Assembly (NCBI RefSeq): GCF_018308945.1
Contig: NZ_CP070501.1
Coordinates: 1,550,001 to 1,614,000 of the forward strand
Reading direction: 5' to 3'
Length of the DNA stretch: 64,000 nucleotides
Source: Agrococcus sp. Marseille-Q4369
GTDB lineage: Bacteria; Actinomycetota; Actinomycetes; Actinomycetales; Microbacteriaceae
Shown here: piece after piece, positions 1 through 64,000 of the stretch
Position numbering within the stretch: the stretch's first letter is position 1
Layout of the letters: each line of letters begins with the position of its first letter
The notes under the pieces: model-generated
Database searches by the model: none
Told to the model about the DNA's origin: nothing
What the model saw: the letters and a program-made list of their open reading frames with translations, nothing else
Position numbers and translations under genes: made by a program

Positions 1-1
1 C

Positions 2-1015
2 GGCGAGTGGGCCGGCGAGTGGTTCGTCGACACCTCGAGGCTGCCGGTGGCCGCCGAGACGGGCTTCGTCGTCCGCACGGGCGACGGCGCCCCGGTCGCG
101 CGCATCTGGAAGCATCCGCTCGACCCGCGCCTGCCGGCGCTCCGCACGGCCGTCGACCCCGAGCGGCTCGCGCGCATCTCGGCCGCTGCCGGCAGCAGCG
201 GCGCGATCGAGGCGCGCGTGCTCGCCTACCGGCCCGGCCGCCGCGCCGTCGTGCGCATCACGCAGCACGGCGTGCACCTGTTCGTGAAGGTCGTGCGGCC
301 CGCCGAGGCGGAGGACCTCGTGGCGATCCACGAGGCGTGCCGCGCGGTGGGCGTGCCCGCGCCCGAAGTCGTGCACTGGTCGCCGTCGGGGGTCGTCGTC
401 GTGCGCGACGCGATCGGCACGCCCGGCCCCGTCACGGCCGCGACGATGCCGGCCGACGCCGTCGTCGACGCGGTCGACGCGCTGCGCGAGCGGCTGCTGA
501 CCGTGCGCACGCGCCGCATCGCGCGCGCCTCGGTCGCGACGCGCATCGACTGGCACATCGCCCGCCTCGGCGACGCGCTCCCCGACCGCGTCGCCGACGT
601 GCGCTCGCTCGCGCCGCTCATCACCGCGAACGCGCGCCGCGTCGGGCCGCCGCAGGTCATCCACGGCGACCTGCACATCGGCCAGCTCTTCTTCCACGGC
701 AGCGCGGTCTCGTCGATCATCGACGTCGACACCGCGGGGCTCGGCGACCCGGCCGACGACTGCGCGGCCTTCGTCGGGCACGCGACCGCGAGCGCCGTGC
801 GCAACGACGTGGCGGGCCGCGCGGCCGACGCGGAGCTGCTGCAGGATCTCGCCGACGCCGCGGAGGAGCGCTGGCTCCACTCCGCCCACACCAGGGCCCT
901 CACCGCGCTGCACCTGCTCGGCCACGGCATCCGCGCCGCCGAGCGCTCGCCCGAGGCGGCGGGCCTGCTGCTCGACCGCGCGCTCGAGGTCACGGGGCTG
1001 CGGCCCCGCCGCTGA
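2..1015 (+). CDS. Phosphotransferase (APH fold), 5' end outside window
   Basis: The frame is open from the first bases, so the true start lies upstream of the window; about 337 codons are visible. The protein has the aminoglycoside-phosphotransferase/choline-kinase fold signature: a Brenner-type loop HGDLHIGQLF near bases 661-690, then IIDVDTAGLGDPADD, which holds the metal-binding Asp. It aligns along its whole length with the next gene (both share VDTS near the start, AETGFV and HP-DPRLPAL), so the two are tandem paralogues. Family members phosphorylate small hydroxylated molecules or antibiotics; nothing here identifies the substrate. It is probably cytosolic, with no signal peptide or membrane segment in the visible part. 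An internal GTG at base 47 is not the real start, because homology to the paralogue begins before it. Confidence 0.8.
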   Translation, partial: GEWAGEWFVDTSRLPVAAETGFVVRTGDGAPVARIWKHPLDPRLPALRTAVDPERLARISAAAGSSGAIEARVLAYRPGRRAVVRITQHGVHLFVKVVRPAEAEDLVAIHEACRAVGVPAPEVVHWSPSGVVVVRDAIGTPGPVTAATMPADAVVDAVDALRERLLTVRTRRIARASVATRIDWHIARLGDALPDRVADVRSLAPLITANARRVGPPQVIHGDLHIGQLFFHGSAVSSIIDVDTAGLGDPADDCAAFVGHATASAVRNDVAGRAADAELLQDLADAAEERWLHSAHTRALTALHLLGHGIRAAERSPEAAGLLLDRALEVTGLRPRR

Positions 1016-1039
1016 GCCCGCGCGGCCGCGACTCCCAGC

Positions 1040-1099
1040 GGGTGCGCTCCCGCCGCCGGGGTGCGGGCATGCCGCCACCCCGGCGGCGGGAGCGCACCC
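1040..1099. repeat. Long intergenic hairpin, 24-bp perfect arms
   Basis: Bases 1040-1063 and 1076-1099 are perfect reverse complements, and the 12-nt loop itself contains the palindrome GGCATGCC. It lies between the two phosphotransferase paralogues. It has no T-run, so it may be a mobile REP-like palindrome, or a terminator or mRNA stabiliser for the first gene. Confidence 0.75.
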
Positions 1100-1176
1100 G
1101 TCGCCGCGGACTCGGCTCACCGAGCGCGGCGATCTGGTCGAATGGCCGTGTGGACGCAGCGATCGACGGGCCCGCG

Positions 1177-2364
1177 ATGAGCGCCGAGGAGCGCATGCTG
1201 CGCGACGCCCTCGGCGAGCAGCTGGAGGGCGAGCTGCGCATCATCAGCCGCGAGCCGTTCGGCGGCGGCGCGCTCACGGGCTTCGAGGAGCGCTCGCCCC
1301 AGTCCCGCTACTGGTACGTCGACACCTCCGGGAAGCGCGTCGAGGCCGAGACGGGCTTCGTGCTCGGCGAGCCCGAGCGCCCCGACGCGCGCATCTGGCT
1401 CCACCCCGCCGACCCCCGCCTGCCCGCGCTCGCGCCCGCATCCTTCCCCGGCGCCGCCGCGACGCTCATGGGCCGGCTCGGCGTCTCGATCGACCGCCCG
1501 CCCGAGCTGCTCGTCTACCGGCCCGGCAAGCGCGCGATGTTCCGGATGCGCGCGGGCGCGCGGGAGACGTACCTCAAGATCGTGCGGCCCACCGCCTCGG
1601 GCTCGATCGTCGAGCTGCAGGAGTCGCTGCGCGCCGGCGGCGTGCCCGTGCCGCACATCACCGGCTGGTCGGAGCTCGGCATCGTGCTCACCGAGACCGC
1701 GGAGGGACTGCCGCTCACCTCGCGGCTCGCCGAGCTCGAGCCGGAGCGGCTGCTCGACTCGATCGACGCGCTGCGCGAGCGGATCGCCGCGGTCGACGCC
1801 GGCCGCGACGCGCGCGCCTCGCTCGGCCTGCGGCACGACTGGTACCTCGGGCGCATCGCCGCCGCGCTGGCGCGGGCGGAGGACGGCCCGGCGGGCGGCC
1901 CGTCGGCGGCGCTCCGCGACCACCTCGCCGCCGTGACGGAGGTCGTGACGGGCGCCGACGCATCCGCCCTCGTGGTCGACGAGACCGAGCGGCGCACGAT
2001 CCACGGCGACCTGCACGTCGGGCAGCTCTTCGTCGAGGCCGACGACGCGAGCGCGGTCGCGAGCGTCATCGACATCGACACCGCGGGGCTCGGCGACCCG
2101 GCCGACGATGAGGCGGCGCTCATCGCGCACCTCGTCGCGTCGATCGCGCTCGCGCGGCGCGGCGATGGCCGCGCGGCGGGCTTCCGGCGGCTGCTCGACG
2201 CGGCGGCCGTGCGCTGGCTCGCGCCGGGTCGACCGGGCGTGGCACGCGTCGCCCACCGCACGGCCGTGCACGTGCTCGCGCACGCGCTCGCCCCGATCGA
2301 GCGCGGCGACCTCGAGACCGCCGAGGTAGAGCTCGCGCTCGGCCGCGAGATCCTGCGGGGGTGA
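1177..2364 (+). CDS. Phosphotransferase (APH fold), second tandem paralogue
   Basis: This 395-residue protein is a diverged copy of the preceding gene. It carries the same nucleotide-transfer elements: HGDLHVGQLF around two thirds of the way along, followed by VIDIDTAGLGDPADD with the metal-binding Asp. The N-terminal third is a small-molecule kinase-like lobe (RPGKRAMFRM, YLKIVRP, with a likely ATP-contacting Lys). The start is uncertain: ATG 1177 is taken here, while GTG 1150 is in frame and would add nine residues; neither has a strong ribosome binding site. The two paralogues are separated only by the 24-bp-arm hairpin, so they may be co-transcribed. The substrate cannot be told from sequence; a resistance role should not be assumed. 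Confidence 0.8.
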   Translation: MSAEERMLRDALGEQLEGELRIISREPFGGGALTGFEERSPQSRYWYVDTSGKRVEAETGFVLGEPERPDARIWLHPADPRLPALAPASFPGAAATLMGRLGVSIDRPPELLVYRPGKRAMFRMRAGARETYLKIVRPTASGSIVELQESLRAGGVPVPHITGWSELGIVLTETAEGLPLTSRLAELEPERLLDSIDALRERIAAVDAGRDARASLGLRHDWYLGRIAAALARAEDGPAGGPSAALRDHLAAVTEVVTGADASALVVDETERRTIHGDLHVGQLFVEADDASAVASVIDIDTAGLGDPADDEAALIAHLVASIALARRGDGRAAGFRRLLDAAAVRWLAPGRPGVARVAHRTAVHVLAHALAPIERGDLETAEVELALGREILRG

Positions 2365-2365
2365 A

Positions 2366-2383
2366 GATGAGAGACCTCTCATC
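2366..2383. promoter_or_regulatory. Palindrome GATGAGAG-ac-CTCTCATC
   Basis: Eight-base inverted arms are separated by 2 nt, a spacing that suits a dimeric repressor site rather than an RNA hairpin. It follows the stop codon of the phosphotransferase and precedes the small secreted protein at 2427. The regulator is unknown. Confidence 0.35.
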
Positions 2384-2426
2384 TGAGCGTCCTCCTGCCC
2401 TCACCGGGGCCGTCGAGGCTGGAGGC

Positions 2427-2756
2427 ATGCAGCGGAAGCAGTGGGTGCTCGTCGGCACCGCGGGAGCCTTGACCCTCGCGGGCCTCAGCGTCGGCGCGAT
2501 GGGGATCGCGAGCGCGATGCAGGTGCAGGATGCGGCCGGCTCGCCGGTCTCGGGCGTCGAGCTGCGCGGCGACCGGGCGAGCACCGGCGCGGGATCGTCC
2601 CTCGAGGGGAAGGCTGCCGTGGGCACGATCCTCGCGCCGTCGCCGACGGAGCCTGCCTCGGCGACGGAGGCTCCCGCCCCGGAGCCCGTACCGGCCCCCG
2701 CCCCCGTCGCGCCGGCCGACTCGGCGAGCGCCGACTCGGCCGCGTCAAACGGCTGA
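2427..2756 (+). CDS. Small membrane-anchored or secreted protein, unknown function
   Basis: The predicted product has 109 residues. Residues about 6-30 form a hydrophobic segment after a short basic N-terminus (MQRKQW), consistent with a signal anchor or signal peptide. The rest is low-complexity, rich in Ala, Pro, Glu and Ser, including PAPEPVPAPAPVAPADSAS, and looks like an extracytoplasmic stalk. No Cys lipobox or catalytic motif is visible. ATG 2427 was chosen because the hydrophobic segment follows it directly and a GGAGG sits just upstream, although the spacing is very short. The frame is also open upstream to a GTG at 2361. The function is unknown. Confidence 0.5.
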   Translation: MQRKQWVLVGTAGALTLAGLSVGAMGIASAMQVQDAAGSPVSGVELRGDRASTGAGSSLEGKAAVGTILAPSPTEPASATEAPAPEPVPAPAPVAPADSASADSAASNG

Positions 2757-2810
2757 ACTCGCTCCCCCGCGCGCCGATCGGCGCGATCGCGGTCGACCGC
2801 TCGGCGGGTC

Positions 2811-2828
2811 GTTTGGTAGACTAACGAA
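2811..2828 (+). promoter_or_regulatory. Leaderless promoter and likely autoregulatory operator of MarR gene
   Basis: A -10 box TAGACT (2817-2822) ends 6 nt before ATG 2829, which places transcription initiation at or next to the start codon. An imperfect inverted repeat (TCGTT...AACGA, 2809-2827) overlaps the -10 box, as expected for MarR self-repression. Confidence 0.5.
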
Positions 2829-3248
2829 ATGCCGACCACTGCCCTCGCCGACGCCTTCCGGGTCGCTCTCGTGCGCATGGGCAGGCGGATGCGCGCCGAG
2901 CGGGTCGACGAGGCGCTCTCGCTCCACCACCTCTCGGCGCTCGGTGCCCTGCAGGTCGTCGAGGAGCCCACCCTCGCGCGCATCGCCGCTTGCGAGGGCG
3001 TGAAGCCGCCGAGCATGGTCAAGACGCTCCAGTACCTCGAGTCGCTCGGCTACGTCGAGCGCCGCGACCATCCGAGCGACGGCCGCATGGTGCTCTTCGC
3101 CATCAGCGACAAGGGCGAGCAGATGATCGCCGAGACGCGCGAGCGCCGCAACCGGGCGCTCGCCGAGGCGATCGACGCGCTGAGCCCCGAGGATCGCGAG
3201 GCGCTCGTCCGCGCGATCCCCATCATCCAGAGGCTCGCAGAACGATGA
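2829..3248 (+). CDS. MarR-family transcriptional regulator
   Basis: The 139-residue product has the length and layout of MarR proteins. An N-terminal dimerisation helix is followed by a winged helix-turn-helix at about residues 45-100, whose wing reads RRDHPSDGRM, the family's DxRxx-type wing. It is leaderless, with a -10 box directly before the ATG. Its stop codon overlaps the start of the following MFS exporter (ATGA), so the pair is one transcription and translation unit. MarR proteins in this arrangement usually repress the exporter until a ligand binds. The ligand is not evident. No Cys suggests that it is not an OhrR-type peroxide sensor. Confidence 0.88.
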   Translation: MPTTALADAFRVALVRMGRRMRAERVDEALSLHHLSALGALQVVEEPTLARIAACEGVKPPSMVKTLQYLESLGYVERRDHPSDGRMVLFAISDKGEQMIAETRERRNRALAEAIDALSPEDREALVRAIPIIQRLAER

Positions 3249-4510
3249 TGTTCCGCTCCTTGCGCCTGTTCAACTACCGCACCTGGTTCACCGGCGCCCT
3301 CATCTCGAACATCGGTGCGTGGATGCAGTCCACCGCGCTGTCGTGGACCGTGCTCACGGTGCTCACGAACAACGACGCGACCGCGGTCGGCATCAACATG
3401 GCGCTGCAGTTCGGGCCCCAGCTGCTGCTCGTGCCGGTCTCGGGCCTCATCGCCGACAAGTACGACCGGCGCAAGGTGCTGCTCGTGACCCAATCGGCGA
3501 TGGGCGTGCTCGCGCTCATCCTCGGCATCGTCGTCACCGCGGGCGTCGTCGAGCTGTGGCACGTGCAGCTGTTCGCGCTCGCGTTCGGCATCGTGCAGTC
3601 GTTCGACAACCCCGCGCGCCAGGCGTTCGTGTCGCAGATCGTCGGGCAGGACGACATCGCCAACGCGGTCGCCCTCAACTCCGCCTCGTTCCACGGCGCG
3701 CGCCTCGTCGGCCCGGCCGTCGCGGGCCTCCTCATCGCGCTCGTCGCGCCCGGCCCGGTGTTCCTCATCAACGCCGTGACGTTCGTCGCGATGATCGTCG
3801 CGCTGCTGCGGCTGCGCACGGACGAGCTGCGGCCGAGCCCGCGCGGCGCGAAGGGCCTCGGCGACATCGTCGCGGGCTTCCGCTACGTGAAGAAGCGCGG
3901 CGACCTGATGATCGTCTTCACGATGGCGTTCATCCTCGGCACGTTCGGGCTCAACTTCCCCATCTACATCTCGACCATGACGAGCGTCGAGTACGAGGCG
4001 CAGGCCGACACCTTCGGCATCCTCTCGAGCGCGATGGCGATCGGCTCGGTCGCGGGCGCGCTGCTCGCCGCCCGTGCGGCGCGGCCGCGATGGACGCTCA
4101 TCATCGGCGGCCTCGGCCTGTTCGTCTTCGGCTGCCTCGCCGCAGCGGTCGCGCCCCACATCGTGCTGTTCGGGGTCGCGCTCGTCGTCGCCGGCTTCAC
4201 CGCGCAGCTGTTCATGACGAACGCCAACTCGATGGTGCAGCTCACGAGCGCCCCCGAGATGCGCGGCCGCGTGATGGCGCTCTACGGCGCGGTCTTCATG
4301 GGCGGCACCCCGATCGGCGCGCCGATCGTCGGCTGGGTCGCGGATGCGTGGGGTCCCCGCGCGGGCCTGTTCGTCGCCGCGGGCACGTGCCTCGTCGCGT
4401 TCGCGGTCGGCGCCGTCTGGTGGATGCGCGTGCGCCGCTCCGACCGCATGAGCCGCACGGGCACGCTCACACTGCCGCCGCCCACCGAGCAGATCGACAT
4501 CGCGAAGTAG
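3245..4510 (+). CDS. MFS exporter (EntS/MFS_3-like)
   Basis: The 421-residue integral membrane protein has about twelve hydrophobic segments. The loop-2 signature GLIADKYDRRKVLL (about residues 67-80) is the MFS GxxxDrxxRR motif, and the equivalent in the second half is EMRGRVMALYGAVFMGG. The opening MFRSLRLFNYRTWFTG and SFDNPARQAFVSQIV are characteristic of the EntS-like branch that exports siderophores, macrolides or other hydrophobic compounds. ATG 3245 overlaps the MarR stop codon by 4 bp, so expression is probably controlled by that repressor. The substrate is unknown. One detail of codon use stands out: its only GAT codon I noticed lies within a GGATGCG word. Confidence 0.88.
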   Translation: MMFRSLRLFNYRTWFTGALISNIGAWMQSTALSWTVLTVLTNNDATAVGINMALQFGPQLLLVPVSGLIADKYDRRKVLLVTQSAMGVLALILGIVVTAGVVELWHVQLFALAFGIVQSFDNPARQAFVSQIVGQDDIANAVALNSASFHGARLVGPAVAGLLIALVAPGPVFLINAVTFVAMIVALLRLRTDELRPSPRGAKGLGDIVAGFRYVKKRGDLMIVFTMAFILGTFGLNFPIYISTMTSVEYEAQADTFGILSSAMAIGSVAGALLAARAARPRWTLIIGGLGLFVFGCLAAAVAPHIVLFGVALVVAGFTAQLFMTNANSMVQLTSAPEMRGRVMALYGAVFMGGTPIGAPIVGWVADAWGPRAGLFVAAGTCLVAFAVGAVWWMRVRRSDRMSRTGTLTLPPPTEQIDIAK

Positions 4511-4544
4511 CGCGCTGGAGCTGAGGGAGCCGCTCGCTGCCCGT

Positions 4545-5339
4545 CTACGCCTTCCGGCTCGACTTCACGGCCTCGATCGCCAGCCGCACGATGAGCACCG
4601 CGAGGAAGACGGCGAAGACGATGGATGCGGTGCGCGGGTCGAGCAGGTTGGCGACGGCCGCGCCGAGCGCGGTGGTGACGCAGGCGGAGAGCCCGACGAC
4701 GAGCGCGGAGCGCAGGTCGACGTTCTTCCGCCGCAGGTTGCCGATCGTGCCCGAGATCGCGGTCGGGATCATCATCGCGAGCGACGTCCCCTTCGCGACG
4801 AGGTCGCTCTGGCCGAACACCAGGATGAGCATCGGGACGATGATGATCCCGCCGCCGACGCCGAGGATCCCGGAGAGCACGCCCGTGCAGAAGCCGAGCA
4901 CGATGAGCCCGATGATCGGCAGCACCGTGAGCTCGAGCTCCGCCTCGCGCGACGGCACGACGAGGAACAGGCTCACCGCGACGGCGGCGAGGAAGACGAT
5001 GAACGCCCAGCGGATCGCGAGCAGCGGCAGCCGGTGGAGCAGGTGGGCGCCGACCTGCGCGCCGGTCACCGAGCCGATCACCAGGATGAGCGCGACGAGC
5101 CAGGCGACCTGCTCGAGCGCCGCGTAGCTCGCGACCCCGACGAGCGCGGCCGGCACGATCGCGGCGAGCGACGTGCCGGCGGCGAGGCGGCGCTCGAAGC
5201 CGGCGGCGAGCACGAGCAGCGGCACGATGACGATGCCGCCGCCGATCCCGAACATGCCCGAGAGGAACCCGGCGAAGAGCCCGATCCCGATGAGCGACCA
5301 CAGCGGGCGACGGCGGGTGGCCTCGAGATCGTCTGTCAC
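4545..5339 (-). CDS. TauE/SafE (DUF81) permease
   Basis: The 264-residue membrane protein belongs to the sulfite exporter TauE/SafE family. It shows the two internally repeated glycine-rich motifs: GMFGIGGGIVIVPLL near residue 30 and GILGVGGGIIIVPML near residue 155, each opening one half of an eight-helix fold. Members move sulfite, sulfoacetate, other organosulfonates or uncharacterised anions across the inner membrane. The frame is open far upstream, but homology begins at VTDDLEATRRR, so GTG 5339 is taken as the start; the ribosome binding site is weak. No sulfur-metabolism gene is adjacent, so the substrate cannot be inferred from context. Confidence 0.85.
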   Translation of the reverse strand: MTDDLEATRRRPLWSLIGIGLFAGFLSGMFGIGGGIVIVPLLVLAAGFERRLAAGTSLAAIVPAALVGVASYAALEQVAWLVALILVIGSVTGAQVGAHLLHRLPLLAIRWAFIVFLAAVAVSLFLVVPSREAELELTVLPIIGLIVLGFCTGVLSGILGVGGGIIIVPMLILVFGQSDLVAKGTSLAMMIPTAISGTIGNLRRKNVDLRSALVVGLSACVTTALGAAVANLLDPRTASIVFAVFLAVLIVRLAIEAVKSSRKA

Positions 5340-5374
5340 CCATCCATCCTGCCGTGACCGGCCGCATCCGTCGT

Positions 5375-6205
5375 TCAGGTCATGGCGTCGACCTCCAGCC
5401 GAGCGGGAGCGCGGAGTGCGTGCGCCATCCACCACCAGGCGAAGATGCTCAGGATGATCGGCACGATGAGCGAGGCGAGCGAGCCGAGCGCGACCCACGG
5501 GCCGGCCAGGGCGACGAGCTGGCCGGGGTCGGCGATGCGCTCGAGGAGGCCGGGGTCGATCGCGCCCGGATCGAAGTCGCCCGGGTCGCCGCTCCAGCCC
5601 TGCGCGCCCCAGTCGGCGTCGCTCGGGTCGAAGTCGAGGTTCGGCCCGCCGGCGAAGGGGAGGCCGCCGAACGCGGGGCCGATCGTGATCGAGCCGAGGC
5701 TGCCGAGCAGGATGTTCGCGGCGGCGGCGGTGCCGAAGCCGGCCCACGTGACGCCGACCGGGCGGTGGACGCCGCCGCGGCGGAGCATGCGGGCGCTGAT
5801 CCAGAGGCCGACGAGCCAGACGACGATGCCGAGCGGGATCGCGGCGATCACCGCGATGCCGCCCGCGGAGCCGAGCCAGTCGGCGAGCTGCGGCCAGACG
5901 CCACCGGTCGCGCTCGGACCGCCCTCGCTGAGGGCGAAGCCGATGCCGAAGATGACGGCGCTGACGATGAACGGGAGCGCGAGGAGGACGATCGCGGCTT
6001 GCGAGATGCCGAGGCCGAGCCACGCGATGCCGCCGCCGATGCCGCCGGCGAGGCGGGCGCGGTGGGCGTCGGCCTTGGGCAGCGGCGGGCGCGGGGTGGT
6101 CGCCCGCGTCGGGGCGACGGGCGGGACGGAGGGCTGCTGCGCCGTGTGCTGCGTCGGCTGCCCTTGCGGCGCGGCCGGCCAGGGTGCGGGATTGGGGACG
6201 CTCAT
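5375..6205 (-). CDS. Conserved-looking membrane protein, unknown function
   Basis: The 276-residue product starts with a Pro/Gln/Ala-rich cytosolic tail (residues 1-48) and has four hydrophobic regions at about residues 52-92, 113-137, 151-180 and 232-262. Between the last two lies an acidic, Asp/Gly/Pro-rich loop (about 188-225) containing repeated DFDP, DPGD and DPG elements, which might bind a cation. I do not recognise the family. It lies 35 bp upstream of the TauE permease on the same strand and could be co-transcribed with it. The start is an ATG 97 bp before the cytochrome gene's end. Confidence 0.6.
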   Translation of the reverse strand: MSVPNPAPWPAAPQGQPTQHTAQQPSVPPVAPTRATTPRPPLPKADAHRARLAGGIGGGIAWLGLGISQAAIVLLALPFIVSAVIFGIGFALSEGGPSATGGVWPQLADWLGSAGGIAVIAAIPLGIVVWLVGLWISARMLRRGGVHRPVGVTWAGFGTAAAANILLGSLGSITIGPAFGGLPFAGGPNLDFDPSDADWGAQGWSGDPGDFDPGAIDPGLLERIADPGQLVALAGPWVALGSLASLIVPIILSIFAWWWMAHALRAPARLEVDAMT

Positions 6206-6302
6206 GCCAGCAACGCTAGGCGCGCCCGGGTGACCGGGCCACCCGGCCGCCCCGGGTTCCGCCTGGGGGATGACCCCCGGTGGATCCCGCTCGTCGCGGC
6301 GG

Positions 6303-8069
6303 TCAGCGCGAGGAGACGGTGCCGAAGCGCTGCGCGATCGGCACGAGCAGCGAGGGCCGCGCGGCGAACCACGCCGCGGCGATGACGAGCAGCGAGCCGG
6401 CGAAGAACGCGAAGCCGAGCCAGTCGTCGGCCTCGCGCGCCGCGTACATGTGGTTGAGGTTGCGCAGCGCCCCGGTCGTGAGCACGAGCAGCACGTGCGT
6501 GACGATGAACACCACGAAGTAGAGCATCACGGGGAAGTGCACGGCGCGCGCCCACTCGACGGGGAAGGCGCGGTCGAGGCCCGCCTTGCCCAGCGGCCAC
6601 CAGCGGCTCATGCGGATGCCCGTGATGATCGCGAGCGGCGCGGCGACGAACACGGTGGTGAAGTACGCGAGCTGCTGGAGCGCGTTGTAGTTCACCCAGC
6701 CGTGCTCGGTGGGCCAGTCGAGCGAGACGTACTGCAGGCCGGCGGAGATCGCGTGCGGGAAGACCTCGAAGCTCGTGGGCACGATGCGCATCCACTGCCC
6801 GGTCGCGAGCAGCAGCACGACGAAGACGAGCCCGTTCACGACCCACAGCACGTCGAGGCTCGTGTGGAGCCAGACCGAGAGCGAGGTCTTCTTGCCGCCG
6901 CGCTTCGGGGTCCAGTAGGCGTCGGGCTTCCGCTCGTACCGCACCTGCAGGCCCGAGCGGATGATGAGCACGATCAGCAGCGAGTTGAAGAAGTGCGACC
7001 AGTTCAGCCACGGCGGCAGGCCGACGGGGGCGCCTTCGGGCAGGTCGTAGGTGCCGGAGTACTGCTGCATGAACGCCGCGACCGGCTCGAGTCCGACGAA
7101 CCAGCGGGCGATCGCGACGACGATCGTCGCCAGGCCGATGATCGCGAGCGTGACGATGACGGCCGTCGCGAGCCACTGACGCGCGGTGACGGGGCGCATG
7201 GACGGCGCGGCGGCGGCCGCAGCCGCAGCCGGCTTGGCAGCGGCCGGTCTCACCGCAGGGGCGGGCTTGACGACCGGCGCGTCAGCCTTCGCTACGACCG
7301 GCGCGGGCTCGGGCTCGGCGGCGGGCGCCGAAGCGGCGTTCTCCGCTTCTGCTGCCCGATCGGCCGCCAGGGCAGGTGCCGCCGCGGGCACCTCCACCTC
7401 CGCTGGTCGAGTAGCCGCCGCAGGCGGCGTATCGAGACCCGCCGACTCCGTCTCGATACGCGCGCTCTGCGCGCTACTCGACGAACGGGCGGCCGCCGGC
7501 GCGGCACTGGCGGGCGGCCACGGCTCGCCGCCGCGCACGCGCGGCAGACCGCGACGGACCGCGCTGCCGCCGTCGTGGGTGGTACCGATCGGTCGCTCGA
7601 CAGGAGCGGCAGCCGACGATTCGGTACCACCCGACGCGGTCTCCGGAGCGGGGGTGGTACCGATGTGTCGCTCGACGGGGGCAGCAGGCGACGAATCGGT
7701 ACCACCCAGCTGCTCGGGCTCGCCGGCCGGCTGCTCGATCGGGGCGGCAGCGACCGCCGGAGCGCCGGTGGCGGGCGGCCATGGCTCGCCGCCGGCGAAG
7801 CGGGGCAAGCCGCGGCGGATCGAGCCGGCCGGGGCCGGCCGCACGGCAGCCGGAGCGGGAGCGGGAGTCGCAGCCACGGGCTGCTCGACCGGCATCGCGT
7901 CGACGACGGTCGCCGCGTCGTCGCGCGGCTGCGGCGGCGGATCGGCCGGGATCGGCGTAGCGGCCGTCGCGCTGGTCGGGAGGTCGGCGGCGACGGCCGA
8001 CGCCGGCGGCCACGGCTCGCCGCCGGGCACGCGCGGGAGGCCCCGACGCAGCGCCACCGCTTGCTCCAT
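6303..8069 (-). CDS. Cytochrome b/b6-domain membrane protein with long repeat-rich N-terminal tail
   Basis: The 588-residue protein has two parts. The C-terminal half (from about residue 297) is a cytochrome b561/b6-like membrane domain with about five helices; His359, His402, His511 and His525 are candidate haem ligands. The N-terminal half (1-290) is Ala/Pro/Glu-rich and contains three copies of RRGLPRxxGGEPWPP at residues 8-22, 85-99 and 172-186. The DNA between these copies holds two families of palindromic repeats, inserted in frame. It is the last gene of an etfB-etfA-cytochrome operon, starting 2 bp after the etfA stop. The context suggests that it carries electrons from ETF to the quinone pool or respiratory chain; this is inference. 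No ETF-quinone oxidoreductase is visible nearby. Confidence 0.8.
   Translation of the reverse strand: MEQAVALRRGLPRVPGGEPWPPASAVAADLPTSATAATPIPADPPPQPRDDAATVVDAMPVEQPVAATPAPAPAAVRPAPAGSIRRGLPRFAGGEPWPPATGAPAVAAAPIEQPAGEPEQLGGTDSSPAAPVERHIGTTPAPETASGGTESSAAAPVERPIGTTHDGGSAVRRGLPRVRGGEPWPPASAAPAAARSSSSAQSARIETESAGLDTPPAAATRPAEVEVPAAAPALAADRAAEAENAASAPAAEPEPAPVVAKADAPVVKPAPAVRPAAAKPAAAAAAAAPSMRPVTARQWLATAVIVTLAIIGLATIVVAIARWFVGLEPVAAFMQQYSGTYDLPEGAPVGLPPWLNWSHFFNSLLIVLIIRSGLQVRYERKPDAYWTPKRGGKKTSLSVWLHTSLDVLWVVNGLVFVVLLLATGQWMRIVPTSFEVFPHAISAGLQYVSLDWPTEHGWVNYNALQQLAYFTTVFVAAPLAIITGIRMSRWWPLGKAGLDRAFPVEWARAVHFPVMLYFVVFIVTHVLLVLTTGALRNLNHMYAAREADDWLGFAFFAGSLLVIAAAWFAARPSLLVPIAQRFGTVSSR
7405..7482. 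repeat. Two inverted GTCGAGTAGC/GTATCGAGAC elements inside a CDS
   Basis: Bases 7405-7439 (GGTCGAGTAG...GTATCGAGACC) and 7450-7482 (GTCTCGATAC...CTACTCGAC) are two copies of one short palindromic element in opposite orientation, each with its own GC-rich hairpin centre. From memory, similar elements are common between genes in Microbacteriaceae. Here they are translated as part of the cytochrome b protein tail (about residues 196-222). Confidence 0.75.
7577..7707. repeat. Tandem 56-bp palindromic repeats inside a CDS
   Basis: Two units, 7577-7632 and 7652-7707, each begin with GGGTGGTACCGA and end with its reverse complement. Their starts are 75 bp (25 codons) apart. In the cytochrome tail they encode the near-identical peptides GGTDSSPAAPVERHIGTT and GGTESSAAAPVERPIGTT. 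Confidence 0.8.
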
Positions 8070-8071
8070 CG

Positions 8072-9037
8072 TCAGCCCTTCCGCGACTCGAGCGCCGCGG
8101 TGAGCTGCGGCACGATCGTGAACAGGTCGCCCACGACGCCGAGGTCGGCGATCTCGAAGATGGGGGCCGACGCATCCCGGTCGATCGCGACGATCGTCTT
8201 CGCCGTCTGCATGCCCGCGCGGTGCTGAATCGCGCCCGAGATGCCGACCGCGAGGTAGAGGTCGGGCGAGACCGACGTGCCGGTCTGCCCCACTTGCGCG
8301 CTCGGCTCGACGTAGCCGGCGTCGACCGCGGCGCGCGAGGCGCCGACCGCGGCGCCGAGCGCGTCGGCGAGCTGCTCGATGAGCGCGAACTGCTCCTTCG
8401 AGCCGAGTCCGCGGCCGCCCGAGACGATGCGCTTCGCCGTGCGCAGGTCGGGCCGGGTCGAGACCTGCGCGATCGGCTCGAAGCGCTCGATCGTCGCGGT
8501 GCGACGGCCGGATGCCGTGACCTCGAGCGGCTGGACCTCCGGCGTCACGGCCTCGGCGCGGGCGTCGATCGAGCCGAGCCGCAACGTCGCGATGAGTGGC
8601 CCGTAGGTCGCGGCCGACTCGACGCCGTACGCACCGCCGTAGACGGAGTGGCGCACGACGACGCCCTGCTCGTCGCGCGCGACGCCGACGATGTCGGCGG
8701 CGATCGGTGCGCGGAGCCGTGCGGCGAGCCGGCCGGCCGCCTCGCGGCCCTCGACGGTCGCCGGCACGAGCGCCAGCTCGGGCTGCACGAGCCGCGCGGC
8801 CGCCTCGAAGGCGTCCGCGGCGGGCGCGCCGAGCTCGGGGCCCTCGATGACCGCCGTGTGCACGCGCGCGGCGCCGAACGACGCGGCCTGCTCGGCGAGG
8901 CCGGGCAGCGCATCCGCCGGGCCGGTCACGACCGCGATGGGCGTGCCGATCGAGGCGGCGGCGCCGATCGCCTCGGCGGTGCCGGCGATGAGCCCGCCCG
9001 CGGGAGCGGCGGGCAGCAGCACGAGGATGGGGTTCAC
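8072..9037 (-). CDS. etfA: Electron transfer flavoprotein, alpha subunit
   Basis: The 321-residue product has the standard EtfA length. The C-terminal FAD domain (about 195-315) carries [31 protein letters not shown], the signature [20 protein letters not shown] and [19 protein letters not shown], all conserved in FAD-binding EtfA. The N-terminal domain is the usual Rossmann-like, more variable part. Together with EtfB it forms a heterodimer that accepts electrons from acyl-CoA dehydrogenases in the cytosol. Its start overlaps the etfB stop by 4 bp, and the cytochrome b gene follows 2 bp after its stop. Two acyl-CoA dehydrogenase genes lie within 6 kb, giving plausible donors. Confidence 0.95.
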
Positions 9038-9825
9038 GCGAGCCTCCGCTCGGCCAGGAAGGCCGCGATGCGCTCGCCCGCGTCGCCCTCGTCGGTGATG
9101 ATGGTGCCCGCGGAGCGGGGTGGCCGCTCGGCGATCGAGGTCATGATCGAGCGCGGCGCCGCCGTCTCGTCGAGCGCCGCGCCGATCTCGTCGAGCGGCA
9201 GGTCGTCGAGCGTGAGCTGCTCGACGGGCTTCTTCTTCGCGTTCATGATGCCGCGCAGCGCCGGGAAGCGCGGGTCGGGCAGCGCCTCCGTCACCGAGAC
9301 GACGGCGGGCAGCGACGCCTGGACGACCATCGTCCCGCCGTCGGTCGCGCGGGTGCCGCGCACCGCATCCGCCGTGATCTCGATCGCCTCGAGGCGGGTG
9401 ATGCCGGGCGCGTCGAGCAGCTCGGCGAGCATCGCGGCCATCACGCCGCCCGTGCCGTCGGTGGATGCGTCGCCCGCGATGACGAGGTCGAAGCCCGTCT
9501 TGCGCAGGGCCGCGGCGAGCACCTCGGCGGTGCGCACGTAGTCGGCGCCCGCGAGCCGCGAGTCTGCGACGTGCACCGCTGACGCCGCGCCCATCGCGAG
9601 CGCCTTGCGGAGCGCGGACTGCGACTCGGTCGGCGCCATCGAGAGCACGACGACCTCGGCGTCGCCGGCCTGCTCGGCGTGCTGCAGCGCCGCTTCGAGG
9701 GCGCGCTCGCCGATCTCGTCGATGACGGTCTCGCTCGCGGCTCGATCGGCGAGGCCGGTCTCGAGATCGAGCACGCGCTGCCCGTACGTGTCGGGGACGG
9801 GCTTCATGAGCACGACGATCTTCAT
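9034..9825 (-). CDS. etfB: Electron transfer flavoprotein, beta subunit
   Basis: The 263-residue product begins [17 protein letters not shown], the classic EtfB opening, and contains [20 protein letters not shown], the AMP-binding and domain-shuttling segment, and [20 protein letters not shown], which corresponds to the recognition-loop region used to dock acyl-CoA dehydrogenases. It is the first gene of an etfB-etfA-cytochrome operon. The ATG at 9825 has an AAGGGAA ribosome binding site. A MarR-type gene is transcribed divergently 63 bp away, so a shared control region is likely. The DGT motif and context fit housekeeping ETF rather than bifurcating FixAB, but this is not proven. Confidence 0.95.
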
Positions 9826-9888
9826 CGAGCGGTTCCCTTCGTGGTGCGGTGCTGAGGCAACGGTACGGTGATCGACGAGGAGGAGCCG

Positions 9889-10437
9889 ATGCCCAGCAGG
9901 CCGACGAACAGCAGGCCGATGCCGATGGATCCGATCGCCGAGGCCCGCCGCCAGTGGATCGAGCACGGCTGGACGGATGCCGTCCCGGGCATGACGCTCG
10001 TGACCTCGGTGAACCGCGCGCAGCAGCTGCTCGTCGCGCCGGTCGAGGCGTGCTTGCGGCCGTTCTCGCTGTCGTTCGCGCGCTTCGAGGTGCTGCGGCT
10101 GCTCGCGTTCACGCGCGACGGGCGGCTGCCCATGAAGTCGGCCGTGAAGCGGCTGCAGGTGCACTCGACGAGCGTGACGAGCACGGTCGACCGGCTCGTG
10201 CGCGACGGGCTCGTGACGCGCGAGCAGCACCCGACCGACGGTCGGGCGACGGTGCTGGCGATCACGGATGCGGGGCGCGAGCTCGTCGAGCGGGCGACGG
10301 TCGCGCTCAACGAGCGAGCCTTCACGGGGCTCGACATCGACGACGAGGACGCGGCGGAGCTCGTGCGGCTCATCGCGCGGATGCGGAAGCGCGCGGGCGA
10401 CTTCGAGGATCCGCGGCCGGTGGCGGAGCCGCTGTGA
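9889..10437 (+). CDS. MarR-family regulator, divergent from etfBA
   Basis: The 182-residue protein has a winged helix-turn-helix at about residues 80-145, including [20 protein letters not shown] and the wing [19 protein letters not shown]. The N-terminal helices form the MarR dimer interface. ATG 9889 was chosen over the in-frame GTG 9868 because a strong GAGGAGGAG ribosome binding site precedes it by 4 nt. It sits between the divergent etf operon and the convergent enoyl-CoA hydratase operon, so it probably senses an acyl-CoA or related metabolite and controls one or both. This regulatory role is inferred from position only. Confidence 0.8.
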
Positions 10438-10449
10438 GCATCCCCGGCC

Positions 10450-11226
10450 TCAGCGGTGCTGGAACCTCGGCTCGCGCTTCTCACTGAACGCCGCCATCCC
10501 TTCCTTCTGGTCGGCCGTGTCGAACAGGCCGGTGAAGCGCTCGGCCTCGATGGCGAGCCCCTCGGCGAGCGGCACCTCGAGCGCCGCATCCATCGCCGCC
10601 TTCGCGGCGCGGAGCGCCGGCAGCGACTTCGCCGCGATGCCCGAGGCGACCTTCCCCGCCTCCTCGAGCAGCGCATCCGCCGCCACGACGCGCGAGACGA
10701 GCCCGATGCGCTCGGCCTCCTCGGCGCCCACCCGCCGCCCGGTCAGGATGATCTCGGCCGCCTTCGGGTAGCCGACGGCGCGCACGAGGCGCTGCGTGCC
10801 GCCGATGCCCGGGATCACGCCGAGGCCGACCTCGGGCAGGCCGAACGTCGCGGTGTCGGCGGCGAGGATGATGTCGCACATGAGCGCGAGCTCGCAGCCG
10901 CCGCCGAGCGCGTAGCCCGACACCGCCGCGATGACGGGCTTCTCGACGGCCGCGAACTCGAGCCACGCGTCGAAGTGGCCGTCGGCGCGCATCTCGGCGG
11001 TCGACTTGCCCGCCATCTCCTTGATGTCGGCGCCGGCGGCGAACGCGCGCTCCGAGCCGGTCACGACGATCGCGCCGATCGCGTCATCGGCGTCGAGCTC
11101 CTTCGCGACCGCGACGACCTCGCGCATGAGCTGCGCGTTGAGGGCGTTGAGCGCCTCGGGCCGGTCGAGGTGGATCCAGGCGACGCGGCCCTGCCGCTCG
11201 ACGCGGATGGTCTCGTGCTCACTCAT
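10450..11226 (-). CDS. Enoyl-CoA hydratase (crotonase family)
   Basis: The 258-residue protein has the full crotonase fold. The oxyanion-hole segment AFAAGADIKEMAG is near residue 62. ALGGGCELALMCD (about 105-117) and FGLPEVGLGVIPGIGGTQRL (about 129-148) supply the two catalytic glutamates of true hydratases. It hydrates 2-enoyl-CoA to 3-hydroxyacyl-CoA. It is the last gene of a three-gene operon whose other members are a 3-hydroxyisobutyryl-CoA hydrolase and an isobutyryl-CoA dehydrogenase-like protein, so methacrylyl-CoA from valine is a likely substrate. Its start overlaps the preceding gene by 8 bp. It ends 12 bp from the convergent MarR gene. Confidence 0.9.
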   Translation of the reverse strand: MSEHETIRVERQGRVAWIHLDRPEALNALNAQLMREVVAVAKELDADDAIGAIVVTGSERAFAAGADIKEMAGKSTAEMRADGHFDAWLEFAAVEKPVIAAVSGYALGGGCELALMCDIILAADTATFGLPEVGLGVIPGIGGTQRLVRAVGYPKAAEIILTGRRVGAEEAERIGLVSRVVAADALLEEAGKVASGIAAKSLPALRAAKAAMDAALEVPLAEGLAIEAERFTGLFDTADQKEGMAAFSEKREPRFQHR

Positions 11227-12304
11227 GCGTGCTCCTCGTGCGATCGGTGACGGCGGGCAGCTGCAGGTCGCCCTCCGGCGGCGCTGCGAAGCTCGCCTCC
11301 ACCATGGCAGGCGTCACCTCCGCGAGCGACGATGGGCGCCACTTCGGAGCGCGATCCTTGTCGATGAGCTGCGCCCGCACTCCCTCGGCGAAGTCGGGCT
11401 GCAGCGTGGTCGCGCGCGAGACGCGGTACTCGTCGACGAGCGCCGCCTCGAGGCTCGGCAGGCCGCGCGCGCGGCGCAGCGCCGCGAGCGTCACGGTGAC
11501 GGCGAAGGGCGAGCGCTTCCGGATCGTGGCAGCGATCGCCTGCCCCTCGGGGCCGGATGCGTCGAGCCGCTCGAGCAGGGCCGTCACGTCGTCGCCGGCG
11601 AGCGCCTCGTCGACGACGGCGCGCTCGCCCTCGAGCCGGCCCTCGGGCGGCTCGGCGGCGAAGCGGCCGATCGCGTCGTCGGGCTCCGCGGCCTCGAGCG
11701 CCGCGAGGAGCTCGGGGAGCCGGCGCTCTGGCACGTAGGTGTCGGCGAGCCCGAGCAGGATCGCGTCAGCGGCGCCGAAGTGGTCGCCGGTGAGCGCGGC
11801 GCGCGTGCCGAGCTCCCCGGGCTGCCTAGTGAGCAGCCACGTGGCGCCGACGTCGGGCACGAAGCCGATCGTCACCTCGGGGAAGCCGATGCGCGTCGAG
11901 TCGGTGACGACGCGGTGGCTCGCGTGCCCCGAGAGGCCGACGCCGCCGCCGAGCACGATGCCGTGCTGGATCGCGACGATCGGCTTCGGGTAGCGCGCGA
12001 TCGCGGCGTTGAGCGCGTACTCGTCCCGCCAGAAGCGGCCGGCGCCCTCGCCGCCCGTCGCGCGGATGTCGTCCACGAGCGAGACGACGTCGCCGCCCGC
12101 GCAGAGCGCCCGCTCCCCCGCGCCCGTGATCGCCACGCGCTCGACGCGCGCGTCGTCCGCCCACTGCCGCAGCGCATCCGCCACCCCGAGCACCATCTCG
12201 TGCGTGAGCGCGTTGAGCGCCGGCTGCCGGTCGAGCACGATGACGCCGAGCGCGCCGCGCAGCTCCGTGCGGACGTGCTCGGTGCGCACGTGCCCGCCCG
12301 TCAT
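11219..12304 (-). CDS. 3-hydroxyisobutyryl-CoA hydrolase (crotonase superfamily)
   Basis: The 361-residue length and ECH_2 architecture distinguish this protein from ordinary enoyl-CoA hydratases. It contains LCAGGDVVSL near residue 67, ALNAAIARYPKPIVAIQHGI, GGGVGLSGHASHRVVTDSTR and FPEVTIGFVPDVGATWLLTR, matching the HIBYL-CoA hydrolase active site. The enzyme releases CoA from 3-hydroxyisobutyryl-CoA in valine breakdown, which prevents accumulation of reactive methacrylyl-CoA. It is the middle gene of the operon, overlapping the dehydrogenase stop by 4 bp (ATGA) and the hydratase start by 8 bp. The next valine-pathway genes (mmsA, mmsB) are not in the window. Confidence 0.88.
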   Translation of the reverse strand: MTGGHVRTEHVRTELRGALGVIVLDRQPALNALTHEMVLGVADALRQWADDARVERVAITGAGERALCAGGDVVSLVDDIRATGGEGAGRFWRDEYALNAAIARYPKPIVAIQHGIVLGGGVGLSGHASHRVVTDSTRIGFPEVTIGFVPDVGATWLLTRQPGELGTRAALTGDHFGAADAILLGLADTYVPERRLPELLAALEAAEPDDAIGRFAAEPPEGRLEGERAVVDEALAGDDVTALLERLDASGPEGQAIAATIRKRSPFAVTVTLAALRRARGLPSLEAALVDEYRVSRATTLQPDFAEGVRAQLIDKDRAPKWRPSSLAEVTPAMVEASFAAPPEGDLQLPAVTDRTRSTHE

Positions 12305-13473
12305 CGAGCGCCCAGCAGCGAGCGGCCGACGATCATGCGCATCATCTCGTTCGTGCCCTCGAGGATGCGGTGCACGCGCAGGTCGCGCACGACGCGCTCG
12401 ATGCCGTACTCGTGCAGGTAGCCGTAGCCGCCGTGCAGCTGGAGCGCCTCATCGGCGACCGTGAACGCCGCGTCGGTCGCGAATCGCTTCGCCATCGCGC
12501 ACGCGGCGGGCGCGTCGGCCGCCTTCGCGTCGAGCTTCGCCGACGCCTGCACGAGCAGCGCCCGCGCCGCCTGCAGCTCGGTCTCCATGTCGGCGAGCTG
12601 GAACATGACGTGCTGCCGTCTCGCGAGCGGGGCACCGAACGTCGAGCGATCCTTGACGTAGGCGATCGTGCGCTCGAGTGCGAACTGCGCGCCGCCGATC
12701 GAGCACGCGGCGATGCCGAGCCTGCCGCCGTTGAGGCCGCGCATCGCGATGCCGAAGCCGTCGCCCTCCGCACCGAGCCGGTTCGCGCCCGGCACGCGCA
12801 CGCCGTCGAGGATGACTTGCTTCGTCGGCTGCGCGTTCCAGCCCATCTTGTGCTCGTCGGGGCCGAACGAGAGGCCCGGTGCGTCGGCCGGCACGATGAA
12901 CGCCGAGATGCCGCGCGCGCCGGCCTCGCCCGTGCGCGCCATGACGACGTAGACCGCCGAGCTGCCCGCGCCCGAGATGAACTGCTTCGTGCCGGTGAGC
13001 ACGTAGTCGTCGCCGTCGCGCACGGCGCTCGTCGCGAGCGCCGCCGCGTCGGAGCCCGCGCCGGGCTCGGTGAGGCAGTAGCTCGCGAGGTGCTCCATCG
13101 AGCACAGCTTCGGCAGCCACGCGTGGCGCTGCTCGTCGGTGCCGAAGGTGTCGATCATCCACGCGACCATGTTGTGGATCGAGATGTAGGCCGCGATCGC
13201 GACGTCCCCGCGCGCGAGCTCCTCGTAGATCGCGGATGCGTCGACCCGGGCGAGACCGGATCCCCCGACGTCCTCGCGCACGACGATCGCGCCGAGGCCG
13301 AGGGAGCCCGCCTCGCGGAGCGTCTCGACGGGGAACTCGTGGTCGGCGTCGCGCTGGTTGGCGAACGGCGCGAGGCGCGCGTCGGCGAAGTCGCGCACCG
13401 CCTCGACGAGCGCGGCGCGCTCCTCGGCGCTGATCGCCGACGTCGCCTCGGCCGGGTGGGTCAGGGTGCTCAC
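12301..13473 (-). CDS. Acyl-CoA dehydrogenase, isobutyryl-CoA dehydrogenase-like
   Basis: The 390-residue flavoprotein has the FAD-binding signatures [15 protein letters not shown] and FISGAG, and the C-terminal motif [20 protein letters not shown]. The catalytic Glu lies in [13 protein letters not shown], the position used by isobutyryl- and short/medium-chain dehydrogenases. With the two downstream genes it forms the valine segment isobutyryl-CoA to 3-hydroxyisobutyrate, and it would pass electrons to the nearby ETF. The frame is open to an ATG at 13560, but GTG 13473 has a GAGGAGG ribosome binding site 7 nt away and homology starts there. A 12-bp perfect palindrome lies 44 bp upstream. A branched-chain homologue such as 2-methylbutyryl-CoA is an alternative substrate. 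Confidence 0.9.
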
Positions 13474-13516
13474 GGCACGACCTCCTCGTCGCATGCTTGC
13501 GCGTCCACTCAGTTCG

Positions 13517-13528
13517 GTGGACGTCCAC
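13517..13528. promoter_or_regulatory. Perfect palindrome GTGGACGTCCAC
   Basis: This 12-bp perfect palindrome lies 44 bp upstream of the isobutyryl-CoA dehydrogenase-like start. A further half-site, GCGTCCAC, is at 13501-13508. A repressor dimer site controlling the valine operon, perhaps for the MarR or an off-window TetR protein, is the likely reading. Confidence 0.45.
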
Positions 13529-13568
13529 ATATCTACCACTCGCGGCGCGTGGCGCGCCACCCCGCTCT

Positions 13569-13637
13569 GTCTTCAACCGGACAGCCGGTGGGGCGAGGAG
13601 ATATGTGTCGCGCCCCACCTGCTATCCGGTTGAAGAC
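13569..13637. repeat. Nested inverted repeat between divergent operons
   Basis: Outer 13-bp arms GTCTTCAACCGGA (13569-13581) and TCCGGTTGAAGAC (13625-13637) enclose inner 9-bp arms GGTGGGGCG (13587-13595) and CGCCCCACC (13611-13619). The element lies between the valine operon and the divergent beta-oxidation operon. It could be a cruciform, a mobile palindrome or a shared regulatory site. Confidence 0.65.
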
Positions 13638-13715
13638 CTCTCAGTTGAGGTGGGGCGGATGCGCTCGCTAGGTTCAGGGGCGATGGTGCCGATGGCGGCG
13701 CCGCGAAGGGTGCGC

Positions 13716-14474
13716 ATGGACATCACCGGGCAGGTCGCCCTCGTCACCGGCGGAGCATCGGGGCTGGGCCTCGCGACCACGCGCGCGCTGCTCGCCGCAG
13801 GCGCGAAGGTCGTCGTCGCCGACCTCGGCGGCACTCCGCAGGCCCAGGCCGTCGAGCAGCTCGAGGGCGCGCGCTTCGCGGCCACCGACGTGCGCGACGA
13901 GGCCGCGGTCGCCGCGGCGCTCGACGTCGCAGCCGAGCTCGGCGACCTCCGCCTCGTCGTCAACTGCGCCGGCGTCGCCGCCGCCGCGAAGGTGCTCGGC
14001 AAGCGCGGCGTCTTCTCGCTCGAGACCTTCCAGCGCGTCATCGACATCAACCTGGTGGGCACGTTCAACGTCATCCGGCTCGCCACCGAGCGGATGGCCG
14101 CGCTCGAGCCGATCGGTGAGGAGCGGGGCGTGATCGTGAGCACCGCATCCGTCGCCGCCTTCGACGGCCAGATCGGGCAAGCCGCCTACTCCGCGTCGAA
14201 GGCGGGCATCGCCGGCATGACCCTGCCGCTCGCGCGCGAGCTCGCGGCGCTCCAGATCCGCGTCATGACGATCGCGCCGGGCCTGTTCGAGACGCCGATG
14301 CTCGCGGGGCTCCCCGAGGCCGCGCAGGTCTCGCTCGGCCAGCAGGTGCCCCACCCCGCCCGGCTCGGGCGGCCTGCGGAGTACGCGCTGCTCGTCACGC
14401 AGATCGTCGCGAACCCCATGCTCAACGGCGAGACCATCCGGCTCGACGGCTCCATCCGAATGGCACCGAGGTAG
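13716..14474 (+). CDS. SDR, 3-hydroxyacyl-CoA dehydrogenase type II-like
   Basis: The 252-residue protein is a classical short-chain dehydrogenase. It has the NAD-binding TGGASGLG motif at about residues 11-18, then NCAGVA, and the catalytic Ser and YSASK (about Tyr156/Lys160). Closest in appearance is the HSD17B10-type L-3-hydroxyacyl-CoA dehydrogenase, given [15 protein letters not shown]-like sequence and [13 protein letters not shown]. It precedes an LCAD-like dehydrogenase and a thiolase, so a third-step beta-oxidation role is consistent. The ATG at 13716 has a GAAGGG ribosome binding site; longer in-frame extensions upstream run through the nested hairpin and are rejected. A role on branched 2-methyl-3-hydroxyacyl-CoA is also possible. 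Confidence 0.82.
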
Positions 14475-14480
14475 GTCACG

Positions 14481-15641
14481 ATGCGCTCCAGCTTCTACGA
14501 CGACGAGCACGACGCGTTCCGCGAGAGCGTGCGCGAGTTCACCGCTCGCCACATCGCGCCCCACTACGCGCAGTGGGAGGAGGCGGGCATGATCGGCGAC
14601 GAGCTCTACCCGCTCATGGGCGAGGCAGGGCTCATCGGCATCGCGGTGCCCGAGGAGCACGGCGGCATGGGCGTCGACGACTACCGCTTCCGCATGGTGA
14701 TCAGCGAGGAGTTCGCCCGCATCGGTGCCGCCTCTGTCGACGCGACGCTCGGCGTGCACGACGACATCGTGCTGCCCTACCTCATGGACCTCTGCACCCC
14801 CGAGCAGCTCGAGCGCTGGCTGCCGCCGATGGCCGCCGGCACCTCGATCGGTGCGATCGGCATGACGGAGCCGGGAGCGGGCAGCGACCTGCAGGGCATC
14901 CACTCGAACGCCGTGCGCGACGGCGACGACTGGATCCTCAACGGCTCGAAGACGTTCATCACGAACGGCTTCCACGCCGACAAGGTGCTCGTCTTCGCCC
15001 GCACCGACCCAGCCGCCGGCTCGCGCGGCTTCACGCTCTTCCTGGTCGAGAACGGCATGGCCGGCTTCGAGCGCGGCCGCAAGCTCAAGAAGCTCGGCCT
15101 GCACGCGCAGGACACCGCCGAGCTGTTCTTCAAGGATGTGCGGATCCCGGCGGAGAACGTCGTGGGCGAGCCCGGTCGAGGCCTCGTCTACCTCATGGAG
15201 CGGCTGCCGCGCGAGCGGCTGTCGATCGCGTGCGGCGCGCTCGCGTCGGCCGAGGCCGCCTACGACTGGGGCCGCGAGTACGTCTTCCAGCGGCAGGCGT
15301 TCGGCGCCGCGATCGGCGACCTGTCGACGGTGCGCTTCACGCTCGCCGAGCTCGAGACCGAGCTCGACGTCACGCGCGCCTACGTCGAACGCTGCATCCT
15401 CGCGCTCAACGAGCAGCACCTGACGACCGTCGACGCGTCGAAGGCGAAGTGGTGGGCGACCGAGCTCGAGCAGCGCGTCATCACGCGCAGCCTCCAGCTG
15501 CACGGCGGCTACGGCTTCATGGACGAGTTCCCCATCTCGCGGGCGTTCCGCGACTCGCGCGTGCAGACGATCTACGGCGGCACGACCGAGATCATGAAGG
15601 AGATCATCGCGCGCGACATCGCGAAGCGGACCCGGGCGTAG
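14481..15641 (+). CDS. Acyl-CoA dehydrogenase, long-chain (LCAD)-like
   Basis: The 386-residue flavoprotein has [14 protein letters not shown] and the C-terminal GGYGFMDEFPISRAFRD. The final motif QTIYGGTTEIMKEII has Gly where short/medium-chain enzymes carry the catalytic Glu. Instead, RLPRERLSIA supplies the Glu at the position used by LCAD and isovaleryl-CoA dehydrogenases. This points to long-chain or branched acyl-CoA substrates. It begins 7 bp after the SDR stop and precedes a thiolase by 32 bp, forming a beta-oxidation operon that lacks its own hydratase; the crotonase at 10450 could complete it. Electrons would go to EtfAB encoded about 5 kb away. Confidence 0.88.
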   Translation: MRSSFYDDEHDAFRESVREFTARHIAPHYAQWEEAGMIGDELYPLMGEAGLIGIAVPEEHGGMGVDDYRFRMVISEEFARIGAASVDATLGVHDDIVLPYLMDLCTPEQLERWLPPMAAGTSIGAIGMTEPGAGSDLQGIHSNAVRDGDDWILNGSKTFITNGFHADKVLVFARTDPAAGSRGFTLFLVENGMAGFERGRKLKKLGLHAQDTAELFFKDVRIPAENVVGEPGRGLVYLMERLPRERLSIACGALASAEAAYDWGREYVFQRQAFGAAIGDLSTVRFTLAELETELDVTRAYVERCILALNEQHLTTVDASKAKWWATELEQRVITRSLQLHGGYGFMDEFPISRAFRDSRVQTIYGGTTEIMKEIIARDIAKRTRA

Positions 15642-15673
15642 CGGCGATCGACGGGGCGGCGGAGGGATGACGG

Positions 15674-16855
15674 ATGCGTGAAGCAGTGATCGTCGACGTG
15701 GTGCGCACCGCGTCGGGCAAGGGCAAGCCGGGCGGGGCCCTGTTCGAGGTGCACCCGGTCGACCTGCTCGCGAGCGTGCTCGAGCAGCTCGTCGCGCGCA
15801 CGGGCATCGACCCCGCGATCGTCGACGACGTGATCGGCGGGTGCGTGCAGCAGGTCGGCGAGCAGTCGGGCAACGTGACGCGCAACGCCCTGCTCGCCGC
15901 GGGCTTCCCCGAGCACGTGCCCGGCACATCCATCGACCGGCAGTGCGGATCGAGCCAGCAGGCGGCCACCTTCGCGGCGCAGGCGATCATGGCCGGCTCG
16001 CAGGACGTCGTGATCGCGTGCGGCGTCGAGTCGATGAGCCGGCTGCCGCTCGGCACGGCCGCGATCGAGCGCGACATCCACGGCTCGCGGCTCGCCGAGC
16101 GCTACCCCGACGGGCTCGTGCACCAGGGCATCTCGGCCGAGCTCATCGCCGCGAAGTGGGGCTTCAGCCGCGCCGAGCTCGACGACTTCGCCGCCCGCTC
16201 GCACGAGCTCGCCGCGGCGGCCGCGGCCGACGGCCGATTCGACGGCGAGGTCGTGCCGATCGCGACGCCCGCGGGCGAGCATCGGCTCGACGAGACGGTG
16301 CGCGCGTCGACGACGCGCGCGGGGCTCGCGGGTCTGAACCCGTCGTTCGAGCATCCGCGCTACGCGGAGCGCTTCCCCGAGATCGAGTGGCGCATCACGC
16401 CCGGCAACTCGTCACCGCTCACCGACGGCGCGTCGGCGGCGCTCATCATGTCGAAGGAGAAGGCGGATGCGCTGGGCCTCCGACCGCGCGCCCGCTTCGT
16501 CGCGTTCTCGGTCGTGGGCGACGACCCGATTATGATGCTCACCGGACCGATCCCGGCGACCGCGAAGGTGCTCGACCGGGCCGGCATGCGGATCGACGAG
16601 ATCGATGCGTTCGAGGTGCACGAGGCGTTCGCGTCGGTGCCGCTCGCGTGGCTGCGCGAGACGGGCGCCGACCTCGATCGGCTCAACCCCCGCGGCGGCG
16701 CGATCGCGCTCGGGCACGCGCTCGGCTCGTCGGGCACGCGGCTGCTCGCGACGCTCGTGAACGAGCTCGAGCACAGCGGCGGGCGCTTCGGCCTGCAGAC
16801 GATGTGCGAGGGCGCGGGCATGGCGAACGCGACGATCATCGAGCGCCTGGACTGA
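15674..16855 (+). CDS. Acetyl-CoA C-acyltransferase (thiolase)
   Basis: The 393-residue protein matches thiolase length. The acylated Cys lies in SIDRQCGSSQQA near residue 92. The C-terminal catalytic elements are EVHEAFASVPLAW, NPRGGAIALGHALGSSGTR (active-site His) and MCEGAGMANA (second Cys). It cleaves 3-ketoacyl-CoA to acetyl-CoA and a shortened acyl-CoA, or condenses acetyl-CoA. Position as the last gene of the SDR-LCAD-thiolase operon favours the degradative direction. The ATG at 15674 follows a GGAGGG site. It converges with the peroxidase gene 10 bp beyond its stop. Confidence 0.93.
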   Translation: MREAVIVDVVRTASGKGKPGGALFEVHPVDLLASVLEQLVARTGIDPAIVDDVIGGCVQQVGEQSGNVTRNALLAAGFPEHVPGTSIDRQCGSSQQAATFAAQAIMAGSQDVVIACGVESMSRLPLGTAAIERDIHGSRLAERYPDGLVHQGISAELIAAKWGFSRAELDDFAARSHELAAAAAADGRFDGEVVPIATPAGEHRLDETVRASTTRAGLAGLNPSFEHPRYAERFPEIEWRITPGNSSPLTDGASAALIMSKEKADALGLRPRARFVAFSVVGDDPIMMLTGPIPATAKVLDRAGMRIDEIDAFEVHEAFASVPLAWLRETGADLDRLNPRGGAIALGHALGSSGTRLLATLVNELEHSGGRFGLQTMCEGAGMANATIIERLD

Positions 16856-16865
16856 CGCCCCTCAG

Positions 16866-17345
16866 CTACGCGGCGAGCGCCTGCTCCACCTGCGGCCGCA
16901 GCTCGGCGGGCGTCGTCGTCGGGGCGAAGCGCTCGATCACGCGGCCATCCCGGCCGACCAGGAACTTCGTGAAGTTCCACTTGATCGCGCCCCCGAGCAT
17001 CCCCTTCTTCTCGTCCTTCAGCCACTGGAAGACGGGATGCGTCGACGGTCCGTTGACCTCGATCGGCGCGAACATCGGGAAGCTCACGCCGTAGTTCTGC
17101 TGGCACACCTCGGCGATCTGCTCGACCGAGTCGTGCTCCTGCTTGAACGAGTCGGAGGGGAAGCCGAGCACGACGAGCCCGTCCTCCTGCAGCTCGCGAT
17201 AGAGCTGCTCGAGCCCCTCGAACTGGGGCGTCAGCCCGCACTGGCTTGCGGTGTTCACGACCAGCACGACCTTGCCCTCGAAGTCCTTCAGATCGACCTG
17301 CTCGCCCGTGAGGGCCTCTGCCTGGAAGTCGCTGAGCGTCGTCAT
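16866..17345 (-). CDS. Glutathione peroxidase-family thiol peroxidase
   Basis: The 159-residue protein is a bacterial Cys-type GPx. The peroxidatic Cys36 lies in NTASQCGLTPQFEGL, and KWNFTKFLVGRDG supplies the conserved Trp and Asn. The segment that normally reads FPCNQF with the catalytic Gln here reads FPSDSF, so the Gln and the neighbouring Cys are missing. Bacterial members usually act as thioredoxin-dependent peroxidases for lipid or organic hydroperoxides. The replaced Gln may mean altered activity. It is monocistronic and convergent with the thiolase. Twin palindromes lie just upstream of its start. Confidence 0.88.
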   Translation of the reverse strand: MTTLSDFQAEALTGEQVDLKDFEGKVVLVVNTASQCGLTPQFEGLEQLYRELQEDGLVVLGFPSDSFKQEHDSVEQIAEVCQQNYGVSFPMFAPIEVNGPSTHPVFQWLKDEKKGMLGGAIKWNFTKFLVGRDGRVIERFAPTTTPAELRPQVEQALAA

Positions 17346-17408
17346 GCCGCCACTCTGCCGCGCGTTGCTATGCGCGCACCGAGAGCCGCCCGCCCGCCCG
17401 ACGCCGCG

Positions 17409-17466
17409 CAGAGTGCCGGAACTCTGCACTCTGCAGACCTCAAGACGACAGAGTGCCGGAACTCTG
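17409..17466. repeat. Twin palindromes CAGAGTGCCGGAACTCTG, 40 bp apart
   Basis: Identical 18-bp elements occupy 17409-17426 and 17449-17466, each with CAGAGT/ACTCTG arms around GCCGGA. They lie upstream of the peroxidase start, and the second overlaps the 3' end of the truncated MFS gene. They are either repressor sites for the peroxidase gene or a small mobile palindrome. Confidence 0.7.
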
Positions 17467-17934
17467 CGGTGCGGGGGCGGCGGGCGGCGCGTCGAGGCGG
17501 CGGCTCGACCACGCTGCGAGCGCCGCGACGAGCACGCCGGCCGCTGCCACCCCGACAAGCCAGCGGAAGTCGACGACCGTCAGCAGCGCGCTGCCGAGGG
17601 CGAGCATGAGCATCTGCGGCACGTTGATCGACACGTTGAGCGCCGCCGAGGTGCGGCCCTGCAGGCGCGGCGGCGTGAGCCGCATCCGCAGCGTCACGAC
17701 GCCCACGATGATCCACGGCACGCAGAACCCGATGAGCGCTTGCGCGCCGCCCATCGCGCCCCAGCGCATCCATGCCTCCACGAGCGGCCACTGCACCGCG
17801 ACGAACGCGAAGACCGTGCCGAGCCCGAGGAGCGCGAGCCCCGCCGCGACGAGCCGCCGCTCGCCGATGCGCCGCAGCACCGCCGCAGAGCACAGGCCGC
17901 CGAGCAGCCCGCCGACGCCCTGGATGCTTCGCAA
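17440..17934 (-). pseudogene. MFS transporter, C-terminal half only
   Basis: The open frame encodes 164 residues corresponding to the second half of an MFS transporter of the MFS_3 type. MRSIQGVGGLLGGLCSAAVL, RLVAAGLALLGLGTVFA and LQGRTSAALNVSINVPQML match helices 7 to 12. The first six helices and the loop-2 motif are absent, and the sequence just upstream (17935-17978) shows no continuation in any frame. The last residues (QSSGTLSS) are encoded by the palindromic repeat, so the C-terminus is also disturbed. A half transporter is unlikely to function. It is read as a decayed gene between the peroxidase and the alcohol dehydrogenase. Confidence 0.7.
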
Positions 17935-17978
17935 GGGTCCTTTCGAAGAGATCGCCTCGGCGTGACGCGGGGCATGGA

Positions 17979-18009
17979 GAAGGCCCTCGCCGAGCAGGCG
18001 AGGGCCTTC
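17979..18009 (-). terminator. Rho-independent-type hairpin after alcohol dehydrogenase
   Basis: Thirteen-base perfect arms (17979-17991 and 17997-18009) with a 5-nt loop lie 13 bp beyond the stop codon of the minus-strand dehydrogenase. There is no clear U-tract, as is common in high-GC actinobacteria. Confidence 0.7.
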
Positions 18010-18021
18010 GGGCGACGCGCG

Positions 18022-19086
18022 TCAGCGCATCGAGACGAGGATCTTCACCTCGTGCTCCTTGTTGTCGATGAGCTGACGGAATCCCTGCTCGACGATATCG
18101 TCGACGAGGATGCGTCCGGTGATGAAGGGCGCGAGGTCGACGGCGCCGCTGCGGGCGAGCTCGATCGCCTCGACGTGGTCGTTGGCGTAGCCGATCGACG
18201 CGCCCATGACGCGGTCCTGCATCGTGAGGCCCGCGGTGACGTCCAGCTCGTACGGCTTCGTGTGGATCGCGACGATCTCGAGCCGGCCCCCGGGCCCGAG
18301 CACGTCGAGCAGCTGCGTCACGACGGCGCCGACACCCGCCGCGTCGAACGCGACCTCCGCGCCGCGGCCCTCGGTGTCGGTGCGCACGACCTCGGCGAGG
18401 TCTTCCTTCGCCGGGTCGACCACGACATCCGCGACCCCGGTGTCGCGCGCCTTCTCGCGGCGCGCGGTCGACATCTCCGACACGATCACCCGCAGGCCCT
18501 TCGCCTTCAGCACCGCCGCGACGAGCAGGCCGATGGGGCCCGCGCCGCCGACGACGGCCGTCTGGCCCTCCTCGGCACCCGCGTGCTTGACGGCGTGCAG
18601 CGCGACGGCGAGCGGCTCGATGAGCGCCGCCTGGTCGAGCGGCAGGTCGCCGACGGGGTGCACCCAGCGACGATCGACGACGATGCGCTCGCTCAGCCCG
18701 CCGCCGAGGCCAGAGATGCCGATGAAGCCCATCTGCTCGCACAGGTTGTACTTCCCGGCTTGGCACGCGGGGCACGTGCCGTCGACCATGAGCGGCTCGA
18801 CGACGACGCGATCGCCGACCTCGAGGCCGTCGACGCCCTCCCCGAGCTCCTCGACGACGCCCGAGAACTCGTGGCCCATGACGACCGGCAGCGTCTCGTT
18901 CGAGAGCGGATGCGGCTGGTCGGCCGAGGGCGCGGGCGGGATCGGGCCGTCGTGGTACAGGTGCAGATCGCTGCCGCAGATGCCGTTGAAGGCCGGCGCG
19001 ATCTTGACGGTGCCGGGGCGCGTCTCGGGCTCCTCCACCTCCTCGACGCGGATGTCTTCCTTGCCGTAGTACATCGCCGCCTTCAT
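18022..19086 (-). CDS. Zn-dependent alcohol dehydrogenase, 2,3-butanediol dehydrogenase-like
   Basis: The 354-residue medium-chain dehydrogenase has catalytic-zinc elements FNGICGSDLHLY (Cys near residue 37) and VVMGHEFSGVVEELGEGV. Structural zinc is suggested by GTCPACQAGKYNLC, which shows three of the usual four Cys. The nucleotide fold is VVGGAGPIGLLVAAVLKAKG. The overall pattern, including HPLSNETLPVVMGHEF, resembles (R,R)-butanediol dehydrogenase and related polyol dehydrogenases. The longer open frame upstream is rejected; ATG 19086 has a GGGAG ribosome binding site and begins MKAAMYYGKEDIRVEEV, the normal family start. A strong hairpin follows, so it appears to be a single-gene unit. 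Confidence 0.88.
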   Translation of the reverse strand: MKAAMYYGKEDIRVEEVEEPETRPGTVKIAPAFNGICGSDLHLYHDGPIPPAPSADQPHPLSNETLPVVMGHEFSGVVEELGEGVDGLEVGDRVVVEPLMVDGTCPACQAGKYNLCEQMGFIGISGLGGGLSERIVVDRRWVHPVGDLPLDQAALIEPLAVALHAVKHAGAEEGQTAVVGGAGPIGLLVAAVLKAKGLRVIVSEMSTARREKARDTGVADVVVDPAKEDLAEVVRTDTEGRGAEVAFDAAGVGAVVTQLLDVLGPGGRLEIVAIHTKPYELDVTAGLTMQDRVMGASIGYANDHVEAIELARSGAVDLAPFITGRILVDDIVEQGFRQLIDNKEHEVKILVSMR

Positions 19087-19156
19087 GTCGCGACTCCCTT
19101 CGTCGATGGAGCCTCCACCATGGCGCGCGCGCATCAGAGCGCGCTGGACGCGCGCG

Positions 19157-19933
19157 TCAGCCTGCCGCGACGAGCTCCTCGCGGCGCAGCTCGATCCAGG
19201 GCCCCGCAGGGTTGATGACGATCGCGGCGAACGGCCCCTGCTGCAGCTGCTCGAGCACGTGCGTCGTGGTCGTCGTGACGATGCCGTCGCGCAGGTCACG
19301 GGCAGCGAGCTCGGGAGCCGACGTGTAGGCGACGAGCGCCGTGCTGCCGTCGTCGCGGCGCGTGACGCGCAGCTGCGGGGGCGCGTCGCTCTCCTGGCCC
19401 TCGGCCGGCTGACCGGCGAGCAGGAGCGGCCCCTCGGCGACGAGCGCGGTGATGACCTCCGCGCGCGAGCCGGTGCCCGCATCTGCCGCCGCGATCGCGG
19501 CGCTCAGCCGGTCGTTGCGCGGATGGCGCAGGGCGAAGTCGATGTCGGCCGCCGAGAGGGCTGCGGTCTTCTCGGCCGGGTCGATGTAGAGCCACGCGGC
19601 ACCCTGGCGCTGCGCGAGCTCGAGCACCGCGGCCGCCGGCTGCGCGATCGACTGGTAGCGCGTGCCCTCCGGGTGGATGCGGGCGATCTCGGCGTTGCTC
19701 GTGAACGCGAGCAGCGCGCGCTGCCCGTCGGGCCCGACGCGCTGGTTGATGCGCAGCTTCGACCCCGTGTGGAGCCGGCCGTCGGAGATGTCGAGCTCGG
19801 AGCCTGTCACGTCGAGCAGCAGCTCTCCCGTGAGGCACGCGCGCAGCACGTCGATCATCGTCTCCTGCGAGCGGTCGGCGGCGAACGCCGCCACTGCCCG
19901 CCGCACCCGGCTGTTGTCCACGAGCTCTGCCAT
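19157..19933 (-). CDS. SseB-domain protein
   Basis: The 258-residue soluble protein contains two SseB-like segments. The first, about residues 15-120, includes RALLAFTSNAEIARIHPEG. The second, about 130-255, ends in the hallmark INPAGPWIELRREEL. Family members in actinobacteria often occur as such duplicated proteins. Their biochemical role is not established, although the type III secretion enhancer SseB of Salmonella gave the name. No secretion genes are near. The ATG at 19933 is divergent from an ArsR-type gene, with a short inverted repeat (CGGCAGA-gag-TCTGCCG, 19964-19980) between them. Confidence 0.8.
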   Translation of the reverse strand: MAELVDNSRVRRAVAAFAADRSQETMIDVLRACLTGELLLDVTGSELDISDGRLHTGSKLRINQRVGPDGQRALLAFTSNAEIARIHPEGTRYQSIAQPAAAVLELAQRQGAAWLYIDPAEKTAALSAADIDFALRHPRNDRLSAAIAAADAGTGSRAEVITALVAEGPLLLAGQPAEGQESDAPPQLRVTRRDDGSTALVAYTSAPELAARDLRDGIVTTTTTHVLEQLQQGPFAAIVINPAGPWIELRREELVAAG

Positions 19934-19998
19934 GCGACCACGCTAGCGATTTCTCGGGCCGCGCGGCAGAGAGTCTGCCGACGATGCACGATTCAGTC

Positions 19999-20033
19999 TT
20001 GACTTATATAAAGCACGATGCAACAGTGCTCGC
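19999..20033 (+). promoter_or_regulatory. Leaderless promoter of ArsR gene with AT-rich operator
   Basis: A -35 TTGACT (19999-20004), a 17-bp spacer and a -10 AACAGT (20022-20027) end 6 nt before ATG 20034. The spacer holds the palindrome TTATATAA, which is AT-rich in otherwise GC-rich DNA and fits ArsR autoregulation. AGCAC/GTGCT arms surround the -10 box. Confidence 0.55.
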
Positions 20034-20393
20034 ATGCACGCGTTCGACGTCCTCGGCGATCCGGTGCGGCGACGCATCCTCGAGCTGCTCGCCGACGGCG
20101 AGTCGAGCGCGGGCGAGCTCGCCGAGACGATCGGTGCCGAGTTCGGCATCAGCCAGCCGGCGGTGAGCCAGCACTTGCGGGTGCTGCGCGAGCAGGGCTT
20201 CGCGAGCGTGCGGCCCGAGGGGCGACGGCGCCTCTACGCGGTCGATGCGGCCGGTCCGCGCGCGGCGAGCGAGTGGCTCAGCGCGTTCGACCGTTCCTGG
20301 GCGCCGCGGCTCGCGGCGCTCGACACCGAACTCGCGCGAGGACGCCGCCAGCGGCGGCTCGACGCCGAGCGCGACAGCACGACGGAGGGATGA
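20034..20393 (+). CDS. ArsR-family transcriptional regulator
   Basis: The 119-residue protein is a compact winged helix-turn-helix: DVLGDPVRRRILELLADGE, then the recognition helix region FGISQPAVSQHLRVLREQGF and the wing EGRRRLYAVD. There is no CxC metal-binding motif, and it is followed directly by an AHSA1 (SRPBCC) gene. Such ArsR-AHSA1 pairs are common and are not metal sensors. Its stop overlaps the AHSA1 start by 4 bp. Because that partner is truncated, the regulator may have lost its target gene. The start is leaderless. Confidence 0.9.
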   Translation: MHAFDVLGDPVRRRILELLADGESSAGELAETIGAEFGISQPAVSQHLRVLREQGFASVRPEGRRRLYAVDAAGPRAASEWLSAFDRSWAPRLAALDTELARGRRQRRLDAERDSTTEG

Positions 20394-20703
20394 CCATGGT
20401 GGATGTCCAGGCACAGCTCGGCGCGGTGGAGCGCACGGTGGGGAGCACGGAGGTCGACGGCGCGCCCGCGCGCGTGCAGTCCCTCGCGCAGCGCTACCCC
20501 TCCCCGATCGACGACGTGTGGAGCGCCGTGACGGATCCCGCGCGCATCGGGCGCTGGTTCCTCCCGGTCTCTGGCGAGTTGCGGCTCGGCGGCCGCTACC
20601 AGACCGAGGGCAACGCGGGCGGCGAGATCCTCGAGTGCGAACCGCCCGCTGACGACCGCGCGCGCTATCGCGTGACGTGGGAGTTCGGCGGCGGCATGTC
20701 GTG
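20390..20703 (+). pseudogene. AHSA1/SRPBCC protein, truncated after about 104 codons
   Basis: The frame from ATG 20390 (GGAGG ribosome binding site, ATGA overlap with arsR) encodes an AHSA1-like N-terminus: SLAQRYPSPIDDVWSAVTDP, RIGRWFLPVSGELRLGG, and VTWEFGGGMS. Family proteins then continue with a Trp-led strand and a C-terminal helix. Here homology stops at about base 20703, exactly where a sequence resembling the 3' end of a tRNA begins. The frame stays open to 21295, but the downstream translation has no SRPBCC features and overlaps the quinone oxidoreductase gene. The ligand-binding domain is therefore incomplete and probably non-functional. Confidence 0.75.
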
Positions 20704-20732
20704 CCTGGTTCGATCCCACCACCGGCCACCCA
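20704..20732 (+). other. tRNA 3'-half-like sequence (possible attachment-site scar)
   Basis: The sequence GGTTCGATCCCACC followed by ACCGGCCACCCA resembles the T-loop, the 3' T-stem strand, a 7-nt acceptor strand and the discriminator of a tRNA. The 5' half of a tRNA is absent. It begins precisely where the AHSA1 gene is broken. This is the pattern left by integration at, or excision from, a tRNA attachment site. Confidence 0.45.
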
Positions 20733-20834
20733 CATGTGACGGGGCCGCGACACGCCGTCGTCGAGGTGCCGGCGACCCGGCAGCGTCGCCCGGGCTCGAG
20801 CTGACCCGTTCCCGCCGACGCGAGCCGTTGCAGC

Positions 20835-20945
20835 GGGTCGCGTCGCCGATAGGGGGTCGCCTGGGCGCTGCGAAGGGTCGCGTCGGCGAGACGGGGTCGG
20901 GTGGCTGCCGCGACGGGTCGAGTCGGCGCGAAGGGGTCGCGTCGG
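20835..20945. repeat. Six GGGTCG(N)GT repeats, alternating 19/21-bp spacing
   Basis: GGGTCG starts at 20835, 20854, 20875, 20894, 20915 and 20934, giving intervals of 19, 21, 19, 21 and 19 bp, a 40-bp higher-order period. Most copies extend as GGGTCGCGTCGGC. The array lies between the truncated AHSA1 gene and the 3' end of the quinone oxidoreductase gene and has no coding support. Confidence 0.7.
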
Positions 20946-20961
20946 CCGGCCCGCCTGGCGT

Positions 20962-21942
20962 TCACCGGACGAGCAGGATCTTGCCGCCCGGCGCATCCGC
21001 CGAGCCCATGAGCGCGTGCGCCGCGCCGGCCTCGGCGAGCGGCATCGTCGTGCCGATCACGGGGCGGATCTCGCCGGTCGAGAAGAGCGGCCAGACGTGC
21101 TCGCGCACCTGGGCCACCGCATCCGCCTTCGAGCCGCGCCCCTCGATCGGGCGCGCGCGGAGCGTCATGGCGCGGAGCGTCACCCGGCGCTGCATGAGCC
21201 GGCGCAGGTCGATCTCCGCCCTCGAGCCACCCTGCACGGCGATGATCGTGAGCGACCCGTCGAGGGCGAGCGCGTCGAGGTTGCGGTCGAGGTAGTCGGC
21301 GCCGATGACGTCGAGCACGAGCTCGGCGCCGCGGCCCTCGGTCGCGCCGAGCACCGCCTCGACGAAGTCCTCCGAGCGGTAGTCGATCGCGAGCTCGGCG
21401 CCGAGCGAGCGCACGAGCTCGTGGTGGCGCGCGCTCGCGGTCGTCGCGACGCGCCAGCCGCGGGCGCGCAGCAGCAGGATCGCCATCGTGCCGATGCCGC
21501 CGGAGCCCCCGTGCACGAGCGCGACGCCGTCGGGCGAGGGCGGCGGCACGTCGCGGATGGCGGTCCAGACGGTGAGCACCGCCTCGGGGAGCGCCGCCGC
21601 CTCGTCGAGCGCGATGGCGGCAGGCACGGGCAGCACTTGCGTCGCCGGCACCGCGACCCGCTCGGCGTAGCCGCCGCCCGCGAGCAGCGCGCACACCGGC
21701 TCGCCGAGCGTGAACCCCTCCACGCCCTCGCCGAGCGCCGTGATCGTGCCCGAGCACTCGAGCCCGAGGATCTCGGAGGCGCCGGGCGGCGGCGGGTACT
21801 TGCCCGCCGCCTGCATGACATCGGCCCGGTTGACGGCGGTCGCGACGACGTCGATGACGACCTCGCCGTGCCCCGCGACGGGATCGGGCGCATCCTCCCA
21901 CTCGAGCGGCGCGCCCGCCGCGCGCTGCCGGATCGCCTTCAC
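20962..21942 (-). CDS. NAD(P)H:quinone oxidoreductase (zeta-crystallin-like MDR)
   Basis: The 326-residue medium-chain reductase lacks zinc-binding Cys residues. It shows TAVNRADVMQAAGKYPPPPG, LGLECSGTITALGEGVEGF and the NADPH motif HGGSGGIGTMAILLLRARGW, as in quinone oxidoreductase and PIG3-like proteins. It ends in DAPGGKILLVR. Such enzymes reduce quinones by one electron or act on other electrophiles. The longer frame to 21993 is rejected because GTG 21942 gives the usual VKAI start and lies 4 bp after the cupin stop, implying an operon with the cupin gene. A paralogous C-terminal remnant occurs at 43682-43728. Confidence 0.88.
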   Translation of the reverse strand: MKAIRQRAAGAPLEWEDAPDPVAGHGEVVIDVVATAVNRADVMQAAGKYPPPPGASEILGLECSGTITALGEGVEGFTLGEPVCALLAGGGYAERVAVPATQVLPVPAAIALDEAAALPEAVLTVWTAIRDVPPPSPDGVALVHGGSGGIGTMAILLLRARGWRVATTASARHHELVRSLGAELAIDYRSEDFVEAVLGATEGRGAELVLDVIGADYLDRNLDALALDGSLTIIAVQGGSRAEIDLRRLMQRRVTLRAMTLRARPIEGRGSKADAVAQVREHVWPLFSTGEIRPVIGTTMPLAEAGAAHALMGSADAPGGKILLVR

Positions 21943-21946
21943 GTCG

Positions 21947-22276
21947 TCAACGCACCGCGATCGTGAGCAGCAGCACCGCGTCGGTGAGCGCATCCACCGC
22001 GTGCGTCTCGTCGGGGATGTCGACGAGGTCGCCGGCCGCGAGCTCGACCGACGCGCTCCCCCACCGCAGCCGCACGCGGCCGACGAGCACGTGCAGCGTG
22101 CCCTCGCCGTTCGCGGAGTGGTCGTCCATGCCGTTGCCCTCGGTGAGCGCGAGCACCGTCTGCCGCAGCGAGAGCGCGCGGCCCGAGCGGGTCGACCGCC
22201 CGGCGCGGCCGCTCGAGGCCTCGCGCGCGGTCGCGAGCAGCTCGTCGGTCAGGGTGGGCAGGTGCACGGTGTCCAT
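21947..22276 (-). CDS. Cupin-domain protein
   Basis: The 109-residue protein is a single small cupin. NGMDDHSANGEGTLHVLVGRV is the first cupin motif in modified form, and GDLVDIPDETHAVDALTDAVLLL is the second, with an Asp/Glu/His-rich metal or ligand site. Proteins of this size often protect against reactive carbonyls or act as sensors, but the function cannot be fixed here. It lies upstream of the quinone reductase gene with 4 bp between them and probably forms one operon with it. The start at ATG 22276 has a GGGGG site. It is divergent from a second cupin gene, 55 bp away. Confidence 0.72.
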   Translation of the reverse strand: MDTVHLPTLTDELLATAREASSGRAGRSTRSGRALSLRQTVLALTEGNGMDDHSANGEGTLHVLVGRVRLRWGSASVELAAGDLVDIPDETHAVDALTDAVLLLTIAVR

Positions 22277-22331
22277 GCCCCCAGCATGCCGGGAATCGCG
22301 CCGGGGCTCTAGCCTGGCCGCGGAGGCGGAC

Positions 22332-22730
22332 ATGACGGATGCGGTGGGTCACGAGGGCGCGCTCGGCGCGCCTCGCGTCGTGGCCGACGGCGCAGCGCTC
22401 GCCGCGCGCACCGGCGCGGCCGACGAGCGCGGCGCGGTGTGGCGGCTCGCGGAGCCCGAGCGGCACCTCGACGCGAACGTCATCGCGCTCCCGCCGCTCG
22501 GGCGCATCGAGCCGCACGACGGGCCGGCCGAAGACGTGCTGTGGCACGTGCTCGCGGGCGCCGGCACGCTCGAGGGCGACGGCGAGCCGATCGAGCTGCG
22601 CGCCGGAGCGATCGTGTGGCTGCCGCGCGGCTCGCGGCGCGCGGTGACCGCGGGTGAGGAGGGCCTGCGCTACCTCTCGATGCATCGCCGGAAGGGCGGC
22701 CTCGGCATCGGCGGGCGGCCGGTCGGCTGA
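22332..22730 (+). CDS. Second cupin-domain protein, divergent
   Basis: The 132-residue product has a degenerate cupin core: IEPHDGPAEDVLWHVLAGAGTL, then LRAGAIVWLPRGSRRAV and GLRYLSMHRRKGGLGI. The first motif lacks the usual HxH pair. A GGAGG ribosome binding site precedes ATG 22332, and a TAGCCT -10-like box lies 15 nt upstream of the ATG. The two cupin genes are divergent neighbours with a shared 55-bp control region and may sense related ligands. The C-terminal basic segment (HRRKGGLGIGGRPVG) is conserved-looking but unassigned. The function is unknown. Confidence 0.7.
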   Translation: MTDAVGHEGALGAPRVVADGAALAARTGAADERGAVWRLAEPERHLDANVIALPPLGRIEPHDGPAEDVLWHVLAGAGTLEGDGEPIELRAGAIVWLPRGSRRAVTAGEEGLRYLSMHRRKGGLGIGGRPVG

Positions 22731-22791
22731 CCCGGCTCAGCCCTCGATCAAGATCGCGGGCCCGCGGCGCGGGGAGGGCGCTCGCGCGCGC

Positions 22792-22797
22792 TACATT
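22792..22797 (+). promoter_or_regulatory. -10 box TACATT, leaderless ctlX promoter
   Basis: TACATT ends 8 nt before GTG 22806, so transcription probably starts at or within a base of the start codon. No ribosome binding site is present, which is consistent with a leaderless transcript. Confidence 0.5.
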
Positions 22798-22805
22798 CGG
22801 CTCTC

Positions 22806-23807
22806 GTGAGCAACGTCGCGCCCTCCGCCGTCATCCTCGTACGCTCGCGCCGGTTCCGCGTGAACCCCGCGACGGCCGCCGACAACGCCTTCCAGGCCGA
22901 CCCGCCCGCGGTCGACCCCGCGGCCCTGTCGGCGCAGGCGACGCGCGAGATGGACGCGGTCGCCGACGCGCTCCGCGCGGCGGGCGTGACGGTGCACGTC
23001 TTCGACGACGACGACCCCACGCGCCCCGACAGCGTCTTCCCCAACAACTGGATCTCGACGCATCCGGGTGGCATGGTCGGCGTCTTCCCGATGTTCGCCG
23101 CGAACCGCCGGCACGAGCGCCGCGGCGACGTGCTCGAGATGCTCAAGGCGCACTACCGGGTGCAGACGATCGTCGACTACTCGGGCCTCGAGGCCGACGG
23201 CATCTTCCTCGAAGGCACGGGCGCGATGGTGATCGACCACGACTCGCGCGTCGCCTACATGGCGCGCAGCCACCGCGCCGACCAGGTGGCACTCGAGCGC
23301 TTCTGCGCCGACTTCGCCTACGAGCCGATGGCGTTCGACGCCGTCGACTCGGGCGGCCTGCCGGTCTACCACACCAACGTGCTCGGCTGGATCGGCACCC
23401 GCATGGCGATGTTCGCGCTCGAGATGGTGCCGGATGCGTCGCGTCGCGAAGCGCTGCGCGAGCGGCTGTCGGTGCACGGTCGGCAGGTCGTCGAGCTCAC
23501 CGAGGCGCAGGTGGGCGAGTTCGCGGGCAACGCGATCGAGCTGACCGGCCGGCACGCCGACGGCAGCTGGCGGCCGATCGTCGCGATGTCGGCGCGGGCG
23601 CGGCGCTCGCTGCGCGATGACCAGGTCGCCGCGATCGAGCGCTCGGCCGAGATCGTCGCGGTCGACATCCCGACGCTCGAGCTCTCAGGCGGCTCGGTGC
23701 GCTGCATGATCGCCGGCATCCACCTCGACCCGCGGCCGGGCGTGAAGCCCGGGCACGCGGCGGCGGACGACGCGCTCGCCGCGGAGGGCAGCGGGCTCCT
23801 CGCGTAG
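22806..23807 (+). CDS. ctlX: Citrulline utilisation hydrolase / arginine-deiminase-related protein
   Basis: The 333-residue protein belongs to the guanidino-group modifying enzyme superfamily, CtlX/ADI-related branch. Diagnostic segments are RPDSVFPNNWISTHPGG near residue 76, GIFLEGTGAMVIDH (acidic substrate-binding residues), GLPVYHTNVL with the catalytic His near 180, and LSGGSVRCMIAGIHL with the nucleophilic Cys near 300. Members hydrolyse citrulline-like or related ureido/guanidino substrates in the cytosol. It starts with GTG and is leaderless. A bidirectional hairpin separates it from the convergent ole operon, so it is a single-gene unit. No other arginine-pathway gene is in view. Confidence 0.87.
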   Translation: MSNVAPSAVILVRSRRFRVNPATAADNAFQADPPAVDPAALSAQATREMDAVADALRAAGVTVHVFDDDDPTRPDSVFPNNWISTHPGGMVGVFPMFAANRRHERRGDVLEMLKAHYRVQTIVDYSGLEADGIFLEGTGAMVIDHDSRVAYMARSHRADQVALERFCADFAYEPMAFDAVDSGGLPVYHTNVLGWIGTRMAMFALEMVPDASRREALRERLSVHGRQVVELTEAQVGEFAGNAIELTGRHADGSWRPIVAMSARARRSLRDDQVAAIERSAEIVAVDIPTLELSGGSVRCMIAGIHLDPRPGVKPGHAAADDALAAEGSGLLA

Positions 23808-23820
23808 CCGAGGAACTCTC

Positions 23821-23850
23821 CGCCGGTCGCGCTTCGCGCGCGGACCGGCG
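23821..23850. terminator. Bidirectional hairpin between ctlX and ole operon
   Basis: Arms CGCCGGTC (23821-23828) and GACCGGCG (23843-23850), plus inner GCGC pairing, form a stable stem between two convergent stop codons. It could serve both transcripts. Confidence 0.6.
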
Positions 23851-23868
23851 CAGCCCGCGGGATGGGGC

Positions 23869-24843
23869 TCAGCCGCCGGCGGAGCGGTAGTGCGCCGCGA
23901 GGCGGCGGAGGCCCTCGTCGATCGAGACGCTCGGCGCCCAGTCGAGGTCGCGGCGCGTGTCGCGCTGGTCGAACCAGTGGGCGGTCGAGAGCTGCTCGGC
24001 GAGGAAGCGCGTCATGGGCGGCTCGTCCCGACCCGGCCGGATCGCCCAGGCGCGCTCGATCGCGCTGCCGGCCGCCTTCGCGAGCGCGGCTGGCACGCTG
24101 AAGCGCGGCGGCTGCACGCCTGCGGCGAGGCAGATGCCGGCCATGAGGTCGCCGACCGCGCGCGGCTCGCCGTTCGTGATGACGTAGGCCTTGCCGTGGG
24201 CGGTGTCGGCGCGGCGCAGCGCTGCGACGATCCCGGAGGCGGCGTTGTCGACGTAGGTCGAGTCGATGAGCGCGGTGCCGCCGTCGAGCAGCGGCACCGT
24301 GCCGCGGCGCGCGCGGTCGATGATGCGCTCGGTGAGCTGCGCGTCTCCCGGGCCCCACACGAGGTGCGGCCGCACGGCGACGACCCGCATCGAGGCGGAG
24401 TCGCGGGACAGCGCGAGCAGCTCGGCCTCCGCCTTCGTGCGCGCGTAGTCGCCGCGCGCGTGCTCGGGCGAGGCCGGCTCGGCGCCGACGCCCGCGAGCG
24501 CCGCGCCCGCGTGCGCGACCGAGGGTGACGAGACCTGCACGAAGCGCGAGACGCCCGCGCGCTCGGCGGCGTCGAGCATGGTGCGGGTGCCGTCGACGTT
24601 CACGCGCCGGAAGTCCGCCGGGTCGCCCGCGAGCGAGACCTTCGCGGCGAGGTGGATGACGCCCTCGGCGCCGTCGAGGGCGCGCGCGACGAGGGATGCG
24701 TCGGTGACGGAGCCCAGGACATCCGTCGCCCCGGGCACCTGCGACGGGCGCCGCTGGAACGTGCGCACCTCGTGCCCGGCCGCGACGAGCTCGGCGGCGA
24801 CCGCGCGGCCGAGGAAGCCGGATGCGCCGGTGACGACGATCAC
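23869..24843 (-). CDS. oleD: OleD: 2-alkyl-3-oxoalkanoate reductase (olefin biosynthesis)
   Basis: The 324-residue NAD(P)-dependent epimerase/3-beta-HSD-fold enzyme starts VIVVTGASGFLGRAVAAEL, the Rossmann glycine motif, and has the active-site pair ARGDYARTKAEAE (Tyr-x-x-x-Lys) near residue 130. OleD reduces the beta-keto acid made by OleA to the 2-alkyl-3-hydroxyalkanoate that OleC closes to a beta-lactone. Its GTG start overlaps the oleBC stop by 4 bp (GTGA), placing it last in an oleA-oleBC-oleD operon. By fold alone it could be another 3-beta-HSD-like reductase, but the context makes OleD very likely. Confidence 0.88.
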   Translation of the reverse strand: MIVVTGASGFLGRAVAAELVAAGHEVRTFQRRPSQVPGATDVLGSVTDASLVARALDGAEGVIHLAAKVSLAGDPADFRRVNVDGTRTMLDAAERAGVSRFVQVSSPSVAHAGAALAGVGAEPASPEHARGDYARTKAEAELLALSRDSASMRVVAVRPHLVWGPGDAQLTERIIDRARRGTVPLLDGGTALIDSTYVDNAASGIVAALRRADTAHGKAYVITNGEPRAVGDLMAGICLAAGVQPPRFSVPAALAKAAGSAIERAWAIRPGRDEPPMTRFLAEQLSTAHWFDQRDTRRDLDWAPSVSIDEGLRRLAAHYRSAGG

Positions 24844-27521
24844 GGCGCGCTCGGCTTCTCGCCCGCGAGCACGCGCTCGGCCCAGGCGGACAGGCGCGAG
24901 CGGTCGATCTTGGAGTTGTGGCGGATGTCGGTCGGCAGCTGCGGCACCGCGAGCACGGCGGCGAGCGGCACGCGGGAGCGCTCGCGCACGGCGGCGGCGA
25001 GCTCCGGCTCGGCGAGGCCCGGACGGGCGACAGGCGGGATCGTCTCGACGACCGCGACGGCCTGCCGCAGCCCGTGCGGGCCGACGCCGACGACGCCCGC
25101 GCGGCGCACGCCGTCGACCGACTCGGCGTCCTGCTCGGGGCCGACGGGCGCGATCGGGCCGTCGGCGGCGACGATGACATGCTGCGTGCGGCCCTCGATC
25201 CACACGCGCCCCTCGGCGTCGAGGTGGCCGAGGTCGCCGGTGCGGTGCCAGCGGGGCGCGTCCGCGTCGACGAGCGCCTCGGTCTCGCGCGCCGCCATCC
25301 GGTCGGTGAGCCAGAGGCGGTCGTAGTGGTCCTTGAGGTGCCCCGCGGCGATGACGATCTCGCCGAGCACGCCCGGCTCGGCGCTCGGCGCGCCGGTCGC
25401 GCGGCCCTCGGCGTCGAGCGCGCTCACGAGCACGCGATTGTCGCCGATGGGCTCCCCGACGCAGACGCCGGCGTCGGGGGCGGATGCGGCGGCCCGGATG
25501 CCCTCGAGCGTCACGTCGGTCACGAGCAGGCACTCGGTCATGCCGTAGGGCGTGTGCGGGGTCGCGTTCGGCATCACCTCGGCGGCCGAGGTGAGCAGGG
25601 CCTCGCCGATGGGCGCCCCGGTGGAGAGGAACGTGTGCACGCGCGCGAGCGCAGCGCGCTCGTCGGGACCGAGCGCATCCGCCGTCGCCACGACGTTGAG
25701 CACCGCCGCGGGCGAGAGGAACACGATGCCGGCCTCGGACTCGCGCACCGCCGCGGCCACCGCGGTCGCGGTGAGCGTGCGCGGCGCGGAGACGTCCATG
25801 TCGGGCGTCGCGGAGCGCGTGCCGAGCGCCGGGCCGAGGAGCGCGAACGGCGCGAAGCCCGTGACGAGGCCCGTTTCGGGCGTGATCTCGAGGTGGCGCG
25901 CGAGCACGTCGCGGAGGGCGCTCAGCTGGCCGTGGCGGTAGACGACGCCCTTCGCGGGGCCCGTGGAGCCGGAGGTGAAGAGGATCGCGGCGTCGTCGTC
26001 GGGGCCGGGTTCGGGCGGCGGCGCCGCGCCGCTCGAGCGGATCGCGGCGCCGAGCGCGGCGACCTGGCCGAGGCTGTGCGAGACGTCGAGCGCGGCCTTC
26101 GCGGCGTAGGGCAGCCGCTCGGCGGAGATGCGCATGCCGGGCCAGCCGAGCGCGCGGGCGGCGGTGAGGCCGAGCCGCTCGCCGATGATGGCGTCGGGCC
26201 ACGCGCCGCGGACGGCGCGGGTGAGGCCCTTGACGCCGAGGCCCGCGTCGGCGACGACGACGACCGCGCCGATGCGGAGGCACGCGTAGATGACGGCGGT
26301 GAGGGTCGGGCCGGGCTTGACGAGGAGCGACACGCGGTCGCCGCGCTGCACCCCGAGCTCCGCGAGGCCCGCGGCGAGGTCGAGCACGCGGTCGTGGAGC
26401 TGGCGCCAGGTGACGCGGCGGGCGGGGCCGCGCTTCGTGGACATGTCGATGACGGCGACGTCGTCGTCGGTGGCGCGGGCGTCGAGGCCGGACCAGAGGG
26501 GGACGAAGTCCTCCGCCATCCCGTTGGTCGAGTAGTCGACCGCAGGACGACGCATCGAGACCGCGCTGCCGCTCAGCCACTGCAGGATCGCCTCTGCGTA
26601 GGGGCGCTCCTCAGCGATGAGGTGGTTCGCGCCCTCGAAGCGGTGCACGTCGGCGTGCGGCAGCCGGTCGACGAGGTCGTCGAGGTAGCGGTCGCTGAAG
26701 ATCGGGTCCTTCGGCCCCCACAGCATGAGCGCCGGCACCTCGAGCGCCGCGACGCCCGCGGCGATGCGGTCGAGCTCCGCGCGACTCTCGTGCGAGGCAT
26801 CGACGGGGATGTCGGCGACGAAGCCGCCGATGCCGCCGCGCCGATCGGCCGAGCCGTACGGCGCGCGGAACGCGTCCTTGACCTCAGCAGGCAGCGGCGG
26901 GCTCGCGAGCGTGAGCGTCGTGTCGAGGAACGCGGTCGTCGCGACGGTCGAGGCGGCGAGCACGCCGCGCGCGCCCGCGAGCCGCAGCGGCGCGGGGATC
27001 GGCACACCCTCCGGGTGGTGGATCGCCGTGTTGAGCAGCGTCACGCCCGCGAGCGGCCGCGGGTGGTCGACGGCCCAGCCGAGCGAGACGACGCCGCCCC
27101 AGTCGTGCCCGAGGGTGACGACCGGGCCCTCGAGCTGCAGCGCATCCGTCAGTCCCGAGAGGTCGGCGACGCGCTGCGCGAGCGGCCGGTGCATCCCGGT
27201 GCGCTCGGAGTAGCCCATCTCGAGCTGGTCGACGGCGATCACGCGCCACGCGGGCTCCCCCGCTGCAGCGGCCGCGACCGACGCGGCCAGCAGCGACCGC
27301 CACAGGTAGCTCCACGTCGGGTTGCCGTGCACCGCGAGGATCGTGCCGGCGCGGGCCGCGCCGAGGCGCTCGAGCTCACCACCCGTGTCCAGGACGTGCC
27401 ACGTGCGGGTGCGTCCCGCATCCGCCCCCGTGCCCGGCACGGCGACGAGCCGGCTCCAGGCGGGGTCGAGCCCCGGCAGCCCCGTCGGCGGCAGCGCGGC
27501 GGGGGCGGCGGGAGCAGTCAC
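24840..27521 (-). CDS. oleBC: OleBC fusion: beta-lactone decarboxylase + beta-lactone synthetase
   Basis: The 893-residue protein joins two enzymes. Residues 1 to about 320 are an alpha/beta hydrolase of the haloalkane-dehalogenase type (OleB), with HGNPTW at 65-70, the nucleophile Asp140 in LGHDWGG and a late His in FEGANHLIAEE. From about 330 on it is an acyl-adenylate synthetase (OleC), with FTSGSTGPAKGVVYRH as P-loop, TPYGMTE, RTGDLG and the C-terminal Lys region IRHNSKIDRSRLSAW. OleC makes a beta-lactone from the hydroxy acid, and OleB removes CO2 to give a cis-olefin. Fusion of the two is known in actinobacteria such as Micrococcus. GTG 27521 overlaps the oleA stop by 4 bp. Confidence 0.92.
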   Translation of the reverse strand: MTAPAAPAALPPTGLPGLDPAWSRLVAVPGTGADAGRTRTWHVLDTGGELERLGAARAGTILAVHGNPTWSYLWRSLLAASVAAAAAGEPAWRVIAVDQLEMGYSERTGMHRPLAQRVADLSGLTDALQLEGPVVTLGHDWGGVVSLGWAVDHPRPLAGVTLLNTAIHHPEGVPIPAPLRLAGARGVLAASTVATTAFLDTTLTLASPPLPAEVKDAFRAPYGSADRRGGIGGFVADIPVDASHESRAELDRIAAGVAALEVPALMLWGPKDPIFSDRYLDDLVDRLPHADVHRFEGANHLIAEERPYAEAILQWLSGSAVSMRRPAVDYSTNGMAEDFVPLWSGLDARATDDDVAVIDMSTKRGPARRVTWRQLHDRVLDLAAGLAELGVQRGDRVSLLVKPGPTLTAVIYACLRIGAVVVVADAGLGVKGLTRAVRGAWPDAIIGERLGLTAARALGWPGMRISAERLPYAAKAALDVSHSLGQVAALGAAIRSSGAAPPPEPGPDDDAAILFTSGSTGPAKGVVYRHGQLSALRDVLARHLEITPETGLVTGFAPFALLGPALGTRSATPDMDVSAPRTLTATAVAAAVRESEAGIVFLSPAAVLNVVATADALGPDERAALARVHTFLSTGAPIGEALLTSAAEVMPNATPHTPYGMTECLLVTDVTLEGIRAAASAPDAGVCVGEPIGDNRVLVSALDAEGRATGAPSAEPGVLGEIVIAAGHLKDHYDRLWLTDRMAARETEALVDADAPRWHRTGDLGHLDAEGRVWIEGRTQHVIVAADGPIAPVGPEQDAESVDGVRRAGVVGVGPHGLRQAVAVVETIPPVARPGLAEPELAAAVRERSRVPLAAVLAVPQLPTDIRHNSKIDRSRLSAWAERVLAGEKPSAP

Positions 27522-28546
27522 CAGGCGAGCTCCATCATGGCCGTGTTGAGGCCCGAGCCGACGCCCATGAGCAGCACGCGATCGCCGCGCTGCAGGTGCT
27601 CCCGCTCCTCGACGAGCGTGATGGGGATGGATGCGGGGCCGACGTTGCCGAGGCGCGGGAAGGTCGTGGGCACGCGGGCCGGGTCGAGGCCCGCCGCCTT
27701 GATGATCGCGTTCGTGTGCACCGAGGAGACCTGGTGCGTGATGTAGCGATCCATCTTCGACCAGTTCCACTCGGGCGCGGCCTCGCGCCAAGCGGAGACG
27801 ACGAGGTCGAGGCCGCCCTTCAGCAGCTCCTTCGCGTTCGTGTACATGCCGTCGACGCTTCCGACGCACAGGTCGTGGAACTGCGTCGCGGCGCGCGTGA
27901 CGCCCCCGAGGATGCGGTGGCCGTCCGGGTGCTTGTCGGCGCGGCCGAGCACGGCGGCGGCGGAGCCGGAGCCGAGCGTGAGAGTGGCGAACTCGCTCAA
28001 GAAGCCCGTGCGGTCGACGTCGTCGCGCAGCAGCCGGTCGATCGTGTTGACCTGGATGTCGTCGGCATCCTCGCCGTTGACGACGATCGCGTAGTCGATC
28101 TGCCCGGCCTCGATCATGCCGCTCGCGAGGCTCATGCCGTTGACGAAGCCGAGGCACGCGTTCGCGACGTCGAAGTTGATCGCGCTCGTCGGCAGGCCGA
28201 GCTCATGGTGCAGGCGCACGGCGACGGAGGGCTCGAGGTGCTTGCGCGTGACGCTCGTGTTGATGAGGAGGCCGACCTGGCCCGGCTCGACGCCGGCTTC
28301 GGCGAGCGCGCGACGACCCGCGTCGACGGTCGCGGCGTCAGCGGACTCCCCCGCCGTCGCATCCCAGTTGCGGCGCTCGAGCACCCCCGCGACCCGGCGC
28401 AGCAGTCCGCCCTTGAGGCGCAGCCGCGAGAGCGCGTCATCGAGGCGGCGCTCGATGTCCTCGGAGGTCGTCACCCGGCTGGGCAGAGTGCTCGCGACCG
28501 ACAGCAGGGCGACGTTGTCGAAGCGGGTGGTCGCGTTGCCTGTCAT
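27518..28546 (-). CDS. oleA: OleA: acyl-CoA head-to-head condensing thiolase-fold enzyme
   Basis: The 342-residue thiolase-superfamily protein resembles 3-oxoacyl-ACP synthase III. The active-site residues line up with OleA: Cys131 in NACLGFVNG, His271 in THQVSSVH, Asn301 in LGNVGPAS and, 26 residues before the Cys, Glu105 in RKHLEPS, the general base typical of OleA rather than FabH. It condenses two fatty acyl-CoAs to a 2-alkyl-3-ketoacid precursor of long-chain olefins. It is the first gene of the ole operon. The start ATG 28546 has a GGAGA site; the longer frame (to 28624) covers the promoter and is rejected. A CGATA-acgg-TATCG palindrome lies 41 bp upstream. Confidence 0.9.
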   Translation of the reverse strand: MTGNATTRFDNVALLSVASTLPSRVTTSEDIERRLDDALSRLRLKGGLLRRVAGVLERRNWDATAGESADAATVDAGRRALAEAGVEPGQVGLLINTSVTRKHLEPSVAVRLHHELGLPTSAINFDVANACLGFVNGMSLASGMIEAGQIDYAIVVNGEDADDIQVNTIDRLLRDDVDRTGFLSEFATLTLGSGSAAAVLGRADKHPDGHRILGGVTRAATQFHDLCVGSVDGMYTNAKELLKGGLDLVVSAWREAAPEWNWSKMDRYITHQVSSVHTNAIIKAAGLDPARVPTTFPRLGNVGPASIPITLVEEREHLQRGDRVLLMGVGSGLNTAMMELAW

Positions 28547-28586
28547 ATGAGGTCTCCGTGGGAGGCGGCTGGGCGCGGTCGCGCAC

Positions 28587-28600
28587 CGATAACGGTATCG
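28587..28600. promoter_or_regulatory. Palindrome CGATA-acgg-TATCG upstream of ole operon
   Basis: Five-base arms around 4 nt lie 41 bp before the oleA start, in the only sizeable gap of the region. This is a candidate operator for olefin genes. The minus-strand -10/-35 elements could not be placed with confidence. Confidence 0.35.
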
Positions 28601-28648
28601 ACGCGACCTGTGGTCGATCTGCATGGGCGCGTGGGAAACGCCTCGGCT

Positions 28649-29047
28649 TCAGCGTGCCGGATGCCTGGGTGCGCGATCGCGCGCACCGAGCGTGCCGCTC
28701 GCACTGCGTCGCGCGAGCCAGCCTGCCGCGAGGCCGACGGCGACGCCGGCGAGGTCAGCCAACGCATCCCACGCATCGCCCGAGCGGCCGGGCAGCAGCA
28801 GGTGCTGCACGACCTCCGACAGCACGGCGTGCGCCGCGAGCGCCGCGCCGAGCCAGAGCGGCCGGAGCCCGGCGAGCACGCCGAGCAGCGCCGGCGCGGC
28901 GAACACTGCGAAGTGGACGAGCTTGTCGGAGCCCGGCGGCGCGGGGGTGCCCGACGGCGGGTCGGGCACGTAGAGCACCACGAGCTGCGCGACGAGCGCG
29001 AGCGCGAACAGCACCGCCGCGGTGCGGCGCCACGCTCGAGAGCTCAT
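28649..29047 (-). CDS. VanZ-like membrane protein
   Basis: The 132-residue protein has four hydrophobic segments and the VanZ-family pattern GSDKLVHFAVFAAPALLGVL (a Lys/His pair in the second helix region) followed by SEVVQHLLLPGRSGDAWDALADLAGVAVG, where the Glu, Gln and Asp residues are typical. VanZ-like proteins are small membrane proteins linked in one case to teicoplanin resistance; most members have no known role. ATG 29047 is taken, as the upstream in-frame Met is cysteine-rich and without homology. It sits between the ole promoter and the HsdR-N gene on the same strand and could be co-transcribed with the latter. Confidence 0.75.
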   Translation of the reverse strand: MSSRAWRRTAAVLFALALVAQLVVLYVPDPPSGTPAPPGSDKLVHFAVFAAPALLGVLAGLRPLWLGAALAAHAVLSEVVQHLLLPGRSGDAWDALADLAGVAVGLAAGWLARRSASGTLGARDRAPRHPAR

Positions 29048-29089
29048 GCGTCGATCGTCGCACCCCGTACACGCCTGCAACCTCTCCCT

Positions 29090-30187
29090 CTACATGTAGC
29101 GCCGGATCGACTCGCGGATCGCTTCGGCGTGCGAGTAGATGTCCTCCAGGGAGTCGATCGGGTGGCGAGTCTCGACCTTCGCCTCGTCGAAGACGCCGAT
29201 GTACTTCTGCTTCTTGTTGTTGAAGTGCAGTCGCGCGACCGGCTTGCGATTGTTGTCATCGAGGAGCACCGCGAAGTACGACTTCGCGTCGCGGTGAGCG
29301 ATGCGCTGTGGCTTCACCTCGCTGCAGCCGATCGCCTTGATGATCTGGTAGCCCTCGAGCTCCTCGAGCGTGGTGTCGATCTCGGTATCGCGGTCGAGAT
29401 CCTGCTCGGCCACTGGGCCGCTCGCGACCTCCGCCCCAGTCGCGGGGGAAACGACGGCAGGCGTGTACCCCGTCGCTGCCAGTGCCGTCTTCAGCCGATC
29501 GTTGACCTGGTCGCTCAGGAACTGCTTCGCTGCCTTGGTGACGAGACCCGTGAACTGCTCACGCACCTTCTGCGTGAACGCCTTGTCGTAAACGCGAGAG
29601 GTCAAGAATTTCACCCACTCGTCCGACGGCTCCTTGAACTGCGCCGCGATGACCCGCTTGATGGCACCGACGTACTTGAGTTCCTCCGCAGCGCTGATGA
29701 TCGAGTCGAGATCGAAGTTCTCCTTCGTCAGCTTCCGCAGCTCCGGAACTACCGAGGGGTCGATGTCGCTGAGGTCGAGCACCAGGAACGGCTTCTCATC
29801 CATCCGGTTCGGCGCATCCAGGTCTGTGTAGAACTGGTAGACCTCCCCATTCGTGAGGATCGCAATGCGCGCGTTCGTCACGGCGAAGTAGCGGAAGAGC
29901 TGCGACGCGTGCTCGAGCTTCAGGTTGCCGACCGACGCCTTGCACTCTAGGAGCATCTGCACCTCACCGTCGCGCATGATGGCGTAGTCGATCTTCTCGC
30001 CCTTCTTGAGACCGACATCCGCCGTGAACTCCGGCACCACTTCGAGGGGGTTGAAGACGTCATAGCCCAGGATCGACGAGATGAACGGCATGATGAGGGC
30101 GTTCTTGGTCGCCTCTTCGGTCTGAATCGCAGACTTCTGGTTCTGCACCTTCACCGAAAGCGCTTCGAGCCGGTCGTTGAACTCCAT
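29090..30187 (-). CDS. Orphan type I restriction HsdR N-terminal-domain protein
   Basis: The 365-residue protein carries a PD-(D/E)xK-type nuclease core as found in HsdR N-terminal (HSDR_N_2) proteins: KKGEKIDYAIMRDGEVQMLLECKA near residues 62-86 gives the Asp and the ExK motif. It is preceded by NALIMPFISSILGYDVFNP. The remaining two thirds are helical and end with a beta-rich segment (ARLHFNNKKQKYIGVFDEAK). No helicase, methylase or specificity subunit is adjacent. The gene is clearly less GC-rich than its neighbours, which suggests horizontal acquisition. ATG 30187 has a GAGGAGG site. It may be a stand-alone defence nuclease; this is inference. Confidence 0.75.
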   Translation of the reverse strand: MEFNDRLEALSVKVQNQKSAIQTEEATKNALIMPFISSILGYDVFNPLEVVPEFTADVGLKKGEKIDYAIMRDGEVQMLLECKASVGNLKLEHASQLFRYFAVTNARIAILTNGEVYQFYTDLDAPNRMDEKPFLVLDLSDIDPSVVPELRKLTKENFDLDSIISAAEELKYVGAIKRVIAAQFKEPSDEWVKFLTSRVYDKAFTQKVREQFTGLVTKAAKQFLSDQVNDRLKTALAATGYTPAVVSPATGAEVASGPVAEQDLDRDTEIDTTLEELEGYQIIKAIGCSEVKPQRIAHRDAKSYFAVLLDDNNRKPVARLHFNNKKQKYIGVFDEAKVETRHPIDSLEDIYSHAEAIRESIRRYM

Positions 30188-30319
30188 CGTTCCTCCTCGC
30201 GTTGGGACGAACGTAGCGCGAGCTTGCGACATTTCTTCAGCACACCACCGCAGTGCTCGAATATCGCGGTGCGTCAAGGGAAAGCGCTGCTTCCAACGAG
30301 GCGTTCGCCCCGAGACGAC

Positions 30320-30357
30320 GAGCCCGGGCGCACCTCCGAAGAAGCGCGCCCGGGCTC
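30320..30357 (-). terminator. Terminator hairpin after SDR gene
   Basis: Perfect 12-bp arms GAGCCCGGGCGC (30320-30331) and GCGCCCGGGCTC (30346-30357) with a 14-nt loop lie 22 bp past the stop of the minus-strand SDR gene. Confidence 0.7.
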
Positions 30358-30379
30358 GGATCGTACGGATCTCTCAGCG

Positions 30380-31312
30380 TCACGGCGTCGGCATGCCGCC
30401 GTTCACGTTGAGCGTCTCGCCGATGACGTAGCTCGACTCGGGCGAGGCGAGGAACACGTAGGCGGGCGCGAGCTCGGTCGGCTGGCCGGCGCGGCCGAGC
30501 GGCGTCGACTTGCCGAACTCCGGCAGCTCCTCGGTCGGCTGGCCGTCGGTCGGCTGCAGCGGGGTCCAGATCGGTCCGGGCGCGACCGCGTTGACGCGGA
30601 TGCCCTTCGGCGCGAGCTGCTGCCCGAGCCCCTTCGTGAAGTTGTTGATCGCGGCCTTCGTCGACGCGTAGTCGAGCAGCACCGGCGGCGCCATGTAGGC
30701 GACGACCGACGTGGTGTTGATGATCGTCGAGCCCGGCTGCAGGTGCCCCAGGGCCGCCTTCGTGATGCGGAACATCGCCAGCACGTTGACGGCGTAGGTG
30801 TCGACGAGCTGCTCGTCGTCGATGTCCTCGAGCGACTCCTGCGCGATCTGCTTGCCCGCGTTGTTCACGAGGATGTCGAGCCCGCCCAGGCCCTCCACCG
30901 CATCCGTCACGAGGGTCTCGCAGAAGGATGCGTCGGTGAGGTCACCGGGGAGGAGGACCGCCGTGCGCCCCTCGGCCTCGACGATGCCCTTGACCCACTG
31001 CGCGTCGGACTCCTCAGCCGGCAGGTAGTTGATGGCGACGTCGGCGCCCTCGCGCGCGAACGCGATCGCGACGGCCGCGCCGATGCCGGAGTCGGCGCCG
31101 GTGATGAGCGCCTTGCGGCCCTGCAGGCGGCCGGTGCCGCGGTACGAGTGCTCGCCGCGGTCGCTCTTCGGCGTCATCTCGGAGTCGAGGCCCGGCTCCT
31201 CCTGGTGCTGCTCGGGCGGCTCGATCGCGGGGTAGCGATCGACGGGGTTCTGGAACGTCAGCTGGTCGGTGGTCTCGAGGTGCGCGTCGTCGGCGTGCGT
31301 CTGGTCGGTCAT
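30380..31312 (-). CDS. SDR oxidoreductase, YghA/general-stress type
   Basis: The 310-residue protein has a 60-residue hydrophilic N-terminal extension (DQLTFQNPVDRYPAIEPPEQ and similar), typical of the YghA/YdaD group of stress-induced dehydrogenases. The classical SDR core follows: ALITGADSGIGAAVAIAFAR, NNAGKQ, catalytic Ser in NTTSVVAYM, then YASTKAAINNFTKGL, and VAPGPIWTPLQP. The cofactor is probably NADP(H) and the substrate is unknown. ATG 31312 has a GGAG ribosome binding site. A strong terminator follows, so it is a monocistronic gene. The group is often linked to general stress, but no sigma-factor site could be identified here. Confidence 0.88.
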   Translation of the reverse strand: MTDQTHADDAHLETTDQLTFQNPVDRYPAIEPPEQHQEEPGLDSEMTPKSDRGEHSYRGTGRLQGRKALITGADSGIGAAVAIAFAREGADVAINYLPAEESDAQWVKGIVEAEGRTAVLLPGDLTDASFCETLVTDAVEGLGGLDILVNNAGKQIAQESLEDIDDEQLVDTYAVNVLAMFRITKAALGHLQPGSTIINTTSVVAYMAPPVLLDYASTKAAINNFTKGLGQQLAPKGIRVNAVAPGPIWTPLQPTDGQPTEELPEFGKSTPLGRAGQPTELAPAYVFLASPESSYVIGETLNVNGGMPTP

Positions 31313-31462
31313 GACTGGCTCCTTCGCGTCGGGATCAGCACGGTAGCCAGCCGGGCTGAGCGCGGTGTGCGGCTGGTGCACAGCGCGCGTGGAGGTGCGG
31401 GTTCTCCACAGGCCGCCATCCGAGCGTCACGTGGCCGCCCTGTTCGCGCGCATCCTTCGGTC

Positions 31463-32110
31463 ATGAGAGCGGATGCGACCCACCGGTTCACCTTCGACGT
31501 CGAGGGAGGCGGGTCGTTCGAGTGCATCGCGCGCACGCGCTCCGAGGCCGAGCAGGTCGCGCGGCACGCGGGTGCGCCCGTACGGCTGCGCGAGCAGGCG
31601 CGGCTCGGCTCCGCGGAGGGCGACGTCGCAGGCAGGCGGGCGATCACCGGTTCACGACTCGGCAACCCGGTCTGGAAGCGCGACCTCCACGAGCTCGTGC
31701 AGGTGCTCGACCACGTGCGCCTGCGCGGTGGTGCCGCATCGGTCGTCCCGGTCGCCGCGCTCCTGCCCGACGAGATCGTCGCTCGGGGCCTGCAGCTGTG
31801 CTCAGAGCATGATCACGCGCCGTGGCCCGACGGCCGGGTGCCGGTCGATGCGCCGGCCGCGGTGACGATCGTGATGGAGCAGGACGGTGGCTGGGAGCTG
31901 CGCCTGATGCACTCCTCTCCGCTCCCCCAGCGCTTCGCCCAGCTCGAGTGGGAGCGGTGCGAGCACGGCAACCCAGCGGTCTCGATGGTGCCGGGCTGCT
32001 CGGTCTGGACCGTCGCTGCAGAGGTGATGATCGCGCTGCTGCTCTCGGTCGGCATGCGACCGGGCGAGCTCTCCGCGATGCCGATGACCTCGGACGCCCT
32101 CGCGAGCTGA
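31463..32110 (+). CDS. Hypothetical protein, unknown function
   Basis: The 215-residue product has no family I recognise. It begins with a predicted beta-rich stretch (HRFTFDVEGGGSFECIARTR), then a basic region (residues 45-75) and a segment PVAALLPDEIVARGLQLC. The C-terminal half includes a Cys/His/Trp-rich stretch (LEWERCEHGNPAVSMVPGCS), which might bind a metal, and a final hydrophobic helix (VWTVAAEVMIALLLSV). Codon use is that of the host chromosome, supporting a real gene. The ATG is 150 bp from the divergent SDR start. No ribosome binding site is evident near 31450. Confidence 0.55.
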   Translation: MRADATHRFTFDVEGGGSFECIARTRSEAEQVARHAGAPVRLREQARLGSAEGDVAGRRAITGSRLGNPVWKRDLHELVQVLDHVRLRGGAASVVPVAALLPDEIVARGLQLCSEHDHAPWPDGRVPVDAPAAVTIVMEQDGGWELRLMHSSPLPQRFAQLEWERCEHGNPAVSMVPGCSVWTVAAEVMIALLLSVGMRPGELSAMPMTSDALAS

Positions 32111-32165
32111 CATGGCGCGATCGGGACTTCTTCCCATTCTCGGGCAGCGGCGCTACCCTCGCCGC

Positions 32166-32426
32166 ATGGATCGGGTCACCATCACCGCCGCGCGCGATCG
32201 GCTCTCGACGCTTGTCGACCGCGCGCGGACCGCACCCGTCTACCTCACTCGCCGCGACCGCGATGTCGCCGCGATCGTCGACGCCGACGTCCTGCGACGG
32301 CTGCTCGACGACGCGGAGGAGCTGGCCGACATCAGGGCAGCGGCGGCAGCAGAGGACGAGGCCGAGCGCCTCGACGAGGTGCCCGTGCCGTGGGATGAGG
32401 TGAGGCGCGACCTCGGCCTGTCGTGA
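32166..32426 (+). CDS. Antitoxin, Phd/YefM-type
   Basis: The 86-residue protein opens VTITAARDRLSTLVDRARTA and continues with PVYLTRRDRDVAAIVDADVL, the DNA-binding Phd/YefM fold. The C-terminal acidic tail (about 55-86) would wrap the toxin. ATG 32166 is chosen because a TACCCT -10-like box lies 7 nt upstream, indicating a leaderless transcript; an earlier in-frame start at 32112 overlaps non-conserved sequence. The toxin gene overlaps its stop by 4 bp. Autorepression by the antitoxin is the family rule. It sits at the downstream border of the Wadjet operon, in convergent orientation. Confidence 0.85.
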   Translation: MDRVTITAARDRLSTLVDRARTAPVYLTRRDRDVAAIVDADVLRRLLDDAEELADIRAAAAAEDEAERLDEVPVPWDEVRRDLGLS

Positions 32427-32680
32427 AGCGCTACCGCGTTGGGCTGCTCCCCTCGGCAGCGCGCGCCCTTCGGAAGCTGCCGCCGGACGGCAAGCGCCGC
32501 GTGCAGGCGATGCTCGAGCTGCACGCCGAGGATCCGCGGCCGCCAGCAGCGAGGAAGCTCACCGGGCGGCCGGAGTGGCGGGTGCGCAGCGGCGACTACC
32601 GCGTCGTCTACGCGATCGAGGACGACCGCTTGCTCGTGGTCGTCGTGACCCTGGGCAGGCGCGACATGGTCTACCGCTGA
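32423..32680 (+). CDS. Toxin, RelE/ParE-type
   Basis: The 85-residue basic protein has the RelE-family order: YRVGLLPSAARALRKLPPDG, ARKLTGRPEWRVRSGDYRVV and YAIEDDRLLVVVVTLGRR. Family toxins cleave mRNA on the ribosome (RelE) or poison gyrase (ParE). The conserved Arg residues of the central strands suggest RelE, but this is not certain. The GTG start overlaps the antitoxin stop (GTGA). The last 10 bp overlap the 3' end of jetD, which is transcribed from the other strand, so expression of the two modules is physically linked by convergent mRNAs. Confidence 0.87.
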   Translation: MKRYRVGLLPSAARALRKLPPDGKRRVQAMLELHAEDPRPPAARKLTGRPEWRVRSGDYRVVYAIEDDRLLVVVVTLGRRDMVYR

Positions 32681-33819
32681 ACGAGCGCGGCGCGCAGGCG
32701 CTCGAGCGCGAACGACCACGGGATGCGCTCCTGCTCGAGGCGCACGTCGCCTTCGTCGCGCAAGCGGTCGAGCGCGGCCTGCTCAAACGGCTCGAGCGTC
32801 GGGTAGGCGCCCCGGGCCGGCTTCGGCTCCCGCACCCACAGGTCGCGATGCGCGAGCAGCGCCTCCTCATCCATCAGCACGCTGATCACCGAGGGCAGAG
32901 CGGATCGCAATCGGTGGAGGATCGCGAAGCCGTTCGAGTCGAGGTCGCCCCAGTAGAGCGCCCGCGTGCCCGTGAACCAAGGGATGCGCGCGAGCTCGAC
33001 CGCCGAGTAGCCGACCCCGTGCACCCCGACGACGCCGGGCATCGGCGGCAGCGCGAGCAGCGTCTCGAGGTTCTCGAGCACGAGCACCGCGTCGACTTCG
33101 ACTCGCAACGTCGTGAGCTCCTCCACGGACGTGCCGAAGGTGCGGGGAGCACCCGGCAGCATCCGGTCGTCGAGCAGGCGCACCCGGAACTGCTGCGCAT
33201 CGCCGACGATGCCGAGCGACTCGCGACCGCTCGCGGCGAGCACGAGCGCCGACACGACCGCACGGTGGGCGCCGAACCACTTCGAGTCGACGCCGCGGAT
33301 GGGCAGCTGTCGGGGCCGCATGCCATCGACCGGGTGCTCGGCGAGCCAGCGCGAGACGTCGAGCACCGCCCCGAACTCGTCGTCGCCGTAGGCGGCGAGC
33401 ACGGTGGCGTGCGAGCGTGCGGCTGAGGCGACCGCCGCGCCGCCGCCCAGTCCGTCGATCGCGGCCGCGACCCGGTCGCGCACGCGCGCCCACGCACCCG
33501 CCGTCTCTCGCCCGGCGAAGCGGGCGAGCGCATCCGCTCCTTCGATGGCGACGCGCGCCGGCACCGACTGGGCGCCGAGACGGCTCCAGCTGCGGGTCGC
33601 CCACTCGAGCGCGACCCCGGGTTCGGTCGCGGCCGCCGTCCAGGCGTCGCGCCAGGCGATCACCGCCCCCTGCTGAGCGAGTGCGTCCCGCTCGCTCGGC
33701 GGGTGCAGCGCAACGCGCACGACCGCCTCGGCGGCGGCCCCCGGGTCGGCCGCCCAGTCGCGGGCGAGCGCCGTGACCCTCGCCGCCACGCGAGCGCGAG
33801 CCTCCTCGACGGAGATCAC
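32671..33819 (-). CDS. jetD: JetD: Wadjet nuclease subunit (DUF3322/DUF2220)
   Basis: The 382-residue protein has a DUF3322 N-terminal part (1 to about 190) and a DUF2220 Toprim-like C-terminal part. The putative catalytic acids are the Glu in VLVLENLETL near residue 250 and the Asp pair in YWGDLDSNGF at about 289-298, as in topoisomerase VI A-type folds. In Wadjet, JetD cleaves DNA that the JetABC SMC complex recognises as a small closed circle, so it protects against plasmids. It is the last gene of jetABCD. The GTG start overlaps the jetC stop by 4 bp. Confidence 0.92.
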   Translation of the reverse strand: MISVEEARARVAARVTALARDWAADPGAAAEAVVRVALHPPSERDALAQQGAVIAWRDAWTAAATEPGVALEWATRSWSRLGAQSVPARVAIEGADALARFAGRETAGAWARVRDRVAAAIDGLGGGAAVASAARSHATVLAAYGDDEFGAVLDVSRWLAEHPVDGMRPRQLPIRGVDSKWFGAHRAVVSALVLAASGRESLGIVGDAQQFRVRLLDDRMLPGAPRTFGTSVEELTTLRVEVDAVLVLENLETLLALPPMPGVVGVHGVGYSAVELARIPWFTGTRALYWGDLDSNGFAILHRLRSALPSVISVLMDEEALLAHRDLWVREPKPARGAYPTLEPFEQAALDRLRDEGDVRLEQERIPWSFALERLRAALVQR

Positions 33820-36800
33820 CGCGACCGCTCGAAGCCGAGCTGGTCGACGGTCGACTGCCGCTGCGTCGGGTTCTGCACCACCGCGACGCCGCCGATGTAG
33901 GGCTCGAGCGTCTGCAGCAGCTTGAGCGGGGTGGCGAGCACCATGTGGAAGCCGAACTCGACGAAGACGTCCATCGCCATGCGGGTGTAGCTGCTGTCGG
34001 CCTTGTCGAACGCCTCGTCGAGGATGACCGTGCCGTAGCGCGGCAGCTCAGCGCCGTCCTGCGTGAGCTGGTAGCGGAGCGCCGCCGCGAGGCAGAACAC
34101 CACGAGCTTCTGCTGCTGGCCGCCCGAGAGCGACGCCCCGGAGTCGTAGGTCTCGAGCACGAGCCCGGCGCGGTCGACGACCTCGGCGAGGAACGAGACG
34201 TGCAACCGGGTGTCGAGGCACAGCTCGCGCCACTTGCGGTCGGGCGGCTCGCTCGAGGCCAAGCGCGCCATCAGCTGCGCGAGCACCTCGAATCGCCGCT
34301 CGGCCGACGCGGCGTCCTCGTCGTCCCAGCTGCCCTCGGCGATCTGTGCGAGCTCCTGCATGAACCGCTGCACGATGTCGCCCCGCGTGAGCTTGACGCG
34401 GATCCGCAGGAACCGGTCCCGGTCGAACTGCGACCGCCCGAGCGACTCGTTCACGGGCGCGATGCGCTCCCGCACCTCCTTCGGCGCGTCGAGCAGCTCC
34501 TTGCGCAGGAACCCGACGACGTCGCTCGACTTCGCCCGCAGCAGCCGCCGGAAGCTCTGCTCCTGCGAGGGCAGGTCGTTCGCCTCGATCGTGTCGAGCA
34601 GCGTTCGGAAGCCGGCGCGATCGTCGACGCGCGCGACGAAGTCGGCGGATGCGACGGCCCATCTCTCCTTGAAGCTCGTCGCGGCCGCTGCGAAGTCCTG
34701 GGCGGCGAGGTCGCGCTCGCCGATCGCGCGCTCGCGCTCTCGGCCGAGCCGCCCCTCGATCTCGCGCGCGGCGGTCGGGAGGTCGGCGAGCGTCACGCGC
34801 CGCCGCACCTCGCGGAACCGCGCCTCGAGCTGCTCGACCGGCTCGGACGTGAGCTCGCCCCGGCCGTCGGCCGCGATCGACCGCTCGGCCTCTGCGATCG
34901 CGGCGGCCAGGCTCTGCAGCTCGCGCTCGGTGGCGCGGTCTGCCGCGAGCGCCTCATCGGCGGCGGCGCGCGCGGCCGCCGCGGTGGCCCGGGCCTCCTG
35001 CTCGGCCGCTGCCGCGCGCTCGAGATCGCCGCTCGCACTCGTGAGCACGACCCGCTGCCGCTGAAGCTGCGCGACGCGCGCGGCCGCGCCGTCAGCGTCG
35101 TACTGCTCCCACGACTCGGTCACGAGCTGGCTGAGCTGCTGGCGTCGGCGAGTGCTGAGCGCGACGTCAGCCTGCAGCTGCTCGACCTCGCGGTGCGCGC
35201 GCTTCGCGTCGGCATCCGCTTCGGCGCGCTGAGCGAGGAGCGCCTCGTGGCGCGCTTCGCTCGAGCCGAGCAGCCACCGTGTCGGGTCGTCGATCGCGTG
35301 CGTGTCGTCCTTCTCGTAGCGCGTGGCGGAGCGCTTCACCTGTCCGCGGATCGTGACGGCGCGCGCGAAGCGGTCGAGCTCGTCGGCGGTCTCGACGCAC
35401 GCGATGTCGTACTGCTCCGACAGCCGGTGCGCGAGCCAGTCGTGGAAGCCGCCGTCGGCGACCGCGACCTTCCGCACGAGCGACGCGTCGCTCGCGAGCG
35501 AGCGCGGCGACGACACGTCCGCCTCCACCGCCTCGAACACGAGCCGCGTCCCCAGCGACTCCGCGTCGATCCAACGCCGCGCGGCCCCCAGGTGCTCGGA
35601 GCGCACGAGCAGCGTCGTGGCGAGCGGCCGCAGCACCCGCTCGATCGCGCCCGTCCAGCGGCGCTCGCCCGGCAGCACCTCGAGCAGCTCGCCGGCGAAC
35701 GGCACCGCCTGCTCGGGCACGCCGAGGTGCTCGGCGAGCCTCGCGCGCACACCCAAGCGCCGCGAGTCGACGTTGCTGCGGGAGTCGCGCAGCGCTTGCA
35801 GCTCGGCGTCGATGCGCCGACGCCGCTCGGTGGACTGCGCGAGCCGCTGCACCGCGGGGTGCTCCATGTCGAGTTTCGCCGCCGGTTGCTGGAGCTCGTC
35901 GGCAGCGAGCGTCCGCAGCTCGGCGAATTGCGCCTCGTCGCCGGGCGCACGGTCGATGCCGACGTCGGCGAGCTGGCGCGCGAGCCGCTCGAGCCGCGCT
36001 TGCCGGTGCCCGACCTCGCGCTCGGCGTCTCGGATGCGGCCGTCGAGCTGCACGAGATCGGCACCGCCTGCGCGATCGAGCGCCTGCTGCGCGATCCGGT
36101 GGTCGTCGGCCGCGGCCGCGTCGGCCGCTCGCGCCGCGGCGAGCGCCGCCCTCGCCTGCTGCGCGGCGATCTCGGCCGCCGCGCGCTCCTGCCGGGCGAG
36201 CCGCAGCCGCTCGCGCGCCTCGAACGGTCGCACGAGGTCGCGCAGCTCACCGGCGGCGGCGGCGCGTGCGGATGCGTCGTCGTAGCGGTCGCCGAGGTCG
36301 CGCATGACGGTGAGCGCGTCGCGCTGGCGCCGCAGGTCGACGACGTGCCGGTGTGCGGCGTCCAGCTCGCCGAACTGCTGCACCGCGTTGTCAGCGATCG
36401 CGAAGGTCGCGGGCCGATCGAGCATGAAGGTGCGGAAGAGGTGGTCGAGGCTGCCGAGGTTCTTCGCCGACTGTGTGCGGTGCAGCAGCTGCAGCGCGTT
36501 GTCGCCGCCGATGCCGAGCACGCTCTGCAGCCGCGCGTAGAACTTCGCATGCTTGCCGCTCGTCGTCAGCACCGCCTTCGGATGTGCGCGCTGCAGACCG
36601 CGGGTGTCGATGCCGTTCGCGCCGCTCGTGACGAAGCCGCGCAGCCGCTCGAGGTCGAGCTCGCCCTGCTCGAGCAAGTAGGCGTCGCGCAGGTCGCCCT
36701 TGTCGGTCGACGTGCCCTTCAGGAACATGAGCCGCGCGAGCGTCACCACCGCGTCGGCCCCGTCGTGGTAGCGCAGCAGCACCCCGCTCACGACCGTGCC

Positions 36801-37145
36801 CGGCCGCAGGAAGCGGCTGACGACGCGGTCCTGCTCCTCGTCGGCGGCCTTCGACCACGCGCCGCGCACATAGCTGACGATGCTGCGGTCGCCCCGCCCG
36901 CCGCCCGCGCCCTGCGCGGCCGCGTTGAACTGCAGCATGCCGTCGGGCGTGAGCACGGCGGCGATGCCATCGAGCAGCGACGACTTGCCAGAGCCCGAGC
37001 TGCCGGTGATGAGCTGCCCCTTGCGCGCGATCGGCACCCGGTGGAGGCCGTCGAAGGTGCCCCAGTTGAGCAGCTGCACCTCCGCGAGTCGCCACTGCAC
37101 CGTCGGCTCGAGCAGCTCGAGCCCCTCGATCTCGAGCATCGTCAC
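33816..37145 (-). CDS. jetC: JetC: Wadjet SMC-like ATPase (MukB-type)
   Basis: The 1109-residue protein is an SMC-family ATPase. Walker A is GSSGSGKSSLL (48-58). Long coiled-coil arms of Ala/Arg/Glu-rich heptads span about 300-480 and 640-860 around a hinge. The ABC signature SLSGGQQQ is at 1005-1012 and Walker B VILDEAFDKAD at 1040-1050. In Wadjet type I it pairs with JetA (kleisin) and JetB (KITE) to extrude DNA loops and detect small circular plasmids. GTG 37145 overlaps the jetB stop by 4 bp. All key ATPase motifs are intact, so the system is likely functional. Confidence 0.95.
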   Translation of the reverse strand: MTMLEIEGLELLEPTVQWRLAEVQLLNWGTFDGLHRVPIARKGQLITGSSGSGKSSLLDGIAAVLTPDGMLQFNAAAQGAGGGRGDRSIVSYVRGAWSKAADEEQDRVVSRFLRPGTVVSGVLLRYHDGADAVVTLARLMFLKGTSTDKGDLRDAYLLEQGELDLERLRGFVTSGANGIDTRGLQRAHPKAVLTTSGKHAKFYARLQSVLGIGGDNALQLLHRTQSAKNLGSLDHLFRTFMLDRPATFAIADNAVQQFGELDAAHRHVVDLRRQRDALTVMRDLGDRYDDASARAAAAGELRDLVRPFEARERLRLARQERAAAEIAAQQARAALAAARAADAAAADDHRIAQQALDRAGGADLVQLDGRIRDAEREVGHRQARLERLARQLADVGIDRAPGDEAQFAELRTLAADELQQPAAKLDMEHPAVQRLAQSTERRRRIDAELQALRDSRSNVDSRRLGVRARLAEHLGVPEQAVPFAGELLEVLPGERRWTGAIERVLRPLATTLLVRSEHLGAARRWIDAESLGTRLVFEAVEADVSSPRSLASDASLVRKVAVADGGFHDWLAHRLSEQYDIACVETADELDRFARAVTIRGQVKRSATRYEKDDTHAIDDPTRWLLGSSEARHEALLAQRAEADADAKRAHREVEQLQADVALSTRRRQQLSQLVTESWEQYDADGAAARVAQLQRQRVVLTSASGDLERAAAAEQEARATAAAARAAADEALAADRATERELQSLAAAIAEAERSIAADGRGELTSEPVEQLEARFREVRRRVTLADLPTAAREIEGRLGRERERAIGERDLAAQDFAAAATSFKERWAVASADFVARVDDRAGFRTLLDTIEANDLPSQEQSFRRLLRAKSSDVVGFLRKELLDAPKEVRERIAPVNESLGRSQFDRDRFLRIRVKLTRGDIVQRFMQELAQIAEGSWDDEDAASAERRFEVLAQLMARLASSEPPDRKWRELCLDTRLHVSFLAEVVDRAGLVLETYDSGASLSGGQQQKLVVFCLAAALRYQLTQDGAELPRYGTVILDEAFDKADSSYTRMAMDVFVEFGFHMVLATPLKLLQTLEPYIGGVAVVQNPTQRQSTVDQLGFERSR

Positions 37146-37873
37146 GGCGTCGGCTCCCGGTCGTCGGCGTCGATGGTGGCGTCCAGGTCGAGCGCCCCAT
37201 CGCCTCGGCGCTCGAGCACCCGCTCGTACTCGCGGCGCAGAGACTGCACGCGGTCGTCGTCGAAGATGAGCCGCAGTGCGGGCGAGATCTCGACTCGCTC
37301 ATCTCCGCCGGCGCGGTGGATGAGGCCGAGCTTGTTCATGAGCTTGGTCCAGGATGCGTTCATGCGGCGCTCGAAGTCGGCCTCGTCGCGCGCGACCCGG
37401 TAGGGCGCGAGCTGCTCGAAGACGTCGCTGCGATCGACGAACACGCGCCGTTCGCCGCGGGCGGCGAGCAGGTGCTGGCGCAGCACGAGCAGCATGAGCG
37501 TGTCCATGAACGTCAGCGCTCGCGAGCGCACGGCGAGCGGCACCGGGCGCTCCCCCGCGTCGACCGGACGCACGAACGCGATCTCGTCGTTCCGGTCGAT
37601 CACGAGCTCGAGGAAGAGCTCGTGCAGCCGCGAGCGGATCTCATCGGCGTCGGCGAGCAGCGCGACCCACAGCCGACCGCGGTTGGAGGATGAGAGGTAG
37701 GGGCCCTGGATGAGCTCGAGCAGCGCGCGCCGGGAGTCCTCTCGGAGCCGGCCCGCGTCTCCCGGCCAGAGCGCCGAAGAGCCTGCCGACGCATCCGACC
37801 GGTTGTCTTCAGGGGTCGCGTGCTCGGAAGCGGTGTGCTCGAGCGCGGGCGCTGACGCGTGCGCATCGGTCAT
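37142..37873 (-). CDS. jetB: JetB: Wadjet KITE subunit (DUF4194)
   Basis: The 243-residue protein is of the MukE-like DUF4194 family. After a disordered acidic N-terminus (1-40) come winged-helix domains with DSRRALLELIQGPYLSSSNR, TLMLLVLRQHLLAARGERRV and MNASWTKLMNKLGLIHRAGG, and it ends with an acidic tail. KITE proteins bind the kleisin (JetA) and touch DNA near the ATPase heads. The start ATG overlaps the jetA stop by 4 bp and the stop overlaps jetC, so subunit ratios are probably set by coupled translation. Without the operon context this protein would be hard to assign. Confidence 0.9.
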   Translation of the reverse strand: MTDAHASAPALEHTASEHATPEDNRSDASAGSSALWPGDAGRLREDSRRALLELIQGPYLSSSNRGRLWVALLADADEIRSRLHELFLELVIDRNDEIAFVRPVDAGERPVPLAVRSRALTFMDTLMLLVLRQHLLAARGERRVFVDRSDVFEQLAPYRVARDEADFERRMNASWTKLMNKLGLIHRAGGDERVEISPALRLIFDDDRVQSLRREYERVLERRGDGALDLDATIDADDREPTP

Positions 37874-39324
37874 GTCGGGATCCTCTCGACGAAGCGGTGA
37901 CTGCGCACCACGGCGCTGCGGGTCTCGCCGTCGACGCCGGGCCAGACGACCGTCTCGGTCTCGTCGCCCGAGACGTCGCCGTGCCGCATCGCGAGCGTCA
38001 TGAGGCCGACGACGCTCGCGACGCCCTGGGTGGCGGGCCAGTCGGCGAGCAGTTGAGCGACCGTGAGCGGCTCGGCGCCGCGCAGCCGCGCGTTGACGAC
38101 GCCGGCGAGCTCCTCGAAGTCGATCTCGGTCTCGCGCGCGAGAGCCTTGAGCTGCTCGTAGTCGGCGAGCCCGGGCTCGTGGGCGACGACGTGCTCGTCG
38201 ATCGCGAACTCAGATGGGTCGTGAGGGGTGAGCGCGCCGATGCTCGAGAGCTCCACCGACGTGAGCGGCAGCTCCACGCCGCTCGCGTGGAACGGCTTGA
38301 CGTGCTTGGCCGTCTGCAGCGCGGTCGCGAGCGTGGCGCGGATGCTGCGCTGCAGTGCGCGGTCGCGCTGGAAGTCCTGCGACTGCACGTAGCGACGCAA
38401 GCCGCGGGCGAACTCGGCGAGCACGCCGTGGATCTCGTGGCTGTGGAGCTTGAGCTCGCGGAGGAAGGTGCGCAGGAACCGGCGCTCGGACATCGACATC
38501 GCGTCGCCGAGGTCGCGCTCGAGCAGGCTCGCGATGTCGGCCTCGAAGGCCTCGCTGCGCTCGGCATCGAGCACGAGGGCCGAGAACGCGGCGAACGTGA
38601 GCCCCTCGTCGGTCTGCTCGATGAGGTCGACGCCACGGAAGATGTCTTCGAGCACGGTGCGCTGCGACTCGTCGGCGTCGAGGAGGCTCGCCATGAGCTC
38701 GTGGTTCAGCTCGTCGAAGCGGAATCGCACGCGCTGAAAGTCGGAGGGCACGTCCTCGGCGAGCCGCAGGATCTCGGCGACCCGCTCCTTCGTGCGCGCC
38801 GCATCGAGCGGCTCGAAGCGCCCCTCACCGATCGCTCGGATCTGCGCGTCGATCGCGGCGCGCTCGCGCTCGAGCGCCTCGCGCCGGCGCGCTCCGTCGG
38901 GGTCGGTCTCGATCGCGAGGCGCTGCACCTGGTCGCGGATGGTCATGAGCCGCGACTCCGTGGCGGTCGCCCGCGGCTGCTCGAGCTGCTCGAAGACGCG
39001 GATCGCCCGCAGCGCCGCCGGCGAGAGCTCGACGGTCTCGGCGCGCGCCTCGGCTGCGGGCCGCCGCACGAGCCAGCCCGCCGCGCGCCACGCGGCCGCG
39101 TAGGCCTTGCCGGTCTGCGGCAGCTCGAAGTGCGGTCGCAGCGCATCGAGGTCGGCGTCGACGAGGTCGATGAACTCCTCGGCCGGGCGGCGGCGCACGT
39201 CGCCGCCGAGCAGTCTCGAGAGGAGCGCGACGATGATCGGCGCGTGCTCCGCGCGCAGCAGCGCGAGCGCAGGGTCGTCGGCGACGAGCCGCTGCAAGCG
39301 CAGCGCGGCGCTGACCGTGGTCAT
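37870..39324 (-). CDS. jetA: JetA: Wadjet kleisin subunit (DUF3375)
   Basis: The 484-residue DUF3375 protein is MukF-like. Its N-terminal winged helix includes APIIVALLSRLLGGDVRRRP, followed by helical linkers such as RDQVQRLAIETDPDGARRRE and RFRFDELNHELMASLLDAD. A C-terminal winged helix ends near VVRSHRFVERIPT. It would bridge the JetC heads. This is the first gene of the Wadjet operon; ATG 39324 has a GGGGG site, and the much longer open frame upstream (to 40038) overlaps VapBC antisense and is rejected. A 90-bp gap separates it from vapC on the same strand, so read-through from the toxin-antitoxin promoter is possible. Confidence 0.92.
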   Translation of the reverse strand: MTTVSAALRLQRLVADDPALALLRAEHAPIIVALLSRLLGGDVRRRPAEEFIDLVDADLDALRPHFELPQTGKAYAAAWRAAGWLVRRPAAEARAETVELSPAALRAIRVFEQLEQPRATATESRLMTIRDQVQRLAIETDPDGARRREALERERAAIDAQIRAIGEGRFEPLDAARTKERVAEILRLAEDVPSDFQRVRFRFDELNHELMASLLDADESQRTVLEDIFRGVDLIEQTDEGLTFAAFSALVLDAERSEAFEADIASLLERDLGDAMSMSERRFLRTFLRELKLHSHEIHGVLAEFARGLRRYVQSQDFQRDRALQRSIRATLATALQTAKHVKPFHASGVELPLTSVELSSIGALTPHDPSEFAIDEHVVAHEPGLADYEQLKALARETEIDFEELAGVVNARLRGAEPLTVAQLLADWPATQGVASVVGLMTLAMRHGDVSGDETETVVWPGVDGETRSAVVRSHRFVERIPT

Positions 39325-39413
39325 CGTCGAGCCCCCATGACGTCCATTCTGGCGGAGGCCGGTGACGCGCACGCGACGAGCCCGCGAGCCGCGGGATGCG
39401 CTCCCGGCGCGCT

Positions 39414-39851
39414 TCAGCCGATGCCGGCCGCGGCGCGGAAGCCGCTCGCGCCCGGGTCGAGGTGCACCAGGCCCGGGATGCTCGCGAAGCCGCGATCCGC
39501 GGAGACGAGCGCTCGCACGTGGTCGCGGCGCTGAGCAACGGCCGCGAGCACGGCATCGAAGGCTCCGAGCGGCTCGTGCTCCCGGAAGAGGCGCAGCCCG
39601 GCCGAGAGATCGTCTGCGTCGACGCTGATCAGCGGAGCCAAGGCGGTCGCGTAGCGCTCGGTCAGCGCCGCGGCGTCGTCGCGCCCGCGCCGCCGAGCAC
39701 GCACATGAGCGAACTCCTGCAGCACCTCCACCGTCGTCGTGGCCGCGAGCGTGCCGTCGCCGACGGCGGCGATGACGGCTCGGCACGGCTCGCGCAGCGG
39801 ATGCTCTGCGCCGACGGCGTAGACGAGCACGCTCGTGTCGAGCAGGATCAC
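39414..39851 (-). CDS. vapC: VapC-type PIN-domain toxin
   Basis: The 145-residue PIN-domain protein begins VILLDTSVLVYAVGAEHPL with the first catalytic Asp. The conserved Glu is in TVEVLQEFAHVR (about residue 43), and further acids are in LGAFDAVLAAVA and LVSADRGFASI. VapC toxins are site-specific RNases, mostly against tRNA or rRNA. The GTG start overlaps the antitoxin stop (GTGA). It lies directly upstream of the Wadjet operon on the same strand. Confidence 0.88.
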   Translation of the reverse strand: MILLDTSVLVYAVGAEHPLREPCRAVIAAVGDGTLAATTTVEVLQEFAHVRARRRGRDDAAALTERYATALAPLISVDADDLSAGLRLFREHEPLGAFDAVLAAVAQRRDHVRALVSADRGFASIPGLVHLDPGASGFRAAAGIG

Positions 39852-40090
39852 GCGCCGCCCCGGAGCTCGTCGAGCTCTGCGCGGAGCGCCGCCGGATCGC
39901 CGACGGCCATGGGCTCGGCCGCGAGGATGTCGGCTGCCGCGGCGGCGCGGCGATCACCGTGCGGCGGGTACACCAGGTCGATCGCGTCCCTGACCAGGGC
40001 AGCCACCGAGACGCCGCGGTCGGCCGCCCGCTGCTCAAGCCGCACCCGCTGCTCGGTCTCGATCAGCACCTGCAGCCGCTCCGATTTCAT
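39848..40090 (-). CDS. vapB: VapB-type ribbon-helix-helix antitoxin
   Basis: The 80-residue protein has a ribbon-helix-helix N-terminus, KSERLQVLIETEQRVRLEQR followed by GVSVAALVRDAIDLVYPP, and an acidic C-terminal toxin-binding tail (AEPMAVGDPAALRAELDEL). Two ATGs are possible. A -10 box TACAGT (40097-40102) directly abuts the first (40096), so the transcript would start near the second, ATG 40090. That makes 40090 the likely leaderless start. The pair would autoregulate through this promoter. Confidence 0.85.
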   Translation of the reverse strand: MKSERLQVLIETEQRVRLEQRAADRGVSVAALVRDAIDLVYPPHGDRRAAAAADILAAEPMAVGDPAALRAELDELRGGA

Positions 40091-40153
40091 GAGCATACTG
40101 TAGCAGGTGCATGGGCAGCCGGACCGGTCGAGCCGCTGGGATACTCGAGAGCG

Positions 40154-40855
40154 ATGAAGACGCACGAGCGCGTGATGGCGTGGGTGACCGAGGAGCTGCA
40201 GAGCGGCCGGCTCACCATCGGCGACCACCTGCCGGGCGAGCGCGCGCTCGCCGAGGCGCTCGGCATCTCGCGCGGATCGCTGCGCGAGGCGCTGCGCGTG
40301 CTCGAAGCGCTCGGCACCATCCGCACGTCGACCGGATCGGGCCCGCGCTCGGGCACGATCCTCACCGCCGCGCCCGAGCAGGCGCTCGCGCTCGCCCTCA
40401 GCATGCAGCTCGCGACCCGGCACGTCGAGCACCGGCACATCTACGAAGCACGCCTGCTGCTCGAGACGTGGAGCGCCGAGCACGCCGAGCTCGGCGAGCG
40501 CGAAGTCGCGGCCGCCGCGGCGCTGCTCGACCGCATGGACGACCCCGCGCTCGCGGTGCCCGACTTCCTCGAGCTCGACGCCGAGTTCCATGTCACGATC
40601 GCGCGCGCCGCGCACAACCCGCTGCTGTCGACGCTGATGGATGCGCTCCGCACCTCGATCGCGGACCACACGCGGGAGCGCGCCGAGGCGCTCCCGGATT
40701 GGCCGTCGACCGCCGTGCGGCTGCGGAGCGAGCATCGCGGGATCCTCGAGCGGCTCCGGGCGAACGACCGCGACGGCGCCGCCGAGCGCATCCAGGCTCA
40801 CATCCGCGGCTACTACCGCGAGACCTCGCAGAGCGCGCCGACGCCGGAAGAGTGA
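40154..40855 (+). CDS. GntR/FadR-family regulator (FCD domain), LldR-like
   Basis: The 233-residue protein has a GntR winged helix-turn-helix at about 5-75 (LPGERALAEALGISRGSLRE, RVLEALGTI) and an FCD effector domain at about 95-220. FLELDAEFHVTIARAAHNPL and the His in RSEHRGILERLRAND are the Asp/His metal-binding positions. It precedes an MHS transporter and a lactate-dehydrogenase-like flavoenzyme, as in lldR-lldP-lldD loci, so a 2-hydroxy acid is the likely effector. A GATACT box 8 nt before ATG 40154 suggests a leaderless start. Tandem TGGTTCGACCA sites in the next gap are its probable operators. Confidence 0.88.
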   Translation: MKTHERVMAWVTEELQSGRLTIGDHLPGERALAEALGISRGSLREALRVLEALGTIRTSTGSGPRSGTILTAAPEQALALALSMQLATRHVEHRHIYEARLLLETWSAEHAELGEREVAAAAALLDRMDDPALAVPDFLELDAEFHVTIARAAHNPLLSTLMDALRTSIADHTRERAEALPDWPSTAVRLRSEHRGILERLRANDRDGAAERIQAHIRGYYRETSQSAPTPEE

Positions 40856-40888
40856 TCCGCGCGGCACGCCCGCGAGCGCATCCGCCGC

Positions 40889-40950
40889 TTGACTTGACGG
40901 ACACCGTCCCCCTACTGTCACTGTGGTTCGACCACATGGTTCGACCACAT
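40889..40950 (+). promoter_or_regulatory. Promoter with tandem TGGT-tcg-ACCA operators
   Basis: A -35 TTGACT (40889-40894), an 18-bp spacer and a -10 TACTGT (40913-40918) precede two copies of TGGTTCGACCA (40924-40934 and 40937-40947). They sit just at and after the expected start of transcription. The sites match the TNGTNNNACNA pattern of FCD-type GntR regulators such as LldR. Confidence 0.6.
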
Positions 40951-40979
40951 CCCGTGGACCTTCTCGAGGGAGAGAACTC

Positions 40980-42311
40980 TTGTCCAGCACGACTACTGCG
41001 GCCCCGCCGGAGCGCCTCAACTACCGCGTCCTCATCGGCAGCCTCTCGGGTTCCGTCATCGAGTGGTTCGACTTCCTCGTCTACGGCACCGTCGCGGCGC
41101 TCGTCTTCAACAAGACGTTCTTCCCGACCGACGACCCGTTCCTGTCGACGATGCTCGCCTACGCGTCGTTCTCGCTCACCTTCTTCTTCCGCCCCGTCGG
41201 CGGCATCGTCTTCGCCCACATCGGCGACCGCATCGGCCGCAAGAAGACGCTCTTCCTCACGCTCATGCTCATGGGCGGCGGCACGGTCGCGATCGGTCTG
41301 CTGCCCGACTACGCCGCGATCGGCATCGCGGCGCCCATCCTGCTGCTGCTGTTCCGCATCCTGCAGGGCATCGGCATCGGCGGCGAGTGGGGCGGCGCGC
41401 TGCTGCTCGCCTACGAGTACGCGCCGAAGCACCGGCGCGGCCTCTACGGCGCCGTGCCGCAGATGGGCATCTCGCTCGGCCTGCTGCTCGCCTCGGCCGT
41501 CGTCGCGCTGCTCACGCTCCTGCCCGAGGACCAGTTCCTCTCGTGGGGCTGGCGCGTGCCGTTCGTCGGCTCGATCGTGCTCGTCTTCATCGGCCTGTGG
41601 ATCCGCAACGGCCTCGACGAGACGCCCGAGTTCAAGCGCATCCGCGAGACCGGCGCGCAGCTGCGCCTGCCGATCAAGGAGGTGCTGACGAAGCACTGGC
41701 GCGCCGTGCTCGTCTCCATCGGCGCGAAGGCCGCCGAGACCGGCCCGTTCTACATCTTCGGCACCTACGTCATCGCCTACGCGACGAACATCCTCGACGT
41801 GCGGCAGAACACGGTGCTGCTCGCGGTCGCCGCCGCCGCGCTCGTCGCGACGATCTGGATGCCGTTCTTCGGCCACCTCTCCGACAAGGTCGGCCGACCG
41901 GTGCTCTACCGCTTCTCGGCGATCACCACGATCGTGCTCGTCGTGCCCTACTACTGGGTGCTCAACATCGGCGAGACGTGGGCGGTCTTCGCCGCGACGA
42001 TCGTCGCCTTCGGCATCCTGTGGGGCAGCGTCAACGCGATCCTCGGCACGCTCATCGCCGAGAGCTTCAGCCCGGAGGTGCGCTACACCGGCGCGACGCT
42101 CGGCTACCAGGTGGGCGCCGCGATCTTCGGCGGCACCGCACCGCTCATCGCCGCGTGGCTGCTCGAGGTCAGCGGCGGTCAGTGGTGGCCGATCGCCGCA
42201 TACGTCGCGGTCTGCGCCTCGCTCTCGGTGATCGCGTCGTTCTTCATCAAGCACGTCGCGCACCGCGAGCCGACCGACTTCGACGTCGCCGCCCAGACCG
42301 TCGCTCGCTGA
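40980..42311 (+). CDS. MFS transporter, metabolite:H+ symporter (MHS) family
   Basis: The 443-residue, 12-helix transporter has the MHS signatures: [20 protein letters not shown] at the first helix, [20 protein letters not shown] at loop 2-3 and [19 protein letters not shown] at helix 4. MHS proteins import organic acids, betaines or osmolytes with protons; with the adjacent FMN 2-hydroxy-acid dehydrogenase, a lactate-like acid is likely. The best start is TTG 40980, preceded by GAGGGAGAG, since the in-frame GTG 40923 lies inside the operators. The downstream gene follows in 47 bp with its own ribosome binding site. Confidence 0.88.
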
Positions 42312-42358
42312 GCGACCCCACGCATCCACTCATCCCAGAAGGAACCAGGAGGCACAGC

Positions 42359-43618
42359 ATGGTGAAGCGCCAGCTGCCCAAGCCGCTCGAGCTCATGGAG
42401 CTCATGCAGTTCAAGAAGCCCGACCTCGACGGCCGCCGCCGCCGGCTGAACAACGCGCTCACGATCGACGACCTGCGCGTCATCGCGAAGCGCCGCACGC
42501 CCGCGGCCGCCTTCGACTACACCGACGGCGCCGCCGACGGCGAGGTCTCGCTCGCTCGCGCGCGGCAGGCGTTCGAGGACGTCGAGTTCCACCCCGACAT
42601 CCTGCGCCCGGCCGAGCGCGTCGACATGTCGACCCAGGTGCTCGGCGGCCCGAGCGCGATGCCGTTCGGCATCGCCCCGACGGGCTTCACGCGCCTCATG
42701 CAGACCGAGGGCGAGACGGCCGGCGCCGGTGCAGCGGCTGCCGCGGGCATCCCCTTCACGCTCTCGACGCTCGGCACGACGACGATCGAGGACGTCAAGG
42801 CGACGAACCCGCACGGCCGCAACTGGTTCCAGCTCTACGTCATGCGCCAGCGCGAGATCTCCTACGGCCTCGTCGAGCGCGCGGCCGCCGCGGGCTTCGA
42901 CACCCTCATGTTCACGGTCGACACCCCGATCGCCGGCGCGCGCCTGCGCGACACGCGCAACGGCTTTTCGATCCCGCCGCAGCTGTCGATCAAGACGATC
43001 GCGAACGCGATCCCGCGGCCGTGGTGGTGGTTCGACTTCCTGACGACGCCGAAGCTCGAGTTCGCATCGCTCTCGACGACGGGCGGCACGGTCGGCGAGC
43101 TGCTGAACTCGGCGATGGACCCGACGATCTCGTACGAGGACCTCGACGTCATCCGCAGCATGTGGCCGGGCAAGCTCGTCGTGAAGGGCGTGCAGAACGT
43201 GCCCGACGCGGTGCGGCTCATCGACCTCGGCGTCGACGGCATCATCCTGTCGAACCACGGCGGCCGCCAGCTCGACCGAGCCCCCGTGCCGTTCCACCTG
43301 CTGCCGCAGGTCGTGCGCGAGGTCGGCAAGGATGCGACGGTCATGATCGACACGGGCATCATGAACGGCGCCGACATCGTCGCGTCGGTCGCGCTCGGCG
43401 CGAAGTTCACGCTCATCGGCCGCGCCTACCTCTACGGCCTCATGGCCGGCGGCCGCCAGGGCGTCGACCGCACGATCGCGATCCTCCGCTCCGAGATCGC
43501 CCGCACGATGGCGCTGCTCGGCGTCTCGTCGCTCGAGGAGCTCGAGCCCCGTCACGTCACGCAGCTGCGCCGGCTGATGCCGGTGCAGGCGGATGCGTCG
43601 GTGCCGTCGGTGCGCTGA
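42359..43618 (+). CDS. FMN-dependent 2-hydroxy-acid dehydrogenase/oxidase (L-lactate dehydrogenase-like)
   Basis: The 419-residue protein belongs to the LldD/glycolate oxidase family. [20 protein letters not shown] near residue 50, [13 protein letters not shown], the substrate-binding Tyr in WFQLYVMRQ, and the catalytic base and Arg in [16 protein letters not shown] near 300 are all present, followed by [20 protein letters not shown]. It oxidises an L-2-hydroxy acid, most simply L-lactate to pyruvate, and passes electrons to quinone or O2. ATG 42359 has an AGGAGG site. It is the last gene of the GntR-MHS-dehydrogenase unit, and a terminator follows. Mandelate or glycolate cannot be excluded. 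Confidence 0.9.
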
Positions 43619-43637
43619 GCTCGCGTCGCAACGTCAA

Positions 43638-43662
43638 GGGCCGCCCGTTCACCGGGCGGCCC
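43638..43662 (+). terminator. Terminator hairpin after the hydroxy-acid dehydrogenase
   Basis: Ten-base arms GGGCCGCCCG (43638-43647) and CGGGCGGCCC (43653-43662), extended by an AA/TT pair on the outside, lie 19 bp past the stop codon. Confidence 0.75.
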
Positions 43663-43681
43663 TTCGGCATCTGCGGTCGGC

Positions 43682-43728
43682 TCAGCGCACGAGCAGCAGC
43701 TTCCCGCCCGGCGCGTCGGGCGAGCCGG
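43682..43728 (-). pseudogene. Quinone oxidoreductase, last ~15 codons only
   Basis: Read on the minus strand this encodes GSPDAPGGKLLLVR and a stop, matching the C-terminus of the quinone oxidoreductase at 20962 (DAPGGKILLVR). Nothing upstream on that strand continues the protein. At about base 43728 the sequence switches to the remnant of another gene on the opposite strand. Confidence 0.65.
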
Positions 43729-43970
43729 TCTCACACGAGCTGCCCGCGTCGTTCGTGCAGGCGCTCATCGCGATGGGCTACCGCCCGGTGCCGCTGAGCG
43801 GCGAGGGCAAGATCGTCGACATCGCGATCCAGCGCACGGCCGAGGCGCTCGTCGACCGCGACGCCGACGTCATGCTGGTCAGCCACGACCGCGACTTCGC
43901 GCCGCAGATGGAGCGGCTGGCCGACGATGAGGAGCGCCGCGTCGGCGTGATCCTGCTCGAGTTCCTGTAG
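43729..43970 (+). pseudogene. NYN-domain (PIN-like) protein, C-terminal part only
   Basis: The segment encodes about 80 residues: FVQALIAMGYRPVPLSGEGK, VDIAIQRTAEALVDRDADVM and LVSHDRDFAPQMERLADDEE, the second half of an NYN/LabA-type ribonuclease domain with its two Asp-containing motifs. The N-terminal strand and first catalytic Asp are missing. The frame runs on upstream into unrelated sequence without a plausible start. It is a remnant created by the same event that truncated the abutting quinone oxidoreductase fragment. Together with the terminator, these remnants fill the 400-bp gap between 43619 and 44021. Confidence 0.65.
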
Positions 43971-44021
43971 CGGCGGCGAGCGCGCGGCGTGCGCGCGTCG
44001 GCACCAGGTCGCGGATGCGGC

Positions 44022-44603
44022 TCAGACGAGCTCGGCCGTCTCGGCCAGGCGCACCATCGGCGCGAGCATGCCCATCAGTGCCACAGCCTGGTCGTGGGCC
44101 TCGTCGGTCGCGCCGGCACACGCATCCGTCACCACCGTGATCGCCTTGCCGGCGTCGACGGCGCCGAGCACGGTCGAGAGCACGCAGCAGTCGGTCGCGA
44201 CGCCGCAGACGACCAGCTCGGGGTGCTCGGCGGTGAGCGCGGCGAGCTCGTCGCCCCACTTCGAGAAGGTCGGCAGCGAGAGCACTGCGTGCTCGTCGGC
44301 GACGGGCATCGTGAGATCCCACGCCGGCGAGTCGGGCTCGTCGCGGCACTCGTCCCAGCGCTCGTAGTAGGCGCGCCAGCTGCCGGGCTCGGCCGGGTCG
44401 CGCACGAAGCGGGTCCAGATCACGGGCCCCTCGGCGGCATCGACGAGCGCGCGGATGCGCTCGGCCGCCGCCTCGTAGCCGCCGGTCGCCCACTGGCTCG
44501 CGGGGTCGCGGAAGATCTGCTGCATGTCGATCACGACGAGCGCGGGCGGCACGGCCGACGGCCGGGGCTGCGCCCGGCCGCCGACGGCAGTGGAGTGCGT
44601 CAC
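44022..44603 (-). CDS. Cysteine hydrolase (isochorismatase-like)
   Basis: The 193-residue protein has the isochorismatase/nicotinamidase fold: ALVVIDMQQIF with the catalytic Asp near residue 25, FSKWGDELAAL with the catalytic Lys near 117, and VCGVATDCCVLSTVLGAVDA with the nucleophilic Cys near 152. Family members hydrolyse amides or ureido bonds (nicotinamidase, N-carbamoylsarcosine amidase, RutB peroxyureidoacrylate amidohydrolase). Its GTG start overlaps the stop of the NCS1 permease by 4 bp, so it processes either the imported compound or a nitrogen-containing product of ring opening. The position in a locus with a flavin monooxygenase suggests a RutB-like step, but this is inference. Confidence 0.85.
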   Translation of the reverse strand: MTHSTAVGGRAQPRPSAVPPALVVIDMQQIFRDPASQWATGGYEAAAERIRALVDAAEGPVIWTRFVRDPAEPGSWRAYYERWDECRDEPDSPAWDLTMPVADEHAVLSLPTFSKWGDELAALTAEHPELVVCGVATDCCVLSTVLGAVDAGKAITVVTDACAGATDEAHDQAVALMGMLAPMVRLAETAELV

Positions 44604-46063
44604 GCCGACACCGTATCGACCGGCGCCCCGCCCGCGGGCTGCCCGCTCGTCGCGTCGAACGTGCGCTGCGGCGCGGTCGCGCTGCGGCGGGCCAGCGGCG
44701 GCAGCTTGCGCACCACCAGGTAGGCGGCGGTCGCACCGATGGCGCCGGCCAGGTAGGAGACGTCGCCGAACTCGGCGAACACCCCCGCGAGCGGCCCGGT
44801 GAACAGGGTCGACTGCCAGAAGAGGGCCGAGAAGGCGCAGCCGATGATCCAGGCGACGAAGCCCCACTCGATGACGCGACGCTTGTCGAACAGCTCGCGC
44901 GTGCCCGCGGCGCCGAGCTTGCGCAGGCGCAGGAAGTAGTCGAGCAGCAGGATGGTGCTGAAGGGCACCACGAGGTAGGCGAGCACGAGCAGGAAGTCGT
45001 AGAAGCTGCCGTAGGGGTTGGTCTGCATGAGCAGCGTGATGCCGAGGCTGATCGCCGCGATCACGATGACGCCGACGATGCGACCGACCGGGATGTGGAT
45101 CGTCAGCAGCGACAGTGAGCCGCCGTAGAGGTTCATGGCGCTCACCGGCAGCGTCGAGAGCACGACGGTCGCCATCGCGATCGGCGCCCAGCTGCCGGTG
45201 AGCTCGGCGAGCGCCGCGATCGCGTCGAGCTCGCCGGCGAAGCTCGAGACGAGCACGCCGATGCCGCCCAGCCACATCATCGCCACGAACGAGCCGCCGG
45301 CGGTGTAGAGGGTGACCTTCGTGTGCGAGGTCGAGCGCGGCAGGTAGCGCGAGAAGTCGGAGGCGAAGGGCGTCCACGTCATGACGTACGCGAAGAAGAA
45401 GCCCGCGAAGGTGAGCCAGCCGGCGAACTCGCCCATGTAGAACGGCGCGTCGGTGTTGACCGCCTGCGTCAGCTCCGCTCGCTGGAACGACAGCACCGTG
45501 ATGACGGCGAACAGGATCGCCAGCACGACCGTGGCGATCTTGTTGATGAGGTGGATGAGGTTGTGGCCCCAGATGGCGAAGACCGCCTGCACCGCGAAGA
45601 TCCCGATCGCCGCACCCCAGAAGGGCACGTCGACCAGCTGCTGCAGCGCGAGCACCGCGAAGACGGTGTTGACGGCCGTCCAGCCGATCGCCGAGACGAT
45701 CGTCAGCAGCGCGATGGGCAGGAAGTTGCCGAAGTAGCCCATCGGGCCGCGGCCCTGCACCTGCTGGGGCACGCCCAGCTTGGTGCCGATGCCGGCGAGC
45801 ACGCCCATGACGAGCGCGCCGAGCAGGGTGCCGACGGCGACCGCGCTCAGCCCCTGCCAGACGTTCAGGCCGAACAGCGATGAGAAGAAGCCCGAGACGA
45901 GCACGGCGAGCACCATGTTCGCGGCGAACCAGAGCGTGAACTGGTTGCGGGGGCGTCCGTGGCGCTCGGCGACCGGGATCTCCTCGGTCGCGAAGGGCTC
46001 GGTGCGCGTGAGCGACGAGCCGTAGGTGGGCGTCGGGTCGATGAAGGGGGTGTGGTCAGTCAT
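44600..46063 (-). CDS. NCS1-family permease (purine/cytosine permease-like)
   Basis: The 487-residue, about 12-helix transporter has the NCS1 features RNQFTLWFAANMVLAVLVSG in helix 1, VQGRGPMGYFGNFLPIALL and SAIGWTAVNTVFAVLAL in helix 3, and FASDFSRYLPRSTSHTKVTL between helices. NCS1 proteins import nucleobases, hydantoins, allantoin or B-vitamin-type heterocycles. It lies between the flavin reductase fusion (upstream) and the cysteine hydrolase (downstream) on one strand, so the left arm of the catabolic locus imports and processes one heterocyclic compound. ATG 46063 has a GAAGG site. Confidence 0.9.
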   Translation of the reverse strand: MTDHTPFIDPTPTYGSSLTRTEPFATEEIPVAERHGRPRNQFTLWFAANMVLAVLVSGFFSSLFGLNVWQGLSAVAVGTLLGALVMGVLAGIGTKLGVPQQVQGRGPMGYFGNFLPIALLTIVSAIGWTAVNTVFAVLALQQLVDVPFWGAAIGIFAVQAVFAIWGHNLIHLINKIATVVLAILFAVITVLSFQRAELTQAVNTDAPFYMGEFAGWLTFAGFFFAYVMTWTPFASDFSRYLPRSTSHTKVTLYTAGGSFVAMMWLGGIGVLVSSFAGELDAIAALAELTGSWAPIAMATVVLSTLPVSAMNLYGGSLSLLTIHIPVGRIVGVIVIAAISLGITLLMQTNPYGSFYDFLLVLAYLVVPFSTILLLDYFLRLRKLGAAGTRELFDKRRVIEWGFVAWIIGCAFSALFWQSTLFTGPLAGVFAEFGDVSYLAGAIGATAAYLVVRKLPPLARRSATAPQRTFDATSGQPAGGAPVDTVSA

Positions 46064-46149
46064 GGCGTCATTGCCTTCTGCTGGGGTGGTGGGGTGGGGC
46101 GGATGCGTGGTGGCCGCTGGGCGGCCCGAGCTCGGTCGGCGAGGGGTCG

Positions 46150-47118
46150 TCAGAGCTCGGTGAGGGAGGCGCCGTCGTAGAACTGGCCCGCCTTGTAGAC
46201 GATCGGCACGGCCTCCCCGACATCGGCGTGGATCACGCGCGCGATGAAGACGGTGTGGGTCTTCGCCTGGAAGCGCTCCTTGATCTCCGCCTCGATCGAC
46301 GCGGCCGAGCCGTCGATGAGCGGCGAGCCCTTGGGCCCCGCGTGCCACTGCACGCTCGCGAACTTGTGGGGGTCGCGCGAGGCGAAGGTCGCGAGGGTGT
46401 CGCGCTGGTCGGTGCCGAGGATGTTGATGCCCAGGTGCTGCGAGTGGAACAGCGCCGGGTAGGTCGACGAGGTCTTCTGCACGCAGATGAGCACGAGCGG
46501 CGGGTCGAGCGAGACCGAGGCGTACGAGTTCGCGGCGAGCCCGCGGGGCCGGCCCTCCGCATCCGTCGTCGTCACGACCGTGACGCCGGTGATGAACTGG
46601 CGGTTGAAGCCCTTGAGCGCCTCGCGGGCGAAGTCGCCCGAGAGGTCGTCGACGATCGAGTCGGCGGTCGCGTCGAACGCGGCGCGCAGCGACGGCACGC
46701 CCAGGTCGGCGAGCATCTCGCTCTGATCCCACGTGACGCGCTCGAAGGCGATGCGGCCGTCGCGCAGGATGCCCTGGTTCGAGCCGCGCGTGTGCACGCG
46801 GGTGCCGGTGGCGGGCACCTCGCCCAGGTCGTTCGTGAAGGTGCCGGTGGTGCTCCAGAAAATGGCGAAGTCGTCGCCATCGATGATGAGCTTCTCAACG
46901 GTCGTCGTCAGGTCGGGGAACGCGGCCCGCACCTCGAGGATCTCGCGCTTGTGCCCGGCGAGGTCGGTACGGCTGCCCGAGGCGGCGCTCTCGCGCACGA
47001 AGTCGTCCGTCATCACCTCGTCGAGCCGATCGACCTCGCCGCGATCCCACGCGGCCTCCCACGCGGAGAGCACCGCGCTCCTGATGTCTGGCATACCAGC
47101 CCCCGTGATGTCTTGCAT
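46150..47118 (-). CDS. SnoaL-like domain fused to flavin reductase
   Basis: The 322-residue protein has two domains. Residues about 8-130 form a SnoaL/NTF2-like cone (AWDRGEVDRLDEVMTDDFVR, FPDLTTTVEKLIIDGDDFAI). Residues about 165-320 form an FMN-binding flavin reductase of the HpaC/RutF type (FNRQFITGVTVVTTTDAEGR, GLAANSYASVSLDPPLVLIC). The reductase would supply reduced flavin to the luciferase-like monooxygenase at 51825. The start ATG 47118 is leaderless, with TTGACG, a 17-bp spacer and TACGAT ending 4-7 nt upstream. ATG 47094 is an alternative with a GGGGG site. The fusion may bring substrate or product binding next to flavin reduction. It is divergent from the GntR gene. Confidence 0.85.
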   Translation of the reverse strand: MQDITGAGMPDIRSAVLSAWEAAWDRGEVDRLDEVMTDDFVRESAASGSRTDLAGHKREILEVRAAFPDLTTTVEKLIIDGDDFAIFWSTTGTFTNDLGEVPATGTRVHTRGSNQGILRDGRIAFERVTWDQSEMLADLGVPSLRAAFDATADSIVDDLSGDFAREALKGFNRQFITGVTVVTTTDAEGRPRGLAANSYASVSLDPPLVLICVQKTSSTYPALFHSQHLGINILGTDQRDTLATFASRDPHKFASVQWHAGPKGSPLIDGSAASIEAEIKERFQAKTHTVFIARVIHADVGEAVPIVYKAGQFYDGASLTEL

Positions 47119-47232
47119 GCCAGTGATCGTAAGTGTCGACCAGTGGTTCGTCAAGTATCGCCAGTAAAATGCGGAAAATGAGCGGATGGGTTGCACGCAT
47201 GTGGCATGCAAGGTACGTTGCTTGCATGCAAG
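47111..47232. promoter_or_regulatory. Divergent leaderless promoters with TTGCATGCAA-type operator array
   Basis: Rightward: -35 TTGCAC (47191-47196), 17 bp, -10 TACGTT (47214-47219), ATG 6 nt later. Leftward: TTGACG, 17 bp, TACGAT, then the start at 47118. TGCATGC-type boxes occur at 47111-47122 (TCTTGCATGCCA), 47191-47201, 47203-47212 and as the perfect palindrome CTTGCATGCAAG at 47221-47232. They overlap both promoters or their start sites. They are the likely binding sites of the adjacent GntR protein. Confidence 0.65.
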
Positions 47233-47990
47233 AGACTTCCGAGCGATCCGGCAATGGAGCGGGCGCGGCCGAGACGCCGCTGCTCGATCGCCTGCGCACC
47301 CTCGTGCTCAGCGGCGACTACCAGCCGGGCGCGCCGCTGCCCGAGCTGTTCCTCGCGCAGGAGTTCCAGGTGAGCCGCACGCCCATCCGCGAGGCGCTCA
47401 AGCAGCTCGAGAACGAGGGGCTCGTCGAGATCCGCCCGCGCGTGGGCACCTTCGTGCGCCAGCCCACCCGTCGCGAGATCGTCGAGCTGTTCGAGCTCAA
47501 GAGCGGGCTCGAGGGGCTCGCCGCCGGCCTCTTCGCCCGCCGCGGCGCCGTGGCCGAGCTCGACGCGCTGCGGCGCAACCTGGCCGCCTCCGCCGACGCC
47601 GTCCGCCGCGGCGATGGCGCGCACTACGCCGCGCTCGTGCACGAGTTCCACCACGCGCTCATCGCCGGCGCCGACAACAGCAAGCTCAGCGAGCACTACG
47701 ACCGGCTCATGAACCAGCTCGCCTACCACCGCCTCGTGCGCAAGGCCGTCGACCAGCCCGGCCGGCTGCGCGACTCGCAGCACGAGCACGAGAGCATCGT
47801 GCTCGCCATCGAGGCGCGCGACCACATCGGCGCCGAGCTGGCCACCCGCCGGCACGTCGACGCCTCGAGCGACGCGACCATGCGCGCGATCGCGCAGGAG
47901 GAGCTCGGCACCCCAGAGGCCGGCGCCGCCGGCCGCACGGCCGACGACGGCATCGACGCCACCGGCACGACCACAGGAGTACGGGCATGA
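47226..47990 (+). CDS. GntR-family regulator (FCD domain) of catabolic locus
   Basis: The 254-residue protein has a GntR DNA-binding domain at about 15-80 (PLPELFLAQEFQVSRTPIRE, EGLVEIRPRVGTFVRQP) and an FCD domain at about 90-225, with FHHALIAGADNSKLSEHYDR and DSQHEHESIVLAIEARDHIG supplying the Asp/His metal site. The last 30 residues are a low-complexity tail. It is the first gene of the right arm and starts without a leader on a CTTGCATGCAAG palindrome. Its stop overlaps the first DUF1185 gene (ATGA). It probably represses both arms and is released by a pathway intermediate. Confidence 0.9.
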   Translation: MQETSERSGNGAGAAETPLLDRLRTLVLSGDYQPGAPLPELFLAQEFQVSRTPIREALKQLENEGLVEIRPRVGTFVRQPTRREIVELFELKSGLEGLAAGLFARRGAVAELDALRRNLAASADAVRRGDGAHYAALVHEFHHALIAGADNSKLSEHYDRLMNQLAYHRLVRKAVDQPGRLRDSQHEHESIVLAIEARDHIGAELATRRHVDASSDATMRAIAQEELGTPEAGAAGRTADDGIDATGTTTGVRA

Positions 47991-48658
47991 CCACGACCGC
48001 CACCGCGCCCGCGCGCATCGTCGACCTCTCGAGCAGCTCGACCCTGCACGGCTACGAGGCGATCGCGGCCGCGATCGGCCTGCGCAGCATCCGCACCATC
48101 ACTGAGGAGCTGCCGGGCGTCGCCCGCGCCGCGCCCATCCTGCGCGCAGCCTCGATCGCCGTGATCGCGAACCCGTGGGCCGGCACCTCCGTGACGCACG
48201 ACCTCGAGCCCGAGACGCAGCGCATCGCGCCGGTGCTCGCGAAGCTGCTCACCGACCGGCTGACCGACGTGCTCGGCGGGCCGGATGCGGTGCAGGCGTT
48301 CGGGAAGGCCGCGGTCGTCGGGCTCGACGGCGAGATCGAGCACGCCGGCGCGCTCATCCACACCCCCTACTTCGGCAACCTCATGCGCGAGGCGCTGGAG
48401 GGCACGTCGATCCTGTGCTTCTCCGACGCGCGCTCGGCCGCCGGCTCGAGCCACCGCATCCCCCTCTGGCACAAGACGGCGCCCGCCACACGCGACTTCT
48501 ACCAGTCGCTCGAGGTGCACCTCGCCGACGCCCCCCACCCGGGCGAGCTCGCCGTCATCGCGGCGGCCTCCACCGGCCCCCGCCCGCACGCCCGCATCGG
48601 CGACCGCTCGACCGATCGCGTCATCACATCCGACATCCTGAAGGAGCTCCCGCTGTGA
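47987..48658 (+). CDS. DUF1185 (amino acid synthesis family) protein 1
   Basis: The 223-residue protein belongs to PF06684 (DUF1185). The conserved core shows RTITEELPGVARAAPILRAA, SIAVIANPWAGTSVTHDLEP, FGKAAVVGLDGEIEHAGALI and the ending YQSLEVHLADAPHPGELAVI. Crystal structures of Bordetella members showed a chorismate-mutase-like fold, without an assigned reaction. Here it is followed by a second, clearly paralogous copy with a 4-bp GTGA overlap, which suggests a hetero-oligomer. ATG 47987 has an AGGAG site. Given the locus it may catalyse an isomerisation or hydrolysis of a ring-opened intermediate; this is speculative. Confidence 0.82.
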   Translation: MTTTATAPARIVDLSSSSTLHGYEAIAAAIGLRSIRTITEELPGVARAAPILRAASIAVIANPWAGTSVTHDLEPETQRIAPVLAKLLTDRLTDVLGGPDAVQAFGKAAVVGLDGEIEHAGALIHTPYFGNLMREALEGTSILCFSDARSAAGSSHRIPLWHKTAPATRDFYQSLEVHLADAPHPGELAVIAAASTGPRPHARIGDRSTDRVITSDILKELPL

Positions 48659-49248
48659 CCGAGACCGCTGGCACCACTGCCGACACCACCGGCGCGCTGC
48701 ACGTGCGCAAGATCACCACCTTCGTCGAGGAGATCGCCGCAGAGGGCGGGCGGCCGGTCGAGCCGGTCGCTCGCGTCGCGGTGGTCGCCGCCGTCATCGA
48801 CAACCCGTGGCACGGGCAGGGCTTCGTCGACGACCTGAGCGGCGGCATCGACGCGGTCGCCTCCGACCTGGGCGCGCTGCTCGCGCCGCGCGTCGTCGCG
48901 GCGCTCGGCGCCACCGTCGAGGCCTACGGCAAGGCTGCGATCGTCGGCCTGGAGGGCGAGGTCGAGCACGGCTCGGCGCTCATCCACACGCTCAAGTTCG
49001 GCGACCACTTCCGCACTGCCGCGAGCGCCACGACGCTGCTGCCGGCGGTCGAGAAGCGCGCGCCGGCCGGCACGAGCTTCGACATCCCGCTCAAGCACAT
49101 CACCGACGCCACGATCCGCTCGCACCACCAGAGCGTCGAGGTGCAGGTCGCCGACGCCCCGCACGCCGGCGAGATCCTCGTCGCCCTCGCGGCTGCCGCG
49201 CAGGGCCGACCCCAGCAGCGCCTCGCGGCGCTGGCGACCGAGCAGTAG
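48655..49248 (+). CDS. DUF1185 (amino acid synthesis family) protein 2
   Basis: The 197-residue protein is a second DUF1185 member, differing from the first mostly in the N-terminal part. It has HVRKITTFVEEIAAEGGRPV, VARVAVVAAVIDNPWHGQGF, YGKAAIVGLEGEVEHGSALI and HQSVEVQVADAPHAGEILVA. The GTG start overlaps the previous stop (GTGA) with AAGGAG upstream. The two paralogues conserve the same Gly/Glu/His-rich loop (GEVEHGSALIH versus GEIEHAGALIH), which is probably the active site. No function has been established for the family, so this pair is one of the unknown steps of the locus. Confidence 0.82.
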   Translation: MTETAGTTADTTGALHVRKITTFVEEIAAEGGRPVEPVARVAVVAAVIDNPWHGQGFVDDLSGGIDAVASDLGALLAPRVVAALGATVEAYGKAAIVGLEGEVEHGSALIHTLKFGDHFRTAASATTLLPAVEKRAPAGTSFDIPLKHITDATIRSHHQSVEVQVADAPHAGEILVALAAAAQGRPQQRLAALATEQ

Positions 49249-49257
49249 CGAGCGGCG

Positions 49258-50084
49258 ATGAGCGACGACGCTGCGATGGCGCAGCCCCGCGGCACGGGCG
49301 CGTCGGGCATCGCCCCGGTGGTGCTGCTGCACGGCGTGGGCCTCGACCGCACCATGTGGGATGCGGTGCGCGGCCTGCTCGGGCGCGGCCCGCTGGGTGC
49401 CGACGTCGTCGCGCTCGACCTGCCCGGCCACGGCGCGGAGCCGCCGCTGCGCTCGCCGCAGTCGCTCGCCGACCTCGCCGACGACGTGCTGGAGCGCCTG
49501 CCGGAGGCGGCCGGATCCGCCGGTGCGGTGCACCTGGTGGGCTTCTCGCTCGGCGCGCTCATCGCGCAGCGCATCGCGCGCTCCCACCCCGAGCGGGTCG
49601 CCACGCTCACGTGCGTGAGCTCGGTGTGCCGGCGCACACCCGAGGAGTCCGCCGCCGTCGAGGCGCGGCTCCAGGCCGCCCACGATGACTTCGCCGCGAG
49701 TGCCGCCGCCTCGATCGAGCGCTGGTACCCGGCCGGCACGACGGTGCCTGCCGAGACGATCGCCGCCACCGAGCGCGTGCTGCTCGCCAACGACGCCACC
49801 TCCTACCTGCACGCCTACGCGGTCTTCGCCCGCGGCGACCGCGAGATCTCGCCCGAGCTCGGCGGCATCGCCGCGCCGACGCTCGCGATCACCGGCGAGC
49901 TCGACCCGGGCTCCACGCCCGACATGTCGCGGCGGCTCGCCGACGCCATCCCCGGCGCCCGCGCCCGCATCGTGCCCGGCGCCCGCCACATGCTGCCGGT
50001 CGAGGACGCACCCGCGCTCGCCGCGGCACTCACCGACTTCATCGCATCCGCTTCAACCACCCAGAACGTCGAGGTATCGCAGCC

Positions 50085-50088
<4 letters not shown>
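49258..50088 (+). CDS. Alpha/beta hydrolase
   Basis: The 276-residue protein has the classical order: VVLLHGVGLDRTMWDAVRG (oxyanion loop near residue 22), nucleophile Ser in HLVGFSLGALIAQRIA near 98, Asp in ITGELDPGSTPD near 215 and His in GARHMLPVEDAP near 246. It resembles 3-oxoadipate enol-lactonase, RutD and the hydrolases that cleave ring-opened intermediates. It lies between the DUF1185 pair and the aldehyde dehydrogenase, whose start overlaps its stop by 4 bp. In a trigonelline-like pathway this would be the enzyme that splits the N-formyl or enamine intermediate; by sequence alone the substrate is open. Confidence 0.87.
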
Positions 50089-51593
<1,505 letters not shown>

Positions 51594-51604
51594 AGGCCAG
51601 GGCC

Positions 51605-51805
51605 ATGCCGCTCATCGACGTCTCCATCGCTCGCGGGCGCACCCCCGAGCAGCTGCGCGCGCTCATGCACGCGCTCCACGCGGCCGCCGAGACCACCGTC
51701 GGTGCCGCATCCGAGAACATCACCGTCATCGTGCGCGAGGTCGAGCGCGAGCACTGGTCGCGCACCGACACCACCGTCGCCGAGCGCGACGCCAGCAGCA
51801 CGTAG
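51605..51805 (+). CDS. 4-oxalocrotonate tautomerase-family protein
   Basis: The 66-residue protein begins MPLIDVSIARGRTPEQLRAL; after Met removal Pro1 would be the catalytic base of 4-OT tautomerases. The middle (ASENITVIVREVEREHW) matches the family strand with an Arg and an acidic or aromatic residue. Such small enzymes convert enol and keto forms or isomerise double bonds of ring-cleavage products. It lies between the aldehyde dehydrogenase and the monooxygenase genes, supporting formation of an enol or unsaturated intermediate. The ribosome binding site GAGGCCAGGG is moderate. The gene is too small for a precise substrate prediction. Confidence 0.85.
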   Translation: MPLIDVSIARGRTPEQLRALMHALHAAAETTVGAASENITVIVREVEREHWSRTDTTVAERDASST

Positions 51806-51824
51806 AGAGAAGGAGAGGATCATC

Positions 51825-52871
51825 ATGCGCTTTTCGCTGTTTGTCCACATGGAGCGGTGGGACGACACCGTCCCGCACCAGCAGTCGTGGGAGGACCTCA
51901 CCGAGCTCGTGCTCGCCGCCGAGGCCGGCGGCTTCGACAAGGTGTGGATCGGTGAGCACCACGCGATGGAGTACACCATCTCGCCCAACCCCATGCTGCA
52001 GCTGGCGTATCTCGCCGCCCGCACCGAGCGCATCCGCCTCGGTGCCGGCACGATCATCGCCCCGTTCTGGAACCCCATCCGGGCGGCGGGCGAAGCGGCG
52101 CTGCTCGACGTGATCAGCGGCGGCCGCGCCGAGATCGGCCTGGCGCGCGGCGCCTACCAGTTCGAGTTCGACCGCCTCGTGCCGGGCGTCGCCGCGACCG
52201 ACGGCGGGGCGCACCTGCGCGAGATCGTGCCGGCGATCCGCAAGCTGTGGGAGGGCGACTACGCCCACGACGGCGACATCTGGCAGTTCCCGACCTCGAC
52301 GAGCGTGCCCAAGCCCGTGCGCCCCGAGGGCCCGCCGATGTGGATCGCCGCGCGCGACGCCTCCTCGCACGACTTCGCGGTCGCGAACGGCTGCAACGTG
52401 ATGGTGACGCCGCTGGCGAAGGGCGACGAGGAGGTGCAGGCGCTCGTCGACAAGTTCGAGACCGCGATCGCCGACCACCCCGAGGTCACTCGCCGCCCCG
52501 AGATCATGGTGCTGCGCCACACGCACGTGCACGCCGAGAGCGACCCCGAGGGCTGGCGCGCGCCGGCCGAGGCGATCAACCGCTTCTACCGCACCTTCGA
52601 CGCGGTGTTCGGCAACAAGGTCGAGGCCGTCAACGGCTTCCACGAGCCGAGCCCGGAGTCGAAGTTCGCCGAGCGCCCCGAGTTCCAGCCCGAGAGCCTG
52701 CACCGCACGGCGATGATCGGCACGCCCGCCGAGGTCGTCGAGCGCCTGAAGCAGTACGAGGCGATGGGCGTCGACGAGTACGCCTTCTGGATCGACAACT
52801 CCATGTCGCACGAGGACAAGGCGGCATCGCTGCGCCTGTTCCTCGACGAGGTGGTGCCCGCCTTCCAGTGA
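51825..52871 (+). CDS. LLM-class flavin-dependent monooxygenase (luciferase-like)
   Basis: The 348-residue protein has a bacterial luciferase-type TIM barrel: MRFSLFVHMERWDD, GGFDKVWIGEHHAMEYTISP, RTERIRLGAGTIIAPFWNPI and ALLDVISGGRAEIGLARGAY, with RTAMIGTPAEVVERLKQYEA near the end. It has no tightly held flavin reductase of its own and would use FMNH2 from the SnoaL-reductase fusion at 46150. In related two-component systems (RutA for uracil, the Tgn oxygenase for trigonelline) such an enzyme opens an N-heterocycle directly. ATG 51825 follows an AAGGAGAGG site. I regard it as the key ring-opening enzyme of this locus; the substrate is unproven. Confidence 0.9.
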   Translation: MRFSLFVHMERWDDTVPHQQSWEDLTELVLAAEAGGFDKVWIGEHHAMEYTISPNPMLQLAYLAARTERIRLGAGTIIAPFWNPIRAAGEAALLDVISGGRAEIGLARGAYQFEFDRLVPGVAATDGGAHLREIVPAIRKLWEGDYAHDGDIWQFPTSTSVPKPVRPEGPPMWIAARDASSHDFAVANGCNVMVTPLAKGDEEVQALVDKFETAIADHPEVTRRPEIMVLRHTHVHAESDPEGWRAPAEAINRFYRTFDAVFGNKVEAVNGFHEPSPESKFAERPEFQPESLHRTAMIGTPAEVVERLKQYEAMGVDEYAFWIDNSMSHEDKAASLRLFLDEVVPAFQ

Positions 52872-52877
52872 GACCGA

Positions 52878-52917
52878 GGTGACGGATGCGCCGGGCGGCG
52901 CCCGCGCATCCGTCACC
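52878..52917 (+). terminator. Hairpin between monooxygenase and BCCT genes
   Basis: Thirteen-base arms GGTGACGGATGCG (52878-52890) and CGCATCCGTCACC (52905-52917) lie 7 bp past the monooxygenase stop. It may end or attenuate transcription before the transporter gene. The arms contain the GGATGCG word that is frequent in this genome. Confidence 0.6.
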
Positions 52918-52994
52918 GCCCCAGACCACGACCCTTCCCCTCAGCACGACCCGACCCCAGCCGCAGCAGGCAACACAACGAAGTGGAGCACACC

Positions 52995-54683
52995 ATGGAC
53001 GAGCAGACGCCGCTCGAGACACGACCGGTCGGCCGAGGCGCCGGCTTCGACACCCGCCCGGACGACCCGCCCTTCGCTGGGCACGGCCTGGAGCCGAGCG
53101 GCGAGCTCAGCGAGGCGCAGGCGAGGGCCGAGGCGCTGAGGCACAAGCCCGGCGTCGTCTTCTGGCTCTCGATCGGGCTGATCCTGGCGTTCGTCGCGTG
53201 GGCGGCACTCTCGCCCGAGTCGCTCAACGAGACGATGACGACCGCGATCGGCTGGACCACCGACTCGCTCGGCTGGTCGTACCTGGTGGTCACGACCGGC
53301 TGCATCGCGCTGCTGGCCTACCTCGCGTTCAGCCGCTTCGGCCGCATCCGGCTCGGCGCCGACACCGACCGGCCCGAGTTCAGCACCTGGGCGTGGCTGG
53401 CGATGATCCTCTCGGCGGTGATGGGCATCGGCCTCATCAGCTACGGCGTCGCCGAGCCGATCTCGCACTTCATCACGCCCCCGCACGGCCTCGCCGAGGC
53501 CGGCACGCAGGAGGCGGCGGTCGTGGCGATGCAGTTCTCGTACTTCGACTGGGGCCCCCACGCATGGGCGGTGTTCGGCGTCTTCGGGCTCGCGATCGCC
53601 TACTCGACGCACCGCAAGGGCAACACCGGACTCGTCTCGCCGATGCTGCGGCCGGTGTTCGGCGACCGCGTCGACGGCCCGCTCGGCAACGTCATCGACG
53701 TGTTCGCGATCATCGCGACGCTCTTCGGCACCACCACGTCGCTCGGCCTGGGCGCCTCGCAGATCACCGAGGGCCTCAACCGCGTGCTGGGGCTGCCGAC
53801 CGACATGTTCGTGCAGGTGCTCATCATCGCCGTGATCACCGCCATCTTCACGCTCTCGGCCCTCTCGGGCGTGAACCGCGGCATCAAGTACATCAGCCAG
53901 ATCACGATGGGCATCTCGGTGCTGCTGGGCCTGTTCGTGTTCCTCGTCGGCCCGACGAGCTTCATCTCGAACCTGTTCGTGCGCTCGACCGGCTCCTACG
54001 TGGACAGCTTCTTCGAGATGAGCTTCATCACGCCGCTCTCCAGCAGCGACTCGGAGTGGATGCAGTGGTGGACGTACTTCATGATGGCCTGGTGGCTCAG
54101 CTGGGGCGCCTTCGTGGGCGTCTTCCTGGCGAAGATCTCGCGTGGGCGCACCGTGCGGCAGTTCGTGCTGGGCGTCATGATCGTGCCGAGCCTGGTCTTC
54201 TTCGGCTGGTTCACGATCTTCGGCGGCGCCGCGATCAGCTTCGACATGGAGAACGGCGGCCAGATCGGTGCCGCGACCGGCGAGAACATCAACTCGGCGT
54301 TCTTCGAGATGCTCGGCAACCTGCCGCTGCTGGGCATCACCTCGGTGGTCGCGATCATCCTGGTGGTGCTGTTCTTCATCTCGGGTGCCGACGCGAACAC
54401 GTTCGTGCTCAGCATGCTGTCGTCGCGCGGCTCGCTCGATCCGACGAAGCCGGTGCTCACCATCTGGGGCGCGCTGACGGGCGTGTGCGCGGTGCTGCTG
54501 CTGCTCATGGGCGGACTCGGCGCGCTGCAGCAGGCGGCGATGCTCTCGGCCCTGCCGTTCACGATCATCGTGGCGCTGCTGGGCTACTCGCTCATCCACC
54601 AGCTGCGGCGCGACGCGCACTTCGACCGGATGCGCGACGTGCGCCGCGAGGAGCTGCGGACGGGGACGCTGCGGCTCAAGTAG
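52995..54683 (+). CDS. BCCT-family betaine/carnitine/choline transporter
   Basis: The 562-residue, 12-helix protein has the BCCT signature WWTYFMMAWWLSWGAFVGVF followed by LAKISRGRTVRQFVLGVM, and the Gly-rich substrate segment AVMGIGLISYGVAEPISHF. BCCT proteins take up quaternary ammonium compounds, with Na+ or H+. Its place at the end of the right arm suggests that the locus handles a betaine; it could instead be an unrelated osmolyte transporter behind the hairpin. ATG 52995 has GGAG at the right spacing; the in-frame GTG 52983 has none. A terminator follows. Confidence 0.92.
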   Translation: MDEQTPLETRPVGRGAGFDTRPDDPPFAGHGLEPSGELSEAQARAEALRHKPGVVFWLSIGLILAFVAWAALSPESLNETMTTAIGWTTDSLGWSYLVVTTGCIALLAYLAFSRFGRIRLGADTDRPEFSTWAWLAMILSAVMGIGLISYGVAEPISHFITPPHGLAEAGTQEAAVVAMQFSYFDWGPHAWAVFGVFGLAIAYSTHRKGNTGLVSPMLRPVFGDRVDGPLGNVIDVFAIIATLFGTTTSLGLGASQITEGLNRVLGLPTDMFVQVLIIAVITAIFTLSALSGVNRGIKYISQITMGISVLLGLFVFLVGPTSFISNLFVRSTGSYVDSFFEMSFITPLSSSDSEWMQWWTYFMMAWWLSWGAFVGVFLAKISRGRTVRQFVLGVMIVPSLVFFGWFTIFGGAAISFDMENGGQIGAATGENINSAFFEMLGNLPLLGITSVVAIILVVLFFISGADANTFVLSMLSSRGSLDPTKPVLTIWGALTGVCAVLLLLMGGLGALQQAAMLSALPFTIIVALLGYSLIHQLRRDAHFDRMRDVRREELRTGTLRLK

Positions 54684-54702
54684 AGCGCCGTTCGCCAGCC
54701 TC

Positions 54703-54740
54703 GACGGCGCCGGCCTCGCAATCGCGGGGCCGGCGCCGTC
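54703..54740 (+). terminator. Terminator hairpin after BCCT gene
   Basis: Perfect 13-bp arms GACGGCGCCGGCC (54703-54715) and GGCCGGCGCCGTC (54728-54740), followed by TTCG, lie 19 bp past the stop. The remaining gap to 54870 shows only a short direct repeat (GTCAGTGGGTCT-like) and nothing else that I can assign. Confidence 0.75.
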
Positions 54741-54870
54741 TTCGCGCGTCAGTGGGTCTGTCAGTGGGTCTGCATAGGTTCGCCACAGGTCGAGACGCCC
54801 CCAGCCGATCGGCCGCCTCTCCCTCCGACCCCCAGGCCGGTGGGTTCACCCTGTCAAGCGAGAGACCTCC

Positions 54871-56037
54871 ATGTCCTACACCAACCCCCCGCAGGGCTCC
54901 GGCCCTGCACCGGCCGGCGGCAGCATGCCGCCGCAGCCGGCTCCGCAGTACGCCGCACCGGGCACCGCGCCCACTGCCACCGCACCCGTCGGCGGCTACC
55001 CGCCTGCGGCCGGGTACGCATCCGCCCCCGCGTTCAACGGACCGCAGGCGCCGCTCAAGAGCTTCATCGCGACGTGGCTGTTCGCGATGCTGCTGGGCGT
55101 GCTCGGCGTCGACCGCTTCTACCTCGGGAAGGTCGGCACGGGCATCGCGAAGCTGCTCACGTTCGGCGGGCTCGGGATCTGGGCGCTCGTCGACCTGATC
55201 ATCACGCTCGTCGGCAAGCAGACCGACAAGCTCGGCCGGCCGCTCGAAGGCTACGAGCATTACAAGAAGATCGCGTGGATCGTGACCGCGGCGTGGGTGC
55301 TGCTCGGCGTCGTGGTCGGCGCCGTGAACGGCGCCACCGCCGGCAGCCGGATGCCCGCCGCGCTGCCCGAGGTGTCGCAGCCCGCGCCGGAGCCGGCTGC
55401 TGAGGTCGAGGAGGAGGCTGAGCCGGCAGCGCCGGCCGAAGAGCCCGCTGAGGAGCCCGCCGCTCCTGTGGAGGTGCCGGTCGACGACACCGCCTCGTGG
55501 GCGGCCGACACATACGGTACGTTCGACGCCGTGACGCAGCAGGGCTCGGGCGACTCGATCATCGAGCTGCCCGCCGGCGCGGGCATCGTCACCGCCTCGC
55601 ACAACGGGTCGGCGAACTTCATCGTGCAGGTGCTCGACGCGAGCAACGGGATGACCGGCGACCTGCTCGTGGACACCATCGGTGCCTACAGCGGCACCGC
55701 GGCGTACGGCATCACCGCGTTCGGCGAGGGCGCCCGGCTGCAGGTGACCGCCGACGGCGCGTGGGAGCTGACGATCGCCCCCATCGCGAGCGCGCCCGAG
55801 CTCGCGGAGTCCGGCGCCGGTGACGGCGTGTTCCTCTACGGCGGCGACGCCACGGCCGCCACGCTCACGCATGACGGCTCCGCGAACTTCATCGTGCAGC
55901 AGCACAGCGACGACTTCCTCGCGATGGGGCTACTCGTGAACGACATCGGCGCCTACTCGGGCACCGTGCCGCTGGGCGCCGGCCCCTCCGTCGTCACCGT
56001 GATGGCCGACGGCAGCTGGACGATCTCGCTGCCGTAG
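54871..56037 (+). CDS. TM2-domain protein with duplicated C-terminal extracytoplasmic module
   Basis: The 388-residue protein has a Pro/Ala-rich N-terminal tail (1-60). A TM2 domain follows at about 64-125 (FIATWLFAMLLGVLGVDRFY, GLGIWALVDLIITLVGKQTD), then a further membrane helix near 135-155 and an acidic spacer (about 170-205, AEVEEEAEPAAPAEEPAEE). It ends with two homologous beta-rich modules of about 75 residues, sharing DGSANFIVQ/NGSANFIVQ, IGAYSGT and DGSWTISLP/DGAWELTIAP. The modules are probably outside the cell. TM2 proteins have no general assigned function. ATG 54871 has a weak GAGAGA site. A hairpin follows. It is a single-gene unit with host-like composition. Confidence 0.8.
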   Translation: MSYTNPPQGSGPAPAGGSMPPQPAPQYAAPGTAPTATAPVGGYPPAAGYASAPAFNGPQAPLKSFIATWLFAMLLGVLGVDRFYLGKVGTGIAKLLTFGGLGIWALVDLIITLVGKQTDKLGRPLEGYEHYKKIAWIVTAAWVLLGVVVGAVNGATAGSRMPAALPEVSQPAPEPAAEVEEEAEPAAPAEEPAEEPAAPVEVPVDDTASWAADTYGTFDAVTQQGSGDSIIELPAGAGIVTASHNGSANFIVQVLDASNGMTGDLLVDTIGAYSGTAAYGITAFGEGARLQVTADGAWELTIAPIASAPELAESGAGDGVFLYGGDATAATLTHDGSANFIVQQHSDDFLAMGLLVNDIGAYSGTVPLGAGPSVVTVMADGSWTISLP

Positions 56038-56050
56038 CTCGAGATCGTCA

Positions 56051-56084
56051 GAGGGCGTCGGGCGCGCATGCGCTCGACGCCCTC
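56051..56084 (+). terminator. Terminator hairpin after TM2 gene
   Basis: Arms GAGGGCGTCG (56051-56060) and CGACGCCCTC (56075-56084) with a 14-nt loop lie 13 bp past the stop codon. Confidence 0.65.
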
Positions 56085-56099
56085 GTCGCGGTCAGACCG

Positions 56100-56204
56100 T
56101 CACGGCCGCTCGGCCGGTGGAGCTATGCCGTAGCGCTCAGCGAGCGCATCGAGCTCAGCCCGCACGTCGGCAGGCAGCTGCACTCCCGATGCGCCGATGG
56201 TCTC
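56100..56204 (-). pseudogene. Unknown gene, last ~34 codons only
   Basis: On the minus strand the segment encodes GASGVQLPADVRAELDALAE and RYGIAPPAERP, then a stop, with good codon use, but no start or upstream continuation. It abuts the macro-domain remnant on the opposite strand at about base 56205. It is read as the C-terminal leftover of a lost gene whose family I cannot name. Confidence 0.45.
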
Positions 56205-56214
56205 CGCGCGCTCG

Positions 56215-56454
56215 TGCGACCGCGACCTGTTCGCCTCCTGCTACCGCCGCAGCCTCGAGGTCGCCGACGAGCTGGGAGCCGCAACCGTCGCGTTCCCGCT
56301 CGTCAGCGCAGGCATCTACGGCTGGCCGAAGGAGGATGCGTTCGACGTCGCCGTGTCCACGATCACGACATCCGTCTCGCGCGTCACGCGCGTGCACCTC
56401 GTCGCTTTCGACGACGCGACGGCGCAGCAGATGCGCAGCCGACTCCAGTCCTGA
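56215..56454 (+). pseudogene. Macro-domain protein, C-terminal half only
   Basis: The segment encodes RDLFASCYRRSLEVADELGA, TVAFPLVSAGIYGWPKEDAF and VHLVAFDDATAQQM, matching the second half of macro-domain (ADP-ribose-binding or O-acetyl-ADP-ribose deacetylase) proteins, including the SAGIYGWP loop. The first half with the ADP-ribose-binding Asp/Asn motifs is missing. An ATG at 56197 could produce an 85-residue peptide, but it would lack half of the pocket. With the preceding remnant it marks a deletion or recombination junction. Confidence 0.65.
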
Positions 56455-56738
56455 AAGTCAGACGTCGCTGCGGTGCTACGCCAACGATCTTGACGAAGCG
56501 GCTTGCGAAACCGCCGAAACCTCCGCGACGACATGTTCTGCCTCTCCCGCAGAACGGAAATGTCCGCCGGCACGAAGTTCGGCTCCCGCCAGAAGTTCGT
56601 CATGTCTAGAGAGACGTTTTCAGGAAGCAGTCGTCCGCGCGGTAGATCTCGAATGCGCAGATACCACGTCGCACCGCGCGAGGGTCTTGAATCGGTCCGT
56701 TGAGGCAAGGAGCGATCCTGCTCGGCCACGCATCCTGT
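56455..56738. other. Lower-GC stretch without assignable gene
   Basis: This 284-bp stretch between the macro remnant and the insertion sequence has lower GC than the surroundings and no frame with convincing codon use. A minus-strand open frame (56316-56753) crosses both the remnant and the insertion sequence border and is not credible as one gene. The 700-bp gap 56038-56746 therefore holds a terminator, two remnants and this unassigned DNA. Confidence 0.5.
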
Positions 56739-56746
56739 CCTTTGGT

Positions 56747-58169
56747 GGCTCATCGCATTTGAGGGTGTAGCAGCGGCCTGAAGCCGCCGGCCTCGAGCAA
56801 CGATCTCGCGATGTAGTTGGTGAGGTTGCGGAAGCCGAGCGCGGAGCCGCGGAGGTGCTCGAGGCGGCCGTTGATCGCCTCCGTCGGACCGTTCGAGGTC
56901 CCGGGTCGGTCGAAGTAGGCGAGCACGTCGAGGGCTCGCTGCTTGAGTGTTCGCCCGAGCGTGATCACCTCGCGCAGCGCCGCGGGCACGCCGCTGCTGA
57001 CCGTGTTGATCAGCTCGGTCATGAGCGTGCGCGCGGCGGCGCGGTCGGGTTCCCGGTAGGCGGCGACCATGCGCTGATAGATGCCCCAGGTGACCTCGAC
57101 CGCGAGATGCCGCTCGTCAGCGAAGAGCGCGTCGAGCCGTTGCTGCTGCCGCAGCGTGTGGAGCGCCGCGCCGGTGTGGAGGGTGCGGCGAGCGGCGTAG
57201 AGCGGATCGCCCTTTCTGCCCCGATGCCCGTGGATCTGCTGCTGGATCCGCCGCCGGCAGCTGTCGAGCGCGTTCCCGGCGAGCCGGACGACGTGGAACG
57301 GATCCATCACGGCGACCGCCTCGGGCAGCTCCTCGGTGGTGGCGGTCTTGAAGCCGGAGAACCCGTCCATCGCGACGACCTCGACCCGGTCGCGCCAGGC
57401 CTGGGATCGGGCGGCGAGCCAGTGCTGGAACGCCTGCTTCGAGCGGCCCTCGACCATGTCCAGCAGCCGCGCCGGCCCCGTCCCGTCGCGGATCGGCGTG
57501 AGGTCGATGATGACGGTCACGTAGCGGTCGCCGTGACGCGTGTGGCGCCAGACGTGCTCGTCCACGCCCAGCACCGCCACGCCGTCGAAGCGGGCAGGAT
57601 CATCGAGCAGGCGCCGCCTGCCCTCCTCGAGCACGGCGGTGTTGGCGGTGTGCCAGGCGACGCCGAGCCCGGCCGCGACGCGCGAGACCGTGAGGTGGTC
57701 GAGCACCAGCGCGTCCAGCGCCCACCGCAGACCGGTGCGAGAGATCTTCGACCGCGGCTCCGCCGCCCGCGTGGTGTCCTGCCGCCAGATGCGGCCGCAG
57801 CCGGTGCAGCGGTAGCGGCGGACGCGGACCAGCAGCGTGGTGGGCCGGTGCCCGAACGGCGCGTGCGCCAGCCGCCGCGTGACCGTGTCGCGCGGCACCC
57901 CTTGGCAGCCGCAGTCGCGGCACCACTGGTCGGCCTGCACGACCCGGCAGAAGAGCACCGCGCGGTCGGGCTCGAGGCGTCGGCCGATGGCTTCTAAGCC
58001 GAGCTCGTCGAGTCGGCAGAACGTGGTCAGGCAGGGCGCGTCAAAGGTAGCGTTGGACACGTCGAGGTCTTTCGGACGGTGAGCGTAGGAACTTCCATCC
58101 TGGAAGACCTCGACCCCTACCCGGCCAGCGACGCACCTCGACCGTCTACACCGTCAACTGCGATGAGCC
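56747..58169 (-). mobile_element. ISL3-family insertion sequence, complete, with 8-bp target duplication
   Basis: The element is 1423 bp. Its 24-bp terminal inverted repeats (56747-56770 and 58146-58169) start GGCTCATCGCA and match at 22 of 24 positions. The flanking octamer CCTTTGGT occurs directly on both sides (56739-56746 and 58170-58177), an 8-bp target duplication as expected for ISL3. One intact transposase gene fills it, and its stop codon lies inside the left repeat. It is probably recent and active. It inserted directly upstream of the -10 box of the aldo/keto reductase gene. Confidence 0.93.
56750..58060 (-). CDS. ISL3-family transposase
   Basis: The 436-residue protein has an N-terminal zinc finger with WCRDCG and YRCTGCGRIW, a helix-turn-helix region (LDHLTVSRVAAGLGVAWHTA) and the DDE nuclease domain. 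The first Asp is in VAVLGVDEHVWRHTRHGDRY, the second in VVAMDGFSGFKTATTEELPE near residue 240, and the C-terminal Glu in GTSNGPTEAINGRLEHLRG. Length and motifs match ISL3 transposases of actinobacteria. It lies within an element with matched inverted repeats and target duplication, and no frameshift is seen, so it is likely functional. Confidence 0.95.
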   Translation of the reverse strand: MSNATFDAPCLTTFCRLDELGLEAIGRRLEPDRAVLFCRVVQADQWCRDCGCQGVPRDTVTRRLAHAPFGHRPTTLLVRVRRYRCTGCGRIWRQDTTRAAEPRSKISRTGLRWALDALVLDHLTVSRVAAGLGVAWHTANTAVLEEGRRRLLDDPARFDGVAVLGVDEHVWRHTRHGDRYVTVIIDLTPIRDGTGPARLLDMVEGRSKQAFQHWLAARSQAWRDRVEVVAMDGFSGFKTATTEELPEAVAVMDPFHVVRLAGNALDSCRRRIQQQIHGHRGRKGDPLYAARRTLHTGAALHTLRQQQRLDALFADERHLAVEVTWGIYQRMVAAYREPDRAAARTLMTELINTVSSGVPAALREVITLGRTLKQRALDVLAYFDRPGTSNGPTEAINGRLEHLRGSALGFRNLTNYIARSLLEAGGFRPLLHPQMR

Positions 58170-58177
58170 CCTTTGGT

Positions 58178-58183
58178 TAGCGT
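58178..58183 (+). promoter_or_regulatory. -10 box TAGCGT of aldo/keto reductase, adjacent to IS target site
   Basis: TAGCGT lies 6 nt before ATG 58190, again a leaderless arrangement, and directly follows the target duplication of the insertion sequence. The native -35 region has been displaced 1.4 kb; the IS end now supplies CAACTG at the -35 position. Confidence 0.45.
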
Positions 58184-58189
58184 AGGGGG

Positions 58190-59023
58190 ATGAGCAGCAT
58201 CCCAGAGCGAGTGTTAAACGATGGGCGCCGAATTCCAGCAATCGGCTTTGGCACAAATGAGGTAACTGGGAGCATCGGCAGGACCGCCATCACCTCGGCG
58301 ATCGACCTTGGCTATCGCCTGATCGACACTGCACGGAACTACCGAAACGAACGGGATCTCGGCATTGCACTGCGATTCGCTTCGGTAGACCGCAGGCAAC
58401 TCTTCATCTCGACCAAGATTCCTGGCCGCTACCACGGCTTTGACGAGACCATCACCGGCCTCCACAAGTCACTTGACGACCTCGGCCTCGACTACGTGGA
58501 TCTGCTCCTCATCCACTGGCCACTCCCCCGCATCGACAAGTACGTCGACTCCTGGAAGGCGATGATCGAGCTTCGCGACCGCGGCCTCGTGCGCTCCATC
58601 GGCGTGAGCAACTTCACGCAGAAGTACCTGCAGCGACTGATCGACGAGACCGGGGTGACGCCCGCGGTGAATCAGATCGAGCTGCACCCCTACTTTCCGC
58701 AGCCTGAGATGCGCGCGTTCCACCAGCAGCACGGCATCGTGACGCAGAGCTGGAGCCCGATCGGTAAGAAGAGCGATCTGCTCGCGCAGCCGGAGGTGGC
58801 CGACATCGCGGGGCAGCACGCGGTCACGCCGGCCCAGGTGGTGCTGCGCTGGCAGGTGCAGCTCGGCAACATCCCCATCCCGAAGGCGCTCGATGCGCGG
58901 CACCAGGCCGAGAACCTGCAGGTCTTCGACTGGAGTCTGACCGATGCTGAGGTCGAGCGCCTCAGCGGCCTCGAGCGCGGCAGGCTCTGGGGCGGCGATC
59001 CCGTGACGAAAGAGGAGTTCTAA
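58190..59023 (+). CDS. Aldo/keto reductase
   Basis: The 277-residue protein has the catalytic tetrad: Asp46 and Tyr51 in RLIDTARNYRNERDLG, Lys76 in LFISTKIPGRYHG and His109 in VDLLLIHWPLPR. The cofactor segment GNIPIPKALDARHQAENLQV near the end is that of NADPH-dependent 2,5-diketo-gluconate reductase-type enzymes. The first 110 or so codons use clearly AT-richer codons than the second half, suggesting a recombinant origin. The upstream region is replaced by the insertion sequence, so expression may be changed. It converges with the nucleoside hydrolase gene, 12 bp between stops. The substrate is unknown. Confidence 0.9.
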   Translation: MSSIPERVLNDGRRIPAIGFGTNEVTGSIGRTAITSAIDLGYRLIDTARNYRNERDLGIALRFASVDRRQLFISTKIPGRYHGFDETITGLHKSLDDLGLDYVDLLLIHWPLPRIDKYVDSWKAMIELRDRGLVRSIGVSNFTQKYLQRLIDETGVTPAVNQIELHPYFPQPEMRAFHQQHGIVTQSWSPIGKKSDLLAQPEVADIAGQHAVTPAQVVLRWQVQLGNIPIPKALDARHQAENLQVFDWSLTDAEVERLSGLERGRLWGGDPVTKEEF

Positions 59024-59035
59024 GCCCGACGGCGC

Positions 59036-60022
59036 TCAACGCCACGGAAGCGGCTTGCGCAGCACCGCGTCGATACGTGCGATGACGCCGTCGAAGTCCA
59101 TGTCGGAAACGATGCTGTGCCGCGGCCGAGGGTCAGCCCCGTCAGCGTGCACGCCCGCCAGGTAGCGCTGACCCGAGACCGGGTCAGCGAAGGTCGCGAG
59201 CGGGCGCGACACGGCTGCCGTGATCAGTGACGGCTGCAGCACGCTCGCGACGGCGATGCTGTCGTTGATGCCCATGACGCGGATGTCGCCAGGCTGCGGG
59301 TACACGCGTGAATAGAAGTCTGCGTAGACCTCGCTGATCTGCGCGATCAGGGCGGCTGGCCGCGAGGCGCCCGTCGCTGCGATATCGCGCACGAGCGATT
59401 CCGGTATCACCACCTGTCGCGTCACATACGGGCCGCACCACGTGATGCTGCCGTGCTGTCGAGCGACGAGCTGTGCGGCATCGAAGTCTCGAGTGACGTT
59501 GCCGTCTCGCGAGACGCGGAATCGGCGGTCGAGCCACGGCTCGGTGTCGTGCAGCATCGCGGGCCCCAACGAGCCCAGGATCGTGATGCTCCGCAGGCGC
59601 TGCGTGATGTCGGGGCGGCGCTGGATCGCGGCCGCGAGGTTGGTGAGCGGGCCGAGGGCGATGTAGTCGATGTCGTGCGGATGCGTTGCAACGAGTTCGA
59701 GCAGGATGTCGACCGCGCGCGGCTCAGCAGCGACCGGCGTCTGGGGCCGCAGCCCGGTGTTGCCGAAGCCATCACGGCCGTGGATGCCCCAGGAGGACTC
59801 CCGGGCCTGCGCCAACGGCTGCGCGCATCCGCGGTATACGGGCACGTCCTGACGCTCGCACACATCGAGCGTGTAGCGCGCATTGTCGGCCGTCTGGGCT
59901 GCGGTCGCGGTACCGAACACACTCAGCACCGCCAAGAGCTCGACATTCTCGTTTGCGGCGAGCAGCATGAGGGCGAGCGCGTCGTCGACACCGGCGTCGG
60001 TATCGACCACGACGGTGCGCAT
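59036..60022 (-). CDS. Nucleoside hydrolase (IunH-like)
   Basis: The 328-residue protein begins MRTVVVDTDAGVDDALALML; DTDxGxDD (Asp7, 9, 13, 14) is the calcium-binding signature of inosine-uridine nucleoside hydrolases. ALGPLTNLAAAIQRRPDI and the C-terminal metal region RHSIVSDMDFDGVIARID are also typical. It splits nucleosides into base and ribose. ATG 60022 with a GGGGGAG site was chosen over ATG 60079, which would overlap the dihydroorotase stop region. It is the last gene of an operon with dihydroorotase, a PyrK-like reductase and an M20 carbamoylase, so pyrimidine nucleosides are the likely source of bases. Confidence 0.9.
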   Translation of the reverse strand: MRTVVVDTDAGVDDALALMLLAANENVELLAVLSVFGTATAAQTADNARYTLDVCERQDVPVYRGCAQPLAQARESSWGIHGRDGFGNTGLRPQTPVAAEPRAVDILLELVATHPHDIDYIALGPLTNLAAAIQRRPDITQRLRSITILGSLGPAMLHDTEPWLDRRFRVSRDGNVTRDFDAAQLVARQHGSITWCGPYVTRQVVIPESLVRDIAATGASRPAALIAQISEVYADFYSRVYPQPGDIRVMGINDSIAVASVLQPSLITAAVSRPLATFADPVSGQRYLAGVHADGADPRPRHSIVSDMDFDGVIARIDAVLRKPLPWR

Positions 60023-60059
60023 GGCTCGGCTCCCCCGAGCCTCCTGACGTGCGCGGGGG

Positions 60060-61307
60060 TCAGCTGCGATGGGTATCACGGCCTTCGAGCACCGTGCGAG
60101 TCACGCGCGAACGGAAGCGATGCTTGGCGAACGGAGTGTTGCGCGACTTGCTCACCGGAGCGGGCGGCAGGCGCGGCGAGCTCTCGGTCTCGACGACGCA
60201 GAAGGTGGCCGCATCACCGACCCGCAGCTGCGACACCGATTCCGGTGGCAGCGAGCCGATCGCTGCCGGTCGATAGGCGAGCACCTGCGCCACGGCCGCC
60301 CAATCGGTGCGACCCGCATGATCGACGAGCACGTCGGCGACCACGCTCAATGCCGTCTCGAACCCGATCAGGCCGAAGGCGGCATCCTGCAGTGAACCTT
60401 GCTTCGCGACGAGCGGATGCGGTGCGTGGTCGGTCGCGACGATGTCGATCGTGCCGTCACGCAGTGCCTCGCGCAGTGCGGCGACGTCGGCGGCTTCCCG
60501 CAGCGGCGGATTGACCTTGAGGGCTGCGCCCTCCCGCACGACGTCTTCGTCGGTCAGCACGAGGTGGTGCGGCGTGACCTCCGAGGTCACACGCAGCCTC
60601 TTGCGCTTCGCCTCGCGGATGAGCTCCACCGCTCCTCGAGTGGAGATGTGGCAGACGTGCAGGTGGCCTCCGACCTCGGCGAGCAGGCCGAGGTCTCGCG
60701 CGATGACGGCTTCCTCGCCGAGTGCTGGCCAGCCCTCGACCCCGAGCTGACCGGCGATGCGGCTGTGCACAACGCCGCTACCGGCGAGTTCACGGCTCTG
60801 CGCGTGCTGCGCGAAGACGCCGCCGCTCGCCGAGGTCGCGGCGAGGATCTGGGCGACGAGCGCAGGATCATCGACGCACGAGCCGTCGTCAGAGAAGACC
60901 CTGACGCCGTGGCTGAGCAGGCTCACGACGTCGACGAGCTCTGTGCCCTGCCGGCCGAGCGTCACCGCCGCGATCGGGTGCACACGCGCGCTCGCACCCG
61001 CGCGCACAATGCGTTCGAGAGCCTCCACGCGCTCGACGGAATCCATCGCCGGCTCGGTGTTCGGCATCGCGAAGACGTCGGTGAAGCCGCCCGTTGCCGC
61101 AGCTCGGGTGCCGCTGGCGACCGTCTCGGCCGCTTCCTGGCCCGGTTCCCGCAGGTGCGCGTGCAGGTCGACGAGGCCGGGCAGCAGCACGCGGTCGGCG
61201 ACCGCGGGGGCAGCCGCAGCCGGCCTGATGTCTGCGATCACCGAGCCCTCGACGAGCACGTCGACGACGTCGCCCCGGCCGAGGATGCGCACAGCTTCGA
61301 TCAGCAT
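60060..61307 (-). CDS. Dihydroorotase-like amidohydrolase (class I)
   Basis: The 415-residue protein shows the class I dihydroorotase pattern: PGLVDLHAHLREPGQEAAET with zinc-binding His49 and His51, VRVFSDDGSCV with the bridging Asp, GHLHVCHISTRGAVELIRE, TSEVTPHHLVLTDEDV and IDIVATDHAPHPL. It interconverts dihydroorotate and N-carbamoyl-aspartate. No carbamoyl-phosphate synthase or aspartate transcarbamylase gene accompanies it, whereas a carbamoylase and a nucleoside hydrolase do. A catabolic direction (ring opening of dihydroorotate or a related dihydropyrimidine) is therefore plausible. The start follows the pyrK-like stop without a gap. The last about 40 residues are basic and unusual. 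Confidence 0.87.
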   Translation of the reverse strand: MLIEAVRILGRGDVVDVLVEGSVIADIRPAAAAPAVADRVLLPGLVDLHAHLREPGQEAAETVASGTRAAATGGFTDVFAMPNTEPAMDSVERVEALERIVRAGASARVHPIAAVTLGRQGTELVDVVSLLSHGVRVFSDDGSCVDDPALVAQILAATSASGGVFAQHAQSRELAGSGVVHSRIAGQLGVEGWPALGEEAVIARDLGLLAEVGGHLHVCHISTRGAVELIREAKRKRLRVTSEVTPHHLVLTDEDVVREGAALKVNPPLREAADVAALREALRDGTIDIVATDHAPHPLVAKQGSLQDAAFGLIGFETALSVVADVLVDHAGRTDWAAVAQVLAYRPAAIGSLPPESVSQLRVGDAATFCVVETESSPRLPPAPVSKSRNTPFAKHRFRSRVTRTVLEGRDTHRS

Positions 61308-62150
61308 CTACACCTCGACTCGGAAGACCGGCCCGTCGACGCACACGAGCGGACCCTCGCGATCCGGGCGCGAGCGCATCGGCGCAGCGCAGCCGTGGCA
61401 GTAGCCGATGCCGCACGCCATGTTGGCCTCGAGCGACACCTGCAGGTCGGCTCCCCACGACTCGGCAAGCGTCGTACCGAGCACTGTGAGCCGTTGCGAG
61501 CCGCAGACCATGACCACTTGCGGCGGGGACGTGTCAAACCGTTCCCGCAGCATCCGCTCGAGTGTCTCAGGGGCGCTGTTGCCAGCAGCGTCGTCGACCC
61601 GGAAAGCCTCGGCCCCGAGCTCGTCGCAATCGTCGAGACCGATCGCCGTCTCCGGGGAGCGGCTGCTGATGACCATGGTTGCCCGCACTCCCGACAGCTG
61701 TGCGTCTTCAGCGACACCCATGACGGAGCACACCCCGATGCCGCGACCGATCAAAAGCACGGATGTCGCATCCGGCGGTGTCGAGAAAGCGTTGCCCAGC
61801 GGGCCGGTGATCGTGAGCGATTCGCCGGCAGCGATCGATGCCAGTGCCCGCGTGCCGCGGCCGACCACCTTGAAGATCACTTCGAAGAGCCCCGCATCGG
61901 GGTAGCGCCGGTGGATGGCCATCGGTCGAGGCAGCAGGATCTGCCCCTCTGCGCCACCGGGCACGGTGATCATGACGAACTCGCCGGCCTGGGCGTTGCG
62001 TGCGATCCATTCGCCGGTCAGCAGCAGACGGTGCTGGGATGCCCCCAGATCAGTGTTGCTGCGCACGGTCGCTTCCGTGATGCGCGGAGCCGCGCGGCGC
62101 GCGTTCGGCAGCAGCTGCAGCCGGTCTTCGAGTGCAGAGGTTCCGCTCAT
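61308..62150 (-). CDS. PyrK-like flavin/2Fe-2S electron transfer subunit
   Basis: The 280-residue protein has the PyrK/ferredoxin reductase order. An FAD-binding beta barrel carries LLPRPMAIHRRYPDAGLF and FKVVGRGTRALASIAAGE, an NAD-type domain has LLIGRGIGVCSVMGVAEDAQ, and a C-terminal 2Fe-2S cluster is bound by ACGIGYCHGCAAP with a further Cys in GPLVCVDGPVF. It would pass electrons between NAD(H) and a PyrD-type dihydroorotate or dihydropyrimidine dehydrogenase; that partner is not in the window and may be the gene running off the right edge. It overlaps the M20 gene by 4 bp and abuts the dihydroorotase gene. Confidence 0.87.
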   Translation of the reverse strand: MSGTSALEDRLQLLPNARRAAPRITEATVRSNTDLGASQHRLLLTGEWIARNAQAGEFVMITVPGGAEGQILLPRPMAIHRRYPDAGLFEVIFKVVGRGTRALASIAAGESLTITGPLGNAFSTPPDATSVLLIGRGIGVCSVMGVAEDAQLSGVRATMVISSRSPETAIGLDDCDELGAEAFRVDDAAGNSAPETLERMLRERFDTSPPQVVMVCGSQRLTVLGTTLAESWGADLQVSLEANMACGIGYCHGCAAPMRSRPDREGPLVCVDGPVFRVEV

Positions 62151-63424
62151 GGCTGCGCATCCAATCGTCGCATCGCGGCGAGCAGCACGTCGGTGCCGCG
62201 CGCGATCTGTTCTGCCGACGTGAATTCGTCGGGCACATGGCTCAGTCCGCCAGCGCTCGGCACGAAGATCATGCCCGTCGGGATGATGTGGCTGATCTGC
62301 TGCGCGTCATGGCTGGCCCCGCTCGGCATACGCAGCGGGCGCGTGTCCAGCGCGATCGCTGCCTGCTCGACCACATCGACGACCGCGGCCTGCAGCGAGA
62401 CGGGCGACGTGTCGCCGATCTGCTCGATGCGCACGGTCGTGCCGTTCTCAGCGGCGCACTCCCGGTAGAGCTGCTCGAGCTGTCGCGCGACGCCACGCTG
62501 GCGCTCCCCGTCGATGTCGCGGATGTCGACCGTGAAGGTGACGACTCCGGGAATGGTGGTGATCGAGTTGGGCTGCACGTCGATGTCCCCCACACTGACG
62601 CGAGTGCCCTCGTTCGCGGGGTCGTTCGCGATCGCGTCGCCGGCGAGCACGCAGCGCGATGCGGTCACGAGCGCATCCCTGCGGCCGCGCATAGGCGTGC
62701 CTCCCGTGTGCGATGAGCGCCCTTCGACGTGCACGCGCATGCGGGTGCTGCCCGAGATCGAATCCACGACCCCGATCGCACGTTCATCGCGCTCGAGCAC
62801 GTCGCCCTGCTCGATGTGCAGTTCGACGAACGCGTGCCAGTCTGCGGCATCCCACACAGCGGTCGCGGCAGCTTCTGGGCGTAGGCCGAGCTCGAGCAGC
62901 GCAGCCGCAACCGAGACACCGTCACCGTCGGTGAGCGCTTCGAGATCGGCGGCCGTCGTCAGCCCCGCGATGACTCGGCTGCCCGTGCAGGCCTGGCCGA
63001 ACCGTGCGCCCTCCTCACCTGCGAACACGACGAACTTCCATGGGCGGCGCCGGGGCTGTCCATCCTGCACCGCCAGTCGAGCGACTTCTACCGCCGCGGC
63101 CACGCCGGCGATGCCGTCGAAACGGCCGCCCTGCGGCACGCTGTCGAGGTGCGAACCCGTGCCGATTGCTGCAGCGGATGCCGCCGTGTCACCCTCGGGC
63201 AGCAACGTCGCGATCGTGTTGCCCACGGCATCCGTCTCTACCGTCAGTCCGAGCTCGGTCATCGCCTCGCGGAACCGCTCATGCGCGGTGCGCTCCAAGG
63301 GTGAGTACGCGAGCCGTGTCACGCCCGGGCCGCCAGCAGACATCTGCGCGAACTCGTCGATCAGACTGCCGATCGCCTCGGCGCTCGCACGGCCGTCGCG
63401 CGGCAAGGTGTCACTCGTTGTCAT
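62147..63424 (-). CDS. M20-family hydantoinase/carbamoylase (N-carbamoyl amino acid amidohydrolase)
   Basis: The 425-residue enzyme belongs to the allantoate amidohydrolase/L-carbamoylase/beta-ureidopropionase group. Metal ligands are seen in GTGSHLDSVPQGGRFDG (His, Asp), FAGEEGARFGQACTGSRVI (Glu pair), AFVELHIEQGDVLERD (His) and GLSHVPDEFTSAEQIARG (last His). Substrates are N-carbamoyl compounds, releasing CO2 and NH3. Next to a dihydroorotase and a PyrK-like protein, N-carbamoyl-aspartate (giving aspartate) or N-carbamoyl-beta-alanine is likely. ATG 63424 overlaps the PRTase-like gene by 14 bp. Confidence 0.9.
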   Translation of the reverse strand: MTTSDTLPRDGRASAEAIGSLIDEFAQMSAGGPGVTRLAYSPLERTAHERFREAMTELGLTVETDAVGNTIATLLPEGDTAASAAAIGTGSHLDSVPQGGRFDGIAGVAAAVEVARLAVQDGQPRRRPWKFVVFAGEEGARFGQACTGSRVIAGLTTAADLEALTDGDGVSVAAALLELGLRPEAAATAVWDAADWHAFVELHIEQGDVLERDERAIGVVDSISGSTRMRVHVEGRSSHTGGTPMRGRRDALVTASRCVLAGDAIANDPANEGTRVSVGDIDVQPNSITTIPGVVTFTVDIRDIDGERQRGVARQLEQLYRECAAENGTTVRIEQIGDTSPVSLQAAVVDVVEQAAIALDTRPLRMPSGASHDAQQISHIIPTGMIFVPSAGGLSHVPDEFTSAEQIARGTDVLLAAMRRLDAQP

Positions 63425-63848
63425 GCTGCTCGGGCTCCATAGCTGCCGCATCCGACAGGTGCAACTCGACGACCTCGACGATGCTCGAATCGTGCGTCTC
63501 GAGCACGCCCGCGACCACGTCGTTCGCCATCGACGACGCCTTGGCGCACGAGACGACCGCGACGCGGCTGCCGGCCGGTACTGCGTGTGAGAGCCACAGG
63601 AGCCCTTCCTGCGAGCGCAGGATCACCCGTGTTGCGCCGAGCGCGCGTGCAACGAGGTGCGCGAGCACGGCATCTTCCTCGTTCTCGAAGCTGAGCACGA
63701 CCGTCGGCTGCGATGGGCGAAGCTGCTCGGCAATGCGCTGCGCGATCAGTTCGGCGGCCTCCGGGTCGAGACCGAAGTCGAGCCACCGGCGGGCGCCGTC
63801 GCTCTCGATGACTCGTGCCAGCAGGTCGGCGTTCTCTTGCAGTTCCAT
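63411..63848 (-). CDS. PRTase-like (orotate phosphoribosyltransferase-like) small protein, function uncertain
   Basis: The 145-residue protein has a fold pattern similar to type I phosphoribosyltransferases: WLDFGLDPEAAELIAQRIAE near the start, VVLSFENEEDAVLAHLVARA, LGATRVILRSQEG, and GSRVAVVSCAKASSMANDVV where a PRPP loop would be. The canonical acidic PRPP motif (VxxDDxxxTG) is not present, so it may not be a catalytically normal transferase. It is coupled to the carbamoylase gene by a 14-bp overlap and has an AGGAG site before ATG 63848. It may bind a nucleotide or orotate as a regulator or accessory. The assignment rests on weak similarity. Confidence 0.5.
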   Translation of the reverse strand: MELQENADLLARVIESDGARRWLDFGLDPEAAELIAQRIAEQLRPSQPTVVLSFENEEDAVLAHLVARALGATRVILRSQEGLLWLSHAVPAGSRVAVVSCAKASSMANDVVAGVLETHDSSIVEVVELHLSDAAAMEPEQHDNE

Positions 63849-63870
63849 TTCCTGACTCCTCCGCATTGGA

Positions 63871-63999
63871 TCAGCAGACGTTCACGGTGTTCTTCGTCAT
63901 GGCGCGGTGCTCTTCAGCCCGCGCGCACAAGCGATGCTTCATGAAACGCTTGCAGGTATTGCTCATCCGGTCGAGTTCGCAGTTCACCTTCGAACCCCA
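63871..63999 (-). CDS. 3' end of unknown gene continuing beyond window
   Basis: The 42 visible codons end NCELDRMSNTCKRFMKHRLC and ARAEEHRAMTKNTVNVC, then a stop 22 bp before the PRTase-like start. This frame has high GC at third positions (about 36 of 42), unlike the alternative minus-strand frame, so it is the coding one. The peptide is Cys- and basic-rich. The gene is the upstream member of the pyrimidine-type operon. The product cannot be identified from this fragment. Confidence 0.55.
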   Translation of the reverse strand, partial: WGSKVNCELDRMSNTCKRFMKHRLCARAEEHRAMTKNTVNVC

Positions 64000-64000
64000 T

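Follow-up and report, generated by a model that had tools for sequence, protein, structure and literature searches.

A candidate trigonelline-type ring-opening cluster with two DUF1185 proteins in Agrococcus sp. Marseille-Q4369

Described ring-opening systems and layout of the locus

Trigonelline (N-methylnicotinate) serves as an osmolyte in many plants and algae, and Perchat and co-workers reportedly described its degradation pathway (tgn) in Acinetobacter baylyi ADP1 in 2018. The reference for the comparison with this pathway was the Acinetobacter cluster L053, an A. baumannii record whose gene order we take to be that of tgn and which served as a proxy for the A. baylyi genes. The pyr system of Arthrobacter sp. 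68b presumably combines a two-component flavin monooxygenase, an aldehyde dehydrogenase (ALDH), amide hydrolysis and a succinate-semialdehyde dehydrogenase (SSADH) with direct ring cleavage. The general trigonelline ring-opening pathway is known from other bacteria already. Growth on trigonelline is stated for R. pomeroyi in PMC8269262, and for Sinorhizobium meliloti, in PMC4207669, only when pSymA is present.

The locus analysed here lies in a window of 64,000 nucleotides (the whole stretch of DNA that was analysed) and consists of two arms around a GntR gene (Table 1). Every gene named in the earlier note was found at its position, with family matches above the Pfam cut-offs. The 4-bp overlaps said there to join most of the genes occur at only four of the nine same-strand junctions (isochorismatase/NCS1, GntR/DUF1185 a, DUF1185 a/b and hydrolase/ALDH). 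Comparison of gene neighbourhoods, which the same note had proposed, revealed the same arrangement in other actinobacteria, so that the arrangement is not due to chance.

Table 1. Genes and putative operator sites of the locus (positions within the window)
Feature	Position	Strand	Evidence or remark
Isochorismatase-like hydrolase, optional module	44022..44603	-	PF00857, 103.6 bits
NCS1 permease, candidate importer of the ring compound	44600..46063	-	PF02133
SnoaL-like domain + flavin reductase fusion, proposed FMNH2 source for LLM	46150..47094	-	PF07366, PF01613
Putative GntR operator site 1, TTGCATGCCA	47113..47122	+	genome pattern search
Putative GntR operator site 2, TTGCATGCCA	47202..47211	-	genome pattern search
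Putative GntR operator site 3, palindrome TTGCATGCAA	47222..47231	.	overlaps proposed GntR start
GntR/FCD regulator, start uncertain (47199 possible)	47226..47990	+	PF00392, PF07729
DUF1185 protein a, TgnF-like	47987..48658	+	PF06684, 166.3 bits
DUF1185 protein b, second paralogue	48655..49248	+	PF06684, 199.8 bits
Alpha/beta hydrolase, TgnD-like, proposed N-formyl-enamine succinate hydrolase	49258..50088	+	PF00561
Aldehyde dehydrogenase (ALDH), TgnC-like	50085..51593	+	PF00171
4-Oxalocrotonate-tautomerase-like protein	51605..51805	+	PF01361
LLM flavin monooxygenase, TgnB-like, proposed ring-opening oxygenase	51825..52871	+	PF00296
BCCT transporter	52995..54683	+	PF02028, 583 bits; TIGR00842, 460 vs cut-off 407.55 bits

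The pattern TTGCATGCNA occurs at three places in the 2.74-Mb genome, all within the gap before the GntR gene, and an operator-like motif is enriched in the homologous gaps of related loci. The GntR protein probably binds this putative operator motif and would repress both arms via TTGCATGC[AC]A sites.

Kinship with Tgn-type clusters and distribution

Homologues of the Tgn-type reductase, ALDH and alpha/beta hydrolase are all present within the cluster, as is a TgnB-homologous LLM oxygenase, recognised through the A. baumannii proxy rather than through A. baylyi itself. Compared with L053, the LLM protein is 52% identical over 347 residues (360 bits), the ALDH 45% over 493 residues, the reductase half of the SnoaL fusion 40% over 150 residues and the alpha/beta hydrolase 29% over 231 residues, and the NCS1 permease is 27% identical. 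The TgnF-type accessory is represented by two PF06684 proteins, of which DUF1185 a is 47% identical to the L053 protein over 167 residues and DUF1185 b 40% over 176 residues; the latter also matches the solved structures 2qtp and 3byq. The other 15 LLM genes of the genome match the window LLM at no more than 71 bits, four of them without any match.

The earlier note had held that the DUF1185 pair and the tautomerase fit neither Rut nor Tgn, so that the pathway of the locus may be undescribed. This main argument for novelty fails because TgnF is itself a homologue of a DUF1185-family protein according to PMC7913881, whose authors saw no stimulating effect of their own DUF1185 protein. The first DUF1185 structures appeared in 2010, the function being unassigned at that time. 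In Proteobacterial clusters of trigonelline type DUF1185 is likewise carried and adjoins the same hydrolase, LLM and ALDH genes. As a whole the pathway has therefore probably been described already, DUF1185 belonging to Tgn-type clusters; the tautomerase, the second DUF1185, the SnoaL domain and the isochorismatase would be the additions to the published scheme. On pSymA of S. meliloti, genes for DUF1185, hydrolase, reductase, LLM and ALDH lie together and their products are 40-74% identical to the L053 proteins; from the pSymA dependence of growth, this cluster (L190) is presumed to be the trigonelline locus.

Candidate clusters were found in Arthrobacter, Streptomyces, Mycolicibacterium, Nocardioides, Microbacteriaceae and others, using the best 80 of 569 matches from the scan of genome contigs and a tblastn threshold of 1e-4, at which short or diverged genes such as that of the tautomerase may escape. 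Actinobacterial gene-content counts cover 41 of 43 loci (L092 and L112 were dropped, each lying on a truncated contig), and the all-loci counts hold a few duplicates, with identical LLM rows representing the same genome twice (L033/L108, L034/L080, L035/L103 and L082/L168). A BCCT gene was present in 28 of the 41 loci. An oxygenase of the window type occurs in 84 of 149 sampled Pseudomonas genomes. DUF1185 is present in all 86 of these genomes in which the LLM oxygenase was scored versus 10 of the 63 without it, counts that ignore kinship. PF06684 was present in 27 of 394 genomes of the class and in 45 of 398 of the family. Among the other listed genomes of the same genus, at least seven lack it; G710 and G760 each hold a single copy, and neither of them carries a cluster of the window type.

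Proposed pathway and alternative substrates

We read the locus as an actinobacterial Tgn-type cluster for the catabolism of an N-methylpyridinium carboxylate, most likely trigonelline, and give this reading a probability of roughly 0.7. Both the substrate and the chemical steps are inferred, the steps from the Tgn scheme. The BCCT transporter and/or the NCS1 permease would import the compound, and the reductase portion of the SnoaL fusion would deliver FMNH2 to the LLM oxygenase, which would open the ring directly at the C5-C6 bond, yielding an N-formyl-N-methyl enamine semialdehyde. The ALDH would convert this semialdehyde to (N-methylformamido)methylene-succinate, from which the alpha/beta hydrolase would release formate, methylamine, CO2 and succinic semialdehyde, the last to be turned into succinate by an SSADH encoded elsewhere. 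The DUF1185 pair may stand in for TgnF, and the tautomerase, as a proposal only, might speed the isomerisation of the enamine or the decarboxylation of the expected 2-formylsuccinate; the SnoaL domain and the isochorismatase stand outside this scheme. The suggestion of the earlier note that an LLM protein with a flavin reductase acts on an N-methylated pyridinium betaine via a semialdehyde is backed by homology and synteny, which are Tgn-like and not Rut-like.

Of 83 homologues of the alpha/beta hydrolase, at least 90% keep its GFSxG and RHM motifs; the window protein weakly matches 3kxp, an alpha-(N-acetylaminomethylene)succinic acid hydrolase (E 1.1e-5), which ranks below many other hydrolases. 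Pro1 and Arg11 of the tautomerase are found in all 57 copies detected by tblastn. In the isochorismatase-like protein the usual catalytic Lys position holds another residue, as far as the alignments can be read.

No SSADH (TgnE) was recognised within the window cluster; its only ALDH is the TgnC-like one, 34% identical to the SSADH-like ORF of L053. Elsewhere in the genome, two genes encode proteins 46-47% identical to that ORF; they would lie outside the GntR regulon because TTGCATGCNA is absent from the rest of the genome. A second ALDH family adjoins the cluster in 7 of 44 actinobacterial loci; it is annotated as SSADH in A. dokdonellae, whose cluster is also adjoined by a riboflavin kinase gene, and its best NCBIfam model is SSADH, below the cut-off. 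A glutamine-synthetase family adjoins the cluster in 5 of 44 loci, and both members scanned pass TIGR03105; a scan of the own genome with this model gave no glutamine synthetase above the cut-off. In L087 the genes that come after the glutamine synthetase encode GATase, GXGXG and glutamate-synthase domains and an N-methyl amino acid oxidase-like protein, a row which may be read as methylamine assimilation, a reading that leaves unexplained an amidase of the same row above the cut-off of an allantoate amidohydrolase model. Methylamine genes, too, went unrecognised within the window cluster, and methylamine-type and SSADH-type neighbours are confined to a minority of the related loci; these points, like the low identities of the hydrolase and the NCS1 permease to L053, speak against the trigonelline reading.

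The same ring-opening chemistry could also serve N-methylisonicotinate, N-methylpyridinium or, after hydrolysis by the isochorismatase-like protein, N-methylnicotinamide, a conceivable though doubtful alternative. In the LLM tree, the window protein falls into a group of Actinobacteria and Pseudomonas that is separated by a long branch from the trigonelline-type Proteobacterial group with 100/100 support, and the substrate may differ for this reason. The tree used 84 of the 107 rows longer than 300 residues (23 Pseudomonas rows were left out, and shorter rows, L038 among them, had been excluded beforehand); the branch of L032 is very long, so the placing of this row and the midpoint root are meaningless. 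The isochorismatase gene, present in 10 of the 41 analysed actinobacterial loci and accompanied by NCS1 in all ten, would suit such a substrate as well. Moreover, the Pseudomonas genomes G863 and G940 carry, beside the window type, a third LLM type accompanied by its own DUF1185, which indicates that substrates can vary between LLM types. What counts against the alternative is that each of 23 genomes with the window LLM group gave one match and no extra Acinetobacter-type LLM (E 1e-60), as expected for interchangeable enzymes, and that the NCS1 of L228, the sole Pseudomonas locus so compared, shares 58% identity with its L053 counterpart. A bolder version, which we regard as unlikely, gives the Actinobacteria-Pseudomonas branch its own substrate and the expanded kit reactions beyond the published pathway: it makes the tautomerase a Pro1 decarboxylase/isomerase acting on formylsuccinate or the enamine, and assigns to a DUF1185 heteromer a catalytic role beyond assisting the dehydrogenase.

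Homarine (N-methylpicolinate) is an N-methylated pyridine betaine too, for which the BCCT transporter of the window and the Tgn-type clusters in marine Leisingera and in Thioclava could speak, yet its catabolism by this locus is improbable. The homarine route yields N-methylglutamate, whereas the SSADH-like and methylamine-type neighbours of some relatives fit the release of methylamine and succinic semialdehyde. The TgnAB step on homarine is moreover argued to be sterically unlikely in PMC8269262. The Rut pathway of uracil/pyrimidine catabolism shares its superfamilies with the window (LLM, flavin reductase, isochorismatase, NCS1 and alpha/beta hydrolase) but is hardly credible here: none of the Rut models listed came near its cut-off (RutF 71.4 vs 254.75 bits, RutD 43.1 vs 238.5 bits), RutA was absent among the 25 of 31 LLM models listed, and the synteny of DUF1185 and ALDH favours Tgn. 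A role of the LLM protein in alkanesulfonate or dimethylsulfone metabolism was likewise rejected (SsuD 33 vs 518 bits, SfnG 50 vs 383 bits).

Comparison with known systems

Many Actinobacteria appear to possess a complete, locally regulated candidate cluster for trigonelline-type breakdown. Our literature search, conducted mostly on abstracts and with thin coverage of subscription papers, found no published account of it. The linkage of oxygenase and DUF1185, the conserved DUF1185 pair and the tautomerase raise directly testable questions on the roles of these proteins.

The pyr system of Arthrobacter sp. 68b resembles the scheme proposed here in its kinds of enzymes, but its pyridine is not N-methylated. 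The S. meliloti cluster L190 shares GntR, DUF1185, hydrolase, reductase, LLM and ALDH genes with the window in one stretch, where an SSADH-like gene lies as well; it differs in having a single DUF1185, and tautomerase, BCCT, NCS1, SnoaL and isochorismatase gave no tblastn match (E 1e-4) in its 35 kb. With A. baylyi tgn, as represented by L053, the window has in common the LLM, flavin reductase, ALDH, alpha/beta hydrolase and DUF1185 proteins as well as NCS1 and GntR. It differs from tgn in that no SSADH was recognised in the cluster, the LLM is only 52% identical to that of L053, two DUF1185 proteins replace one, and tautomerase, SnoaL domain, isochorismatase and BCCT are added. What is new here is the expanded kit, composed of two distinct DUF1185 proteins, a Pro1 tautomerase and a SnoaL-reductase fusion, together with a putative GntR operator and, as an optional module, an isochorismatase.

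Gene layout and a putative GntR operator

The genome carrying the window is a single contig of 2.74 Mb, in which the window spans 1550001-1614000. The cluster comprises two divergent arms (Table), and its gene coordinates gave 4-bp overlaps at four of the nine same-strand junctions, fewer than in the earlier note, which had described most of the genes as overlapping in this way. The regulator-transporter-dehydrogenase unit beyond the left arm looks separate from it.

Features of the cluster and its flanks (window positions)
Feature	Position	Strand	Content	Basis
Neighbouring unit outside left arm	40154-43618	+	GntR/FCD regulator, MFS transporter, FMN-dependent dehydrogenase of lactate dehydrogenase type	
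ORF between lactate-dehydrogenase-like gene and isochorismatase	43593-43970	+	Possibly a gene remnant	Sub-threshold NYN-domain match, 23.4 of 24.2 bits
Left arm		-	Isochorismatase, NCS1, SnoaL-flavin reductase	ORF coordinates and family scans
Putative operator site 1	47113-47122	+		
Sigma-70-like match	47154-47126	-		Two in region versus 0.3 in shuffles
Putative operator site 2	47202-47211	-		
Putative operator site 3	47222-47231		Palindrome	
Right arm		+	GntR, DUF1185a, DUF1185b, alpha/beta hydrolase, aldehyde dehydrogenase (ALDH), tautomerase, LLM, BCCT	ORF coordinates and family scans
ISL3-family transposase	56750-58060	-	About 2 kb past the BCCT gene	NF033550, above cut-off

A search of the whole genome placed the pattern TTGCATGCNA at three sites, all between the SnoaL-reductase and GntR genes; one of them is palindromic, which makes four strand matches. 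The pattern was picked after the region had been seen, and a reversed control pattern gave two matches. In the window, GCATGCAA matched four times versus 0.76 expected, a count that 1 of 100 shuffles reached. Across 24 loci that share this divergent gap, the window among them, GCATGCAA/TTGCATGC was found 44 times in the gaps (5.5 kb in total) versus four times in the 519 kb outside them, each palindrome counting twice. Of these loci, 18 had one motif or more and six had none. The motif was also located upstream of DUF1185a in 23 of 47 other loci with a DUF1185a match, a position holding 30 of their 53 motifs. The sigma-70-like match places putative operator site 1 just downstream of it. Judged from these sequence counts, the motif is a putative GntR operator.

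Conservation of the cluster and of its additional components

Relatives of the flavin monooxygenase LLM were sought by scanning genome contigs with a 12-protein LLM alignment, and the best 80 of 569 were used (going by their record titles, 43 come from actinobacteria and 37 from Pseudomonas or Pantoea). The neighbourhood comparison of LLM and the DUF1185 pair in other actinobacteria, proposed in the earlier note, showed a conserved core. A content filter left 41 of the 43 actinobacterial loci, themselves drawn from the best 80 of 569. In these, tblastn found homologues of the window DUF1185b, hydrolase, ALDH and LLM in all 41, of DUF1185a, SnoaL and reductase in 40 each, of GntR in 39, tautomerase in 37, BCCT in 28, NCS1 in 15 and isochorismatase in 10 (with NCS1 in 10/10), these frequencies being somewhat inflated because the filter relied on some of the counted genes. 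Of 20 further regions from family and genus genomes, chosen for carrying DUF1185, 12 held LLM, both DUF1185 genes, hydrolase and ALDH; the other eight were without LLM, without other core genes, or without both. The left arm of locus L158 was the same as that of the window, and L168 (G717, same family) shares an identical LLM with Pseudoclavibacter sp. AY1H1, which points to Microbacteriaceae as the family of the window genome.

The DUF1185a-DUF1185b-hydrolase-ALDH block appears to have been combined with different front ends. It was observed without a recognised LLM in L155 (G465) and L156 (G490), downstream of ABC transporter-like genes and, in L156, also an alcohol-dehydrogenase-like gene (read from the ORFs). 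In L032 (G208) it stood behind a different LLM, about 30% identical, and adjoined genes with N-terminal residues like those of the glutamine synthetase and amidotransferase in L077/L089 (read from the ORF starts).

Among the additional components, the tautomerase retained Pro1 and Arg11 in all 57 sequences found by tblastn, which gave no match to it in L053-L057 or L190. The BB2672 structure paper highlights the DUF1185 residues E90, E92, H93, H98, H144, R172, H174 and R176 and describes Gly102 as highly conserved (PMC2954203). Across 68 loci, duplicates and LLM-less loci included, E92, H93, R172 and R176 were present in every DUF1185a and DUF1185b, E90 in 68 and 67, H98 in 67 and 68, and H144 in 62 and 68, respectively. 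The Gly102 position aligned with Phe in all DUF1185 proteins compared. The H174 position was His in 55 of 68 DUF1185a and in 12/12 single proteins, and Gln in 65 of 68 DUF1185b; thus, the paralogues diverged at one conserved site. This pattern suggests a division of labour or a mixed hexamer. The isochorismatase Asp and Cys were retained in most of 19 homologues, and by our reading the window protein carries a residue other than Lys at the usual Lys position.

In 149 Pseudomonas genomes, LLM (E at most 1e-80) was called in 86 and DUF1185 (PF06684) in 96. PF06684 was present in 86/86 LLM-bearing versus 10/63 LLM-less genomes (Fisher p 1.4e-30, which ignores relatedness). In two of the 86, G860 and G931, the only LLM is of the 43-45% type, so the Actinobacteria-Pseudomonas type proper occurs in 84 of the 149. 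In a set overlapping partly with these, all 26 Pseudomonas genomes without DUF1185 in the LLM stretch carried PF06684 elsewhere. One relative each at E 1e-60 or better was found in 23 genomes with this LLM group. In G894 (C1:1585075-1586107) the Pseudomonas LLM matches as two overlapping pieces, which points to gene breakage or faulty assembly.

Neighbouring genes and LLM groups

Non-core ORFs were clustered over 44 actinobacterial loci (the 43 and L052 from A. dokdonellae), yielding a second ALDH in seven, ammonium transporter in five, glutamine synthetase in five and glutamine amidotransferase in four; methylamine-type neighbours thus occur in a minority of loci, with related strains not independent. 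Both glutamine synthetases scanned of the five (L087, L077) passed TIGR03105, above the cut-off of which the window's own genome yielded no glutamine synthetase. Consecutive genes in L087 encode an ammonium transporter, a type III glutamine synthetase, GATase, GXGXG and glutamate-synthase domains, an N-methyl-tryptophan-oxidase-like protein (232 of 257 bits) and an amidase that exceeds the cut-off of an allantoate amidohydrolase model. Most of these genes we interpret as the N-methylglutamate pathway for methylamine, in keeping with an N-methyl substrate; the amidase falls outside this account. In L052, an annotated succinate-semialdehyde dehydrogenase (SSADH; 545 bits where the SSADH model requires 646), a riboflavin kinase and a NUDIX protein stand beside the cluster, and the window's own genome has two SSADH-like genes away from it.

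In the LLM tree, the Actinobacteria-Pseudomonas rows, among which the window LLM had no well-supported position, were split by a branch of 0.9 (support 100/100) from a second group comprising Acinetobacter, Burkholderia, Leisingera, Thioclava, Mesorhizobium and the small-genome actinobacterium L049. The latter (G335, 1.6 Mb, same class) has a 53% identical LLM with DUF1185, hydrolase and ALDH; this LLM is long-branched and falls in the Proteobacterial group. L128, titled Pantoea sp. Ap-967, sits with Pseudomonas, and its genome (G783) was sampled as belonging to the same genus as a Pseudomonas genome; the Pantoea name is probably outdated. A third LLM type (43-45%) was found in full clusters in three fetched Pseudomonas genomes, two of which (G863, G940) also carry the first type. 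Because of the separate tree groups and this co-occurrence, the LLM types may differ in substrate.

Comparison with trigonelline-type clusters

Proteobacterial clusters were reached by searching plasmid records with the window LLM and DUF1185b and compared by tblastn. Those of Leisingera, Burkholderia and Thioclava contain GntR and DUF1185-hydrolase-reductase-LLM-ALDH, behind which lies BCCT in Thioclava or, in Burkholderia, a cytosine permease (NCS1). In Mesorhizobium one long hydrolase-labelled gene replaces hydrolase and reductase, with an ABC transporter next. In the Acinetobacter record L053, ORFs of a stretch unannotated there match the window GntR, DUF1185, hydrolase, reductase, LLM, ALDH and NCS1, and are followed by ORFs that we read as porin, transposase and SSADH; this gene order we take to be that of the A. 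baylyi tgn genes. TgnF is described as homologous to a protein of the DUF1185 family (PMC7913881). Identities between window and L053 were 52% for LLM, 47% for DUF1185a, 45% for ALDH, 40% each for DUF1185b and reductase, 29% for hydrolase and 27% for NCS1. L053 is filed as an A. baumannii plasmid, but its 4.09 Mb suggest a chromosome with the wrong label. At L228, a Pseudomonas locus, LLM adjoins an NCS1 that shares 58% identity with the L053 protein, which ties the Actinobacteria-Pseudomonas LLM group to the Acinetobacter system.

The same gene set is present in L190 (S. meliloti pSymA), with identities to L053 of 74% (DUF1185), 72% (LLM), 71% (ALDH), 58% (SSADH), 51% (hydrolase), 46% (GntR) and 40% (reductase). 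Among the S. meliloti strains of one study, growth on trigonelline was confined to those with pSymA (PMC4207669), and we infer that L190 is the pSymA trigonelline locus. Our best guess for the substrate of the window cluster is trigonelline. The window locus is a genuine, conserved and expanded Tgn-type cluster; the pathway, which the earlier note had thought possibly undescribed, is known in kind, and it is the extra components and the LLM group that are new to us, as far as the open-access literature searched goes.
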